A stretch of 42,404 nt of DNA from positions 1 through 42,404 of the forward strand of contig JAFTPE010000035.1 of the NCBI GenBank assembly GCA_017463425.1, written 5' to 3'. Both the position numbers and the translations under genes were made by a program. The stretch comes from Clostridia bacterium. GTDB taxonomy: Bacteria; Bacillota; Clostridia; Christensenellales; Borkfalkiaceae. The notes under the pieces are model-generated. The model was not told the origin of the DNA. It saw only the letters and a list, made by a program, of their open reading frames with translations, and made no database searches. Positions 1 to 42,404 of the stretch are shown piece by piece. Each line of letters starts with the position of its first letter. Within the stretch, counting starts at the first letter, position 1.

Positions 1-1
1 C

Positions 2-574
2 GAAGAATGTGAAATGGAGGCGTATCTTGCAGGGACGGAAATTTGGTTTAAGTCTGTTGGCGCTACGACTGTTATGGAACAATTTAAAGGATTGGATGCG
101 ATTTTCCAACCCATGGGCAAAACGATTTTTGGCGGTCCAAATGAAAAAATGAATATTATCGCTCTTTTGATGCGTGATGCAAAAAATGCAGATGAGGCGT
201 TGGGATCGCTTTCTGTAAGGGGTAGCGTAAGTTATAAAGGAGTAACCCTTGATAAAATGTCGGATGAAGGCGTTACGTTGGAAAAGATTGCGACAGGGCA
301 ACTTCCTGCAAGCACGGCAAATATCGTTAAAGTAATTCAATCGAACGCAGGCACAGAGCAACCTCCCATTTTTGGTGTTGGCAATTCCGTTTATTATTTC
401 GACGGCACTGCGATTAGAAATCCTTTGGCTCCTGGGCAGAACCCTGAAGAAGAGGCTTCGGCGGCAGCAGCGGAAATGGCAACCAAGTCGGCAACGGCTG
501 AATATCTTTCATTGTATTACGGTGGTATTAACGTCTTTATCGGATATCAAAACTTGCAAGTACCCCAACAGTAA
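2..574 (+). CDS. Unrecognised protein, 5' end outside window
   Basis: The reading frame is open from base 2 to the stop at 572-574, so the true start may lie upstream. The first internal ATG is at 14. About 190 residues are visible. I do not recognise the family. The visible part has no membrane segment or signal peptide and no cysteine-rich motif. An Ala/Glu-rich stretch (EEEASAAAAEMA) near residue 150 looks like a flexible or helical linker. The C-terminal 25 residues are rich in Tyr, Gly and Ile. The gene is followed within 10 bases by a strong terminator, so it is the last gene of its transcript. Function unknown. Confidence 0.6.
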   Translation, partial: EECEMEAYLAGTEIWFKSVGATTVMEQFKGLDAIFQPMGKTIFGGPNEKMNIIALLMRDAKNADEALGSLSVRGSVSYKGVTLDKMSDEGVTLEKIATGQLPASTANIVKVIQSNAGTEQPPIFGVGNSVYYFDGTAIRNPLAPGQNPEEEASAAAAEMATKSATAEYLSLYYGGINVFIGYQNLQVPQQ

Positions 575-581
575 CTTAATA

Positions 582-626
582 AACCCAAAAAGAGCTTTGA
601 CAATGCGTCAAAGCTCTTTTTGGGTT
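582..626 (+). terminator. Intrinsic terminator, possibly bidirectional
   Basis: A perfect 20-bp inverted repeat (582-601 with 607-626) encloses a 5-base loop. The stem carries an A5 tract on one side and a T5 tract on the other, so it could stop transcription from either direction. It follows the stop of the first gene by 7 bases. Confidence 0.85.
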
Positions 627-645
627 AAACTGTCAGTCTGTTTTT

Positions 646-742
646 ACTGCCTCCATCTTAGAGGGAGGGGGACCACGAAGTGGTGGAAGGAGTTGACTCC
701 CTCAGATTCGCTAACACTCAACAGCGTCCTCAAAGAGGGAGC
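646..742 (-). repeat. Dispersed intergenic repeat, GGCTCCCTC type
   Basis: Read on the minus strand this starts with GGCTCCCTCTTTGAGG, has a central GAGGGAGT, then a small ACCACTTCGTGGT hairpin, and ends in CTCCCTCTAAGATGGAGGC. The ends are near-complementary, so the RNA or single strand can fold on itself. I know this layout from non-coding repeats between genes of gut Clostridia. No coding frame fits it. Family membership is from memory and needs a genome-wide search. Confidence 0.6.
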
Positions 743-767
743 CGTTTCTCGTCGTATCAACCTCACT

Positions 768-866
768 CTGTCATACCGACCAAGGTTGCGTAGCAACCGC
801 GTGGAGCGTATCTTCTTATGAATACGCCGCGGGATTCCTACGGCGCGTTGCGCCTCTGAATGACAG
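768..866. repeat. Dispersed intergenic repeat with CTGTCAT ends
   Basis: The unit is bounded by the 7-bp inverted ends CTGTCAT (768-774) and ATGACAG (860-866). It holds an internal GGTTGC...GCAACC hairpin and a GC-rich middle. It resembles the TGTCATTCTGA-type palindromic repeats scattered between genes in many bacteria. It is non-coding and looks like a small non-autonomous element. Confidence 0.55.
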
Positions 867-930
867 CGCGGCGTGTATTTTCATTAGGAGTGAATATTTT
901 TCCTTGTTATTGCGAGGAATGAGGTTTTTC

Positions 931-1035
931 TGTCATTACGAGCGAATAGCGAAGTAATCTAAAAAAGATTGCCACGTCGGGCGTTGCCCTCCTCGCAATG
1001 GCGCTTAGTTACACTACGTTACGCGCGCAATGACA
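931..1035. repeat. Dispersed intergenic repeat with TGTCATT ends
   Basis: The unit starts TGTCATTACGAGCGAA and ends CGCAATGACA, so its ends are inverted copies. Inside, AGTAATCT and AGATTGCC flank an A6 spacer and CCTCGCAATG follows. This is the common TGTCATTGCGAGGAGCGAAG-like palindromic intergenic repeat seen in many anaerobes. A partial copy (TTATTGCGAGGAATGAGG) lies just upstream at 907-924. Confidence 0.6.
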
Positions 1036-1062
1036 TTTAGTTCTCGTCGTGCCGAACTTCGT

Positions 1063-1923
1063 TTATTCGTCGTCGAAACGATTTTCCAAAAACCGCCCAA
1101 TATCGTAATTTTGCCGATAAATAAGGTATGTAGTAACGTTGGGCGCGGTGAAATCGTTTAATTTGATTTCTTCCAACAACCCGTCTTCCAACTTTGATTT
1201 TACCATTTTATAGGGCAGGAACGAACAGCCCAAACCGTTTTCAAGGTAATGGAACAGTTTGGACGAATTGTCCACTTCCAAACGGAAAATATGGTTTTTA
1301 GGGAACAGCGAACGGATAAACACACCTGCCTCGCTCAACGCGAAATCGCACATAAGATAGGGGGTTTTCGCAAGCTGTTCACGCGTGATTCCGTCAGGGT
1401 AATCGTTTGAGCCTTTTTTACAAACGAGAGCCATACGGTCGATATCGTATACGTCGCAATTATATCCCAAACGCTTTAAGGGAATAGAGGAGAACACCGC
1501 GTCCAACATATTGTCCTGTAATTGCTGAATTAAATCCAGCGAATGACCGTACATGATGTTTACCGCGGTAATCGAATTGTTTTTTAAACATTCGTCCACT
1601 AAGGATTTGACGTAGGTTTCGTAGGCGGCGTTATACGCCCCGATTGCAAATTTTCTTCTATGGCTGGACAATGCGTTCATTTCCTCGATGGAGGTGTTTT
1701 GCAATTCTAAGATACGTTCGGCGTATCGCAGGAAAATTTCTCCTTCTTCCGTCAACGTAACCGTCTTTGAACCACGGGAAAACAACTTTTTCCCCACTTC
1801 TTTTTCCAATTCGCTGATACGATTGGTAACCGTGGATTGCGCCACGAACAGTTGTTCTGCCGCCAAAGTGAAATTTTTCACTTTGGAAAGAAATATAAAC
1901 GTTTTGAGTTCTTCTGTATTCAT
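1063..1923 (-). CDS. LysR-family transcriptional regulator
   Basis: A 286-residue DNA-binding regulator of the usual LysR length. Residues 1-60 form the winged helix-turn-helix (NTEELKTFIFLSKVKNFTLAA, then AQSTVTNRISELEKEVG and the wing KLFSRGSKTVTLTEEG). Residues of about 90-280 are the periplasmic-binding-protein-like effector domain. The effector cannot be read from the sequence. It is divergent from the yggS operon with 200 bases between them, an arrangement LysR proteins often use to control the neighbour, so the yggS-peptidase-dehydrogenase operon is the first target to test. Its own promoter is at 1966-1994. The ribosome site before the ATG is weak (AAGGAT about 13 bases upstream). Confidence 0.9.
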   Translation of the reverse strand: MNTEELKTFIFLSKVKNFTLAAEQLFVAQSTVTNRISELEKEVGKKLFSRGSKTVTLTEEGEIFLRYAERILELQNTSIEEMNALSSHRRKFAIGAYNAAYETYVKSLVDECLKNNSITAVNIMYGHSLDLIQQLQDNMLDAVFSSIPLKRLGYNCDVYDIDRMALVCKKGSNDYPDGITREQLAKTPYLMCDFALSEAGVFIRSLFPKNHIFRLEVDNSSKLFHYLENGLGCSFLPYKMVKSKLEDGLLEEIKLNDFTAPNVTTYLIYRQNYDIGRFLENRFDDE

Positions 1924-1965
1924 TGAAAAAACCGATTATCCTTATCAAAAAAATCTATTATTATG

Positions 1966-1994
1966 ATTATAGAACAATACACAATAAAAAGCAA
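1966..1994 (-). promoter_or_regulatory. Promoter of the LysR gene
   Basis: On the minus strand, TTGCTT (1989-1994), a 17-base spacer and TATAAT (1966-1971). The predicted leader is about 35 bases. The same TTGCTT box occurs before the tRNA-Ser gene. Confidence 0.65.
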
Positions 1995-2064
1995 GCAATT
2001 CACGGGCGAAAACGAAAAAAAGGTGAAAAAATCACGGTTTTTATGGAAAACGGCGATAGGGGGA

Positions 2065-2093
2065 TTGACAAAATGGGCGTAAATCAGTATACT
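2065..2093 (+). promoter_or_regulatory. Promoter of the yggS operon
   Basis: Consensus TTGACA (2065-2070), 17-base spacer, TATACT (2088-2093). It lies 30 bases before the yggS start and faces away from the LysR promoter about 70 bases away. The gap between the two promoters is the natural place for a LysR box. Confidence 0.8.
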
Positions 2094-2123
2094 GTATAAG
2101 AGAAACAAAAAAGGAGCAATGCA

Positions 2124-2810
2124 ATGCAAACGGGAGGGATTACGGAAAACGTAAAAAGGCTGAAAGAACGCTTGAAAAGCGGAAACGCTTTTGGGGAAAA
2201 CGTGTTGTTGGTTGCGGCGACGAAAATGCAGACGGCTGAGGCTATCAACGAGGCGATTTGCGCGGGGGTAGACGCCGTCGCAGAAAACAAACCCCAAGAA
2301 TTTCGGGATAAAAACGAAGCGTTATTGGCGTGTCCGAGGCATTTTATCGGGCATTTGCAGACGAATAAAATTAAATATTTAATAGGAAAAATCGAATTGT
2401 ATCATTCTTGCGATAGAGAAGAACTTGCAAAAGAACTCGCGCGGCAATCAATCAACAACGGCTTGGTATCCAACGTTTTGATTCAAATCAACGTAGGCGA
2501 AGAAGCAAGCAAGGGCGGATATTCTTACGACGAGGCGAAAGAGGTTTTTCACCGATTAAACGAAACGCAAGGGCTTTGCGTAAAAGGATTTATGGCTATG
2601 TTGCCCGAATTAGACGACAAGGCTATGCTTCGCAATTTGGTACGAAAAATGCGCGCGTTATACGATTGGGCAAAAACGCAATCTAAGGAAGTGGAATACT
2701 TGTCTATGGGTATGAGTGGCGATTATGGGCTGTGCATAGAAGAGGGCAGCAACGTGATTCGGGTAGGGTCAACGATATTCGGCGCGCGCAATTATGCCGT
2801 TCAATCATAA
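2124..2810 (+). CDS. yggS: YggS-family PLP-binding homeostasis protein
   Basis: A 228-residue single-domain PLP-binding TIM barrel, the usual length for YggS/YlmE/PROSC. Family signs are LLVAATK with the PLP lysine at K34, the AENKPQEF segment (family pattern GENrvQE), HFIGHLQTNK, LSMGMSGDY and IRVGSTIFGAR near the C-terminus, which hold the phosphate. These proteins have no known enzyme activity. They buffer free PLP and affect amino-acid and keto-acid balance. AAGGAG sits 7 bases before the ATG. An overlapping ATG at 2119 is out of frame. The Asn in AENKPQ, where GEN is usual, is a small departure. First gene of a three-gene operon. Confidence 0.93.
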   Translation: MQTGGITENVKRLKERLKSGNAFGENVLLVAATKMQTAEAINEAICAGVDAVAENKPQEFRDKNEALLACPRHFIGHLQTNKIKYLIGKIELYHSCDREELAKELARQSINNGLVSNVLIQINVGEEASKGGYSYDEAKEVFHRLNETQGLCVKGFMAMLPELDDKAMLRNLVRKMRALYDWAKTQSKEVEYLSMGMSGDYGLCIEEGSNVIRVGSTIFGARNYAVQS

Positions 2811-2820
2811 GGAAACGACT

Positions 2821-3675
2821 ATGCAACGAAAAGAATGGAACAAAAAAATCAAAGTTTGGCAAATAATCGTTTGCGGGATTCTCGTTTTCGTTTTGGCTAC
2901 GCTCGGCGTTTTACAAATCGGGGTGGCGTACACAGAAAAAAATTGGGAACATTGGTATCCTGATTATGAGAAAATAGATCTTAGCCCGATTTTGGAAAAA
3001 CAGACGCTTGAAGAAGCCGATTACGATACGATATATAGACAAACGGGGTTGACGAAACTTGCCGTAGACGATATGAGAGATGAAAACGGCGTGGCGCAAA
3101 TTTTCCGAATACAGGAGTTTTTATTTCAGCCGCATAAGGTAAAAATCATACATTTTAATCCGTTTACGTATGCGGAAGAAATTGACGGCGTTGCGGAATT
3201 TGCCTATTTTCGCGACGGAGATATTATCGTAACGGCAACAACGCGCGTTTCGTGGTGGCGTTACGGGCATGCGGCAATGGTTGTGGACGGGGCAAACGGA
3301 TTGATAATCGAATCGCTTGAGCCTGGCTCGAAGAGTAGAATCAACAGCGTGGACGATTTTTCCTATCTGGCGAATTTTATGATTTTGCGTCCAAAAGTTG
3401 CCGAGCCTTTGAAAGCGCAGATTGTCGATTATGCAAAAAAAGAAATGATAGGGATTCCGTATCGTTTAACGACGGGAATATTTTTCAAAAAATACGACGA
3501 AAACGGACTGCGGTATTCGCAATGCGCGCATTTCGTTTGGTACGCTTATAAAAAATTTGGAATTGACCTTGATTTCAACGGCGGAGCAATCGTAAAACCG
3601 CAAGATATTGCGTTATCGCCCCACGTAGAACTAGTGCAAGCGTTTGGGTTTAATTTTGATAAACTTTGGGCTTAA
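2821..3675 (+). CDS. Membrane-anchored NlpC/P60-like (YiiX-type) cysteine peptidase
   Basis: 284 residues from the ATG at 2821, chosen because AAGGAAA precedes it. An in-frame start at 2794 would overlap yggS and lacks a ribosome site. Residues 12-32 are one hydrophobic segment after a Lys/Arg-rich N-terminus, so the rest is probably outside the membrane. The C-terminal half has the order of permuted papain-fold (YiiX/YebB-like) enzymes: GDIIVT, then YGHAAMVVD with candidate catalytic H150, then SQCAHFVWYAY with candidate nucleophile C235. Likely role is hydrolysis of cell-wall peptide or another amide or acyl bond outside the cell; the substrate is not known. It follows yggS by 10 bases. Confidence 0.7.
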   Translation: MQRKEWNKKIKVWQIIVCGILVFVLATLGVLQIGVAYTEKNWEHWYPDYEKIDLSPILEKQTLEEADYDTIYRQTGLTKLAVDDMRDENGVAQIFRIQEFLFQPHKVKIIHFNPFTYAEEIDGVAEFAYFRDGDIIVTATTRVSWWRYGHAAMVVDGANGLIIESLEPGSKSRINSVDDFSYLANFMILRPKVAEPLKAQIVDYAKKEMIGIPYRLTTGIFFKKYDENGLRYSQCAHFVWYAYKKFGIDLDFNGGAIVKPQDIALSPHVELVQAFGFNFDKLWA

Positions 3676-3696
3676 AAACCGTTAAGAGGAAAAGAT

Positions 3697-4512
3697 ATGA
3701 AAAGGCAAAATGAAAATATGCAATACGGATATGCGTTGATAACGGGTGCGACGGGTGGCTTGGGAAAGGCGTTCGTCCGCGTTTTGGCGCAGCGTGGATA
3801 CGATTTGTTGTTGACGGGCAGAAGCGAGGAAAAATTGCAAACGTTGCAAACGGAACTTAAAAAAGAGTTTCCAAACGTAAAAACGTACGCATACGCAGCG
3901 GATTTATCCAACGAAACGCAAAGAAGCGCAATGCAGCAAAAAATCCAAGACGAAAATAAAAACGTTGCTTTGCTTGTCAACGTTGCAGGGGCGGACGTTC
4001 AAAAAGGTTTGACCGCTTATACGCAGGAAAAAATAGCGTTTCAATGTCGAATCAATTTCGAAGCGGCTGTTTCAATGTGCCGTTTTGCGATTGAAAATAA
4101 AGCTGAAAAATTGCAAATTATCAACATTTCCAGCGTTTCGGGGATTTATCCTATGCCGTATTTTGCAATATACAGCGCGACGAAAGGGGCTCTCACTTCC
4201 TTTTCCGTATCCTTACGCGAAGAAATGAAAGGCAAAAACGTTGCCGTTACGGCAATTTTACCAGGCGCAATGCCCACGCGCGAGGACGTAAAAGAACAAA
4301 TTAAAGGGCAAGGCTTGTGGGGAAAATTGGCGGCGAAATCTCCGCAAGACGTGGCGATTGCCTCTTTAAAAGCAGTTGAAAAAAACAAAAGAAAAGAAAT
4401 CGTTGGGTTTTGGAATAAGGAAATGCGCGTTTTCACTTGTTGGATTCCCACTTCGTGGCGATTGCATTTTATTGCAAAACGTTGGAGCAAAATCAGCAAA
4501 GACGCATTTTAA
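3697..4512 (+). CDS. Short-chain dehydrogenase/reductase (SDR)
   Basis: A 271-residue classical SDR. It has TGATGGLG (the TGxxxGxG dinucleotide loop) near residue 15, NVAGAD (NNAG variant), catalytic S146 in NISSVSG, and Y159/K163 in YSATK. The residue after the first strand region (TGRSEEKL) favours NADP(H) because of the Arg. A C-terminal basic tail (residues 240-271, Trp/Arg/Lys rich) may touch the membrane. Such enzymes reduce ketones or oxidise alcohols; the substrate is unknown. It lies 21 bases after the peptidase gene and is preceded by AAGAGGAAAAG. The next gene has its own consensus promoter. Confidence 0.88.
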   Translation: MKRQNENMQYGYALITGATGGLGKAFVRVLAQRGYDLLLTGRSEEKLQTLQTELKKEFPNVKTYAYAADLSNETQRSAMQQKIQDENKNVALLVNVAGADVQKGLTAYTQEKIAFQCRINFEAAVSMCRFAIENKAEKLQIINISSVSGIYPMPYFAIYSATKGALTSFSVSLREEMKGKNVAVTAILPGAMPTREDVKEQIKGQGLWGKLAAKSPQDVAIASLKAVEKNKRKEIVGFWNKEMRVFTCWIPTSWRLHFIAKRWSKISKDAF

Positions 4513-4556
4513 ATGGTAAAAAAGGAAAAATATTCTCGTTTTTTGCATTGAAATCC

Positions 4557-4585
4557 TTGACAAATATATTGTTTTTGTGTATAAT
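4557..4585 (+). promoter_or_regulatory. Promoter of the Re-citrate synthase operon
   Basis: A perfect consensus: TTGACA (4557-4562), 17-base spacer, TATAAT (4580-4585). The leader to the ATG at 4647 is about 55 bases, AT-rich, with AAAGGAGCG just before the start. No riboswitch fold is evident. Confidence 0.9.
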
Positions 4586-4646
4586 CGATTAAATGCATTA
4601 AAAATTGAGTTTTAATCGAAAAACGAAATAGAAAGGAGCGAAAAAT

Positions 4647-6038
4647 ATGATTGATTTAAATCCTTCGAGTAATTTATTAGAACAGGACCCGTACGAGTAT
4701 GCGTTGCAGGACGTTCCTGAGGCGCAATTATTCCGTGATATTTATCCGTACGACGAGATTCCAAAAATTCCGTTTAACCACCGCCGCGTGCCTATGAATA
4801 TGCCCAAAGAAATTTGGATTACGGACACGACGTTCCGCGACGGGCAACAATCCCGCGCGCCGTATACGGCAAAACAAATTGTAGATATTTATAAATTGAT
4901 TGCGCGACTTGGCGGACCGAAGGGTATCATTCGTCAAAGTGAATTTTTCGTATATACGAAAAAGGATAGACAGGCATTGGAAGAATGTATGGCTTTGGGG
5001 TACAAATTCCCTGAAATCACAACGTGGATTCGCGCGAAGAAAGAAGATTTCGATTTGGTACACGATATCGGGATTAAAGAAACGGGTATTCTCGTCAGCT
5101 GTTCGGATTATCACATCTTCAAAAAGCTGAATATGACGAGAAAACAAGCCTACGACCATTATTTATCCGTCGTAAAAGAGGCGTTCGCCGCAGGAATTGC
5201 GCCGCGTTGCCATTTGGAAGATTTGACGCGCGCTGATTTCTACGGATTTGTCGTTCCTTTTGTAAACGCATTGATAGAACTTTCTCACGAGGCGAAAATC
5301 CCCGTGAAAATCCGTATGTGCGATACAATGGGTTACGGCGTTCCATTCACGGGCGCTGCGCCTCCTCGAAGCGTTCCGGGAATTGTGTACGGTTTGCACC
5401 ATTATTCGGACGTTACGTCGGAAATGTTGGAATGGCACGGTCATAACGATTTCTATTTGGGCGTGGCAAACGCAGTCAGCGCGTGGTTGTATGGCGCGAG
5501 CGGCGTCAACTGTTCGCTCCTTGGTATCGGGGAAAGAACGGGCAACGTACCTACCGAGGCAATGGTAATGCAGTACGCGTCTTTGCGCGGTACGTTGGAC
5601 GGTATGGATACGACGGCGATTACGGAAATCGGGCAATATTTTGAAAAGGAATTGAATTATTCTATTCCGCCTATGACTCCGTTTGTGGGTAGCGCATTCA
5701 ACTTAACGCGCGCAGGCGTTCACGCGGACGGTATGATGAAAGACGCGGAAATTTACAACATTTTCGATACGGAAAAAATCCTTAACAGACCTGCGGAAGT
5801 TTCCATTTCCAACACTTCTGGTTTGGCAGGAATTGCGTATTGGATTAACAAGCATTATAAATTGCCGCCTGAAAAACAGGTGGGCAAGCAAGACGAAATC
5901 GTAAAAGCAATGAAAGAAGCGATTGACGGTTTGTACGCCGACGGCAGAACGACGGTTATGGGCGAACAGGAATTGGAAGAACTCTTTTTGTCGTTCAGCA
6001 AAGAAGGACGCAGTAAAATCAATCGGTCTTCTTTATAA
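4647..6038 (+). CDS. Re-type citrate synthase (isopropylmalate synthase-like)
   Basis: A 463-residue member of the DRE-TIM (HMGL-like) superfamily. It has DTTFRDGQQSR at residues 60-70 (catalytic Arg and metal Asp) and the metal pair H264/H266 in EWHGHNDF, followed by GIGERTGNVPTE. It lacks the C-terminal leucine-regulatory domain of true isopropylmalate synthases. It heads an operon with aconitase and isocitrate dehydrogenase, which points strongly to citrate formation from oxaloacetate and acetyl-CoA, as in the Re-citrate synthase known from Clostridium kluyveri. Alternative: homocitrate synthase, but the neighbours make 2-oxoglutarate and no lysine or leucine genes are present. No Si-type citrate synthase is in the window. 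Confidence 0.85.
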   Translation: MIDLNPSSNLLEQDPYEYALQDVPEAQLFRDIYPYDEIPKIPFNHRRVPMNMPKEIWITDTTFRDGQQSRAPYTAKQIVDIYKLIARLGGPKGIIRQSEFFVYTKKDRQALEECMALGYKFPEITTWIRAKKEDFDLVHDIGIKETGILVSCSDYHIFKKLNMTRKQAYDHYLSVVKEAFAAGIAPRCHLEDLTRADFYGFVVPFVNALIELSHEAKIPVKIRMCDTMGYGVPFTGAAPPRSVPGIVYGLHHYSDVTSEMLEWHGHNDFYLGVANAVSAWLYGASGVNCSLLGIGERTGNVPTEAMVMQYASLRGTLDGMDTTAITEIGQYFEKELNYSIPPMTPFVGSAFNLTRAGVHADGMMKDAEIYNIFDTEKILNRPAEVSISNTSGLAGIAYWINKHYKLPPEKQVGKQDEIVKAMKEAIDGLYADGRTTVMGEQELEELFLSFSKEGRSKINRSSL

Positions 6039-6068
6039 TAGAGAAACAGGAGTGAGAGAAGAAACACC

Positions 6069-8000
6069 ATGGGTTATACGATAGCGCAAAAAATTATTAA
6101 AAATCATCTCGTTTGCGGTGAAATGACGGCGGGGAAAGAAATCGGATTGAAAATCGACCAAACCTTGACGCAGGACGCGACGGGAACGATGGCGTATTTG
6201 CAATTTGAGGCAATGGGTATCGATAGGGTAAAAACCGAACTTTCCGTTGCATATATCGACCACAATACGTTGCAGGCAGGTTTTGAAAATGCAGACGACC
6301 ACCGCTATATTCAAACGGTAGCGAAAAAACACGGTCTTCGCTTTTCCAGACCAGGCAACGGGATTTGTCATCAGGTGCATCTTGAACGGTTTTCGCGTCC
6401 GGGAAAAACCTTGATAGGTTCGGACAGCCACACGCCGACGGCAGGCGGTATCGGTATGCTGGCTATGGGCGCAGGCGGTTTGGACGTAGCGGTGGCTATG
6501 GGCGGCGGCACGTATTACATAGCGATGCCGAAGATGATTAAAGTAAATCTCGTTGGGAAATTATCTAACTACGTAGGCGCGAAAGACGTCATTTTGGAAG
6601 TGTTGCGTATCTTGGGCGTAAAAGGCGGTGTTGGCGCAATCGTTGAATACGGCGGCGAGGGTGTAAAAACGCTTTCCGTACCGCAACGCGCCACCATTAC
6701 CAATATGGGCGCGGAACTTGGCGCGACTACTTCCATTTTCCCCTCCGACGAAACGACGCGCGCATTTTTGAAAGCGGAGGACAGAGAGGAAGATTATATC
6801 GAGCTTTCTTCCGACCCTGACGCAACGTACGACGCGGAATATACCGTTGACCTCAGCGCGTTAAAGCCTTTGGCGGCTTGTCCGCACAGCCCTGACAACG
6901 TGAAGAACGTCAGCGAACTGTCAGGCATGAAAATCAATCAAGTTTGCATTGGTTCTTGCACCAATTCTTCTATGCAAGATATGTTGACGGTAGCGGCTAT
7001 GCTCAAAGGCAAAACCGTTCATCCCGACGTAAGTTTGTCCATTTCCCCTGGTTCAAAACAAGTGTATACAATGTTGGCGGAGTGTGGGGCTTTGGCAGAC
7101 CTTATCAATGCAGGCGCGCGTATTTTGGAATGCGCGTGCGGACCTTGTATTGGTATGGGCTTTTCTCCTCAATCGGCAGGGGTCAGCTTGCGTACGTTCA
7201 ATCGTAATTTCCTTGCGCGCAGCGGAACGGCGGACGCGCAGGTGTACCTCGTTTCTCCCGAAACGGCGGCGGCTTCAGCGGTTGCAGGCGTGTTTACCGA
7301 TCCTACAACTTGGGGCGTTGCGCCTAAGATTGAGATGCCCACACAATTCAAAATCAACGACAATTTGATTGAAATGCCCGTAGGCGTTGATGAAATGGAC
7401 GGCGTAACGGTGGAACGCGGCCCGAATATCAAACCCATTCCCGTAGGCAAAGCGCCTGCTAAGGATTTGGAATGTGAACTCATTTTAAAGGTCGGCGACG
7501 ATATCACCACCGATCATATTATGCCTGCAGGGACGAAAGTATTGCCCTATCGTTCAAACGTGCCGAAACTGTCGGAATTTTGTTTCACGGTATGCGATAA
7601 GGAATTCCCCGAACGCGCGAAAGCAAAAGGCGGCGGCGTTATCTTGGGCGGAGCGAATTACGGGCAGGGTTCTTCGCGTGAACATGCGGCACTTGTGCCT
7701 TTGTATCTCGGTATTAAAGCGGTTGTCGCAAAGAGCTTTGCGCGTATCCACGTGGCAAATTTAATCAACTTCGGTATTGTGCCTATGACGTTGGAAAATC
7801 CCGACGATTACGAAAATTTCAACGAGGGAGATTTGTTGGAAATCAAAGGTTTTGCTAAGGCGGTTGCAAATGCGACGGAGGCGACCCTCGTCAACAAAAC
7901 GAATGGCAAGACGGCGAAACTGAAACTTGCGTTTACGGAAAGACAGCGTGAAATGTTGCTTGCAGGCGGTTGCTTGAACTATACGAAAAATCAAAAATAA
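6069..8000 (+). CDS. acnA: Aconitate hydratase
   Basis: A 643-residue aconitase of the shorter single-chain class found in anaerobes. It interconverts citrate and isocitrate using a [4Fe-4S] cluster. Cluster cysteines are in CIGSCTNSS (about residue 292) and CACGPCIGMG (about residues 354-360). The N-terminal part has SDSHTPTAGGIGMLAMGAGG. The C-terminal swivel domain has GGANYGQGSSREHAA with the substrate-binding SSRE. It lies 30 bases after the citrate synthase and 14 bases before isocitrate dehydrogenase, so all three are co-transcribed. The symbol is used broadly, because this class is distinct from E. coli AcnA. Confidence 0.92.
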   Translation: MGYTIAQKIIKNHLVCGEMTAGKEIGLKIDQTLTQDATGTMAYLQFEAMGIDRVKTELSVAYIDHNTLQAGFENADDHRYIQTVAKKHGLRFSRPGNGICHQVHLERFSRPGKTLIGSDSHTPTAGGIGMLAMGAGGLDVAVAMGGGTYYIAMPKMIKVNLVGKLSNYVGAKDVILEVLRILGVKGGVGAIVEYGGEGVKTLSVPQRATITNMGAELGATTSIFPSDETTRAFLKAEDREEDYIELSSDPDATYDAEYTVDLSALKPLAACPHSPDNVKNVSELSGMKINQVCIGSCTNSSMQDMLTVAAMLKGKTVHPDVSLSISPGSKQVYTMLAECGALADLINAGARILECACGPCIGMGFSPQSAGVSLRTFNRNFLARSGTADAQVYLVSPETAAASAVAGVFTDPTTWGVAPKIEMPTQFKINDNLIEMPVGVDEMDGVTVERGPNIKPIPVGKAPAKDLECELILKVGDDITTDHIMPAGTKVLPYRSNVPKLSEFCFTVCDKEFPERAKAKGGGVILGGANYGQGSSREHAALVPLYLGIKAVVAKSFARIHVANLINFGIVPMTLENPDDYENFNEGDLLEIKGFAKAVANATEATLVNKTNGKTAKLKLAFTERQREMLLAGGCLNYTKNQK

Positions 8001-8014
8001 CGGAGAATAGAAAA

Positions 8015-9193
8015 ATGGAAAAGGAACAATATACGGCGCAGCTTGACGAGGCTTGCGCAAAGTTTAGAAAATTGATGGCGGCGCAGTTGTCCCGCGTGGA
8101 GGATATGAAAGCGCAAGGCGATTTTGTGGATTATAAGGCTCTTGATTGTATCAAAATCGGCGTGTGCGGTGGCGACGGAATCGGTCCGATTATTTCTGCG
8201 CAGGCAAGACGAGTGCTTGAATTTATCCTTGCCGACCTTGTTAAAGAAGGCAAAGTGGAATTCAAGGATATCGAGGGTTTGACGATTGAAAATCGTATTG
8301 CAAAAGGTAAGGCGATTCCCGACGACGTTATGGCGGAGCTCAAAGCGTGTCATATCATTTTGAAAGGGCCGACGACTACGCCTCAAAAGGGTAGCGGTAT
8401 GCCCAATATCGAATCTGCGAACGTCGCAATGCGAAAAGCGTTGGATTTGTTTGCGAACATTCGTCCCGTAAAAGTACCCGAAGAAGGAATCAACTGGACG
8501 ATTTTCCGTGAAAACACGGAAGGCGGTTACGCAATCGGTTCTTCGGGGTTCAATATTACAGAAGACCTCGCGGTAGACTTTACAGTTACTACAAAACAAG
8601 GTTCGGACAGAATTGCGCGTCTTGCATACGATTACGCGCAAAAGAACGGGTTTAAACGCGTTTCGCTGGTTACGAAAGCCAACGTTATTAAAACGACGGA
8701 CGGTAATTTCTTGGAAGATTGCCATAAGGTAGGGGATTTGTATCCCGATATCGTAACGGACGAATGGTACGCAGATATTATGACGGCAAAGCTCGTGGAT
8801 ACCAAACGTCGTCGGGATTTCCAAGTGTTGTTGCTGCCCAATCTTTACGGGGATATTATTTCTGACGAAGCGGCGGAATTCCAAGGCGGCGTAGGTACGG
8901 CAGGTTGCGCGAATATCGGTAAAAAATACGCTATGTTTGAGGCAATTCACGGCAGCGCGCCCCGTATGATAACGGAGGGAAGAGGCAAATATGCAGATCC
9001 TTGTTCTATGCTTCGCGCATGCGTAATGTTGCTTTCGCATATCGGTTTGCAAGATAGGGCAGACAAATTGGAACATGCGTTGGATATTTGTTCGTTTGAA
9101 GAAAAGAAATACGTCATCACGGGTCGTGATACGGGCGCGACGTGCGACGAATTTGGCGATTACGTAATGGAAACGCTGAAAAAACTCAATTAA
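8015..9193 (+). CDS. icd: Isocitrate dehydrogenase (NAD-type)
   Basis: 392 residues from the ATG at 8015, which follows a GGAGAATAG ribosome site. An in-frame start at 7970 lies inside the aconitase gene and is not favoured. Motifs are GVCGGDGIGP near residue 50, KGPTTTPQ, the substrate segment SANVAMRKALDLFANIRP, the FRENTEGGYAIG segment, NLYGDIISDEAAEFQGGVG with metal Asp residues, and EAIHGSAP. It converts isocitrate to 2-oxoglutarate and CO2. The short subfamily is usually NAD-linked, but I cannot fix the cofactor from sequence alone. Third gene of the oxidative branch, probably feeding glutamate synthesis. A terminator follows. Confidence 0.92.
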   Translation: MEKEQYTAQLDEACAKFRKLMAAQLSRVEDMKAQGDFVDYKALDCIKIGVCGGDGIGPIISAQARRVLEFILADLVKEGKVEFKDIEGLTIENRIAKGKAIPDDVMAELKACHIILKGPTTTPQKGSGMPNIESANVAMRKALDLFANIRPVKVPEEGINWTIFRENTEGGYAIGSSGFNITEDLAVDFTVTTKQGSDRIARLAYDYAQKNGFKRVSLVTKANVIKTTDGNFLEDCHKVGDLYPDIVTDEWYADIMTAKLVDTKRRRDFQVLLLPNLYGDIISDEAAEFQGGVGTAGCANIGKKYAMFEAIHGSAPRMITEGRGKYADPCSMLRACVMLLSHIGLQDRADKLEHALDICSFEEKKYVITGRDTGATCDEFGDYVMETLKKLN

Positions 9194-9209
9194 ATAAAAA
9201 ACAAAAGAC

Positions 9210-9249
9210 GGTTCGAGGACGATTTTTGGGTTCTCGAACCTGTTTTTTT
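9210..9249 (+). terminator. Intrinsic terminator of the citrate operon
   Basis: GGTTCGAG (9210-9217) pairs with CTCGAACC (9233-9240), extendable by two pairs past one mismatch, and is followed by TGTTTTTTT. It lies 16 bases after the isocitrate dehydrogenase stop. Confidence 0.88.
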
Positions 9250-9259
9250 CGGAAAACAC

Positions 9260-9288
9260 TTTACACGGCTTTTTTTTTGTGATATAAT
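9260..9288 (+). promoter_or_regulatory. Promoter of the membrane protein-pgm operon
   Basis: TTTACA (9260-9265), 17-base spacer, TATAAT (9283-9288). It lies right after the terminator of the previous operon, with AAGGAGAGG before the next ATG. Confidence 0.75.
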
Positions 9289-9307
9289 GCTAAGGAGAGG
9301 GTGTATT

Positions 9308-10132
9308 ATGAAGTATACTGTACAATCAAGTAAATATATTTTAAAAAATTTTTTATATATCTTTCCTTTTGCAATAATCCCCGCGTTTTGTTTCAGCCTT
9401 GCTACGGATAAAGAGGCGTTACGTTGCGCAATGGAAACGATCTTTTCAGGACGATTGAAAGAGTTGCATTTCGAGCATCTTTTTCGCGCGGTGTCCGTTT
9501 TGAACTTTGCGTCGTGGAAAGCGGTTGTATTCGGATTGATTGGAATCGTAGTCATAATCGTATGCACGGCATTACTCCTTGCATTGCTTGAAAAACATAT
9601 GCGGTTTGGGAAACGTACGTTTAACGGGGTATTTTCCAAACTCAACGACAATTTGGTGTCGACGTGCAGTTATGCGTTTTTATTGTTGGCGTTATACGAA
9701 TTTTGGTGTTTGATTACGTCGGCTCTATTGTTTTCCGTAATGCAAATTCCCGTAGTGCCGATTGCGTACGTGTTGGGCGGTTTGGTATTTATTGGTATGC
9801 ATATCGTGTTGATTTCAATAATAGGCGCGGTGTATTTGTGGTTGCCGTGTATGCAGATTACGGGTTTTAAAGCGTTGGAGGCGTTTCATTATTCCTATCA
9901 TTTGATGTCGCCAATCAAAGGCGGAATTCTTATCGGACAGTTGTTGTTTTTGTTTGTCGCAGAGGCGTTGATTTGTCTTTGCGCCGTATTCTCGTCCAGC
10001 TACGTTGTTTTTATGGCGCTAACTACTGCGTTTTACGCAGTTTTGATGATGGTTTTTTGCGTAAGAATGCAGGTTGCGTATTTTGACCGCGATAATATCG
10101 AACGTGCGGATTTGAAAACGTATTATAGATAA
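9308..10132 (+). CDS. Polytopic membrane protein of unknown function
   Basis: 274 residues from the ATG at 9308, chosen for AAGGAGAGG 9-16 bases upstream. There are about six hydrophobic segments: near residues 15-32, 72-95, 118-140, 150-180, 215-235 and 238-258. An amphipathic loop (EKHMRFGKRTFNGVFSKLND) follows the second segment. No catalytic motif is visible. The downstream ORF starts with a protein of similar size and layout, so the two may be distant paralogues acting together. Function unknown. Confidence 0.75.
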   Translation: MKYTVQSSKYILKNFLYIFPFAIIPAFCFSLATDKEALRCAMETIFSGRLKELHFEHLFRAVSVLNFASWKAVVFGLIGIVVIIVCTALLLALLEKHMRFGKRTFNGVFSKLNDNLVSTCSYAFLLLALYEFWCLITSALLFSVMQIPVVPIAYVLGGLVFIGMHIVLISIIGAVYLWLPCMQITGFKALEAFHYSYHLMSPIKGGILIGQLLFLFVAEALICLCAVFSSSYVVFMALTTAFYAVLMMVFCVRMQVAYFDRDNIERADLKTYYR

Positions 10133-10180
10133 AAATTTTGAAAGGTATACGACGTTACAGCGCAAAAAAGGAGAAAATAT

Positions 10181-12919
10181 ATGCGTTTTAGAAACAGTAT
10201 TCGATTGTTGATAGAGAATTTTAAAAATATTTATCGACTGTTATTATATAAATTGGCTATCACTTTAATCGCAAGCGCGTTATGTTGCGCTTTCGTTTTG
10301 CCTGAAATTATCGAAATCGTACAAAGTGAAGCGGTGCAGGCGCTTTGGAAAGACGTTACCGAATTTACAAAGGCGTTTTTGGCGTTTAATACCGAATTGC
10401 TGGCAGAATGTAAAAATTCTGTCGTTGGCGCAGAGGGAACGTTACACGGCGCGATTGCGTATATATCTTCGCAAACGACGGGCATTATATTTACTGCGCT
10501 TGGTTGCCTTTTGGTGTATTTAGTGAAACGTTTTGTGGATACGTTGGGATATTTTTCGACTGGAAGTATTCTCAATGATAAAATGACGACGTATGCGGAA
10601 ACTTCGTTTTTTACGGCGTATGTAGCAAATCTTGGGAAAGCGAGCGTATATTCCGCTGTTTATGTGTTTGCGGGGTTTTTATACGACGTATTGATGTTGG
10701 CGTGTTGCTATTGTTTGCTTGCGTTTACGCCTTTGTTGCCTGCCTTGTTCTTTTCAATGACGTTGATTGTCGTGATGCAAGCGTTAAAATTAACGTACAC
10801 GGGGTTATGGATGCCTGCAATGACAGCAGACGGGCTTACTTTCCGTGATATGTTAAAACAAAAGGACGAAAAAGAACAAAAACAACGTTTAAAGAATTTC
10901 TCTACGTACGTAGTGGATATATATATTATTGTCATTATAAATGCAATGGCGGCGTTGTTTACATTCGGTAGCGCGTTGTTGATTACTATTCCCACGTCGT
11001 ATATGTTGCTCTTGTGTCAACAATACGTCAATTATTATACGTTTAAGGGCAGAAAATATTTTATCACATACGACGGGATTCAAGACAACCCCGATTATGG
11101 AGATAGAGAACATTTTTTCGACTATATTGGAGAAAACGAATATAGGGAAACCAAAGCAGACGAGAGTATGAGTAAAAAAACGGAGGGTATAACGATGGAA
11201 TATCAAAAGAAATTTGAAGAATGGCTGAATAACCCCAATTTATGCGAAGAAGGCAAGAAAGAATTGGAAAGTATTCAAAATGACGAAAAGGAAAAAGAAT
11301 ACCGTTTTGGCGGTGAAATGGAATTTGGCACGGCGGGCATGCGTGGCGTAATCGGGTATGGTATAAACGTGATGAACGTTTATACCGTAATGCGAGCAAC
11401 ACAAGGTTTGGCGGAATGGATTAAAACGTTGGGCAAAGATGCAATGGAACGCGGTGTGGTCATTTCGTATGATACGCGTAGAAAATCGGAAGAATTTGCA
11501 AAAGTAACCGCTGGGGTTTTAGCGAAAAACGGAATAAAGGCGTATCTTTTTAACGAAGTACATCCTGTACCTATGCTCTCGTATGCCGTGCGGTATTTGA
11601 AAACGATTGCCGGCGTTATGATTACGGCAAGCCACAATCCCAAAGAATATAACGGCTATAAAGTGTATGGCGAGGACGGTGCTCAAATGTCGCCCGAGGA
11701 TACGGCGAAAGTAGTGTCGTGTATGGAAAAGATTACCGATTATTTGTCCGTAACGGCAGATATAAACAGCCAAAAAATTGTTTCCGTACCTGAAAAATTG
11801 GACGAAGATTATATTGAAGAATTGTCTAAATTGACACTTTCCAAAGAGGCTGTGGAAAAATGTGGCGCGGATTTAAAACTCGTTTATACGCCCGTACACG
11901 GCAGCGGATATATTCCCGTAACCACCATTTTGAAAAAGTTGGGTATCAATGCTACGATTGTGGAAGAACAAACGACGAAAGATACCGAATTTTCAACGGT
12001 AAAAGTACCGAATCCCGAATTTAAAGAAACGCTTTCTATGGGGATTGCTTTGGCGAATAAAATCAACGCCGACGTGGTGTTTGGTACAGACCCCGATTCC
12101 GATAGACTTGGGGTAGCGTTAAAGGACGACAACGGCGAATTTGTAACGCTTTCGGGAAATCAAGTCGGGATTTTGTTGCTCGATTATATTTTAACGAGAT
12201 TGTCTAAGGAAAATAAAATGCCGAAAAACGCCGCCGTCGTGAAATCATTCGTTACGACGGGTATGGCAAAAGCGCTTTGCGACGATTACGGCGTCGCTTT
12301 ATACGAAACGCCCGTTGGATTTAAATTTATCGGCGAAAAAATCAAACAATGGGAAAAGGGCGGAAATCATACCTATATTTTCGGGTTTGAGGAATCTTGC
12401 GGTTATCTTCGCGGTACGCACGCGCGAGATAAGGACGCAGTCGTTGCGTCTATGCTCTGCGCGGAAATGGTTTGTTATTATACTTATCTTGGCAAGAGCG
12501 TGTATGCAAGATTGCAAGAAATTTATGCGAAATACGGTTACGTATTGGATAAAAACGTATCCATTCAATATTCGGGCTTGAACGCTATGAAAGAAATGAA
12601 TGCGGTTGTGGACGGATTAAAAACGTTGAAAGTGAGCGATTTTGCAGGTGTGAAAGTAGAGGCGATTCGCGATTACAGCGCGGCGAAACGAACGTTTCCT
12701 GAAACGGGAAAAACAGAGGAGATGGATACGCCCACTTGTAATTGCGTGTATTACGAACTTAGCGGCGGCTCGTTCGTCTGCGTTCGCCCGTCGGGTACGG
12801 AACCCAAATTGAAAATTTATTATTCGTTAAAGGCAAAAGACGAAGCGACGGCAAAAGAAAAATTGGAAGAATTGCAATCGTCTGTTAACGAACTTTTGGA
12901 AAAAGCGAAACAAGAGTAA
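10181..12919 (+). CDS. Membrane protein running in frame into phosphoglucomutase (fusion as read)
   Basis: A 912-codon continuous frame. Residues 1-338 are a polytopic membrane protein with about six hydrophobic segments and a charged tail (about residues 300-335). Residues 339-912 are a complete phosphoglucomutase. The join is suspicious. It contains A7 (11174-11180), GGAGGG (11182-11187) and an ATG at 11195. With six A's the membrane protein would stop at TAA 11190-11192, two bases before that ATG, giving two normally spaced genes. The seventh A may be a sequencing error, a recent mutation, or a slippage site. The preceding gene at 9308 has a similar membrane layout, which supports the first part being a separate gene by origin. 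Preceded by AAAAAAGGAG. Confidence 0.7.
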   Translation: MRFRNSIRLLIENFKNIYRLLLYKLAITLIASALCCAFVLPEIIEIVQSEAVQALWKDVTEFTKAFLAFNTELLAECKNSVVGAEGTLHGAIAYISSQTTGIIFTALGCLLVYLVKRFVDTLGYFSTGSILNDKMTTYAETSFFTAYVANLGKASVYSAVYVFAGFLYDVLMLACCYCLLAFTPLLPALFFSMTLIVVMQALKLTYTGLWMPAMTADGLTFRDMLKQKDEKEQKQRLKNFSTYVVDIYIIVIINAMAALFTFGSALLITIPTSYMLLLCQQYVNYYTFKGRKYFITYDGIQDNPDYGDREHFFDYIGENEYRETKADESMSKKTEGITMEYQKKFEEWLNNPNLCEEGKKELESIQNDEKEKEYRFGGEMEFGTAGMRGVIGYGINVMNVYTVMRATQGLAEWIKTLGKDAMERGVVISYDTRRKSEEFAKVTAGVLAKNGIKAYLFNEVHPVPMLSYAVRYLKTIAGVMITASHNPKEYNGYKVYGEDGAQMSPEDTAKVVSCMEKITDYLSVTADINSQKIVSVPEKLDEDYIEELSKLTLSKEAVEKCGADLKLVYTPVHGSGYIPVTTILKKLGINATIVEEQTTKDTEFSTVKVPNPEFKETLSMGIALANKINADVVFGTDPDSDRLGVALKDDNGEFVTLSGNQVGILLLDYILTRLSKENKMPKNAAVVKSFVTTGMAKALCDDYGVALYETPVGFKFIGEKIKQWEKGGNHTYIFGFEESCGYLRGTHARDKDAVVASMLCAEMVCYYTYLGKSVYARLQEIYAKYGYVLDKNVSIQYSGLNAMKEMNAVVDGLKTLKVSDFAGVKVEAIRDYSAAKRTFPETGKTEEMDTPTCNCVYYELSGGSFVCVRPSGTEPKLKIYYSLKAKDEATAKEKLEELQSSVNELLEKAKQE
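11195..12919 (+). CDS. pgcA: Alpha-phosphoglucomutase, probable internal start
   Basis: 574 residues from the ATG at 11195, the usual length for this family. It interconverts glucose 1-phosphate and glucose 6-phosphate. EFGTAGMRGVIG is near the N-terminus. The phosphoserine is S146 in TASHNPKEYNGYK. The Mg loop is DPDSDR at residues 299-304. The sugar loop is GFEESCGYLRG, and the C-terminal phosphate loop is RPSGTEPKLKIYY. GGAGGG lies 7 bases before this ATG, so it can be translated alone whether or not the upstream frame reads into it. The GTAGMRG and EESCG motifs favour phosphoglucomutase over phosphomannomutase. It links glycolysis to glycogen or cell-wall sugar nucleotides. Confidence 0.92.
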   Translation: MEYQKKFEEWLNNPNLCEEGKKELESIQNDEKEKEYRFGGEMEFGTAGMRGVIGYGINVMNVYTVMRATQGLAEWIKTLGKDAMERGVVISYDTRRKSEEFAKVTAGVLAKNGIKAYLFNEVHPVPMLSYAVRYLKTIAGVMITASHNPKEYNGYKVYGEDGAQMSPEDTAKVVSCMEKITDYLSVTADINSQKIVSVPEKLDEDYIEELSKLTLSKEAVEKCGADLKLVYTPVHGSGYIPVTTILKKLGINATIVEEQTTKDTEFSTVKVPNPEFKETLSMGIALANKINADVVFGTDPDSDRLGVALKDDNGEFVTLSGNQVGILLLDYILTRLSKENKMPKNAAVVKSFVTTGMAKALCDDYGVALYETPVGFKFIGEKIKQWEKGGNHTYIFGFEESCGYLRGTHARDKDAVVASMLCAEMVCYYTYLGKSVYARLQEIYAKYGYVLDKNVSIQYSGLNAMKEMNAVVDGLKTLKVSDFAGVKVEAIRDYSAAKRTFPETGKTEEMDTPTCNCVYYELSGGSFVCVRPSGTEPKLKIYYSLKAKDEATAKEKLEELQSSVNELLEKAKQE

Positions 12920-12925
12920 AGAATT

Positions 12926-14014
12926 ATGGATATTACAGCCATTGATAAAAATTTCAAATTGCCCGAGATTACGGAAACGGACGTGGAATGGATCAACGCA
13001 ACCGACCCGCGCATTGCTTTGTACGGCGTGTATTATTCGGAAGAAGAGGGAGAGGCAGCCTACCGTCGAATGTCGCAAAAGGTTGCAAATTCCACAAGCG
13101 ACGGTGTGAGTATATTAAGCAAAAATACCTCAGGTGGGAGATTGCGTTTGGTTACCGATTCGCCGTATTTTGCAATCAAGTGTATGGTGGCGGATTTTGG
13201 AATGTGGCAACATATGACGGTGGTAACGGCGTCGGGATTTTCTTTGTATACAGACGGAAAATTTCAAAATATGTACGCGCCTACGGAGGTAAGTAAAAAG
13301 GCTGTGAAAGACGGCAGATTTGCCTACAACGGTATTCGTTATTTTCAAGAGAAGAAAGAACGCGAACTCGAATTGTATTTTCCCTTATACAACGCGGTAT
13401 ACGAATTGTATATCGGGATTAAAAAAGGCAGTACGATCAAACCTGCGCCGAAATATGCGTATGAAAAGCCCGTGTTGTTTTACGGCTCGTCCATAACGCA
13501 AGGGGGGTGCGCATCTCGTCCCGGTAACGATTACGCAGGGTATCTTGAACGTTGGTTGAATACCGATTATATCAATCTTGGTTTTTCGGGTAGCGGCAAG
13601 GCAGAACCGATTATGGTAGAATATTTGTCCGAAGTAGACGCGTCGGTATACGTATTGGATTACGACCATAACGCGCCGACCGCAGAGTATCTTGAAGAAA
13701 CGCATTATCCTTTGTACAAGGCAATTCGCGAAAAGCATAAAAACGCGCCGATTGTTTGTATTTCAAGACCTGATTTTGAGAATGGAGGAGAAACAATCAA
13801 TTCACCTCGTAGAAACGTTGTCAAGGCAACGGTGGAAAAGGCAACACAATTCGGCGATAAAAACGTGTATTTTATCGACGGCGAAACGTTGTTTGGCGCG
13901 GAAGATCGCGATTCGTGTACGGTGGACGGTTGCCACCCTAACGATTTGGGGTTCTATCGAATGGCGAAAACGATATATCCCGTACTAAAAGAGGCTCTTG
14001 AAAAAACGAAATAA
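12926..14014 (+). CDS. SGNH/GDSL-type esterase with N-terminal beta domain
   Basis: 362 residues. Residues 1-180 look like an all-beta carbohydrate-binding-like domain of the kind found before some SGNH hydrolases. The hydrolase part has block I GSSITQGG with the nucleophile Ser, block II GFSGSGK, block III Asn in DYDHNAP and block V DGCHPND with the catalytic Asp/His pair. Such enzymes remove acyl groups, often acetate from sugars. No signal peptide is seen, so it is probably cytosolic. It starts 6 bases after pgcA and precedes a ROK kinase and nagA, so deacylation of an imported sugar is reasonable but unproven. Confidence 0.83.
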   Translation: MDITAIDKNFKLPEITETDVEWINATDPRIALYGVYYSEEEGEAAYRRMSQKVANSTSDGVSILSKNTSGGRLRLVTDSPYFAIKCMVADFGMWQHMTVVTASGFSLYTDGKFQNMYAPTEVSKKAVKDGRFAYNGIRYFQEKKERELELYFPLYNAVYELYIGIKKGSTIKPAPKYAYEKPVLFYGSSITQGGCASRPGNDYAGYLERWLNTDYINLGFSGSGKAEPIMVEYLSEVDASVYVLDYDHNAPTAEYLEETHYPLYKAIREKHKNAPIVCISRPDFENGGETINSPRRNVVKATVEKATQFGDKNVYFIDGETLFGAEDRDSCTVDGCHPNDLGFYRMAKTIYPVLKEALEKTK

Positions 14015-14020
14015 AAAGTC

Positions 14021-14050
14021 GGAAAAGCAGGGTAAAAACCTTGCTTTTTC
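14021..14050 (+). terminator. Probable intrinsic terminator
   Basis: A 12-bp imperfect stem (14021-14032 with 14039-14050, two G-U pairs) with a TAAAAA loop. Its right arm holds T5. Only a short T-rich tail follows, so it may be weak. Confidence 0.6.
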
Positions 14051-14113
14051 TTGTGAAAAATTTCAGGTGTTTTAATTGCGAAAGAATACCAAAAAACAAA
14101 GAAAGATTTTCTC

Positions 14114-14141
14114 TTGTATTTTCATGAAAAAGTAGTATAAT
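14114..14141 (+). promoter_or_regulatory. Promoter of the ROK kinase-nagA operon
   Basis: TTGTAT (14114-14119), 16-base spacer, TATAAT (14136-14141). GAGGAG follows before the ATG at 14174. Confidence 0.65.
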
Positions 14142-14173
14142 GGAAATGAACAAATAAAGAGGAGATACGTTTT

Positions 14174-15556
14174 ATGAAATTACCCGTTTTGGATAAGAAT
14201 TTTTATCCTATGATTAAAGCGCTCAACGATTTTGACGCGCAAGTGAAAAAGAGTGGACAATCCGTTGAGGTTGTTTTGGTTGCAGAGCGCAGTGGCGGTT
14301 ATAATTACGTGTACAAATACGACGCGTTTGCCGACGGCGTGAACGATAAGCTGAATTTCCGCGTTGCCGAACGTTTGGCAAAAACCATTCTTTGGGTGGT
14401 TGGCGGATTTAAAATTTCCGTTGCGGGCAGCAAATCTATTTACGAATATTTAAAAAAGGCGTACACGATGGACGGGCTTCGCGCGTTCGACGTAGAGTTT
14501 ATGAGTGGCGTTTACGAAAGACCGTTCGAGGTGGAATGGTTGGAAAAAGACGAAATTCCCGCGCAAAAGAATGCGTCTATGCGTGTGGGCGGATATTTGA
14601 AAGGTTGCCGTATCGGCTTTGACGCGGGCGGTTCAGATAGAAAAGTGAGCGCGGTGATCGACGGCGAAGTGGTTTACAGCGAAGAAGTCGTTTGGAATCC
14701 GAAAGTTACGGAAGACCCTACGTATCATTATAACGAAATTTTGACGGCTATGAAGACGGCGGCGAGCAAGATGCCTACCGTAGACGCTATCGGCGTTTCG
14801 TCTGCCGGCGTTTACGTAGACAACAAGATTATGGTTGCGTCGTTGTTCTTGAAAGTGGATAAGACGAAACACGGCGATTACGTAAAAAATATGTATATCA
14901 ACGTTGCAAAAGAAATGAGCAAAGAACTTGGAAAAGAAATTCCTTTGGAAGTGGCGAATGACGGCGACGTAACCGCCCTTGCAGGGGCAATTGATTTGGA
15001 AGATAACGGCGTTTTAGGTATCGCAATGGGTACGAGCGAGGCTGTCGGCTATATCAACACGCAAGGCGGTATCAACGGTTGGCTTTCGGAACTCGCTTTT
15101 GCTCCCGTGGATTTCAACGAAAACGCAATGCAAGACGAATGGAGCGGAGATTTCGGCGTGGGCTGTAAATATTTCTCGCAAGATGCGGTTATTAAACTCG
15201 CGGAATACGGCGGATATAAATTTGAGGACGGTTTGACCCCTGCGCAGAAATTGAAAGTGGTACAAGCAATGATGGACAAAGACGACGCGCTTGCAAAACA
15301 GATTTACGAAGATATCGGCGTATATTTGGCGCATACCATTCCGTTCTATGCAAAATTCTACGACATCAAACATATGTTGCTTTTAGGTCGAGTAATGGGC
15401 GGAAAAGGCGGCGATATTATTCTTGCCACTTGCAAAGAAACGTTGGCAGCGGAATATCCCGAATTTGCAGGTTTGGATATCGGACTTCCCGACGAAAAGA
15501 ACCGTCGCGTAGGACAGAGTATTGCCGCGGCGAGTTTGCCTGCAAATTTAAACTAA
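14174..15556 (+). CDS. ROK-family-like sugar kinase with N-terminal extension
   Basis: 460 residues, longer than the usual 290-400 of ROK kinases. Residues 1-150 are an unrecognised N-terminal domain. The ASKHA fold starts with CRIGFDAGGSDRKVSAVIDG near residue 155, followed by AIGVSSAGVYV, VANDGDVTALAG (matching the catalytic ENDAN region of ROK proteins, with Asp) and GIAMGTSEAVGYI. The ROK zinc motif CxCGxxGC is absent. It lies 21 bases before nagA, so phosphorylation of N-acetylglucosamine or a similar amino sugar is the best guess. The fusion and missing zinc site make the substrate uncertain. Confidence 0.7.
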   Translation: MKLPVLDKNFYPMIKALNDFDAQVKKSGQSVEVVLVAERSGGYNYVYKYDAFADGVNDKLNFRVAERLAKTILWVVGGFKISVAGSKSIYEYLKKAYTMDGLRAFDVEFMSGVYERPFEVEWLEKDEIPAQKNASMRVGGYLKGCRIGFDAGGSDRKVSAVIDGEVVYSEEVVWNPKVTEDPTYHYNEILTAMKTAASKMPTVDAIGVSSAGVYVDNKIMVASLFLKVDKTKHGDYVKNMYINVAKEMSKELGKEIPLEVANDGDVTALAGAIDLEDNGVLGIAMGTSEAVGYINTQGGINGWLSELAFAPVDFNENAMQDEWSGDFGVGCKYFSQDAVIKLAEYGGYKFEDGLTPAQKLKVVQAMMDKDDALAKQIYEDIGVYLAHTIPFYAKFYDIKHMLLLGRVMGGKGGDIILATCKETLAAEYPEFAGLDIGLPDEKNRRVGQSIAAASLPANLN

Positions 15557-15577
15557 GACGGCGCGGAGGGTTTGCAA

Positions 15578-16726
15578 ATGAAATGTTTTAAAAATGCAAC
15601 CGTTTACGTAGACGGCAAAGGATTGGTAAATCGTACGGTGTATTTTGATGATAAAATTCAAAAAATTTCCCGTTGCGGTTTGACGAAAGCGGAAGAAATT
15701 ACGTTGCCCGACGGCGCGATTGTGTTGCCTGGATTTATCGATCAACATATTCACGGCGCAGGTGGCAGCGACGGAATGGACGGCACGGTGGAGGATATTT
15801 CCACGATTGCAAATACGATTGCGGCAGAGGGTACAACGACCTTTCTCGTTACTACAATGACGCAAAGCCCCGAAAATATCACGAAAGCCTTGACGGCGGT
15901 GAAAACCTATCGTGAAAACAACCCTAAGAACGGCGCGCGCGTAGAGGGCGTGCATTTGGAGGGGCCGTTTATTGCGGCTGCGCATAAGGGCGCGCAACCC
16001 CTTGAATATGTAAAACAGCCAGATATTGCCGTGTTTGACGGCTACAACGCCGCAAGCGGCAATGCGATTAAAATCGTAACGCTTGCACCCGAAGTGGAGG
16101 GCGCGGAAGAATTTATTCGGCATTTGAAAGAAAACGGAGTGGTTGCCTCTATCGGACATACGGGCGCAAAATTTGCGGATATAGAGAAAGCGATTTCGGC
16201 AGGAGCAAACAACGTTACGCATACGTACAATGCGCAAACGGCTTTGCATCATAGAGAAATTGGTACGGTAGGCAGCGCAATGCTGTTGGACGACTTGAAT
16301 TGCGAATTGATCGCAGATACCATTCACGTTTCCGTTCCCGCAATGCGTTTGTTGGTGAAAAACAAACCCAACGATAAATTGTCTTTGATTACGGACGCTA
16401 TGCGCGCAAAAGGGATTCCCGACGGCATCAGCGAACTTGGCGGACAAACGGTGTACGTGAAAAACGGTGAAGCCCGTTTGGAAGACGGTACGCTGGCAGG
16501 TAGCGTATTGCGTATGAATCGCGCCATTCAAAATATGGTAGAAAAGGTGGGCGTACCTTTGACGCAAGCGGTGGACTACGCAACCATTAATCCTGCGAGA
16601 ATGTTGAAAATCGATCAAGAAACGGGTAGTATCAAAGTCGGCAAACGCGCAGACTTTACGGTACTGAACGAAAAGTTTGACGTCGTGATGACGATTCGCG
16701 ACGGCGAAGCGATTTATCAAGCATAA
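15578..16726 (+). CDS. nagA: N-acetylglucosamine-6-phosphate deacetylase
   Basis: 382 residues from the ATG at 15578, 7 bases after GGAGGG. A TTG at 15572 is less likely. The amidohydrolase barrel shows GFIDQHIHGAGG (HxH metal motif), VEGVHLEGPFI with the metal Glu, IGHTGA, VTHTYNA and LITDAM with the catalytic Asp. It removes acetate from GlcNAc-6-P to give glucosamine-6-P for catabolism or wall-sugar recycling. The partner nagB is not in the window. A strong terminator follows. Confidence 0.95.
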   Translation: MKCFKNATVYVDGKGLVNRTVYFDDKIQKISRCGLTKAEEITLPDGAIVLPGFIDQHIHGAGGSDGMDGTVEDISTIANTIAAEGTTTFLVTTMTQSPENITKALTAVKTYRENNPKNGARVEGVHLEGPFIAAAHKGAQPLEYVKQPDIAVFDGYNAASGNAIKIVTLAPEVEGAEEFIRHLKENGVVASIGHTGAKFADIEKAISAGANNVTHTYNAQTALHHREIGTVGSAMLLDDLNCELIADTIHVSVPAMRLLVKNKPNDKLSLITDAMRAKGIPDGISELGGQTVYVKNGEARLEDGTLAGSVLRMNRAIQNMVEKVGVPLTQAVDYATINPARMLKIDQETGSIKVGKRADFTVLNEKFDVVMTIRDGEAIYQA

Positions 16727-16769
16727 CGTATATAAATTTGCTTATCGATTATTTCCTCTTATAAAAGGG

Positions 16770-16799
16770 CCTCGACTGTTTTGGTCGAGGTTCTTTTTT
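16770..16799 (+). terminator. Intrinsic terminator of nagA
   Basis: CCTCGAC (16770-16776) pairs with GTCGAGG (16784-16790), with a TGTTTTG loop and a TTCTTTTTT tail. Confidence 0.88.
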
Positions 16800-16884
16800 A
16801 CAGCCAAGTTCTATCTGGTCATTCATAAGACCAATATAAAAAACATATTTATAAAAATACGAGTATATGTTGTTTTTGTAAAAA

Positions 16885-16906
16885 GTTTACGAAAAGAGGG
16901 GTAAAC
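16885..16906. promoter_or_regulatory. Inverted repeat upstream of murB
   Basis: GTTTAC (16885-16890) and GTAAAC (16901-16906) form a dyad with 10 bases between the arms, 45 bases before the murB start. It could be an operator or a small leader hairpin. Nothing identifies the regulator. Confidence 0.35.
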
Positions 16907-16950
16907 ACTTTCAAAAACGGAAAAAATATGTTATAATAGAGGTGAACGCT

Positions 16951-17835
16951 TTGAATGAATTTGACCGTTTTGCAAAATACGAAAAGTTCACAAAAGAAAA
17001 TCCTTTTGATTTGGCAAAACATAGCTCTATCGGTGTGGGGGGCTATGCCGAAATTGCGTTTTATCCGCGCGACGAATCGGAATTGATTGGGTTGATTGCT
17101 CAATTAAAAGCCGATAAAATCGAATTTTACGTGGTTGGCAATATGACCAACGTGTTGCCAGCCGACGGATTGATCAACAAGGCAATTGTTTGCATTAAAA
17201 AAATATGCGGTGTAGAAATAGGCGAAAAGACGTACGTTGCCGCAGGGACTTCAAGCAATCAACTTCTTCGACATTGTAAATCGGCGAAAAAAAGCGGCGC
17301 GGAATTTTTGTCGGGAGTGCCTTGTACGCTTGGGGGCGCGTTGTATATGAATGCAGGCGCAGCTGGAACGTATATCGACGAAATCGTGGAAGAAGTTCGT
17401 GTGTTGCGCGATGGGAAAATTCAAACGTTGGCTTTAAAGGACTGCGCGTATTCGTATAAACACAGCGTATTTATGCAAAACGACGATATTATTTTAGGGG
17501 CGACGTTGCGGCTGAAAGACAGCGACGAGAAAACGATTGAAGAAACCGAAAAACGGTATTTACAAAGAAGAGCGCATTTGCCCAAAGGCAGAAGTATGGG
17601 TTGCGTATTTAAAAACCCTAAGCACGGAGCGTCTGCAGGCGAATTGATTGAAAAAGCGGGGCTCAAAGGTTTGCGCGTGGGGGGCGCGGTAGTGGCAATG
17701 CAACACGCCAATTTTATCTTAAACGATAGGGGCGCGACGCAGCAAGATATCAGAACGCTGATTTCGATTATTAAAAGCGTCGTGTTCGCGCAATACAAAA
17801 TAGAATTAGAGGAAGAAATACGATATTTGATATAA
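16951..17835 (+). CDS. murB: UDP-N-acetylenolpyruvoylglucosamine reductase
   Basis: 294 residues from the TTG at 16951, chosen because AGAGGTG ends 6 bases upstream. The GTG at 16942 lies inside that site and the ATG at 16955 is out of frame. It reduces enolpyruvyl-UDP-GlcNAc to UDP-MurNAc with FAD and NADPH. FAD-domain motifs are HSSIGVGGYAE, FLSGVPCTLGGALYMNAGA and YSYKHSVF. The substrate domain has GCVFKNP and GLRVGGAVVAMQHANFILN. The Cys in GCVFKNP is where most MurB proteins have the proton-donating Ser. The order murB, PHP protein, whiA is common in Clostridia. Confidence 0.93.
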   Translation: MNEFDRFAKYEKFTKENPFDLAKHSSIGVGGYAEIAFYPRDESELIGLIAQLKADKIEFYVVGNMTNVLPADGLINKAIVCIKKICGVEIGEKTYVAAGTSSNQLLRHCKSAKKSGAEFLSGVPCTLGGALYMNAGAAGTYIDEIVEEVRVLRDGKIQTLALKDCAYSYKHSVFMQNDDIILGATLRLKDSDEKTIEETEKRYLQRRAHLPKGRSMGCVFKNPKHGASAGELIEKAGLKGLRVGGAVVAMQHANFILNDRGATQQDIRTLISIIKSVVFAQYKIELEEEIRYLI

Positions 17836-17866
17836 GCAAGGTGTTTGCTTAAAAAAAGGAGAACGG

Positions 17867-18643
17867 GTGATTTTAACAGCAGATTATCATACGCATACGC
17901 CGTATTCACACGGCAAAAATACCGTTGAGGAAAACGTGGCGAGGGCAAAAGAGCTTGGTTTGAAACAAATCGCGATTACAGACCACGGCTTTTCTCACGT
18001 TGCGTACGGGCTTCGCAGAAGACAAGTGGCGTCTTACGCGGCGGAATGTAAAGCGGCGGCGAAGAAATATAATATAGACGTGTTGGTGGGAATTGAATCC
18101 AATATAAAGGGTGAAGACGGAGAGGCGGATTTAACGGAACGCGATTATGAGAATTTCGACGTGTATCTTTGCGGAAACCATATTTTTATTTTCTATTCAA
18201 CGAATCAAGATATGTGGAAATACGGTTGGGGAAACGTATTGTCAAGGCAATTTTTGAAAGATACGCCTGAAAAGGTGATACAGCGAAACACCAAAGCGTA
18301 TATCAACGCAATAAAAAACAATCCCGTTGACGCCGTTACCCATTTGAATTTTTTATGTCCGTCGAATGCCTTGGATGTGGCAAAATGCGCTGCGGATTAC
18401 GGTACGTATATCGAACTTAATACAAAAAAACGGCATTTGAGCGACGAGGAATTGTGTGAAATCGCGCAAAAGACTTCGGCGAGGTTTATCGTTAATTCGG
18501 ACGCGCACGCAGCGGCAAGAGTGGGAGATACGAAAATCGTAGAAGAACAATTGGCGAGAATTGATTTCCCGATGGATAGAATCGACAATATAGACGGGCG
18601 GTTGCCCACATTCCGCTTTGCAGAGTTTAAAAAACATTTATAA
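17867..18643 (+). CDS. PHP-domain phosphoesterase (YcdX-like)
   Basis: 258 residues starting at a GTG 4 bases after AAGGAGAACG. The polymerase-and-histidinol-phosphatase fold is clear: HTHTPYSHG (HxH) near residue 8, ITDHGFSH, GIESNIKGEDGEADL, THLNFLC and NSDAHAA. These ligate a three-metal centre that hydrolyses phosphate esters. The substrate is not known. It lies between murB and whiA and is conserved there in many Firmicutes. Confidence 0.88.
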   Translation: MILTADYHTHTPYSHGKNTVEENVARAKELGLKQIAITDHGFSHVAYGLRRRQVASYAAECKAAAKKYNIDVLVGIESNIKGEDGEADLTERDYENFDVYLCGNHIFIFYSTNQDMWKYGWGNVLSRQFLKDTPEKVIQRNTKAYINAIKNNPVDAVTHLNFLCPSNALDVAKCAADYGTYIELNTKKRHLSDEELCEIAQKTSARFIVNSDAHAAARVGDTKIVEEQLARIDFPMDRIDNIDGRLPTFRFAEFKKHL

Positions 18644-18645
18644 AC

Positions 18646-19593
18646 ATGAGCTTTACTTCAGAGATAAAAAAAGAAATCGTCAATCGAAAATTGTGGAAAG
18701 GTAAGGGGAACGCAGAAAAAAAAGCTGCGTTGTCCGCTTTTATTCGTACCAGCGGCACGATAGGCTTTAAAGACGGGATTCCTACGTTTTTTCTCGTCAG
18801 CGAAACGGAAAACGTTGCCGAATTTTTTATGCGGATTTTCTATGAAACGTTCGGGGTGGAACTCTCGGTAACGCATGCGACAATGGACAGATTGAGCGGT
18901 AGGGACAAATTGTTGTTGCAATGCCCTACGGCGAACGCGAAAAACGTATTGATTGAATTGGGGCTGTTAAAAAAGACGAGTTTGGAATTTAAAAGTGGGA
19001 TATCCGCTTCGCTGATAAAAGACGACGCGTGTAAAATTGCCTATATGCAAGGCGCGTTTTTAGGCGGCGGAAGTTGTACGTTGCCGCACGAAACGGGCAA
19101 AACGGGATATCACCTTGAAATTGTGTTTTTAGAAGAAAAACCTGCGAAAGATTTTTGCGTGAAACTCGCTCAACTTGAACTGATTGTAAAATTGGTAAAA
19201 AGAAAGGAAACGTACGTCGTTTATATTAAGAGTAAGGAATTGATTTCCGATTTCCTTTCGGTAATCGGCGCGGAAAACGCGTTAGAAAAATTATCCAAAG
19301 TTGTGGAAAAACGCGATAGGGCAAATCAAAGCAATCGCACGCAAAACTGTATGGCAGGCAATGCGGACAAAGCCGCGAAAGCCGCAGTAAAACAGGTAAT
19401 GGCGATTCAAACGTTGCAAAAAAGCGGCGTGATAGAGGGGTTAAACGACGAATTGAAAGCCTTAGCTAACTTGCGACTTGACAATCCGGCAATGTCCTTG
19501 CAGGAACTTGCAGACGCATTGAAAGTAAGCAAGAGTTGTTTAAACCATAGAATGAGAAAACTGATGGAAACGGCGGAAAAACTGACGAAATAA
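18646..19593 (+). CDS. whiA: DNA-binding protein WhiA
   Basis: 315 residues, the usual WhiA length. The N-terminal two-thirds is a LAGLIDADG-like fold without nuclease residues (SFTSEIKKEIVNR, AYMQGAFLGGGSC). The C-terminal helix-turn-helix has NRTQNCMAGNADKAAKAA, LQELADALKVSKSCLNHRMRKL. In Gram-positives WhiA affects cell division and, in Actinobacteria, sporulation. It starts 2 bases after the PHP stop with no clear ribosome site, so translational coupling is likely. The usual rapZ and yvcK partners are absent here. Confidence 0.95.
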   Translation: MSFTSEIKKEIVNRKLWKGKGNAEKKAALSAFIRTSGTIGFKDGIPTFFLVSETENVAEFFMRIFYETFGVELSVTHATMDRLSGRDKLLLQCPTANAKNVLIELGLLKKTSLEFKSGISASLIKDDACKIAYMQGAFLGGGSCTLPHETGKTGYHLEIVFLEEKPAKDFCVKLAQLELIVKLVKRKETYVVYIKSKELISDFLSVIGAENALEKLSKVVEKRDRANQSNRTQNCMAGNADKAAKAAVKQVMAIQTLQKSGVIEGLNDELKALANLRLDNPAMSLQELADALKVSKSCLNHRMRKLMETAEKLTK

Positions 19594-19614
19594 AAAAAGA
19601 AAAACGGAAGAATT

Positions 19615-22600
19615 ATGACGGATTTTGTACATTTACATTTGCATACGGAATACAGCCTTTTGGACGGCGCGGCAAAAGTGGACGATTTGGTGGAATATCT
19701 TTCCAAAAATGGAATCAACGCTTGCGCGGTAACCGATCACGGGAATATGTACGCCTCTTTGTATTTTGCCGAAGAATGTGTAAAAAAGGGGATAAAATAT
19801 ATTATCGGTTGCGAACTGTACGCCACTGACGACCATTTTGACAAACGCCCTGGCACGAAGACGGAGCATATCGTTTTGCTTGCAAAAAACAAGACGGGCT
19901 ATAAAAATATTGTAAAGCTGGATTCCCTTTCCTATATCGACGGATTTTACGGGAAACCGAGAATCAGTTACGAATATATCAAACAGCATCACGAGGGGGT
20001 AATTTGTCTTTCCGCGTGTTTGGCAGGTCGTATGCCGCAACTGTTGATGCAGAACGATTACGAGGGGGCGAAAAAATGGGCGGCGGAGATGAAAGAAATC
20101 TTCGGCGACGATTTTTATATTGAGTTGCAAGACCATGGGATTGCGGAAGAAAAACAGGTGATTCCCGAATTGATTCAAATCGCAAGAGAATTGAATATCG
20201 GGTTGGTTGCGACGAACGACGTGCATTATATCGAAAAAGAGGATTGGGAAGCGCACGACGTATTGCTGTGTATTCAGACGAAAAAAACACTCGCCGATCC
20301 CAAACGTATGAAATTTGACACGCACGAATTTTATATGAAATCGGGCGACGAGATGTTAGAACTTTTCAATTACGTCCCCGAGGCGATTTCCAACACGCGT
20401 GTAATTGCGGACAAGATAGAAGAACCCGTATTCGATCTTACGCCAAAGGGCGACCCTATTCGTGATACGTCGTTGATCCCCTTGTACAAACCCGAGGATG
20501 GCAGCACTTCGCCCGATTATCTTACGAGATTGACGTGGGAGGGGTTGCCCAAACGCTATGCGGAGATTACGCAAGAAATTAAAGAACGCGCGGAATACGA
20601 ACTCGGCATTATTATCAAAATGGGTTTTGCTGACTATTTCTTGATTGTATGGGATTATATCAATTGGTCGCGTGTGCATGGGATACCGGTAGGGCCTGGG
20701 CGTGGTTCGGGGGTAGGCAGTATCGTTGCGTATTCGATAGGGATCACCGACGTTGACCCTTTAAGATACGATTTGATTTTTGAACGGTTCTTAAACCCTG
20801 ATCGAGTTTCTATGCCCGACTTTGACGTGGATTTTTGTACGAAAAGAAGACACGAAACGATTGAATACGTACGGGAAAAATATCATCCTGAAAACGTAGC
20901 GCAAATCGTAACGTTCGGAACGCTTGCCTCGCGCGCCGTTATCAAGGACGTAGGTCGTGTTATGGGTGTGCCGTATTCGGAAACGGACAAAGTTGCAAAA
21001 TTGATGGACGGAAAATCCACGATAGGCGAATTGTTGGGGCTGAAAATCCCCAAACTTGAAAAACAGCTCGCCGATCCTGAATTAAACGAAGAAAAACGAG
21101 GGGAAATTCAGAAAAAATTAAACGAACAGAAACAAAAAAAGAATTCCGAATTTATTGAAGTGTACGAAACGAATTCTGAACTTCGCCGCGTAATTGATAT
21201 GGGCTTGAAATTGGAGGGTATGCCTAAAAACACCTCCGAACACGCGGCAGGCGTCGTTATTTGTAACAAAGTGCTTGCCGATAACGTGCCGCTTGCTAGA
21301 AACGGGGAAGATATTGTAACGCAGTTTGATATGAAAGAAGTGGAAGCGGTGGGAATGTTGAAGATGGACTTCCTTGCGTTGACCACGTTGACGGATATAC
21401 AAAACACGTTGGAATATATCAAAGAGGGCAAGGGGATTGACGTCGATTTCAATGAAATTGGGCTTGACGTTCCCGAAGCGTATCAGTTAATCTCGTCCGG
21501 GGATACGGACGCGGTGTTCCAACTCGAACAAGGCGGAATGAAAAAGTTTATGAAAGACCTGCAGCCCAGTTGTTTGGAAGATTTGATTGCAGGAATTTCC
21601 CTTTATCGTCCTGGACCTATGGATTTCATTCCGAAATATATCGAGAACAAGCATAATCCTGAAAAAATCGTTTACGATACGCCGTATTTAGAGCCGATTT
21701 TGAAAAATTCGTACGGGGTTATTGTGTACCAAGAACAGGTTATGCAAATTTTCCAACAGCTTGCAGGATACTCGCTTGGTCAAGCCGACCTTGTTCGTCG
21801 CGCCATGGCAAAGAAGAAAAAGAAAGAGCTGATGGAACAAAAAGACAAATTTATCTACGGCGCGCCGTCAGAGGGGATTTCGGGGTGCGCGTCTAAGGGA
21901 ATCCCTGCAAACGTTGCGGAGAAAATTTTCTCGGATATGGAGAGTTTTGCTTCCTACGCTTTCAACAAATCTCACGCGGCGGCGTACGCGGTGGTGGCGT
22001 ATAGAACGGCGTATTTAAAGCATTTTTATCCCAAAGAATTTTTGGCGGGTATCTTAAACGACAGAATTGATAAAATTGAAGAAGTTTCCAAATATATTAT
22101 GTATATGAAGGAAAAAAATATCGACGTTTTACCGCCTGATATCAATAAATCGAAAGATATTTTCTGGGTAGAAGGCAACGGACTGAGAATCGGTTTGGGC
22201 GCGCTCCGCGGCGTTGGTCAGGACGCGATTGCCGCCGTTATAAAAGAACGCAGCGATCACGGCGAATTTAAGGATTTTTCCGATTTTGCAATGCGTTGTT
22301 CCAAATACGTAAACAAACGGATTGTAGAGAGCCTTATTTACGCAGGCGCGTTTGATTGTTTTGGGTACAATCGCGCGCAGGTGGCGGCGGTTTACGAGGA
22401 CGTTTTAACCCGTGTCAGCGCAATGGAAAAACAAAAAGCAGGCGCGCAAATTTCTTTATTTGGCAGTATTTTGGAAGAACAGAATATTGAGGTGCGTTTC
22501 CCTGATATTCCCGAATATGAAACAATGGAAAAACTCTCCAAAGAAAAATCCGTACTCGGCGTATATGTCAGCGGACATCCGTTTGAAAAGTTTTTGCCGT

Positions 22601-23298
22601 ATTTCAAAGACCGCACTTTTAATTGTTCCATGTTAAACAATTACGTTGAAAACGACGAAACGGGGGAAAAGACGTATAACGAAATTTCCGACGGACAACA
22701 AGTAACGATGGGCGGAATGATAGGCGCGTTTAAAAAATTGAAAACGCGTACGGGTTCGTTTATGGCGTTTGTAACCGTGGAGGATTTGTACGGCTCGGTG
22801 GAATGTGTGTGTTTCCCGAAAATTTATGACCGTATCCGTAATTTTCTGCAAACGGACAAAGTGGTGTCCTTGTCGGGGAAAATCAGTATAGAAGAAGAAA
22901 AACTTCCCGTGATTATCGTCGATAAAATGACAGAATTTACGTTGGAAGAAGATAATACCCCGATAAAAGAAGAACCCCATACAAATTATCAAGACAGATA
23001 CGTTTCTTCGTCGGTCTATGCGGATAATGCAGATGCTTCCGCGTCTTCGCGTCCTATGCAACCCGTTTCGCGAGAAAAATCGAACGCGGAAAAGAAATTG
23101 TGGTTGAACGTCAGCGGATTGGAGGACGAAGATATTGAAGAATTGTTGGAAACGCTGTCGTTTTATTCGGGGGATACGTCCGTTTGGTTTGTAAAAGACG
23201 GAAAAAAGATGCTTTGTTCGCAAAAAGTATCGCCAAACAAAGCCTTGATGGCAGAACTTTCGAGTTTTTTGTCGGAAAATTGTATAAAACTTGTGTAA
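19615..23298 (+). CDS. dnaE: DNA polymerase III subunit alpha
   Basis: 1227 residues. The N-terminal PHP domain has HLHLHTEYSLLDGAA, VTDHGNMYA and TNDVHY with the metal ligands apparently kept, which in other DnaE proteins goes with metal-dependent 3'-5' exonuclease activity. The C-family polymerase core has GPGRGSGVGSIVAYS and the catalytic acidic residues in MPDFDVDFC, with SEHAAGVVI and SLYRPGPM. An HhH region and an OB-fold (VTMGGMIGAFKKLKTRTGSF) follow. A linker of about 40 residues (near 1120-1165, Ser/Asp rich) precedes a short C-terminal domain. GGAAG precedes the ATG 21 bases after whiA. Confidence 0.96.
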   Translation: MTDFVHLHLHTEYSLLDGAAKVDDLVEYLSKNGINACAVTDHGNMYASLYFAEECVKKGIKYIIGCELYATDDHFDKRPGTKTEHIVLLAKNKTGYKNIVKLDSLSYIDGFYGKPRISYEYIKQHHEGVICLSACLAGRMPQLLMQNDYEGAKKWAAEMKEIFGDDFYIELQDHGIAEEKQVIPELIQIARELNIGLVATNDVHYIEKEDWEAHDVLLCIQTKKTLADPKRMKFDTHEFYMKSGDEMLELFNYVPEAISNTRVIADKIEEPVFDLTPKGDPIRDTSLIPLYKPEDGSTSPDYLTRLTWEGLPKRYAEITQEIKERAEYELGIIIKMGFADYFLIVWDYINWSRVHGIPVGPGRGSGVGSIVAYSIGITDVDPLRYDLIFERFLNPDRVSMPDFDVDFCTKRRHETIEYVREKYHPENVAQIVTFGTLASRAVIKDVGRVMGVPYSETDKVAKLMDGKSTIGELLGLKIPKLEKQLADPELNEEKRGEIQKKLNEQKQKKNSEFIEVYETNSELRRVIDMGLKLEGMPKNTSEHAAGVVICNKVLADNVPLARNGEDIVTQFDMKEVEAVGMLKMDFLALTTLTDIQNTLEYIKEGKGIDVDFNEIGLDVPEAYQLISSGDTDAVFQLEQGGMKKFMKDLQPSCLEDLIAGISLYRPGPMDFIPKYIENKHNPEKIVYDTPYLEPILKNSYGVIVYQEQVMQIFQQLAGYSLGQADLVRRAMAKKKKKELMEQKDKFIYGAPSEGISGCASKGIPANVAEKIFSDMESFASYAFNKSHAAAYAVVAYRTAYLKHFYPKEFLAGILNDRIDKIEEVSKYIMYMKEKNIDVLPPDINKSKDIFWVEGNGLRIGLGALRGVGQDAIAAVIKERSDHGEFKDFSDFAMRCSKYVNKRIVESLIYAGAFDCFGYNRAQVAAVYEDVLTRVSAMEKQKAGAQISLFGSILEEQNIEVRFPDIPEYETMEKLSKEKSVLGVYVSGHPFEKFLPYFKDRTFNCSMLNNYVENDETGEKTYNEISDGQQVTMGGMIGAFKKLKTRTGSFMAFVTVEDLYGSVECVCFPKIYDRIRNFLQTDKVVSLSGKISIEEEKLPVIIVDKMTEFTLEEDNTPIKEEPHTNYQDRYVSSSVYADNADASASSRPMQPVSREKSNAEKKLWLNVSGLEDEDIEELLETLSFYSGDTSVWFVKDGKKMLCSQKVSPNKALMAELSSFLSENCIKLV

Positions 23299-23323
23299 AT
23301 TTAAAAAAAAGGTAAAAAAATAA

Positions 23324-23351
23324 TTGTTTTTTTCAAAAGTTTTGCTATAAT
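23324..23351 (+). promoter_or_regulatory. Promoter of pfkA
   Basis: TTGTTT (23324-23329), 16-base spacer, TATAAT (23346-23351). The leader of about 80 bases ends in AGAGAGGTAG before the ATG. Confidence 0.65.
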
Positions 23352-23440
23352 AATAATGTACGTGATTTTATAGGGGAGAAAAATCGTTGAGAGAGGAAAA
23401 AACGAATCGGTAAAATCAACGAACAGAGAGGTAGAAAAAA

Positions 23441-24403
23441 ATGAAACGTATAGGTTTATTGACGAGTGGTGGCGACGCGCCTGGTATGAATGCGGCAATC
23501 CGCGCTGTTGTGCGTTCGGGATTGTATTTTGGAATGGAAGTGTTTGGAATCGAACGCGGTTATGCTGGTTTGATGAATAATCTCGTTATCCCTATGGAAA
23601 TGCGTAGCGTATCGAATATCGTACAATGTGGCGGTACTCGCCTTCGTACGGCAAGATGTATGGAAATGTTGACCAAAGAAGGTCAGAAAAAAGCGGTTGA
23701 AACGTTGGAAAAAAACGGGATTGACGGATTGGTCGTCATTGGCGGCGACGGTTCGTTTAGAGGCGCAAAAGTGCTTAGTGAGGAATACGGCGTGCCTACG
23801 ATTGGTATTCCCGGTACGATTGACAACGACCTGGAATACACCGATTATACGCTTGGTTTTGATACGGCGGTAAACACTTGTCTTGACATTATCAATAAGT
23901 TGCGCGATACAATGACCTCGCACGAACGTATTTCCGTCGTAGAGGTTATGGGCAGACATTGCGGGGATATTGCGTTGTACAGCGGTATTGCGTCGGGCGC
24001 AGAAATTATCGTTGTACCTGAAATCAAGTTTGATATGAATGATATCGTGATGAAAATCAACCGTTCTCGCGCAAGTGGGAAACATTCCAATATTATCGTC
24101 GTTGCAGAAGGGGTTATGAGCGCGGAACAGTTTGCGAAACAGTTGCAAGAAGTTACGTCGCATTCCGTTCGTCCTACCTGTATCGGACACGTGCAACGCG
24201 GTGGCTCGCCCTCTATGGCGGATAGAATGTTGGCGGCGCAGTTTGGTAACAAAGCCGTTCGTTTGCTGAACGACGGGATTGGTAACCGCGTGGTGGGTAT
24301 TCGCGATAATAAAATTATCGATATGGATATTATCGAGGCGGTATCGATGAAAAAACAATTCAATCTCGAATTGTACGAAACGTTGCAGATGATTTCTATG
24401 TAA
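23441..24403 (+). CDS. pfkA: ATP-dependent 6-phosphofructokinase
   Basis: 320 residues, the normal bacterial size. GLLTSGGDAPGMNAAIRA starts the ATP site. VIGGDGSFRGA carries the GGDGS motif typical of ATP users rather than pyrophosphate users (GGDDS). The catalytic Asp is in TIDNDL, then MGRHCGDIAL and HVQRGGSPSMADR. It phosphorylates fructose 6-phosphate. The dnaE-pfkA order is common in Firmicutes, but here the gene has its own promoter and terminator. Confidence 0.96.
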   Translation: MKRIGLLTSGGDAPGMNAAIRAVVRSGLYFGMEVFGIERGYAGLMNNLVIPMEMRSVSNIVQCGGTRLRTARCMEMLTKEGQKKAVETLEKNGIDGLVVIGGDGSFRGAKVLSEEYGVPTIGIPGTIDNDLEYTDYTLGFDTAVNTCLDIINKLRDTMTSHERISVVEVMGRHCGDIALYSGIASGAEIIVVPEIKFDMNDIVMKINRSRASGKHSNIIVVAEGVMSAEQFAKQLQEVTSHSVRPTCIGHVQRGGSPSMADRMLAAQFGNKAVRLLNDGIGNRVVGIRDNKIIDMDIIEAVSMKKQFNLELYETLQMISM

Positions 24404-24407
24404 TGCA

Positions 24408-24434
24408 AAAAGTCGCTTTTCAAAAGCGACTTTT
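24408..24434 (+). terminator. Intrinsic terminator of pfkA
   Basis: AAAAGTCGCTTTT (24408-24420) is complementary to AAAAGCGACTTTT (24422-24434). The tip must open to form a real loop. The stem ends in T4 and starts 5 bases after the stop codon. Confidence 0.8.
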
Positions 24435-24515
24435 ACTATGCGACGGGAAAAGTGAAAAAATTTCAGAAAAATATCGAAAAAGTAATTAAGTTTAGAAAAA
24501 TTTGGGTATATATTA

Positions 24516-24521
24516 TATAAT
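24516..24521 (+). promoter_or_regulatory. -10 box before the fruK-like gene
   Basis: TATAAT in an AT-rich run. The -35 (TTAGAA, 24492-24497) is weak. The leader can form GG-A-CGTG/CACGCC around a T6 loop (24531-24549), and AGGAG lies 5 bases before the ATG. Confidence 0.5.
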
Positions 24522-24566
24522 AGGATAAGGGGACGTGTTTTTTCACGCCTAAAAACAGGAGTAAAA

Positions 24567-25490
24567 ATGATTTTAACCGTATGTATGAGTCCTTGCACGG
24601 ACGTAACGATAGAATTGGATTCTCTTAATATCGGGAAAGCCAGCACGGTAAAGAGCAGATCGATTTCTTTCACGGGAAAGGCGTTAAACGTAGCCATCGG
24701 GGTTACTCGTTTGGGTCGCGATGCATATACCACGGGAATGATGTATAACGAAAACGGATATATGTTTGAAAACGCTCTGGATAAAGAGGGTGTGCCTTTT
24801 ACGTTTGTGTGGAACAAAGGCAGAGTGCGCGAGAATTACAAATTTATCGACAATCGTTCTATGCTGACCGAAGTCAACGATATCGGAGAGGAAGTAAGTA
24901 AGGAAAAAGCGGAAGAATTGCTTTCTATGGTGCGTATGTTATCTGCTAAAAGCGGCGTAACGGTGCTTTCAGGCGGATTGCCTCGCGGAATGGATGCGGG
25001 GTATTATGGAAAATTGGCTCGCGCTGTTGATTCTCGTTCGCTCAAAATCGTGGATACGGAGGGGGAGCGATTGTTTTCCGCTCTCAACGAAGGGGTAGAC
25101 CTTGTAAAACCCAATTTAGAGGAATTGGAAAATACAATCGGACGACACATTGCAGATAAAGAAGATATGCTGTCTGCTTGTTACGAATTGTTGGATAGAG
25201 GCGCGAAACGGGTTTTATTATCGCTTGGAAAACAAGGCGCAGTTATGACCAACGGTACGGATACGTATTATTGTAAGAGCTTGAACGTAGCCGTCAATTC
25301 TACAATCGGTGCAGGGGACGGAATGGTGGCTGCTGCCGCAATCGGCTTGGAAAGCGGCGCGGATTTGCCTCATATACTTCGTAGCAGCGTAGCGGCAGGA
25401 ACAGCGACGGTTATGACGACGGGGCAAGTTTCGTTTACAAAGGAAAAATATAACGAAGTGTTGAACAATTTACACGTAAATAAAATTTAA
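24567..25490 (+). CDS. fruK: PfkB-family kinase, 1-phosphofructokinase type
   Basis: 307 residues of the ribokinase/PfkB fold. The N-terminal MILTVCMSPCTDVTIEL matches the 1-phosphofructokinase/tagatose-6-phosphate kinase branch. FTGKALNVAIGVTRLG replaces the usual GGKGINVA signature. GGLPRGMD is mid-protein. The anion hole and catalytic Asp are in TIGAGDGMVAAAAIG. It most likely phosphorylates fructose 1-phosphate or a related hexose phosphate. No fructose PTS gene is next to it, so the substrate stays open. It has its own promoter and stands alone between a terminator and the non-coding RNA region. Confidence 0.75.
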   Translation: MILTVCMSPCTDVTIELDSLNIGKASTVKSRSISFTGKALNVAIGVTRLGRDAYTTGMMYNENGYMFENALDKEGVPFTFVWNKGRVRENYKFIDNRSMLTEVNDIGEEVSKEKAEELLSMVRMLSAKSGVTVLSGGLPRGMDAGYYGKLARAVDSRSLKIVDTEGERLFSALNEGVDLVKPNLEELENTIGRHIADKEDMLSACYELLDRGAKRVLLSLGKQGAVMTNGTDTYYCKSLNVAVNSTIGAGDGMVAAAAIGLESGADLPHILRSSVAAGTATVMTTGQVSFTKEKYNEVLNNLHVNKI

Positions 25491-25521
25491 ACGTAGGTGT
25501 ACTTTTTTCTTGATTTTTGCA

Positions 25522-25527
25522 TATAAT
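25522..25527 (+). promoter_or_regulatory. -10 box of the putative ncRNA
   Basis: TATAAT 7 bases before the predicted 5' end at about 25534. The -35 region (GTACTT at 25499-25504) is poor. Confidence 0.5.
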
Positions 25528-25533
25528 ACAATA

Positions 25534-25768
25534 TATTCAAGAAAAAGCCTTATACGCCTTTTCAAAAAGTGAATACGGAACACCCCGTTTCTCTTTGAAA
25601 CGTTTGGGAGAGTCGGAAAAGATGCCTAAGAAACGTGTGTTATGACGATAGGGCGAAGAAACGGAAGAAAAAACGGTTAGCCGCGCTTTGCAACAACGTC
25701 GTTGCAAAGGCGCATAACTGAAAAGAAATGAATAAAAAGGATAACCGCGGCAAAAAACCGCGGTTTTT
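25534..25768 (+). ncRNA. Structured non-coding RNA candidate, class not identified
   Basis: A 327-base gap without a credible ORF holds a -10 box, long-range pairing and an intrinsic terminator. The ends pair: TATTCA (25534-25539) with TGAATA (25729-25734), and TTATACGCCTTT (25550-25561) with AAAGGCGCATAA (25706-25717, one mismatch), separated by an internal loop. Inside are a CGTTTC/GAAACG hairpin near 25586-25602 and a 9-bp CTTTGCAAC/GTTGCAAAG hairpin (25686-25709) that competes with the closing stem. Length of about 235 bases and a closed rod-like fold resemble 6S RNA, which should be tested first. No RNase P, tmRNA, SRP or T-box core motif is seen. It could instead be a leader for the next gene. 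Confidence 0.5.
25743..25768 (+). terminator. Intrinsic terminator ending the ncRNA
   Basis: AACCGCGG (25743-25750), loop CAAAAAA, CCGCGGTT (25758-25765) and a T5 tract. It separates the RNA from the membrane protein gene that follows. Confidence 0.85.
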
Positions 25769-25817
25769 GAATAAATAATCGTAAGTTTTCGCATATACTA
25801 AGAGGGAGGATTGAACC

Positions 25818-26300
25818 ATGAAAAAATCGGAAAAAATTATATCGGCGGTGTTAACGATGGCACTAGGGGTGTTGTTGATTGCGCTCAAAGGAAATTTTAT
25901 AGGGATATTGATGACGATTGCAGGCGTCTTTTTGATTGCGCTTGGAGTGGTGGATATATTTCATAAATTCATTCCGCCTGCGGTTATAAAAATTGTCGTT
26001 GGGGGATTGATAATCCTTTGCGGTTGGGTGCTTGTGGAGGCGGTGCTGTATATCGTTGCTGCGGTTTTGCTGATTGCAGGCGTATTGTTGCTTTACGATA
26101 AAATCAAAAACCGAATTCGTTGTACGACGCTCGTTCATACCATTTGCGAATACGCTGTACCTGCGTTGTTTATCGTGATCGGTATTATGTTTTTATTCCA
26201 CCAAAGCGAGGCGATTGATATCGTGTTTATCCTCAGCGGTAGTTTGACGATTGTGGAAGGGGGCGTGTTGCTCGCCAATGCGATAATGGACGATTATTGA
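25818..26300 (+). CDS. Small DUF308/HdeD-like membrane protein
   Basis: 160 residues with five or six short hydrophobic segments in pairs, rich in Gly, Ile, Leu and Val (for example ALGVLLIALKG, IAGVFLIALGVVDIF and IAGVLLLYDKIKN). This repeated hairpin pattern is typical of DUF308/HdeD-type proteins, some of which are linked to acid stress. A basic loop (KIKNRIRC) near residue 95 separates the halves. GGGAGGATTG precedes the ATG. Function unknown. Confidence 0.75.
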   Translation: MKKSEKIISAVLTMALGVLLIALKGNFIGILMTIAGVFLIALGVVDIFHKFIPPAVIKIVVGGLIILCGWVLVEAVLYIVAAVLLIAGVLLLYDKIKNRIRCTTLVHTICEYAVPALFIVIGIMFLFHQSEAIDIVFILSGSLTIVEGGVLLANAIMDDY

Positions 26301-26322
26301 TAAAAGAATAAAATGATAGGAA

Positions 26323-26366
26323 AACTTCTTCTTTGCTATGGATTGTAAAGAAGAAGTTATTTTTTT
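26323..26366 (+). terminator. Intrinsic terminator
   Basis: AACTTCTTCTTT (26323-26334) pairs perfectly with AAAGAAGAAGTT (26347-26358), followed by A and a T-run. Confidence 0.88.
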
Positions 26367-26408
26367 ATCGAATTATCGAATAAGATAAAAATTTATCGAT
26401 TTAGCGAT
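26365..26408. promoter_or_regulatory. Two pairs of TTATCGA direct repeats, operator candidate
   Basis: TTATCGAA occurs twice in tandem (26365-26380). TTATCGAT followed by TTAGCGAT (26393-26408) forms a second pair, exactly 28 bases downstream. The array ends 30 bases before the -35 of the malate dehydrogenase operon. The regular 8- and 28-base spacing suggests a bound regulator, but no regulator is identified. Confidence 0.45.
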
Positions 26409-26438
26409 TTGAAATTGTGTGAAATAGGTTTTAAGTAT

Positions 26439-26467
26439 TTGTGATTGAAAAAAAAATGTGATATAAT
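26439..26467 (+). promoter_or_regulatory. Promoter of the reductive-branch operon
   Basis: TTGTGA (26439-26444), 17-base spacer, TATAAT (26462-26467). A leader of about 100 bases follows, with a GCGAAT/ATTCGC hairpin at 26484-26500. TTGTGA is also a Rex half-site, but no inverted partner is present, so redox control by Rex is only a guess. Confidence 0.75.
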
Positions 26468-26575
26468 TGATATGTATGAATGGGCGAATATACGATTCGC
26501 TCGTTTAATCCGTTCGTATTGTTGTAAAGAAAAACGGTAAAAGAGGAAAAATTCAAAATACGGAGATATAAAACT

Positions 26576-27526
26576 ATGAACAACAAAGTTACAATTATCG
26601 GCGCGGGTTCGGTAGGCGCTACGGTGGCGTATACGTTGGTGGCAACAGGCTCGGTTGCAGAAATCGTACTGATTGACGTAAACGAGGCGAAAGCGAAAGG
26701 CGAGGCGTTGGATATCAGACAAGCGACGCCCTATCTTTCCCCTGCGAAAATTTACTTTGGTACGTACGAAGACGCAGTTGGGTCGGATATCGTTATCGTT
26801 ACGTCGGGCGTGGGTAGAAAACCCGGTCAATCGCGTATCGATCTTACGCAAATCAACGTCAACATTTTAAAGAGTATCGCGCCTCAAATCGTGAAATATT
26901 GCCCCGATTCTTTGTATTTGTTCGTGGCAAATCCCGTGGATATTCTTACCTACGTGTTCTGTAAAATTACAGGCGTACCCAAAAATCGCGTTATCGGTAC
27001 GGGTACGACGCTGGATAGTATTCGTCTGCGTACGCGTTTGTCAGAATTGTATTCGGTAAATCAACAACAAGTACATGCGTACGTGTTGGGGGAACACGGT
27101 GATTCGTCTTTCGTTGCTTGGTCTACGGCAGATATTTCTGGCGTACCTTTGGCGGAATACGAAACTACGCTTACGGATAAGAGTACGTTAAAAGTAGAAC
27201 CTTACACGCATGAAGAAGTGGAAGAATACGTGAAAAAATCGGGCGGTCAAATTATTGCAGGAAAGGGCGCGACGTTCTACGGCATTGCGGCTTGCGTAAC
27301 GAAAATCGTCAACTGTATTTATTCCAGCGCGTATACGATTTTGCCCGTGTCTACGGTTTTAGAAGGGGAATACGGCATTTCCGACGTTGCCCTTTCTACG
27401 CTTTGCGCGATTGGTAACGAGGGGATTATCACGACGTTAACGCCTAAACTTTCCGACGAAGAAGTAGAGAAAATGAAACACAGCGCGGAAGTTTTGAAAG
27501 GCGTTATCGCGCAGATTGAAATTTAA
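26576..27526 (+). CDS. Lactate/malate dehydrogenase family; malate dehydrogenase likely
   Basis: 316 residues. The fold and most motifs are those of L-lactate dehydrogenase: [13 protein letters not shown] (NAD loop), [10 protein letters not shown]147/R150 in LDSIRLR, H174 in [13 protein letters not shown]233 in GATFYGIA. The specificity loop reads GRKPGQSR, with R81 where lactate dehydrogenases have Gln102 and malate dehydrogenases have Arg. Changing that Gln to Arg is known to turn Bacillus lactate dehydrogenase into a malate dehydrogenase. Fumarase follows after 29 bases, so I favour NADH-dependent oxaloacetate reduction to malate. Lactate dehydrogenase cannot be excluded because the rest of the pocket is LDH-like. 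Confidence 0.8.
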
Positions 27527-27555
27527 CGAAATATAATAAATGGAGTATTAAAATT

Positions 27556-28932
27556 ATGGAATACCGTATAGAAAAAGATACGATGGGAGAAATGCAAGTT
27601 CCTGCAGATAGATATTGGGCGGCGCAAACGCAGAGAAGTTATCAAAATTTCCGTATTGGCAACGAAATTATGCCTCGTGAGATTACGCACGCGTTCGGGA
27701 TTTTGAAAAAGGCGGCAGCGCTTGCAAACTGCAAACTCGGCAAACTCTCCGAAGAAAAGAAAAACGCCATTGCGGCGGCTTGCGACGAAGTAATTTCGGG
27801 CGAATTGAACGGTCATTTCCCACTTGTCGTATGGCAAACGGGTAGCGGCACGCAATCGAATATGAATGCAAACGAAGTTATTGCAAACCGTGGAAACGAA
27901 ATTGCAGGCGCAAAATTGTTGCACCCCAACGACGATATTAACAAGAGTCAAAGTTCTAACGATACATTCCCTACGGCAATGCACATTGCGGCGGTGATTG
28001 CGATTGAAGATACGTTGTTTCCCGCTATGGATAAATTGGTGGATACGCTCAAACGTTTGGAGGCGGAAAACGAGGGGATTGTCAAGAGTGGCAGAACGCA
28101 CCTTCAAGACGCTGTTCCTATCGCATTTTCACAGGAAATCAGCGGTTGGAGAAATATGATTGAAAAGACCAAAGCGCAACTTGAACTTGCGTTGCCTGGT
28201 TTGAAAGAATTGGCGCTCGGCGGAACGGCTGTCGGCACGGGCTTGAACGCGCCGAAAGGATTTGCGGAAGAAGTTGCTGCGCAAGTATCCGCGTTGACGG
28301 GCAAAACGTTCGTTACGGCAGAAAACAAATATCACGCGTTGACGGCAAAAGACGAACTCGTGTTTGCGCACGGCGCGTTGAAGGCTCTTGCTTGCAATTT
28401 GATGAAGATTGCAAACGACGTACGTTGGCTTGCGAGCGGTCCTCGCGACGGACTTGGGGAAATTTTCATTCCCGAAAACGAACCTGGCTCTTCGATTATG
28501 CCAGGAAAAGTAAATCCTACGCAATGCGAATCTATGACGATGGTTGCCGTACAGGTTATGGCAAACGACGTTGCGGTTGGTATGGGCGCGTCGCAAGGGA
28601 ATTTTGAATTGAACGTATTTATGCCCGTGATTATTTACAATTTCTTGCAATCGGTACGTTTGCTTGCAGACGGTATTACGTCTTTTGAAAGCAACTGTGT
28701 AACGGGCATCAAGGCAAATAAAGAAAAGATGAAACACAACCTGTACAATTCGTTGATGTTGGTAACGGCGCTCAATCCGTATATCGGATATGAAAATGCG
28801 GCGAAGACAGCAAAGAAAGCGTACAAGGAAAACATCTCGCTCAAAGAAGCGTGTGTGGCGCTTGGATTCCTGTCGGCGGAAAAATTCGACGAAGTATTCC
28901 GTCCTGAGGATATGGCATATCCGCAGAAATAA
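27556..28932 (+). CDS. fumC: Class II fumarate hydratase
   Basis: 458 residues, the usual class II length. [17 protein letters not shown], the region HLQDAVPI (site of the active-site His) and the superfamily signature [16 protein letters not shown] are all present. It interconverts malate and fumarate without an Fe-S cluster. It lies between the malate dehydrogenase candidate and the Hdr-Flx-fumarate reductase genes, so in vivo it probably makes fumarate. Aspartase is less likely because of the neighbours. Confidence 0.95.
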
Positions 28933-28966
28933 GCGAAGAATACAATACAAAGGTAGCGTATAAAAA

Positions 28967-29746
28967 ATGAAAATCAGTTATTATCCCGGCTGTACGCTTA
29001 GGACGAAAGCCAAAGATTTGGACGTAACCGCCCGTCTTTGTGCCAAGGCTTTGGGCGTAGAAATGGAAGAAATCGAAAATTGGCAATGTTGCGGCGCGGT
29101 GTATAAAATGGGCACGGACGAAATTGCAACCAAACTTTCGGCGGTGCGCGCACTCGATTATGCCAAGCATAACGGCGGAAAACTGCTTACGCTTTGTTCG
29201 GCTTGTCATAACGTAATCAAACGCGCAAACGAGGATATGAAAACCAACGAGGATATTCGTTTTAGGGCAAACAATTATTTAAAACTTGACGAACCGTATC
29301 AAGGAGAAACCGAAGTTTTGCATTATCTTGAAATGTTGAAAAACGTAGTGGGTTTTGACAAAATCAAGAAAATGACGGTAAAGCCTTTGAATAGAAAAAT
29401 TGGCGCGTATTACGGTTGTTTGCTGCTTCGCCCTAGTGGTGTGATGGCGTTTGACAATCCTGAAAATCCTACGATTATCGAGGATTTTATCCGTGCAATC
29501 GGCGGAACGCCCGTCGTATATCCTTTTCGCAATGAATGTTGCGGCGCGTACGTATCACTGAAGAACAGCGATTTACCCAAGAAAAAGAGCGAAAAAGTGT
29601 TGTCGAGCGCAAAGGAAAAGGGCGCGGAAGAAGTGATTACGGCTTGTCCGCTTTGCCTTTACAATTTGCAGGTTAACGGTGGCGGTATCCTGCCCGTCAA
29701 ATACTTTACCGAACTTCTTGCAGAAGCGTTGGGGGTACAAGCATGA
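28967..29746 (+). CDS. hdrB: HdrB-like heterodisulfide reductase subunit
   Basis: 259 residues with two CCG domains. The first has YYPGCTL, WQCCGAV and CSAC. The second has YYGCLL, ECCGAY and CPLC. In methanogen HdrB these cysteines bind two non-cubane [4Fe-4S] clusters that cleave a disulfide. Here the organism is bacterial, so the physiological partner is not CoM-S-S-CoB. The gene overlaps hdrC by ATGA. It begins the electron-transfer section 34 bases after fumC. Confidence 0.9.
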   Translation: MKISYYPGCTLRTKAKDLDVTARLCAKALGVEMEEIENWQCCGAVYKMGTDEIATKLSAVRALDYAKHNGGKLLTLCSACHNVIKRANEDMKTNEDIRFRANNYLKLDEPYQGETEVLHYLEMLKNVVGFDKIKKMTVKPLNRKIGAYYGCLLLRPSGVMAFDNPENPTIIEDFIRAIGGTPVVYPFRNECCGAYVSLKNSDLPKKKSEKVLSSAKEKGAEEVITACPLCLYNLQVNGGGILPVKYFTELLAEALGVQA

Positions 29747-30129
29747 CGAAAGAAGAACGTATTGAAAATTTAAATCGTTTGAGCGGTACGGACGTACGCA
29801 AATGTATGAAATGCGGAAAATGTTCGGGAAGATGCCCTGCATTTAAAGAAATGGACATCAAACCGCATCAGTTTGTAACCATGCTTGGAAAAGGAAAGAT
29901 AGACGAACTGTTGGAAAGCAAGGCTATTTGGAATTGCTTGTCCTGTATGGCTTGCGTCGAACGTTGTCCTCGCGGCGTTGCGCCTGCGGCGGTGATAGAA
30001 GCGGTGCGCGATACGGTTGTTCGTATGCAAGGCAACAACGGCATTAAGGCTGAGGATATTCCGCCTATCGTGGACGAATTGATTCCTCAACAATTATTGG
30101 TAAGCGCGTACAGAAAATATAACAAGTAA
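29743..30129 (+). CDS. hdrC: HdrC-like ferredoxin subunit
   Basis: 128 residues with two [4Fe-4S] motifs: CMKCGKCSGRCP near residue 24 and CLSCMACVERCP near residue 66. It carries electrons between HdrA and HdrB. It overlaps hdrB by four bases (ATGA), which suggests translational coupling and fixed stoichiometry. A 64-base gap separates it from hdrA. Confidence 0.92.
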   Translation: MTKEERIENLNRLSGTDVRKCMKCGKCSGRCPAFKEMDIKPHQFVTMLGKGKIDELLESKAIWNCLSCMACVERCPRGVAPAAVIEAVRDTVVRMQGNNGIKAEDIPPIVDELIPQQLLVSAYRKYNK

Positions 30130-30193
30130 GTTTTTACAAGAGAACTCAGCTCGTATAAAAAATAGAAAAATCTAAAAAAAGAGAGTAAATAAA

Positions 30194-32185
30194 ATGCAAA
30201 GAATAGGTGTTTTTATTTGTTGGTGCGGCAGTAATATCGCGGCAACGGTAGACGTACAGAAAGTGGCAGAAGTTATGAAAAGCGAACCCGGCGTCGTGTA
30301 TTCTGCCGATTATCAGTATATGTGCTCCGAAAACGGTCAACAGCTCATCAAACAGGCAATCAAAGAACATAACCTTACGGGAATTGTAGTTGGTTCGTGC
30401 TCGCCCAGAATGCACGAAGCGACGTTCCGTAAAACGGCGGAAGCGGCAGGTTTAAACCCGTATATGGTTGAAATTGCGAATATCCGCGAACATTGCTCGT
30501 GGATTCATAAAGATATGGACGAGGCGACGGAAAAGGCTATTATTCTCGTTCGTACGGCAATCGCAAAAGTCAAACTCAATGCGCCCCTTATGGCAGGGGA
30601 AAGCCCCGTTGTAAAACGCGCGTTGGTTATCGGCGGCGGGATCGCAGGGATTCAAGCGGCGTTGGATATCGCAGACGCGGGATTTGAAGTGGATATCGTA
30701 GAAAAGAACGCGACGATTGGCGGGAGAATGGCGCAACTTGACAAGACGTTCCCTACGCTTGATTGCTCGGCTTGTATTTTAACGCCGAAAATGGTGGATT
30801 GCGCGCAACACGAAAAGATTGACATTTTGTCGTATTCCGAAGTGGAAGAAGTCAAGGGATTCGTGGGTAATTTCAGCGTAAAAATCCGTCGTAAAGCAAG
30901 ATATGTAGACGAAACCAAATGTACGGGCTGTAAAATTTGTATGGAAAAATGTCCGTCTAAAAAGGGTTTGAACTCGTTTAATATGGATTTGAACACCCGT
31001 CCTGCAATCCATATCCCGTTTGCGCAGGCAATCCCCAACGTTGCCGTGATTGACCCTGAACAATGTATCAAGCTCAAAACAGGCAAATGCGGAATTTGTC
31101 AAAAATTCTGTGGCGCGGGTGCAATTGATTACGAACAGAAAGATACGTTTATCGAACGTGAGTACGGCGCAATCGTGGTTGCGACGGGGTATAAACCTAT
31201 CAATTTGGACGCGTTCAACGAATACGGATATAACGATAACAAGGACGTCATCACGTCTTTGGAATTGGAAAGATTGATGAACGCGGCTGGACCTACGAAC
31301 GGTGTTCTGCTCCGTCCTTCCGACGGAGAACATCCGAAAGTAATCACCTTTATTCAATGCGTAGGTTCGCGTGATTCCAGCGGTTGCGGCAAACCCTATT
31401 GTTCAAAGATTTGCTGTATGTATACGGCAAAACACGCAATGCTTATTCGTGAAAAATATCCTGATACCGAAGTACACGTATTCTATATCGACGTACGTAC
31501 GCCTGGTAAAAATTATGACGAGTTCTACCGTCGCGCGGTGGAGCAATACGGCGTAGATTATATCAAAGGTATGGTGGGCAAAGTATATAACGAAAATGGC
31601 AAGTTGATGGTGCAAGGATCGAATCTTATCGATAACGAACAGATTACGATTGAATCCGATTTGGTCGTTTTGGCTGCGGCAATCGAGCCTGAACCCTCGG
31701 TTAGAAAAGTGGCTACGTTATTGACTGCAAGTATCGACACCAACAATTTCTTGACGGAATCCCACGCAAAACTTCGTCCTGTAGAAAGCCCTACGGCTGG
31801 TGTATACCTTGCAGGCGTGTGCCAAGGTCCGAAAGACATTCCTGAAACGGTGTCGCAGGCGTCGGCGTGCGCGGCGAAAGTAATTGGCTTGCTTGCGAAA
31901 GATAAATTAAAGACAAATCCTTGCGTAGCAATCCCTGACGAGAGTATGTGTAACGGTTGCAGCCAATGCGCCAACGTTTGCGCGTACGGTGCGATTACGT
32001 ACGAAAATAAAGAATTCCGCCTTGGTGGCGGTAAGACGGAAATCCGTCGCGTAGCGTGTGTAAATCCTGCGGTTTGTCAGGGTTGTGGCGCTTGTACGGT
32101 AACCTGTCCTTCGGGCGCTATGGATTTGAAAGGATTCAGCTCTAAGCAGATTATGTCGGAGGTGGAAGCGATATGCAAGAAGTAA
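30194..32185 (+). CDS. hdrA: HdrA-like FAD and Fe-S subunit
   Basis: 663 residues. The N-terminal region has FICWCGSNIAATVDV. The FAD Rossmann motif VIGGGIAGIQAALDIADAG is near residue 142, followed by IGGRMAQLDKTFPTLDCSACILTPKM. Fe-S motifs are CTGCKICMEKCP, CGICQKFCGAGAI, CNGCSQCANVCAYGAI and CQGCGACTVTCPSGAM. HdrA holds the FAD that bifurcates electrons in Hdr complexes, sending one to ferredoxin and one to HdrB. The last 13 bases overlap the next gene. No selenocysteine codon interrupts it. Confidence 0.93.
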   Translation: MQRIGVFICWCGSNIAATVDVQKVAEVMKSEPGVVYSADYQYMCSENGQQLIKQAIKEHNLTGIVVGSCSPRMHEATFRKTAEAAGLNPYMVEIANIREHCSWIHKDMDEATEKAIILVRTAIAKVKLNAPLMAGESPVVKRALVIGGGIAGIQAALDIADAGFEVDIVEKNATIGGRMAQLDKTFPTLDCSACILTPKMVDCAQHEKIDILSYSEVEEVKGFVGNFSVKIRRKARYVDETKCTGCKICMEKCPSKKGLNSFNMDLNTRPAIHIPFAQAIPNVAVIDPEQCIKLKTGKCGICQKFCGAGAIDYEQKDTFIEREYGAIVVATGYKPINLDAFNEYGYNDNKDVITSLELERLMNAAGPTNGVLLRPSDGEHPKVITFIQCVGSRDSSGCGKPYCSKICCMYTAKHAMLIREKYPDTEVHVFYIDVRTPGKNYDEFYRRAVEQYGVDYIKGMVGKVYNENGKLMVQGSNLIDNEQITIESDLVVLAAAIEPEPSVRKVATLLTASIDTNNFLTESHAKLRPVESPTAGVYLAGVCQGPKDIPETVSQASACAAKVIGLLAKDKLKTNPCVAIPDESMCNGCSQCANVCAYGAITYENKEFRLGGGKTEIRRVACVNPAVCQGCGACTVTCPSGAMDLKGFSSKQIMSEVEAICKK

Positions 32186-32628
32186 CCACGGAAAAGAAAG
32201 AATTTACCCCGAATATCGTTGCGTTTTGTTGTAATTGGTGTTCGTATGCCGGCGCAGACCTTGCAGGGTCCAGCCGATTGACCTATCCTGCGAACGTGAA
32301 AATTATTCGCGTGCCTTGTTCTTGCCGCGTAAATCCTATGTTCGTATTGAAGGCGTTTCAACAGGGCGCAGACGGTGTAATCCTTTGCGGTTGTCATCCT
32401 GGGGATTGTCATTACGTTACGGGGAATTATTACACGAGAAGAAGAATGGCGCTGTTGTTCAGTTTCCTTAATTATATGGGCATTGAAAAGGAACGTACGC
32501 GCGTGGAATGGGTTTCGGCGGCAGAGGGCGCTCGTTTCTCTGCGGTTATGAACGATTTTGTGAAAACCGTAACCGAACTTGGCGAAAACAAACGCCTTAC
32601 CGATTTGAGAGTAAAGGAGGGCGAATAA
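32173..32628 (+). CDS. flxD: MvhD/FlxD-like iron-sulfur subunit
   Basis: 151 residues of the methyl-viologen-reducing hydrogenase delta family. Key motifs are VAFCCNWCSYAGADLAG, VPCSCRVNP and CGCHPGDCHY, with cysteines for a [2Fe-2S] cluster. In Flx and Mvh complexes this small subunit links the electron-input module to HdrA. It overlaps hdrA by 13 bases and has GGAGGTGG before its ATG. Confidence 0.9.
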   Translation: MQEVTTEKKEFTPNIVAFCCNWCSYAGADLAGSSRLTYPANVKIIRVPCSCRVNPMFVLKAFQQGADGVILCGCHPGDCHYVTGNYYTRRRMALLFSFLNYMGIEKERTRVEWVSAAEGARFSAVMNDFVKTVTELGENKRLTDLRVKEGE

Positions 32629-32629
32629 G

Positions 32630-33607
32630 ATGAAAGACGTTGAAATGAAGATGAAAGAACGCGCAAAACAACTGCTTGAAAGCGGCGAAGTGGCGCGCGT
32701 GGTCGGTTGGAAGAAAGGGGATTTTTGTTACGATCCCTCTCCTGCAACCTTTGAAACCGTAGAAGAATTGGATAATTTCGTTTACGATTATTTCTGCGGC
32801 GCAAACCTTTCCAAATATCTCATTCAAATCAGCAAAAAAGAAGGTAAAACCGCTGTGTTTTTAAAGCCTTGCGATACCTACAGCTTTAATCAGTTGGTAA
32901 AAGAACACCGTATCAACCGCGAAAACGTATACGTGATCGCCGTTGAATGTATGGCAAAATTCGATATTGAAAAGATTAAGGAAAAAGGCGTTTCGCAAAT
33001 TACGGGCGTGGAAGTGAAAGATAAAGACGTAAAAGTTTCTTCTTTGTATGGAGAAACCACGCTCTATAAACCTGAAATCCTGTTGACGAAATGCGAAACT
33101 TGTCAAAAAACACATCAGGTTAAGGACGAGGAAATCATTCTTCACGAACGTCCTGAAAGAGACGTGGACCGTTTTGCCGAAGTTAAAAAATTGGAGGCAA
33201 TGACGGAAGACGAACGTTTTGCATTTTGGAAAGAACAATTGTCGAAGTGTATCCGTTGTAACGCTTGTAGAAACGTATGCCCTGCATGTTCTTGCGTGAA
33301 ATGCGTATTCGATAATCCTGCGTCGGGCGTTGCTGCAAAGGCAAACGATTCCGAGTTTGAAGAAAAATTATTCCACGTCATTCGCGCGTTCCACGTAGCG
33401 GGACGTTGTACTGATTGCGGCGAATGTTCGCGCGTATGTCCTCAGCATATTCCTTTGCACCTTCTCAACAGAAAGTTTATCAAGGATATAGACGGATTGT
33501 ACGGCGAATTCCAAGCTGGTGAAGAAGCGGAAGGCAAAACACCGTTGACTTCTTATACGGAAGGGGACGCAGAACCCAACGACGTGTTGAACGGGGAGGC
33601 GAAATAA
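32630..33607 (+). CDS. flxC: FlxC-like Fe-S protein with FrhB-like N-terminus
   Basis: 325 residues. The first 200 resemble the FrhB/FdhB-type domain (AVFLKPCDTYSFNQLVKEHRI, VIAVECMAKFD, TKCETC). The C-terminal part has CIRCNACRNVCPACSC and CTDCGECSRVCPQHIP, a two-cluster ferredoxin. It is one base after flxD and overlaps flxB by one base (TAATG). In Desulfovibrio FlxABCD-HdrABC this subunit is part of the NADH-oxidising module. Symbol assigned by order and domain, medium confidence. Confidence 0.8.
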   Translation: MKDVEMKMKERAKQLLESGEVARVVGWKKGDFCYDPSPATFETVEELDNFVYDYFCGANLSKYLIQISKKEGKTAVFLKPCDTYSFNQLVKEHRINRENVYVIAVECMAKFDIEKIKEKGVSQITGVEVKDKDVKVSSLYGETTLYKPEILLTKCETCQKTHQVKDEEIILHERPERDVDRFAEVKKLEAMTEDERFAFWKEQLSKCIRCNACRNVCPACSCVKCVFDNPASGVAAKANDSEFEEKLFHVIRAFHVAGRCTDCGECSRVCPQHIPLHLLNRKFIKDIDGLYGEFQAGEEAEGKTPLTSYTEGDAEPNDVLNGEAK

Positions 33608-34635
33608 TGTTGAAAATTGCGAAAAACAAATTGAATGATTTATATGCAAAAATCAACGAAACAATGGGGCTTTTCATTCCCATTAAAAAAGCGGGTGAAG
33701 TCAATTATCACGTTTGGGGAGAGGGCAAAGAAGTTTCGATTGAAACGTTGAAAACGGTTAAATCGCCTAAAAATATGTTCTTCCCGCAAACGGAAAATAT
33801 GATGAAGTTTAAAACGGAAGGCAAAAACCTTGAAATCATTGACTTGCGCGACGAAAAAAGACCGTTCGTGTTGTTCGGCGTTCGTGCTTGTGATTATAAG
33901 GCAATCGAGGTGCTTGATAAAGTGTTCCTTGCAGACCCTGTGGACAGCTTTTATCAAAGCAGACGCGCAGCGACGACCATCGTAACGCTTGCGTGTTCCC
34001 GTCCCGAAGAGGGTTGTTTTTGCAAGGCGTTCGGCATTGACGCTACTGCGCCGCAAGGCGACGTAACCACTTGGTTGGACGAAGAATATTTGTATTGGCA
34101 AGCCAATACGGAAAAGGGTGAAACCTTAACAAAGCTCGTTCAAGAATTGTTGGAAGAGGGCGGCGAAACGGAAGTAGCTGCGCAAAAAGAGGCTACGGCT
34201 GTTATTATTGACAAATTGCCGTTTTCTAATCTGAATCTTGACAAATTTAAACCCGAAAATTTGAACGAATTGTTTGATTCGCCTAAGTGGGAAGAAATGA
34301 GTGAGGCGTGCTTGGGTTGCGGTACTTGTACGTTCGTATGTCCCACTTGTCAATGTTTCGATATTCGTGATTTTAAGACGAACGAGGGCGTTGTTCGTTA
34401 CCGTTGTTGGGATTCGTGTATGTATTCGGATTTTACGTTGATGGCGCACGGCAACAGCCGTACGACGCAAATGCAGCGTTTCCGTCAAAGATTTATGCAC
34501 AAATTGGTGTACTATCCCTCACAGAACGACGGTTTGTATTCTTGCGTGGGTTGCGGACGTTGTGTGAACAAGTGTCCTCAACATCTCAATATCGTAAAAG
34601 TAGTAAAAGAGTTGGGAGGTAAAGAAAATGATTGA
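33607..34635 (+). CDS. flxB: FlxB-like dicluster Fe-S protein
   Basis: 342 residues, like the beta subunits of sulfhydrogenase and anaerobic sulfite reductase A. The N-terminal part has FGVRACDYKAIEVLDKVF and QSRRAATTIVTLAC. The C-terminal half has CLGCGTCTFVCPTCQCFD and CVGCGRCVNKCPQH, binding two [4Fe-4S] clusters. It overlaps flxA by 8 bases. It is expected to pass electrons from the flavin of FlxA to FlxC and FlxD. Confidence 0.87.
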   Translation: MLKIAKNKLNDLYAKINETMGLFIPIKKAGEVNYHVWGEGKEVSIETLKTVKSPKNMFFPQTENMMKFKTEGKNLEIIDLRDEKRPFVLFGVRACDYKAIEVLDKVFLADPVDSFYQSRRAATTIVTLACSRPEEGCFCKAFGIDATAPQGDVTTWLDEEYLYWQANTEKGETLTKLVQELLEEGGETEVAAQKEATAVIIDKLPFSNLNLDKFKPENLNELFDSPKWEEMSEACLGCGTCTFVCPTCQCFDIRDFKTNEGVVRYRCWDSCMYSDFTLMAHGNSRTTQMQRFRQRFMHKLVYYPSQNDGLYSCVGCGRCVNKCPQHLNIVKVVKELGGKEND

Positions 34636-35455
34636 AGAAACTCTCATTCCTAAAATTGGCGTTGTAACGGATATCCGCAGGGATACGCCCGACGTAAAAA
34701 CGTTCCGAGTTGTAGGTACGGACGGAAAGAAATTATTTCAACATATGCCCGGTCAATGCGCAATGGTGTCCATTCCCGGCGTTGGCGAATGTATGTTTTC
34801 CATAACTTCCTCACCTACAAACGAAGAATATATGGAATTTTCCATTAAAAAATGCGGTTGCGTTACCGAAGTCATTCACGCGTTGGAAGTTGGCGCGCAA
34901 ATCACCGTTCGCGGTCCTTACGGGAAAAATTTCCCCGTGGAAGAAGATTTTAAAGGCAAAGATTTGTTGTTTATTGCAGGTGGTATCGGGCTTGCGCCTT
35001 TGCGTAGCGTCATCAATTACGTGCGTCATTACCGTCAAAATTACGGCAAAGTTGTAATCGTATACGGCGCAAGAAGTAAAGACGACCTTGTAGATATCGA
35101 CGAAATTCAAAACGAATGGGTAAACGAGCCAAATATGGAGGTTTACCTTACCATAGACCGCCCTCAGGAGGGTTGGGACGGACACGTTGGATTCGTACCT
35201 GCCTACGTCAAAGAATTGGGCTTAGACCCGAATATGACGGCGGTACTTTGCGGACCTCCCATTATGATTAAGTTTACGCTTGCGGGATTATTAGAACTTG
35301 GTTTTGACAAATCTCGCGTATACACGACGTTAGAACTTCGTATGAAATGCGGCGTTGGTAAATGCGGCAGATGTAACGTTGGCGATAAATTCGTTTGTAA
35401 AGACGGTCCCGTATTCCGTATGACGGAATTGGACGAACTTCCCGACGAATACTAA
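34628..35455 (+). CDS. flxA: FlxA-like FAD/NAD(H)-binding subunit
   Basis: 275 residues of the ferredoxin-NADP reductase-like family (sulfhydrogenase gamma/AsrB group). The FAD region has FSITSSPTN near residue 60. The NAD loop is FIAGGIGLAPLRSVI, followed by VYGARSKDDL and VLCGPPIMIKF. The C-terminal motif CGVGKCGRCNVGDKFVC binds a [2Fe-2S] cluster. It should oxidise NADH and feed the complex. GGGAGGT lies 6 bases before the ATG, inside flxB. NADPH use cannot be excluded from sequence. Confidence 0.9.
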   Translation: MIEETLIPKIGVVTDIRRDTPDVKTFRVVGTDGKKLFQHMPGQCAMVSIPGVGECMFSITSSPTNEEYMEFSIKKCGCVTEVIHALEVGAQITVRGPYGKNFPVEEDFKGKDLLFIAGGIGLAPLRSVINYVRHYRQNYGKVVIVYGARSKDDLVDIDEIQNEWVNEPNMEVYLTIDRPQEGWDGHVGFVPAYVKELGLDPNMTAVLCGPPIMIKFTLAGLLELGFDKSRVYTTLELRMKCGVGKCGRCNVGDKFVCKDGPVFRMTELDELPDEY

Positions 35456-35467
35456 GGAGAGAAGAAA

Positions 35468-36142
35468 ATGGAAAAAATGGTTAATGTATTTCTTTTCGGT
35501 AAACGTTATGAAGTGCCGGAAAGTTTGACGATTATGAAAGCGATGGAATACGCAGGCTATCAACTGGTAAGAGGTTGCGGTTGCAGAAACGGATTTTGCG
35601 GCGCTTGCGCTACTATTTATCGTATCAAAGGTCAACAAGAATTAAAAACTTGTCTTGCTTGTCAACAGCAGGTAGAAGAGGGTATGTATGTTGCGACATT
35701 GCCGTTCTTCCCCCTTGTAAAACAGGTGTACGACATCAATGAAATCAAACCTACGCAACAGATTATGATGCAGTTGTATCCCGAAATCTACGCGTGTATC
35801 GGTTGTAATGCTTGCACAAAGAGCTGCACGCAAGAACTCAACGTTATGCAATATATCGCTTACGCGCAACGCGGCGAATATGAAAAAGCGGCGGAGGAGA
35901 GCTTTGACTGCGTAATGTGCGGCGTATGTTCTTCCCGTTGTCCCGCTGGCATTTCTCATCCGCAGGTAGCGTTGTTGACCCGTAGACTTACGGGGAAATA
36001 TCTTGCGCCGAAAACCCAACACTTGATTAACAGAGTGGCGGAGATTGACGCTGGCGATTGTAAGGCGGCGTTGGAGGCGATAATGAATACGCCTTTGGAA
36101 GAACAGAAAAATCTGTACAACCACAGAGAAATCGAGAAATAA
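35468..36142 (+). CDS. frdB: Fumarate reductase-type Fe-S subunit (FrdB/TfrB-like)
   Basis: 224 residues. The N-terminal plant-type ferredoxin domain has CGCRNGFCGACATIY and the distal TCLACQ, binding [2Fe-2S]. The C-terminal domain has CIGCNACTKSC and CVMCGVCSSRCP, which look like two [4Fe-4S] sites. The [3Fe-4S] pattern of E. coli FrdB is not apparent. That cluster normally faces the quinone site, so its absence fits a soluble enzyme. It lies 12 bases after flxA and 11 bases before the flavoprotein. It probably bridges the Hdr/Flx clusters to the fumarate site. Confidence 0.83.
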   Translation: MEKMVNVFLFGKRYEVPESLTIMKAMEYAGYQLVRGCGCRNGFCGACATIYRIKGQQELKTCLACQQQVEEGMYVATLPFFPLVKQVYDINEIKPTQQIMMQLYPEIYACIGCNACTKSCTQELNVMQYIAYAQRGEYEKAAEESFDCVMCGVCSSRCPAGISHPQVALLTRRLTGKYLAPKTQHLINRVAEIDAGDCKAALEAIMNTPLEEQKNLYNHREIEK

Positions 36143-36153
36143 GGAGGCAGGAT

Positions 36154-37758
36154 ATGTATAATTATACAGAAGAACAACTTGAATATATGAAAAAAGTGGA
36201 AGCAAGCCGTGCCTCCCGTATTGAAAAATTACACGAACGTATGACGGCGGAAGAAAAAGACGCCGTTTTAGCAGAATTTCACCCCGATTATATCACTACT
36301 GCGTATGAAGAATTGAAAGTAGGGAAAAATAAAGGTGGAAAGGTGTTGCATGAATTGGCAGATTTGTTGCAAGGTCATTCGCGTATTTTGAATATGGATA
36401 TCGACCTTAACAAAATCGATTACGACGTGGACGTTTTGGTAATCGGTGGCGGTGGCGCGGGGTCGTCTGCAGCAATCGAGGCACATGAACGCGGCGCAAA
36501 CGTTATGATTGCAACCAAACTCCGTTTGGGTGATGCTAATACGGCAATGGCGGAAGGCGGTATTCAGGCTGCGGATAAACCCAACGATAGCCCTGCAACC
36601 CATTATTTGGACGCTCTCGGTGGCGGACATTTCAAAAATAAACCCGAACTTTTATACAAGCTCGTAAACGAAGCGCCTGAGGCGATTTTGTGGCTTAACA
36701 ATCTTGGCGTTATGTTTGATAAAGAACCCGATGGTACGATGGTAACGACGCATGGTGGCGGTACTTCTAGAAAGCGTATGCACGCTTGTCGCGACTATTC
36801 GGGTTCGGAAATAATGAGAACGCTCCGCGATGAAGTGTTTAACCGTGGTATTACTGTAGTGGATTTTACGGCTGCAATCGAACTCATTAAAGACACGGAC
36901 GGCAAAATTGCAGGTGCGGTGCTTATGAATATGGAAACGAAAGAAATTTTGATTGCAAGGGCAAAGACGGTTGTTATCGCAACGGGCGGCGCAGGAAGAT
37001 TGCATTATCAAGGTTTCCCCACGTCAAACCATTACGGCGCAACGGCTGACGGACTCGTTTTGGCATACAGAGCAGGCGCAAAATTGCTCTATCCCGAAAC
37101 GTTGCAATACCATCCCACGGGCGCGGCAGAGCCTACGCAAATTTATGGGGCTTTGGTTACGGAAAAAGTGCGTTCGCTTGGTGCGCAGCTCGTTAATAAA
37201 GACGGCGAAGCGTTCGTATATTCGTTGGAAACGCGCGACGTTACCGCATCTTCCATTATTCGCGAATGTAGACAAAGAGGCAACGGTATTAAAACGACGG
37301 ATGGCGAGGGCGTTTGGTTGGATACGCCGCTTATCGATATTTTAAACGGCGAAGGTACGATTGAAAAACGTATTCCCGCAATGCTTCGTATGTTTGGAAA
37401 ATACGGTATTGATATTAGAAAAGAACCGATTTTGATTTATCCGACGTTGCATTATCAAAACGGCGGTATCGATATCGGCGCAAATGGTATGACTTGCGTA
37501 GAAAATCTTTACGTTGCAGGTGAGGCTGTTGGCGGTATTCACGGTACGAACCGTCTGATGGGGAATTCGTTGCTCGATATTATCGTGTTCGGTAGAAACG
37601 CAGGTCAGCAAGCTGGTGAAAAGTATAAGAGCGTAGAATTGAAAGAATTGACCCTCGACCACGTAAAAGATTTTGAAAAGGAATTGGCTGAGGCAGGCAT
37701 TTCTTCAGAAACGGCTTCTCCAAAACTTCTTCCCGATTATAGAAGACAAGCAAATTAA
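36154..37758 (+). CDS. frdA: Fumarate reductase-type flavoprotein (FrdA/TfrA-like)
   Basis: 534 residues. Residues 1-90 are a charged, helical extension absent from classical FrdA. The FAD loop GGGGAGSSAA begins at residue 98. DANTAMAEGG has N129 where SdhA/FrdA have the His that binds FAD covalently, so the flavin is probably non-covalent. Substrate and catalytic motifs are kept: HGGGTSRKRMHACRD, LQYHPTG, LETRDVTAS with the proton-shuttle Arg, and HGTNRLMGNSLLDIIVFG. It reduces fumarate to succinate. L-aspartate oxidase is the main alternative, but the FrdB-like partner and the fumarase upstream argue against it. No membrane-anchor gene follows. Confidence 0.85.
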   Translation: MYNYTEEQLEYMKKVEASRASRIEKLHERMTAEEKDAVLAEFHPDYITTAYEELKVGKNKGGKVLHELADLLQGHSRILNMDIDLNKIDYDVDVLVIGGGGAGSSAAIEAHERGANVMIATKLRLGDANTAMAEGGIQAADKPNDSPATHYLDALGGGHFKNKPELLYKLVNEAPEAILWLNNLGVMFDKEPDGTMVTTHGGGTSRKRMHACRDYSGSEIMRTLRDEVFNRGITVVDFTAAIELIKDTDGKIAGAVLMNMETKEILIARAKTVVIATGGAGRLHYQGFPTSNHYGATADGLVLAYRAGAKLLYPETLQYHPTGAAEPTQIYGALVTEKVRSLGAQLVNKDGEAFVYSLETRDVTASSIIRECRQRGNGIKTTDGEGVWLDTPLIDILNGEGTIEKRIPAMLRMFGKYGIDIRKEPILIYPTLHYQNGGIDIGANGMTCVENLYVAGEAVGGIHGTNRLMGNSLLDIIVFGRNAGQQAGEKYKSVELKELTLDHVKDFEKELAEAGISSETASPKLLPDYRRQAN

Positions 37759-37783
37759 AAAGCAAAAAGGGGCTTGATGAAAT

Positions 37784-37812
37784 GAAACGGAGCGCGCATT
37801 TTCGCGCGTTTC
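37784..37812 (+). promoter_or_regulatory. Hairpin between frdA and the exporter
   Basis: GAAAC (37784-37788) and GCGCG (37792-37796) pair with CGCGC (37803-37807) and GTTTC (37808-37812), with a 3-base bulge and a 6-base loop. There is no T-run, so it is more likely a processing or stabilising element in the operon mRNA than a terminator. AAGGAG follows before the next ATG. Confidence 0.5.
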
Positions 37813-37836
37813 GTAGATACATAAGGAGTTTTTGAA

Positions 37837-39192
37837 ATGGAAAAATCTAACAAAAACAGCAAGAAATGGCTGTGGCTTACCATAGCGCTTGTGGTTGTTG
37901 CGGCTGTTGCTGTCTGGTGCGTTATCAACGCAAATAATGCGAACGGGGTTACGAGTACTTTTAAATTTAGTTCGACGTTCGTTATGTTTACTTTAATGTT
38001 TTTAATTTTGGGGTTGGGCTATTTATTGGGCAGCGTCAACATTAAAGGAGTTTCTCTTGGGACGGCAGGCGTATTCCTCGTTGCGATTTTGTTCGGATGG
38101 TTGTGTACGCTTGATTTTAAAGACGTACCTTTGCTTGGCGCTTTTTATATGGAAAGCACGGCAGCAAAAGTTGTTCAAAACTTAAAAGGTCCTGTACAAA
38201 ATATCGGTTTGATTTTGTTCGTAGGGTCGGTTGGATTTATTGCTGGGCCTAATTTCTTTAAAAATCTTGCGAAGAATTTTAAAACGTATATTTTATTGGG
38301 CGCGGTAATTATTTTATCGGGAACGCTCGTTGCGGTGCTTTGTTCGCTTTTGACAAGCTATGGTCCTGAATATTGGGCAGGTATTTTGTCGGGTGCGCTT
38401 ACTTCCACTCCTGGTTTTTCTGCGGCGCAGGACGCGGCTACGCAAAATTTGCCTTTGATAACCCTTGGACACGCAATTGCGTATCCGTTTGGGGTAGTTG
38501 GCGTTGTTTTGTTTGTGCAGTTGCTCCCTAAATTTTTAAAAGCGGATATGGCGAAAGAAAGGGAGCTTTTAAAACTTGGCGGAACGGAAGAATCGAGGGA
38601 TTATTCCAAATACTTTAAATGCGAAGATTTTGGGTTTATGCCGTTTGCGCTTGCGATTATTGCAGGTTTATTATTGGGTTCGATCAATATCCCCTTGACG
38701 GGCGCAGGTTACTCAGGACCTTGTTTCTCGCTTGGTACGACGGGCGGTGTATTGATTATGTGCTTGGTGTTCGGGCATTTTGGACATTTTGGGAAATTGT
38801 CGTTGGAAGTTGCGTCTGGGACGTTGAAAGTGCTTAGAGAATTTGGTTTGGCATTGTTCTTAATCGGCGCAGGTTTTGAAGGCGGCGTGGCTTTGGTTGA
38901 AGAAATTTCCAAAGCAGGAGGTGCAGGAATCGTCGTATGGGGATTCTTTGGTGGCGCAGTGATGACCGTTGTTCCTATGATTGTAGGGCTTGTCATTGGT
39001 AAATACGTATTAAAATTGCCTTTGTTGAACAATTTGGGTTCGATTACGGGTGGTATGACTAGTACGCCAGCGCTTGGCACGTTGATTTCTACGGCAGAAA
39101 CGGATGACGTTGCATCTGCGTATGCGTCCACGTATCCGATAGCATTGATTTTAATCGTATTGGCGTCGCAGCTGATGATTACTTTGATGTAA
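37837..39192 (+). CDS. AspT/YidE-family transporter, candidate succinate exporter
   Basis: 451 residues with about ten to twelve membrane segments in two related halves. Each half carries the family repeat signature: GALTSTPGFSAAQDA near residue 190 and GGMTSTPALGTL near residue 409. The RCK/TrkA-C domains usual between the halves are missing; only a short charged loop (KADMAKERELLKLGG) is there. The AspT family includes aspartate:alanine exchangers and SucE1, a succinate exporter of Corynebacterium. Position at the end of an operon making succinate points to succinate or dicarboxylate export, by inference. Confidence 0.82.
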   Translation: MEKSNKNSKKWLWLTIALVVVAAVAVWCVINANNANGVTSTFKFSSTFVMFTLMFLILGLGYLLGSVNIKGVSLGTAGVFLVAILFGWLCTLDFKDVPLLGAFYMESTAAKVVQNLKGPVQNIGLILFVGSVGFIAGPNFFKNLAKNFKTYILLGAVIILSGTLVAVLCSLLTSYGPEYWAGILSGALTSTPGFSAAQDAATQNLPLITLGHAIAYPFGVVGVVLFVQLLPKFLKADMAKERELLKLGGTEESRDYSKYFKCEDFGFMPFALAIIAGLLLGSINIPLTGAGYSGPCFSLGTTGGVLIMCLVFGHFGHFGKLSLEVASGTLKVLREFGLALFLIGAGFEGGVALVEEISKAGGAGIVVWGFFGGAVMTVVPMIVGLVIGKYVLKLPLLNNLGSITGGMTSTPALGTLISTAETDDVASAYASTYPIALILIVLASQLMITLM

Positions 39193-39204
39193 GAATTAAA
39201 AAAT

Positions 39205-39242
39205 AAAATCCTCGTTGCTTGAAAAAGAGCAGCGAGGATTTT
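39205..39242 (+). terminator. Intrinsic terminator of the reductive operon
   Basis: A 15-bp stem (39205-39219 with 39228-39242, one G-U pair) and an 8-base loop, with A4 and T4 at its base. It lies 12 bases after the stop. Confidence 0.88.
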
Positions 39243-39263
39243 AAAAAAACAAGGTAAAAACAG

Positions 39264-39292
39264 TTGCTTTTTTAAAAGGAATGGTATATAAT
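39264..39292 (+). promoter_or_regulatory. Promoter of tRNA-Ser
   Basis: TTGCTT (39264-39269), 17-base spacer, TATAAT (39287-39292), 12 bases before the mature tRNA start. Confidence 0.75.
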
Positions 39293-39304
39293 ATAAAGGC
39301 TGTT

Positions 39305-39394
39305 GCAGAGATGGCGGAGTGGTCGAACGCGCACGATTCGAAATCGTGTGATGCGGGAACGTATCCAAGGGTTCAAATCCCTTTCTCTGCGCCA
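39305..39394 (+). tRNA. tRNA-Ser (anticodon CGA)
   Basis: The acceptor GCAGAGA (39305-39311) pairs with TCTCTGC (39384-39390), followed by discriminator G and encoded CCA. The anticodon arm is CACGA-TTCGAAA-TCGTG, with CGA at 39339-39341 reading UCG. A long variable arm (TGATGCGGGAACGTATC) typical of tRNA-Ser precedes the T arm with GGTTCAAATCC. Confidence 0.96.
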
Positions 39395-39402
39395 AATATT
39401 CA

Positions 39403-39429
39403 AAAAACCCTGTATAAAACAGGGTTTTT
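39403..39429 (+). terminator. Intrinsic terminator of tRNA-Ser
   Basis: AAAAACCCTG (39403-39412), loop TATAAAA, CAGGGTTTTT (39420-39429). Confidence 0.88.
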
Positions 39430-39519
39430 CTTTGTTTTTTATGTATAATAGTATAGAGTATGCAATAAATTTCCGTTTTATTCTTGATTTTTGGACAGTA
39501 ATTTGGACAGAAAAACGTT

Positions 39520-40305
39520 TTAATATTTGAATTTTTCGCCTTCTTTCAATAGATATTCATCGGAAAGATCGGTATAAGCATTTCCAAGAACTCCAAGCGA
39601 ATGTCCAACAAACTCGTCACGTGCAGCATCCGATATATTACATTCTTTGCATCGGGTATAAAATGTTGTTCGTAAGTCGTAAAGGATATGATTAGGGAAA
39701 ACGGTTTTGAATTGTTTACGCATCGTAAGAAGTGTAGGAAATTGTAATTGCACCACGTCTTGCAAATAAGGTGCAAGCATAGGTGTAATAGGGATGCGTT
39801 TATATTCCAATTTTTTGTTTTTTCGTTTGGAATTGACGGCTATAACAAAGTCGCCTTCAATTTTTGTTGTTTCATATTCGTTTGGACGAAGACCTGTATA
39901 TAAAATCACGGCAAACAAGGTTTCGTATTTCGTCCTTTTAAAATATTCAAGTAATTGTTTTTCTTCTTCTTTTGTAAGCGCCTTGCCATGTTTACCTTCG
40001 TGTTGTGTTTTAACGACAATAGATAAAGGGTTATATCTAATCACACCATGCAGAAGAGCACCTTTAAAAATGATTGAAAGCAGGCTAAACACTTCAGTGG
40101 CGGTTTTGCCTTTCCCTTTATTATTTAAAGTGTCAATCAATGCTTGGCAATCCGCAGGGGTAATGCTTTCGAGTGATTTTTTCCCAAAGATAGGTTTAAT
40201 GTGATTTTTATAGCGATATAAATCATTTTTGTATGTAAGTTCAGCAATTTTAGGTTTACGAAATTTTTCAAAGTAAGTTCGTTCAAATCGTATATTGATT
40301 TTTCG
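39520..40305 (-). pseudogene. Tyrosine integrase, 5'-truncated
   Basis: The frame on the minus strand is open for 262 codons from a TAG (40306-40308) to the stop at 39520. The first usable start (TTG at 40140) lies mid-domain. Upstream residues continue as integrase (for example IKPIFGKKSLESITPADCQALID, the core-binding domain), so the real N-terminus is lost. The catalytic domain has TGLRPNE with the first Arg, YDLRTTF (the HxxR box with Tyr for His), VGHSLG and a candidate nucleophile Tyr in NAYTDLSDEYL. Full-length relatives are about 350-400 residues. It ends 126 bases after a tRNA-Ser gene, a typical target for such enzymes. Probably inactive. Confidence 0.78.
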
Positions 40306-40920
40306 CTACACGCATTTTCTTTACCTGAAGAGTGGCATCCTGAAAATTATAAAACGGTTTTTCAAATTTTTGAGGTAACCTTGAAGAGTAAAACAGGGGC
40401 ACGAGTGCGCTACGGAATATTTAGTATGTTATTGTACAGCTTCGGTTATTCTGCGTCTAGAAGCTTTGTTTCCGTTGCGTTGAGTACACTTATGGCGTAT
40501 ACAATGTCAAAATACAAGTTTTTCGGGAAGGATTTCTTATATGCGCTTGGTATTTTTGTAATGATTACGCCTGTTATCGGCTCTATGCCGTCTGCAATGC
40601 AGATGAAAAAAGCGTTGGGGATATACAACAATATGACTCTTACCGTTTTAACCTGTAATGCGGTGGCGTTTTCAGGTCTGCATTTCTTATTGCTCTACGG
40701 TGCGTTTAAGAGTATGCCTTGGGCATACGCGGAATCGGCGTTTATTGACGGGGCTGGGCATTGGACGGTTTTTTTGAAGATTATGTTGCCTATGATTTTA
40801 CCCACCTGCACCGTGTTATATGTTTTGGAATTTATAAGCACGTGGAACGCTTACGAGGGGTTCCTTGTCTGGTTGCCTAGTTATCCGAGCTTATCTTTGG
40901 GATTGATTTTATTCCAATAA
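40291..40920 (+). pseudogene. Sugar ABC transporter permease, truncated at both ends
   Basis: The frame has permease sequence from about 40291 (SYIDFSLHAFSLPEEWHPENYKTVFQ) with no start codon supported by a ribosome site. The first membrane segment of MalG-type permeases is missing. GSMPSAMQMKKALGIYNNM and the EAA-type loop ESAFIDGAGHWTVFLKIMLPMILP region (contact to the ATPase) identify the carbohydrate uptake family seen beside rhamnosidase or uronate genes. The protein stops at PSLSLGLILFQ, where relatives go on for about 50 residues. One extra base before 40919 shifts the frame, since the next frame continues NHSTSIINDD as relatives do. It is non-functional as read. Confidence 0.75.
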
Positions 40921-41365
40921 TCATTCAACATCTATTATAAACGACGACAAAGTTTTGCTTGAGCTTTTAAAAGAAATCGGTGATGATTGTCTTAGGGATA
41001 AACATGTGCGTCGTGTGCCGATCACATTCGACGATTTTGTAAACGGGTATGAAAGTATCATAAGTACGTTGCCTATGAAAATAGGACCTATATCAAGCGT
41101 GCGAATTTCAAGTGGTAAAATTACAAAAGAAAAGAAAACCTTTTTTATTATGCAAACAGAAGAGGAAATTGTTCCCGAAAAGTTGAATATCTATCTGAAT
41201 GGTGTCAAAGCAAAGTATATCGTCGAACATAAAGAAGATTCGAATATAGTGAAAGGGCACGTATATTCCTTTAAGGCTACCTTGCAAACGGAAAGTCAAA
41301 TCGGCATAGAGATTTGCGCCGAAACGCCTTTCGTGATGACATATGCGGAAATATTGGTTGAATAA
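40919..41365 (+). pseudogene. Orphan C-terminal fragment, family not recognised
   Basis: Open from the permease end to the stop at 41363-41365. A TTG at 40955 is the only early start and has no ribosome site. The first 10-12 residues look like permease. The rest (KEIGDDCLRDKHVRRVPITFDDFVNGYES, then a probable beta-sandwich of about 90 residues ending TYAEILVE) belongs to something else. The tail could be the end of a carbohydrate-active protein, but I do not recognise it. It looks like a deletion joint between two genes. Confidence 0.5.
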
Positions 41366-41394
41366 TGCTAAAAAGGAAATAAGGGAACTAAAAA

Positions 41395-42075
41395 ATGCTT
41401 AACAGAGAAGAAATTATCAAAGACGTTGAAAAGAATAAGATTATCGTTATTATGCGCGGTTTTACGCAAGAACAATTAATTAATACGGTAGAAGCAATGT
41501 GGAAAGGCGGAATTCGTCTTGTGGAAGTGACATATGATCAAAGCGGAAGAGTAAGTGATGAAACTACGGCAAGCAATATTCAGGCTTTAAGTAAACGGTT
41601 CGCAGGAAGAGTGCGTGTAGGTGCAGGTACGGTGTTAACGGAACGGCAGGTTGAACTTGCTTATAAGGCAGGGGCAGAGTTTATAATATCGCCGGATTGC
41701 TATGAGAAGGTTATACGAAAAACGCGCGAACTTGGAATGGTGTCGATGCCAGGCGCTTTTACGCCTACAGAAGTGGCTAATGCCTATCGCTACGGAGCGG
41801 ATTTTGTAAAATTATTTCCAAACTCGGAAGTAAAAATTTCTTATTTAAAAGCATTAACCGCACCTTTATCACATATTAAATTTTTGTCCGTGGGGGGTGT
41901 GAATGCAGAGAATATGTTGGAGTATTTTGCTGCAGGGGCAAAAGGAATAGGCGTTGGCACGGGAATTTTAGATGAAAGAGTCGTTGCTCGGGGTGATTAC
42001 AAAGAAATAACCCGTCGTGCACAACTTTTTACGGAAAAAATAGACTGCTTAGTAAAGTGCGAGAAGGGAAATTAA
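41395..42075 (+). CDS. eda: 2-keto-3-deoxy-6-phosphogluconate aldolase
   Basis: 226 residues, a complete class I aldolase of the KDPG/KHG family. VIMRGFTQEQ is at the N-terminus. The catalytic Glu is in RLVEVTYD. GAGTVLTERQVE and FIISPDCYEKV follow. The Schiff-base Lys is in ADFVKLFPNSE, and the phosphate loop is in SVGGVNAENM and GIGVGTG. It splits KDPG to pyruvate and glyceraldehyde 3-phosphate in hexuronate or Entner-Doudoroff pathways. AAAAGGAAATAAGGG precedes the ATG. It is the only intact gene in the scarred region, next to sugar-uptake remnants. Confidence 0.93.
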   Translation: MLNREEIIKDVEKNKIIVIMRGFTQEQLINTVEAMWKGGIRLVEVTYDQSGRVSDETTASNIQALSKRFAGRVRVGAGTVLTERQVELAYKAGAEFIISPDCYEKVIRKTRELGMVSMPGAFTPTEVANAYRYGADFVKLFPNSEVKISYLKALTAPLSHIKFLSVGGVNAENMLEYFAAGAKGIGVGTGILDERVVARGDYKEITRRAQLFTEKIDCLVKCEKGN

Positions 42076-42076
42076 A

Positions 42077-42202
42077 GAAATAGCGTACATTGAAATAAAT
42101 ATACCTAAATTAAAAAGGGTTATTTCGCCTCGCGCAAGTATTGATACGCCAAATGGAAAACTTACGGTAAGGTGTATAAAGAAAAAGGATAGATATATGT
42201 AA
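42077..42202 (+). pseudogene. Short C-terminal fragment, rhamnosidase-like
   Basis: A 41-codon frame ending at TAA 42200-42202 reads as a coherent beta-strand tail (IPKLKRVISPRASIDTPNG, then KLTVRC). The pattern ASIDTPNGKLTV resembles the C-terminal domain of alpha-L-rhamnosidases (A.ASVETPYGRVEV type). There is no start codon and no upstream domain. The identification rests on a short match from memory. The next 195 bases to the window end show no gene. Confidence 0.35.
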
Positions 42203-42397
42203 AGATTTCCACTCTCTCCGAAGTAATAGGTACAGTAACGTATAAAGAGTAAACTTTTGATTTGGCTTCGAATTTTGTTTTAAGGGTTTAAAATCATTTG
42301 AATTTTGGACGGTACTTTCGAACTTTATAATCGGCGTAGTCAACGGATAGAAAAATAAGTAAAAACAAAATATTATATTTTTAAGGTAGGTAAAAAA

Positions 42398-42404
42398 ATG
42401 GAGA
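42398..42404 (+). CDS. Start of a gene cut by the window end
   Basis: ATG at 42398, 7 bases after AAGGTAGG (42383-42390). Only two codons are visible, so the product cannot be named. Confidence 0.4.

What the first reader, a model, noticed from the sequence alone, without database searches (positions are those of the whole stretch)
28967..37758. Candidate soluble, electron-bifurcating fumarate reductase: HdrBCA, FlxDCBA and FrdBA in one operon
Seen: nine consecutive genes with overlaps or gaps of 64 bases or less encode HdrB, HdrC, HdrA, FlxD, FlxC, FlxB, FlxA, then a [2Fe-2S]/2x[4Fe-4S] FrdB-like protein and a FrdA-like flavoprotein. There is no membrane anchor. Known: FlxABCD-HdrABC oxidises NADH in anaerobic bacteria and HdrA-type flavins bifurcate electrons; methanogen Tfr couples thiols to fumarate. 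Inference: all nine proteins form one cytosolic complex that uses 2 NADH to reduce fumarate and, at the same time, ferredoxin. With NADH near -320 mV, fumarate near +33 mV and ferredoxin near -450 mV this is energetically allowed. It would save energy from fumarate reduction without a membrane enzyme.
Basis: partly seen in the sequence, partly recalled or inferred. Interest (0 to 1): 0.9.

Follow-up and report, generated by a model that had tools for sequence, protein, structure and literature searches.

The report
Predicted electron-splitting fumarate reductase operon
A bacterium of the Clostridia type carries a gene set that probably uses NADH to turn fumarate into succinate in the cytosol while also making the strong reductant ferredoxin; the idea is already in print for one relative, is unproved at the bench as far as I could find, and the gene set turns out to be common and tightly kept together in this class of bacteria.

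Summary
In detail: nine ORFs as described, inside a probable 12-gene unit with malate dehydrogenase, fumarase and an Asp-Al_Ex transporter.

It is not unique. FrdA orthologs occur in 54 of 391 genomes of the class. Of 54 neighbourhoods fetched from 53 of these genomes, 41 show all nine genes in order, 12 are cut by contig ends, 1 is rearranged; 33 of the 41 also have a fumarase nearby. Sdh_cyt anchors: 0 of 54 genomes. FrdA keeps fumarate-site residues but has a new N-terminal part and no C-terminal domain.

Outside the class the nine-gene linkage is the exception: FrdBA also sits with HdrCB only, with membrane redox proteins, or without Hdr genes. Yet HdrB splits into Frd-associated and stand-alone lines even where FrdBA is unlinked.

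The bifurcation idea was published for Pseudoclostridium thermosuccinogenes (PMC7282089); I found no enzymatic proof. Best reading: a new member of a predicted kind. In this 82%-complete genome, where RnfC was not found, ferredoxin probably feeds a B1 [FeFe]-hydrogenase.

The parts
26323..26358 (+). terminator-like hairpin before the unit
   Evidence: consensus scan, 14 pairs plus T run; not proof of function
26439..26467 (+). promoter-like site, extended -10, before the MDH gene
   Evidence: TTGTGA-17-TATAAT, 10 of 12; consensus match only, 30 found in the region against 22.1 in shuffles
26576..27526 (+). malate dehydrogenase (LDH/MDH family, Arg at the substrate-specificity position)
   Evidence: Pfam Ldh_1_N/C; Arg in 31 of 31 aligned sequences; the Arg=malate, Gln=lactate rule is recalled
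27556..28932 (+). class II fumarase FumC
   Evidence: TIGR00979 732.5 bits, cut-off 664.75
28967..29746 (+). HdrB: two CCG domains with ten cluster cysteines
   Evidence: ten Cys in 43 of 43 aligned sequences
29743..30129 (+). HdrC: two [4Fe-4S] ferredoxin motifs
   Evidence: eight Cys in 43 of 43
30194..32185 (+). HdrA: flavin subunit of the bifurcating HdrA kind
   Evidence: best PDB chain by sequence 5odc_A, E 3.3e-207; Cys of the cluster motifs in 42 of 42
32173..32628 (+). FlxD (MvhD/FlpD-like)
   Evidence: PF02662 188 bits
32630..33607 (+). FlxC iron-sulfur subunit
   Evidence: Fer4-type matches, position and conservation; named from context
33607..34635 (+). FlxB iron-sulfur subunit (sulfhydrogenase-beta-like)
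   Evidence: PF17179 and NF040829, the latter under its cut-off
34628..35455 (+). FlxA: FAD- and NAD-binding input subunit with [2Fe-2S] site
   Evidence: PF00970, PF00175, PF10418
35468..36142 (+). FrdB-like protein: [2Fe-2S] plus two [4Fe-4S] motifs, no CCG domain
   Evidence: 12 motif Cys in 53 of 53
36154..37758 (+). FrdA-like flavoprotein with about 88-residue N-terminal extension, no C-terminal domain, non-covalent FAD predicted
37837..39192 (+). Asp-Al_Ex family permease, candidate succinate exporter
   Evidence: PF06826 207 bits; substrate inferred from context
39403..39429 (+). terminator-like hairpin after the unit
   Evidence: consensus match only

Best explanation
The cluster encodes a cytosolic NADH:fumarate reductase built from a Flx-Hdr electron-bifurcating core and a soluble FrdBA module. 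NADH reduces FlxA; electrons pass through FlxB, FlxC and FlxD to the HdrA flavin, which splits them. The low-potential electrons leave through HdrA's ferredoxin domains to ferredoxin. The high-potential electrons go HdrC, HdrB, FrdB, FrdA to fumarate. HdrB and HdrC act as the adaptor to FrdB, so that FrdB plus HdrB stand in for what one polypeptide, TfrB, does in methanogens. MDH and fumarase supply fumarate and the transporter may export succinate. In this genome, where no RnfC was found, the reduced ferredoxin is probably reoxidised by the monomeric B1 [FeFe]-hydrogenase, so fumarate reduction would pull H2 out of NADH. Shown: genes, order, conservation, residue conservation, co-occurrence, lack of the Sdh_cyt anchor. 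Inferred: physical complex, electron path, bifurcation, fate of ferredoxin.
For: Order conserved. Fumarase genes near 33 of 41 complete class operons: class II in 20, class I in 13, never both. Frd-associated HdrB lies outside the stand-alone group (100/98 support), 2 label changes on 60 rows, also in 4 genomes whose FrdBA is on another contig. hdrC-hdrB-frdBA without hdrA or flx beside it exists (L223, L225), pointing to HdrBC as the link to FrdB. FrdB matches part of TfrB's N-terminal half and HdrB part of its CCG end. HdrA aligns end to end with the solved HdrA 5odc. Fumarate-site residues H320, T336, E337, R361, H433, R467 invariant in 34 of 34 and aligned to E. coli FrdA. Sdh_cyt 0 of 54. 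Reaction favourable: -33 to -49 kJ/mol for ferredoxin at -500 to -420 mV. In P. thermosuccinogenes the set rises about 4-fold under CO2 limitation, not significant for every subunit, and H2 nearly abolished succinate in an older study, which its authors read as fitting ferredoxin-linked fumarate reduction (PMC7282089, passages).
Against: No biochemical data. Outside the class 5 of 30 FrdA-family loci have HdrBCA and at least FlxDCB beside FrdBA; 12 of 30 show no Hdr gene in the stretch fetched, though 3 of those start at a contig end within 2.5 kb of FrdB. G456, G459 and G677 have FrdA but no HdrA at E 1e-130, so FrdBA can have another donor. On the FrdA tree gene contexts are mixed (11 changes for 9 labels), i.e. 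partners were exchanged. HdrB keeps both sets of five cluster cysteines (43 of 43), which would also suit disulfide reduction. RnfC is rarer in operon carriers (26 of 54) than in others (257 of 337) by my count, so ion pumping from the ferredoxin is not general. No fusion of FrdB with an Hdr or Flx protein in 52 complete FrdB ORFs. In the same P. thermosuccinogenes paper, lower redox potential by Na2S is said to have had the opposite effect to H2.
Confidence: 0.66

Rival explanations
1. The same complex carries NADH electrons to fumarate without splitting them: Flx-Hdr is only a wire and no ferredoxin is reduced.
For: NADH plus fumarate alone is strongly downhill (-68 kJ/mol). Carriers often lack RnfC. 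PMC12773636 (passages read) assumes a plain NADH-dependent fumarate reductase in Blautia luti.
Against: HdrA keeps the cysteines of its cluster motifs including the two C-terminal ferredoxin clusters (42 of 42) and aligns end to end with the HdrA of known structure; a wire would not need the ferredoxin side.
Confidence: 0.17
2. HdrB reduces a disulfide and the resulting thiols, not a protein contact, carry electrons to fumarate reductase, as in methanogen thiol:fumarate reductase.
For: HdrB keeps both noncubane-cluster motifs (43 of 43). FrdA's best NCBIfam match is TfrA (352 bits).
Against: FrdB here has no CCG domain to oxidise thiols; FrdA scores far under the TfrA cut-off (352 against 718). 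Frd-associated HdrB differs from stand-alone HdrB at 11 positions, 7 of them within five residues of a cluster cysteine (weak).
Confidence: 0.08
3. FrdBA and Flx-Hdr are separate enzymes that are merely co-transcribed for succinate fermentation; FrdBA takes electrons from another carrier.
For: FrdBA without adjacent Hdr genes exists outside the class, with no HdrA found in 3 of 29 genomes and with membrane redox proteins in 2 loci.
Against: Linkage in the class wherever contigs allow it to be seen; Frd-associated HdrB line in genomes where the genes are unlinked; hdrCB-frdBA gene sets.
Confidence: 0.07
4. The complex runs backwards: succinate plus reduced ferredoxin plus NAD+ give fumarate and NADH (confurcation).
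For: Bifurcating enzymes are reversible (recalled). One relative has SucCD-like ORFs beside FrdBA (L221, named by eye).
Against: Context here is the reductive branch with a candidate exporter; the back reaction costs 33-49 kJ/mol under standard conditions; P. thermosuccinogenes, which has the gene set, makes succinate (PMC7282089).
Confidence: 0.02

Closest known systems
Pseudoclostridium thermosuccinogenes 'succinate operon' (PMC7282089; passages read)
   Same: fumarase (tag 03365), Flx-Hdr (03360-30, seven tags if numbered in fives), fumarate reductase (03325-20) and a hypothetical possible transporter (03315): same count and order as FumC, 7 genes, 2 genes, transporter here. Same bifurcation proposal.
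   Different: Sequences not compared (not held here). The window also has MDH directly upstream and lies in an unnamed, incomplete genome.
rTCA clusters of tubeworm symbionts and Thioflavicoccus (PMC6315080; passages read)
   Same: flxABCD-hdrABC interspersed with tfrAB; a shared complex is suggested there.
   Different: Carbon fixation context, korABCD included, Gammaproteobacteria.
FlxABCD-HdrABC of Desulfovibrio (Ramos 2015, seen only as a reference)
   Same: Same seven subunit families.
   Different: FrdBA is not part of that system (recalled). Stand-alone Flx-Hdr clusters of the window's phylum have HdrC before HdrB in 15 of 15 that show both, and mostly an HdrB of another line; Desulfovibrio itself was not compared.
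Methanogen thiol:fumarate reductase TfrAB
   Same: FrdA's best NCBIfam hit is TfrA; FrdB and HdrB each match part of TfrB.
   Different: Split proteins, under curated cut-offs, extra N-terminal part and no C-terminal domain on FrdA, NADH input module.
8-methylmenaquinol:fumarate reductase (MFR, SdhE anchor subunit)
   Same: CCG subunit serving a FrdB (recalled); HdrB scores 135 bits to MFR SdhE against 139 to CoB-CoM HdrB.
   Different: No Sdh_cyt in 54 of 54 carriers and, in 49 of 54, no UbiA match over cut-off.

Membership tests
Flx-Hdr-linked fumarate reductase (predicted kind, PMC7282089) | fumarase, Flx-Hdr and FrdBA in one operon-like cluster | tested here: met
Flx-Hdr-linked fumarate reductase (predicted kind, PMC7282089) | NADH + fumarate dependent ferredoxin reduction | not testable with these tools
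   needs biochemistry; no report seen in the listings of searches
FlxABCD-HdrABC | all seven subunits in one cluster | tested here: met
FlxABCD-HdrABC | cluster-motif cysteines of HdrA, HdrB, HdrC kept | tested here: met
   42 of 42, 43 of 43, 43 of 43. Besides, the window lacks one Cys that is common in relatives in HdrA (at or next to residue 67), FlxD (147) and FrdB (141); roles unknown
Methanogen TfrAB | TfrA equivalog score over NCBI cut-off (718) | tested here: not met
   352 bits
Methanogen TfrAB | TfrB with FrdB-like and CCG parts in one chain | tested here: not met
   FrdB 224 aa without CCG; CCG on HdrB
Membrane quinol:fumarate reductase (complex II) | cytochrome b anchor (Sdh_cyt) in genome | tested here: not met
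   0 of 54 genomes; control 7 of 14. E. coli type FrdC/FrdD families not tested
Membrane quinol:fumarate reductase (complex II) | quinone synthesis (UbiA-type prenyltransferase) | tested here: not met
   own genome none; of 54 carriers 8 match at E 0.001 and 5 pass the cut-off
Membrane quinol:fumarate reductase (complex II) | covalent FAD histidine | tested here: not met
   Asn129, invariant in 34 of 34; role of that His recalled
Fumarate reductase activity (FrdA superfamily) | substrate and proton-transfer residues | tested here: met
   H320, T336, E337, R361, H433, R467; roles recalled
Electron-bifurcating HdrA | full-length match to HdrA of solved complexes, cluster motifs kept | tested here: met
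   (5odc_A; Lys413 at its Lys409, importance recalled)
Electron-bifurcating HdrA | bifurcation measured | not testable with these tools
   none

The most novel reading that the evidence does not exclude
HdrBC is a general electron adaptor that turned a heterodisulfide reductase into a fumarate reductase: the HdrB in FrdBA genomes is a distinct line whose noncubane clusters pass electrons straight to FrdB, FrdA's new N-terminal part replaces the lost helical domain as docking surface, and in Clostridia carriers without RnfC (28 of 54 by my count) the ferredoxin arm feeds a hydrogenase, so that fumarate reduction drives H2 release from NADH (-50 kJ/mol under standard conditions).
Probability: 0.45. 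Interest if true: 0.75.

Novelty: new member of a known kind. Interest (0 to 1): 0.55.

Why it matters
Succinate and H2 are major gut fermentation products (recalled). If this enzyme bifurcates, Clostridia without a membrane fumarate reductase gain energy or dispose of NADH through fumarate in the cytosol, and ATP and H2 budgets change. PMC12773636 (passages) computes such a budget for Blautia luti with a plain NADH-dependent fumarate reductase; a Blautia glucerasea contig carries the nine genes (L155), but B. luti itself was not checked. The module is common (54 of 391 class genomes), so one purified example would bear on many organisms.

Tried and rejected
FrdB structure: low confidence (pLDDT 57), not used. 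FrdA model: usable (pLDDT 83), best match E. coli FrdA (TM 0.67 by query length); the origin of its N-terminal part remains unknown. Second aligner not available. Rex-box search in the window: 4 hits with up to 2 mismatches, 4.37 expected, rejected. Gene fusions as evidence of contact: none in 52 complete FrdB ORFs. L-aspartate oxidase: FrdA scores higher to TfrA than to NadB (352 against 275 bits) and has FrdB/Hdr partners, so rejected; the second-tier matches (39% or lower) were not typed. Selenocysteine in HdrA of L082: suggested by a '1 TGA' flag, but the stop sits at the end of the alignment, rejected for that locus. The 2019 preprint could not be read. Typing of the large HdrA-like protein in L212-type clusters gave only generic FAD and ferredoxin domains.

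Limits of counts: per-genome RnfC calls for the 54 carriers were made by me from best_E (threshold about 1e-73, my conversion of the 245.95-bit cut-off) because one search lists only part of the matches; genomes are related, so the Fisher value 5.5e-5 overstates independence. PF00374 matches cover only about 70 of 508 positions. Alignment A1 holds the window and 33 of the 53 FrdA references; A2 the window and 27 FrdB. One search dropped rows with stops or under 80% length. Trees used 24 of the 54 class loci plus the window, and 17 loci without FrdA chosen by me (16 from the 71 HdrA-positive, FrdA-negative genomes, one from the class); 15 gave an HdrB row, 16 an HdrA row. HdrA and FrdA trees were 'quick'; the HdrB tree has very long branches (L260, L261), and one second HdrB copy of a FrdA genome (L233) falls with the stand-alone group. 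The HdrB comparison leaves out L260, L261 and that copy. In the class, five HdrA pieces on contigs other than the FrdA contig (G099, G126, G177, G255, G361) were not fetched. Literature searches showed at most 20 rows each.


Full report
Observation. Profiles and position name them HdrB, HdrC, HdrA, FlxD, FlxC, FlxB, FlxA, a [2Fe-2S]/2x[4Fe-4S] FrdB-like protein and a FrdA-like flavoprotein. None of the nine reaches an NCBIfam curated cut-off in the rows listed. The unit is larger than reported: an MDH-type dehydrogenase (Arg at the specificity position in 31 of 31) and class II fumarase lie directly upstream, an Asp-Al_Ex permease directly downstream, and promoter- and terminator-like sites frame the set. 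It reads as oxaloacetate to malate to fumarate to succinate, with a candidate exporter.

Conservation in the class. In 391 genomes, 54 hold a FrdA ortholog (63-100% identity); the next best matches are 39% or lower and were not typed. I fetched 54 neighbourhoods from 53 of these genomes: 41 have all nine genes in the same order, 12 are cut by contig ends, 1 (L082) has frdBA before hdrBCA-flxDCBA (its flxBA). Of the 41, MDH is seen in 30, the permease in 25 and a fumarase in 33: class II in 20, class I in 13, both in none, neither in 8 (family names checked). Of the best 80 named GTDB loci, 57 have all nine and 23 are cut. HdrA is found at E 1e-100 in 57 of the 391. Where I looked, HdrA of this type lay in this operon or in a contig-cut piece of it (G032, G007, G274 among the pieces); five further pieces (G099, G126, G177, G255, G361) were not fetched. 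G022, G037 and G065 have more distant HdrA (44-47%), in other gene sets in the two looked at (G022, G037). The module is patchy: 5 other sampled members of the window's own family lack FrdA. Pairwise distances of FrdA follow those of HdrA (r 0.89), HdrB (0.82), FlxB (0.86) and, less, MDH (0.72).

The FrdA is unusual. It has about 88 extra N-terminal residues, modelled with block pLDDT 79-96, and ends before the C-terminal domain of TfrA and SdhA/FrdA. Asn129 stands at the covalent FAD histidine of E. coli FrdA and is invariant, so FAD should be non-covalent. The fumarate-site residues are invariant in 34 of 34. The best fold match is E. coli FrdA.

Soluble setting. Sdh_cyt is found in 0 of 54 carriers, with 7 of 14 controls positive. 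UbiA passes its cut-off in 5 of 54 and has no match in the own genome. [FeFe]-hydrogenase is found in 52 of 54. By my reading, RnfC is over its cut-off in 26 of 54 carriers against 257 of 337 other genomes, and not in the own genome, which is only 82% complete. Of the 28 without RnfC, 4 have a short NiFe-hydrogenase match. The own hydrogenase is a B1 monomeric type over its cut-off (594 against 450); group B enzymes are linked to ferredoxin in PMC12578642 and PMC12773636 (passages read).

Beyond the class. In 299 genomes of the phylum, 29 more carry the FrdA family (52-64%), plus two distant ones (40-41%) that I set aside. Their 30 loci fall into: frdBA-hdrBCA-flxDCB(A) (4), hdrCBA-flxDCBA-frdBA (1), hdrCBA with a large HdrA-like protein and flxD before frdBA (8, L227 cut), hdrC-hdrB-frdBA only (2), frdBA behind an HdrC-like protein and a membrane FMN/iron-sulfur protein (L221) or with NapC-like cytochrome and a membrane FMN protein (L232), no Hdr gene in the stretch fetched (12; L213, L220 and L237 start at a contig end within 2.5 kb of FrdB, and L222 shows no FrdB), contig-cut (1). 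So 'is frdBA always linked?' gets yes in the class, as far as contigs show, and no in the phylum. HdrA at E 1e-130 is found in 26 of 29 of these genomes against 71 of 269 without FrdA; some of those 26 have HdrA away from FrdBA and perhaps of the stand-alone kind. In four genomes with unlinked FrdBA (G619, G400, G571, G595) an hdrBCA-flxDCBA set (in G571 cut by the contig end after flxB) sits on another contig, in the HdrB-HdrC order and with HdrB closer to the window's (48-52%) than in stand-alone clusters (29-38%, L261 23%), which have HdrC before HdrB in 15 of 15 that show both. On the HdrB tree 13 of 15 stand-alone rows, plus a second HdrB copy of one FrdA genome, form a group at 100/98; the Frd-associated rows lie outside it and the FrdA label needs 2 changes on 60 rows. 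On the HdrA tree it needs 1 on 58. This is the strongest new evidence for coupling, since it does not depend on gene adjacency. Against it stands the FrdA tree, where contexts are mixed (11 changes for 9 labels): FrdBA has changed partners.

Mechanism. The most economical path is NADH, FlxA, FlxB/C, FlxD, HdrA flavin, then ferredoxin on one side and HdrC, HdrB, FrdB, FrdA, fumarate on the other. FrdB matches residues 19-99 of TfrB and HdrB residues 377-471, and hdrCB-frdBA sets exist without adjacent hdrA or flx: HdrBC is the likely adaptor. Positions that separate Frd-associated from stand-alone HdrB lie near the cluster cysteines more often than expected (7 of 11, p 0.016), a weak hint since those parts are also the conserved ones. 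The overall reaction is favourable. Complex formation, path and bifurcation are inferred.

Literature. PMC7282089 (passages read) describes the same layout in P. thermosuccinogenes, reports about 4-fold induction under CO2 limitation (not significant for all subunits), and assumes ferredoxin-linked fumarate reduction, citing a 2019 preprint that I could not read. PMC6315080 (passages) suggests a flx-hdr/tfr/kor complex in rTCA clusters. PMC12773636 (passages) reports high frdAB transcription and viologen-dependent fumarate reductase in Blautia luti; the terms hdr, flx and heterodisulfide do not occur in its main text. The listings of searches showed me no report of a purified bifurcating fumarate reductase; subscription papers and preprints are mostly not held.

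Verdict. A real, highly conserved, already proposed but unproved enzyme system; this is a new member, with new comparative evidence on how the parts connect.

Noticed in passing
L248, L249, L250, L251, L253, L259: HdrA of stand-alone Flx-Hdr clusters has an in-frame stop (TGA) at the position of window HdrA Cys194, probably selenocysteine; the Frd-linked class HdrA have Cys there (42 of 42).
   Followed up: partly
window 4647-6038 and 6069-8000: HMGL-like synthase and aconitase upstream in the window, perhaps the oxidative arm of a split TCA cycle that would pair with the reductive operon.
   Followed up: no
L066 (G173:C34:71787-73771): HdrA is split into two overlapping frames, a frameshift or assembly error.
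   Followed up: no
L034, L038, L039, L047, L065: A gene for the redox-sensing repressor Rex lies within four genes of the operon in 5 of 54 class loci (the L047 protein named by profile); no Rex-box excess in the window.
   Followed up: partly
class loci L031-L084: Class II and class I fumarase replace each other beside the operon: of 41 complete loci 20 have FumC, 13 a class I fumarase, none both, 8 neither in the stretch fetched.
   Followed up: yes
L198 (G269): In the rearranged operon a protein distantly like aldehyde:ferredoxin oxidoreductase (113 bits, cut-off 868) follows flxA.
   Followed up: partly
L123, L147, L156: Contigs labelled Treponema, Bacteroidaceae and Spirochaetales carry the operon (L156 a contig-cut part) at 71-75% FrdA identity: transfer or wrong binning.
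   Followed up: no
L196 (G022): A different HdrA set: glycolate-oxidase/LDH-like FAD protein, CCG proteins, HdrA, FlxD and an [FeFe]-hydrogenase-like protein together (names by eye).
   Followed up: no
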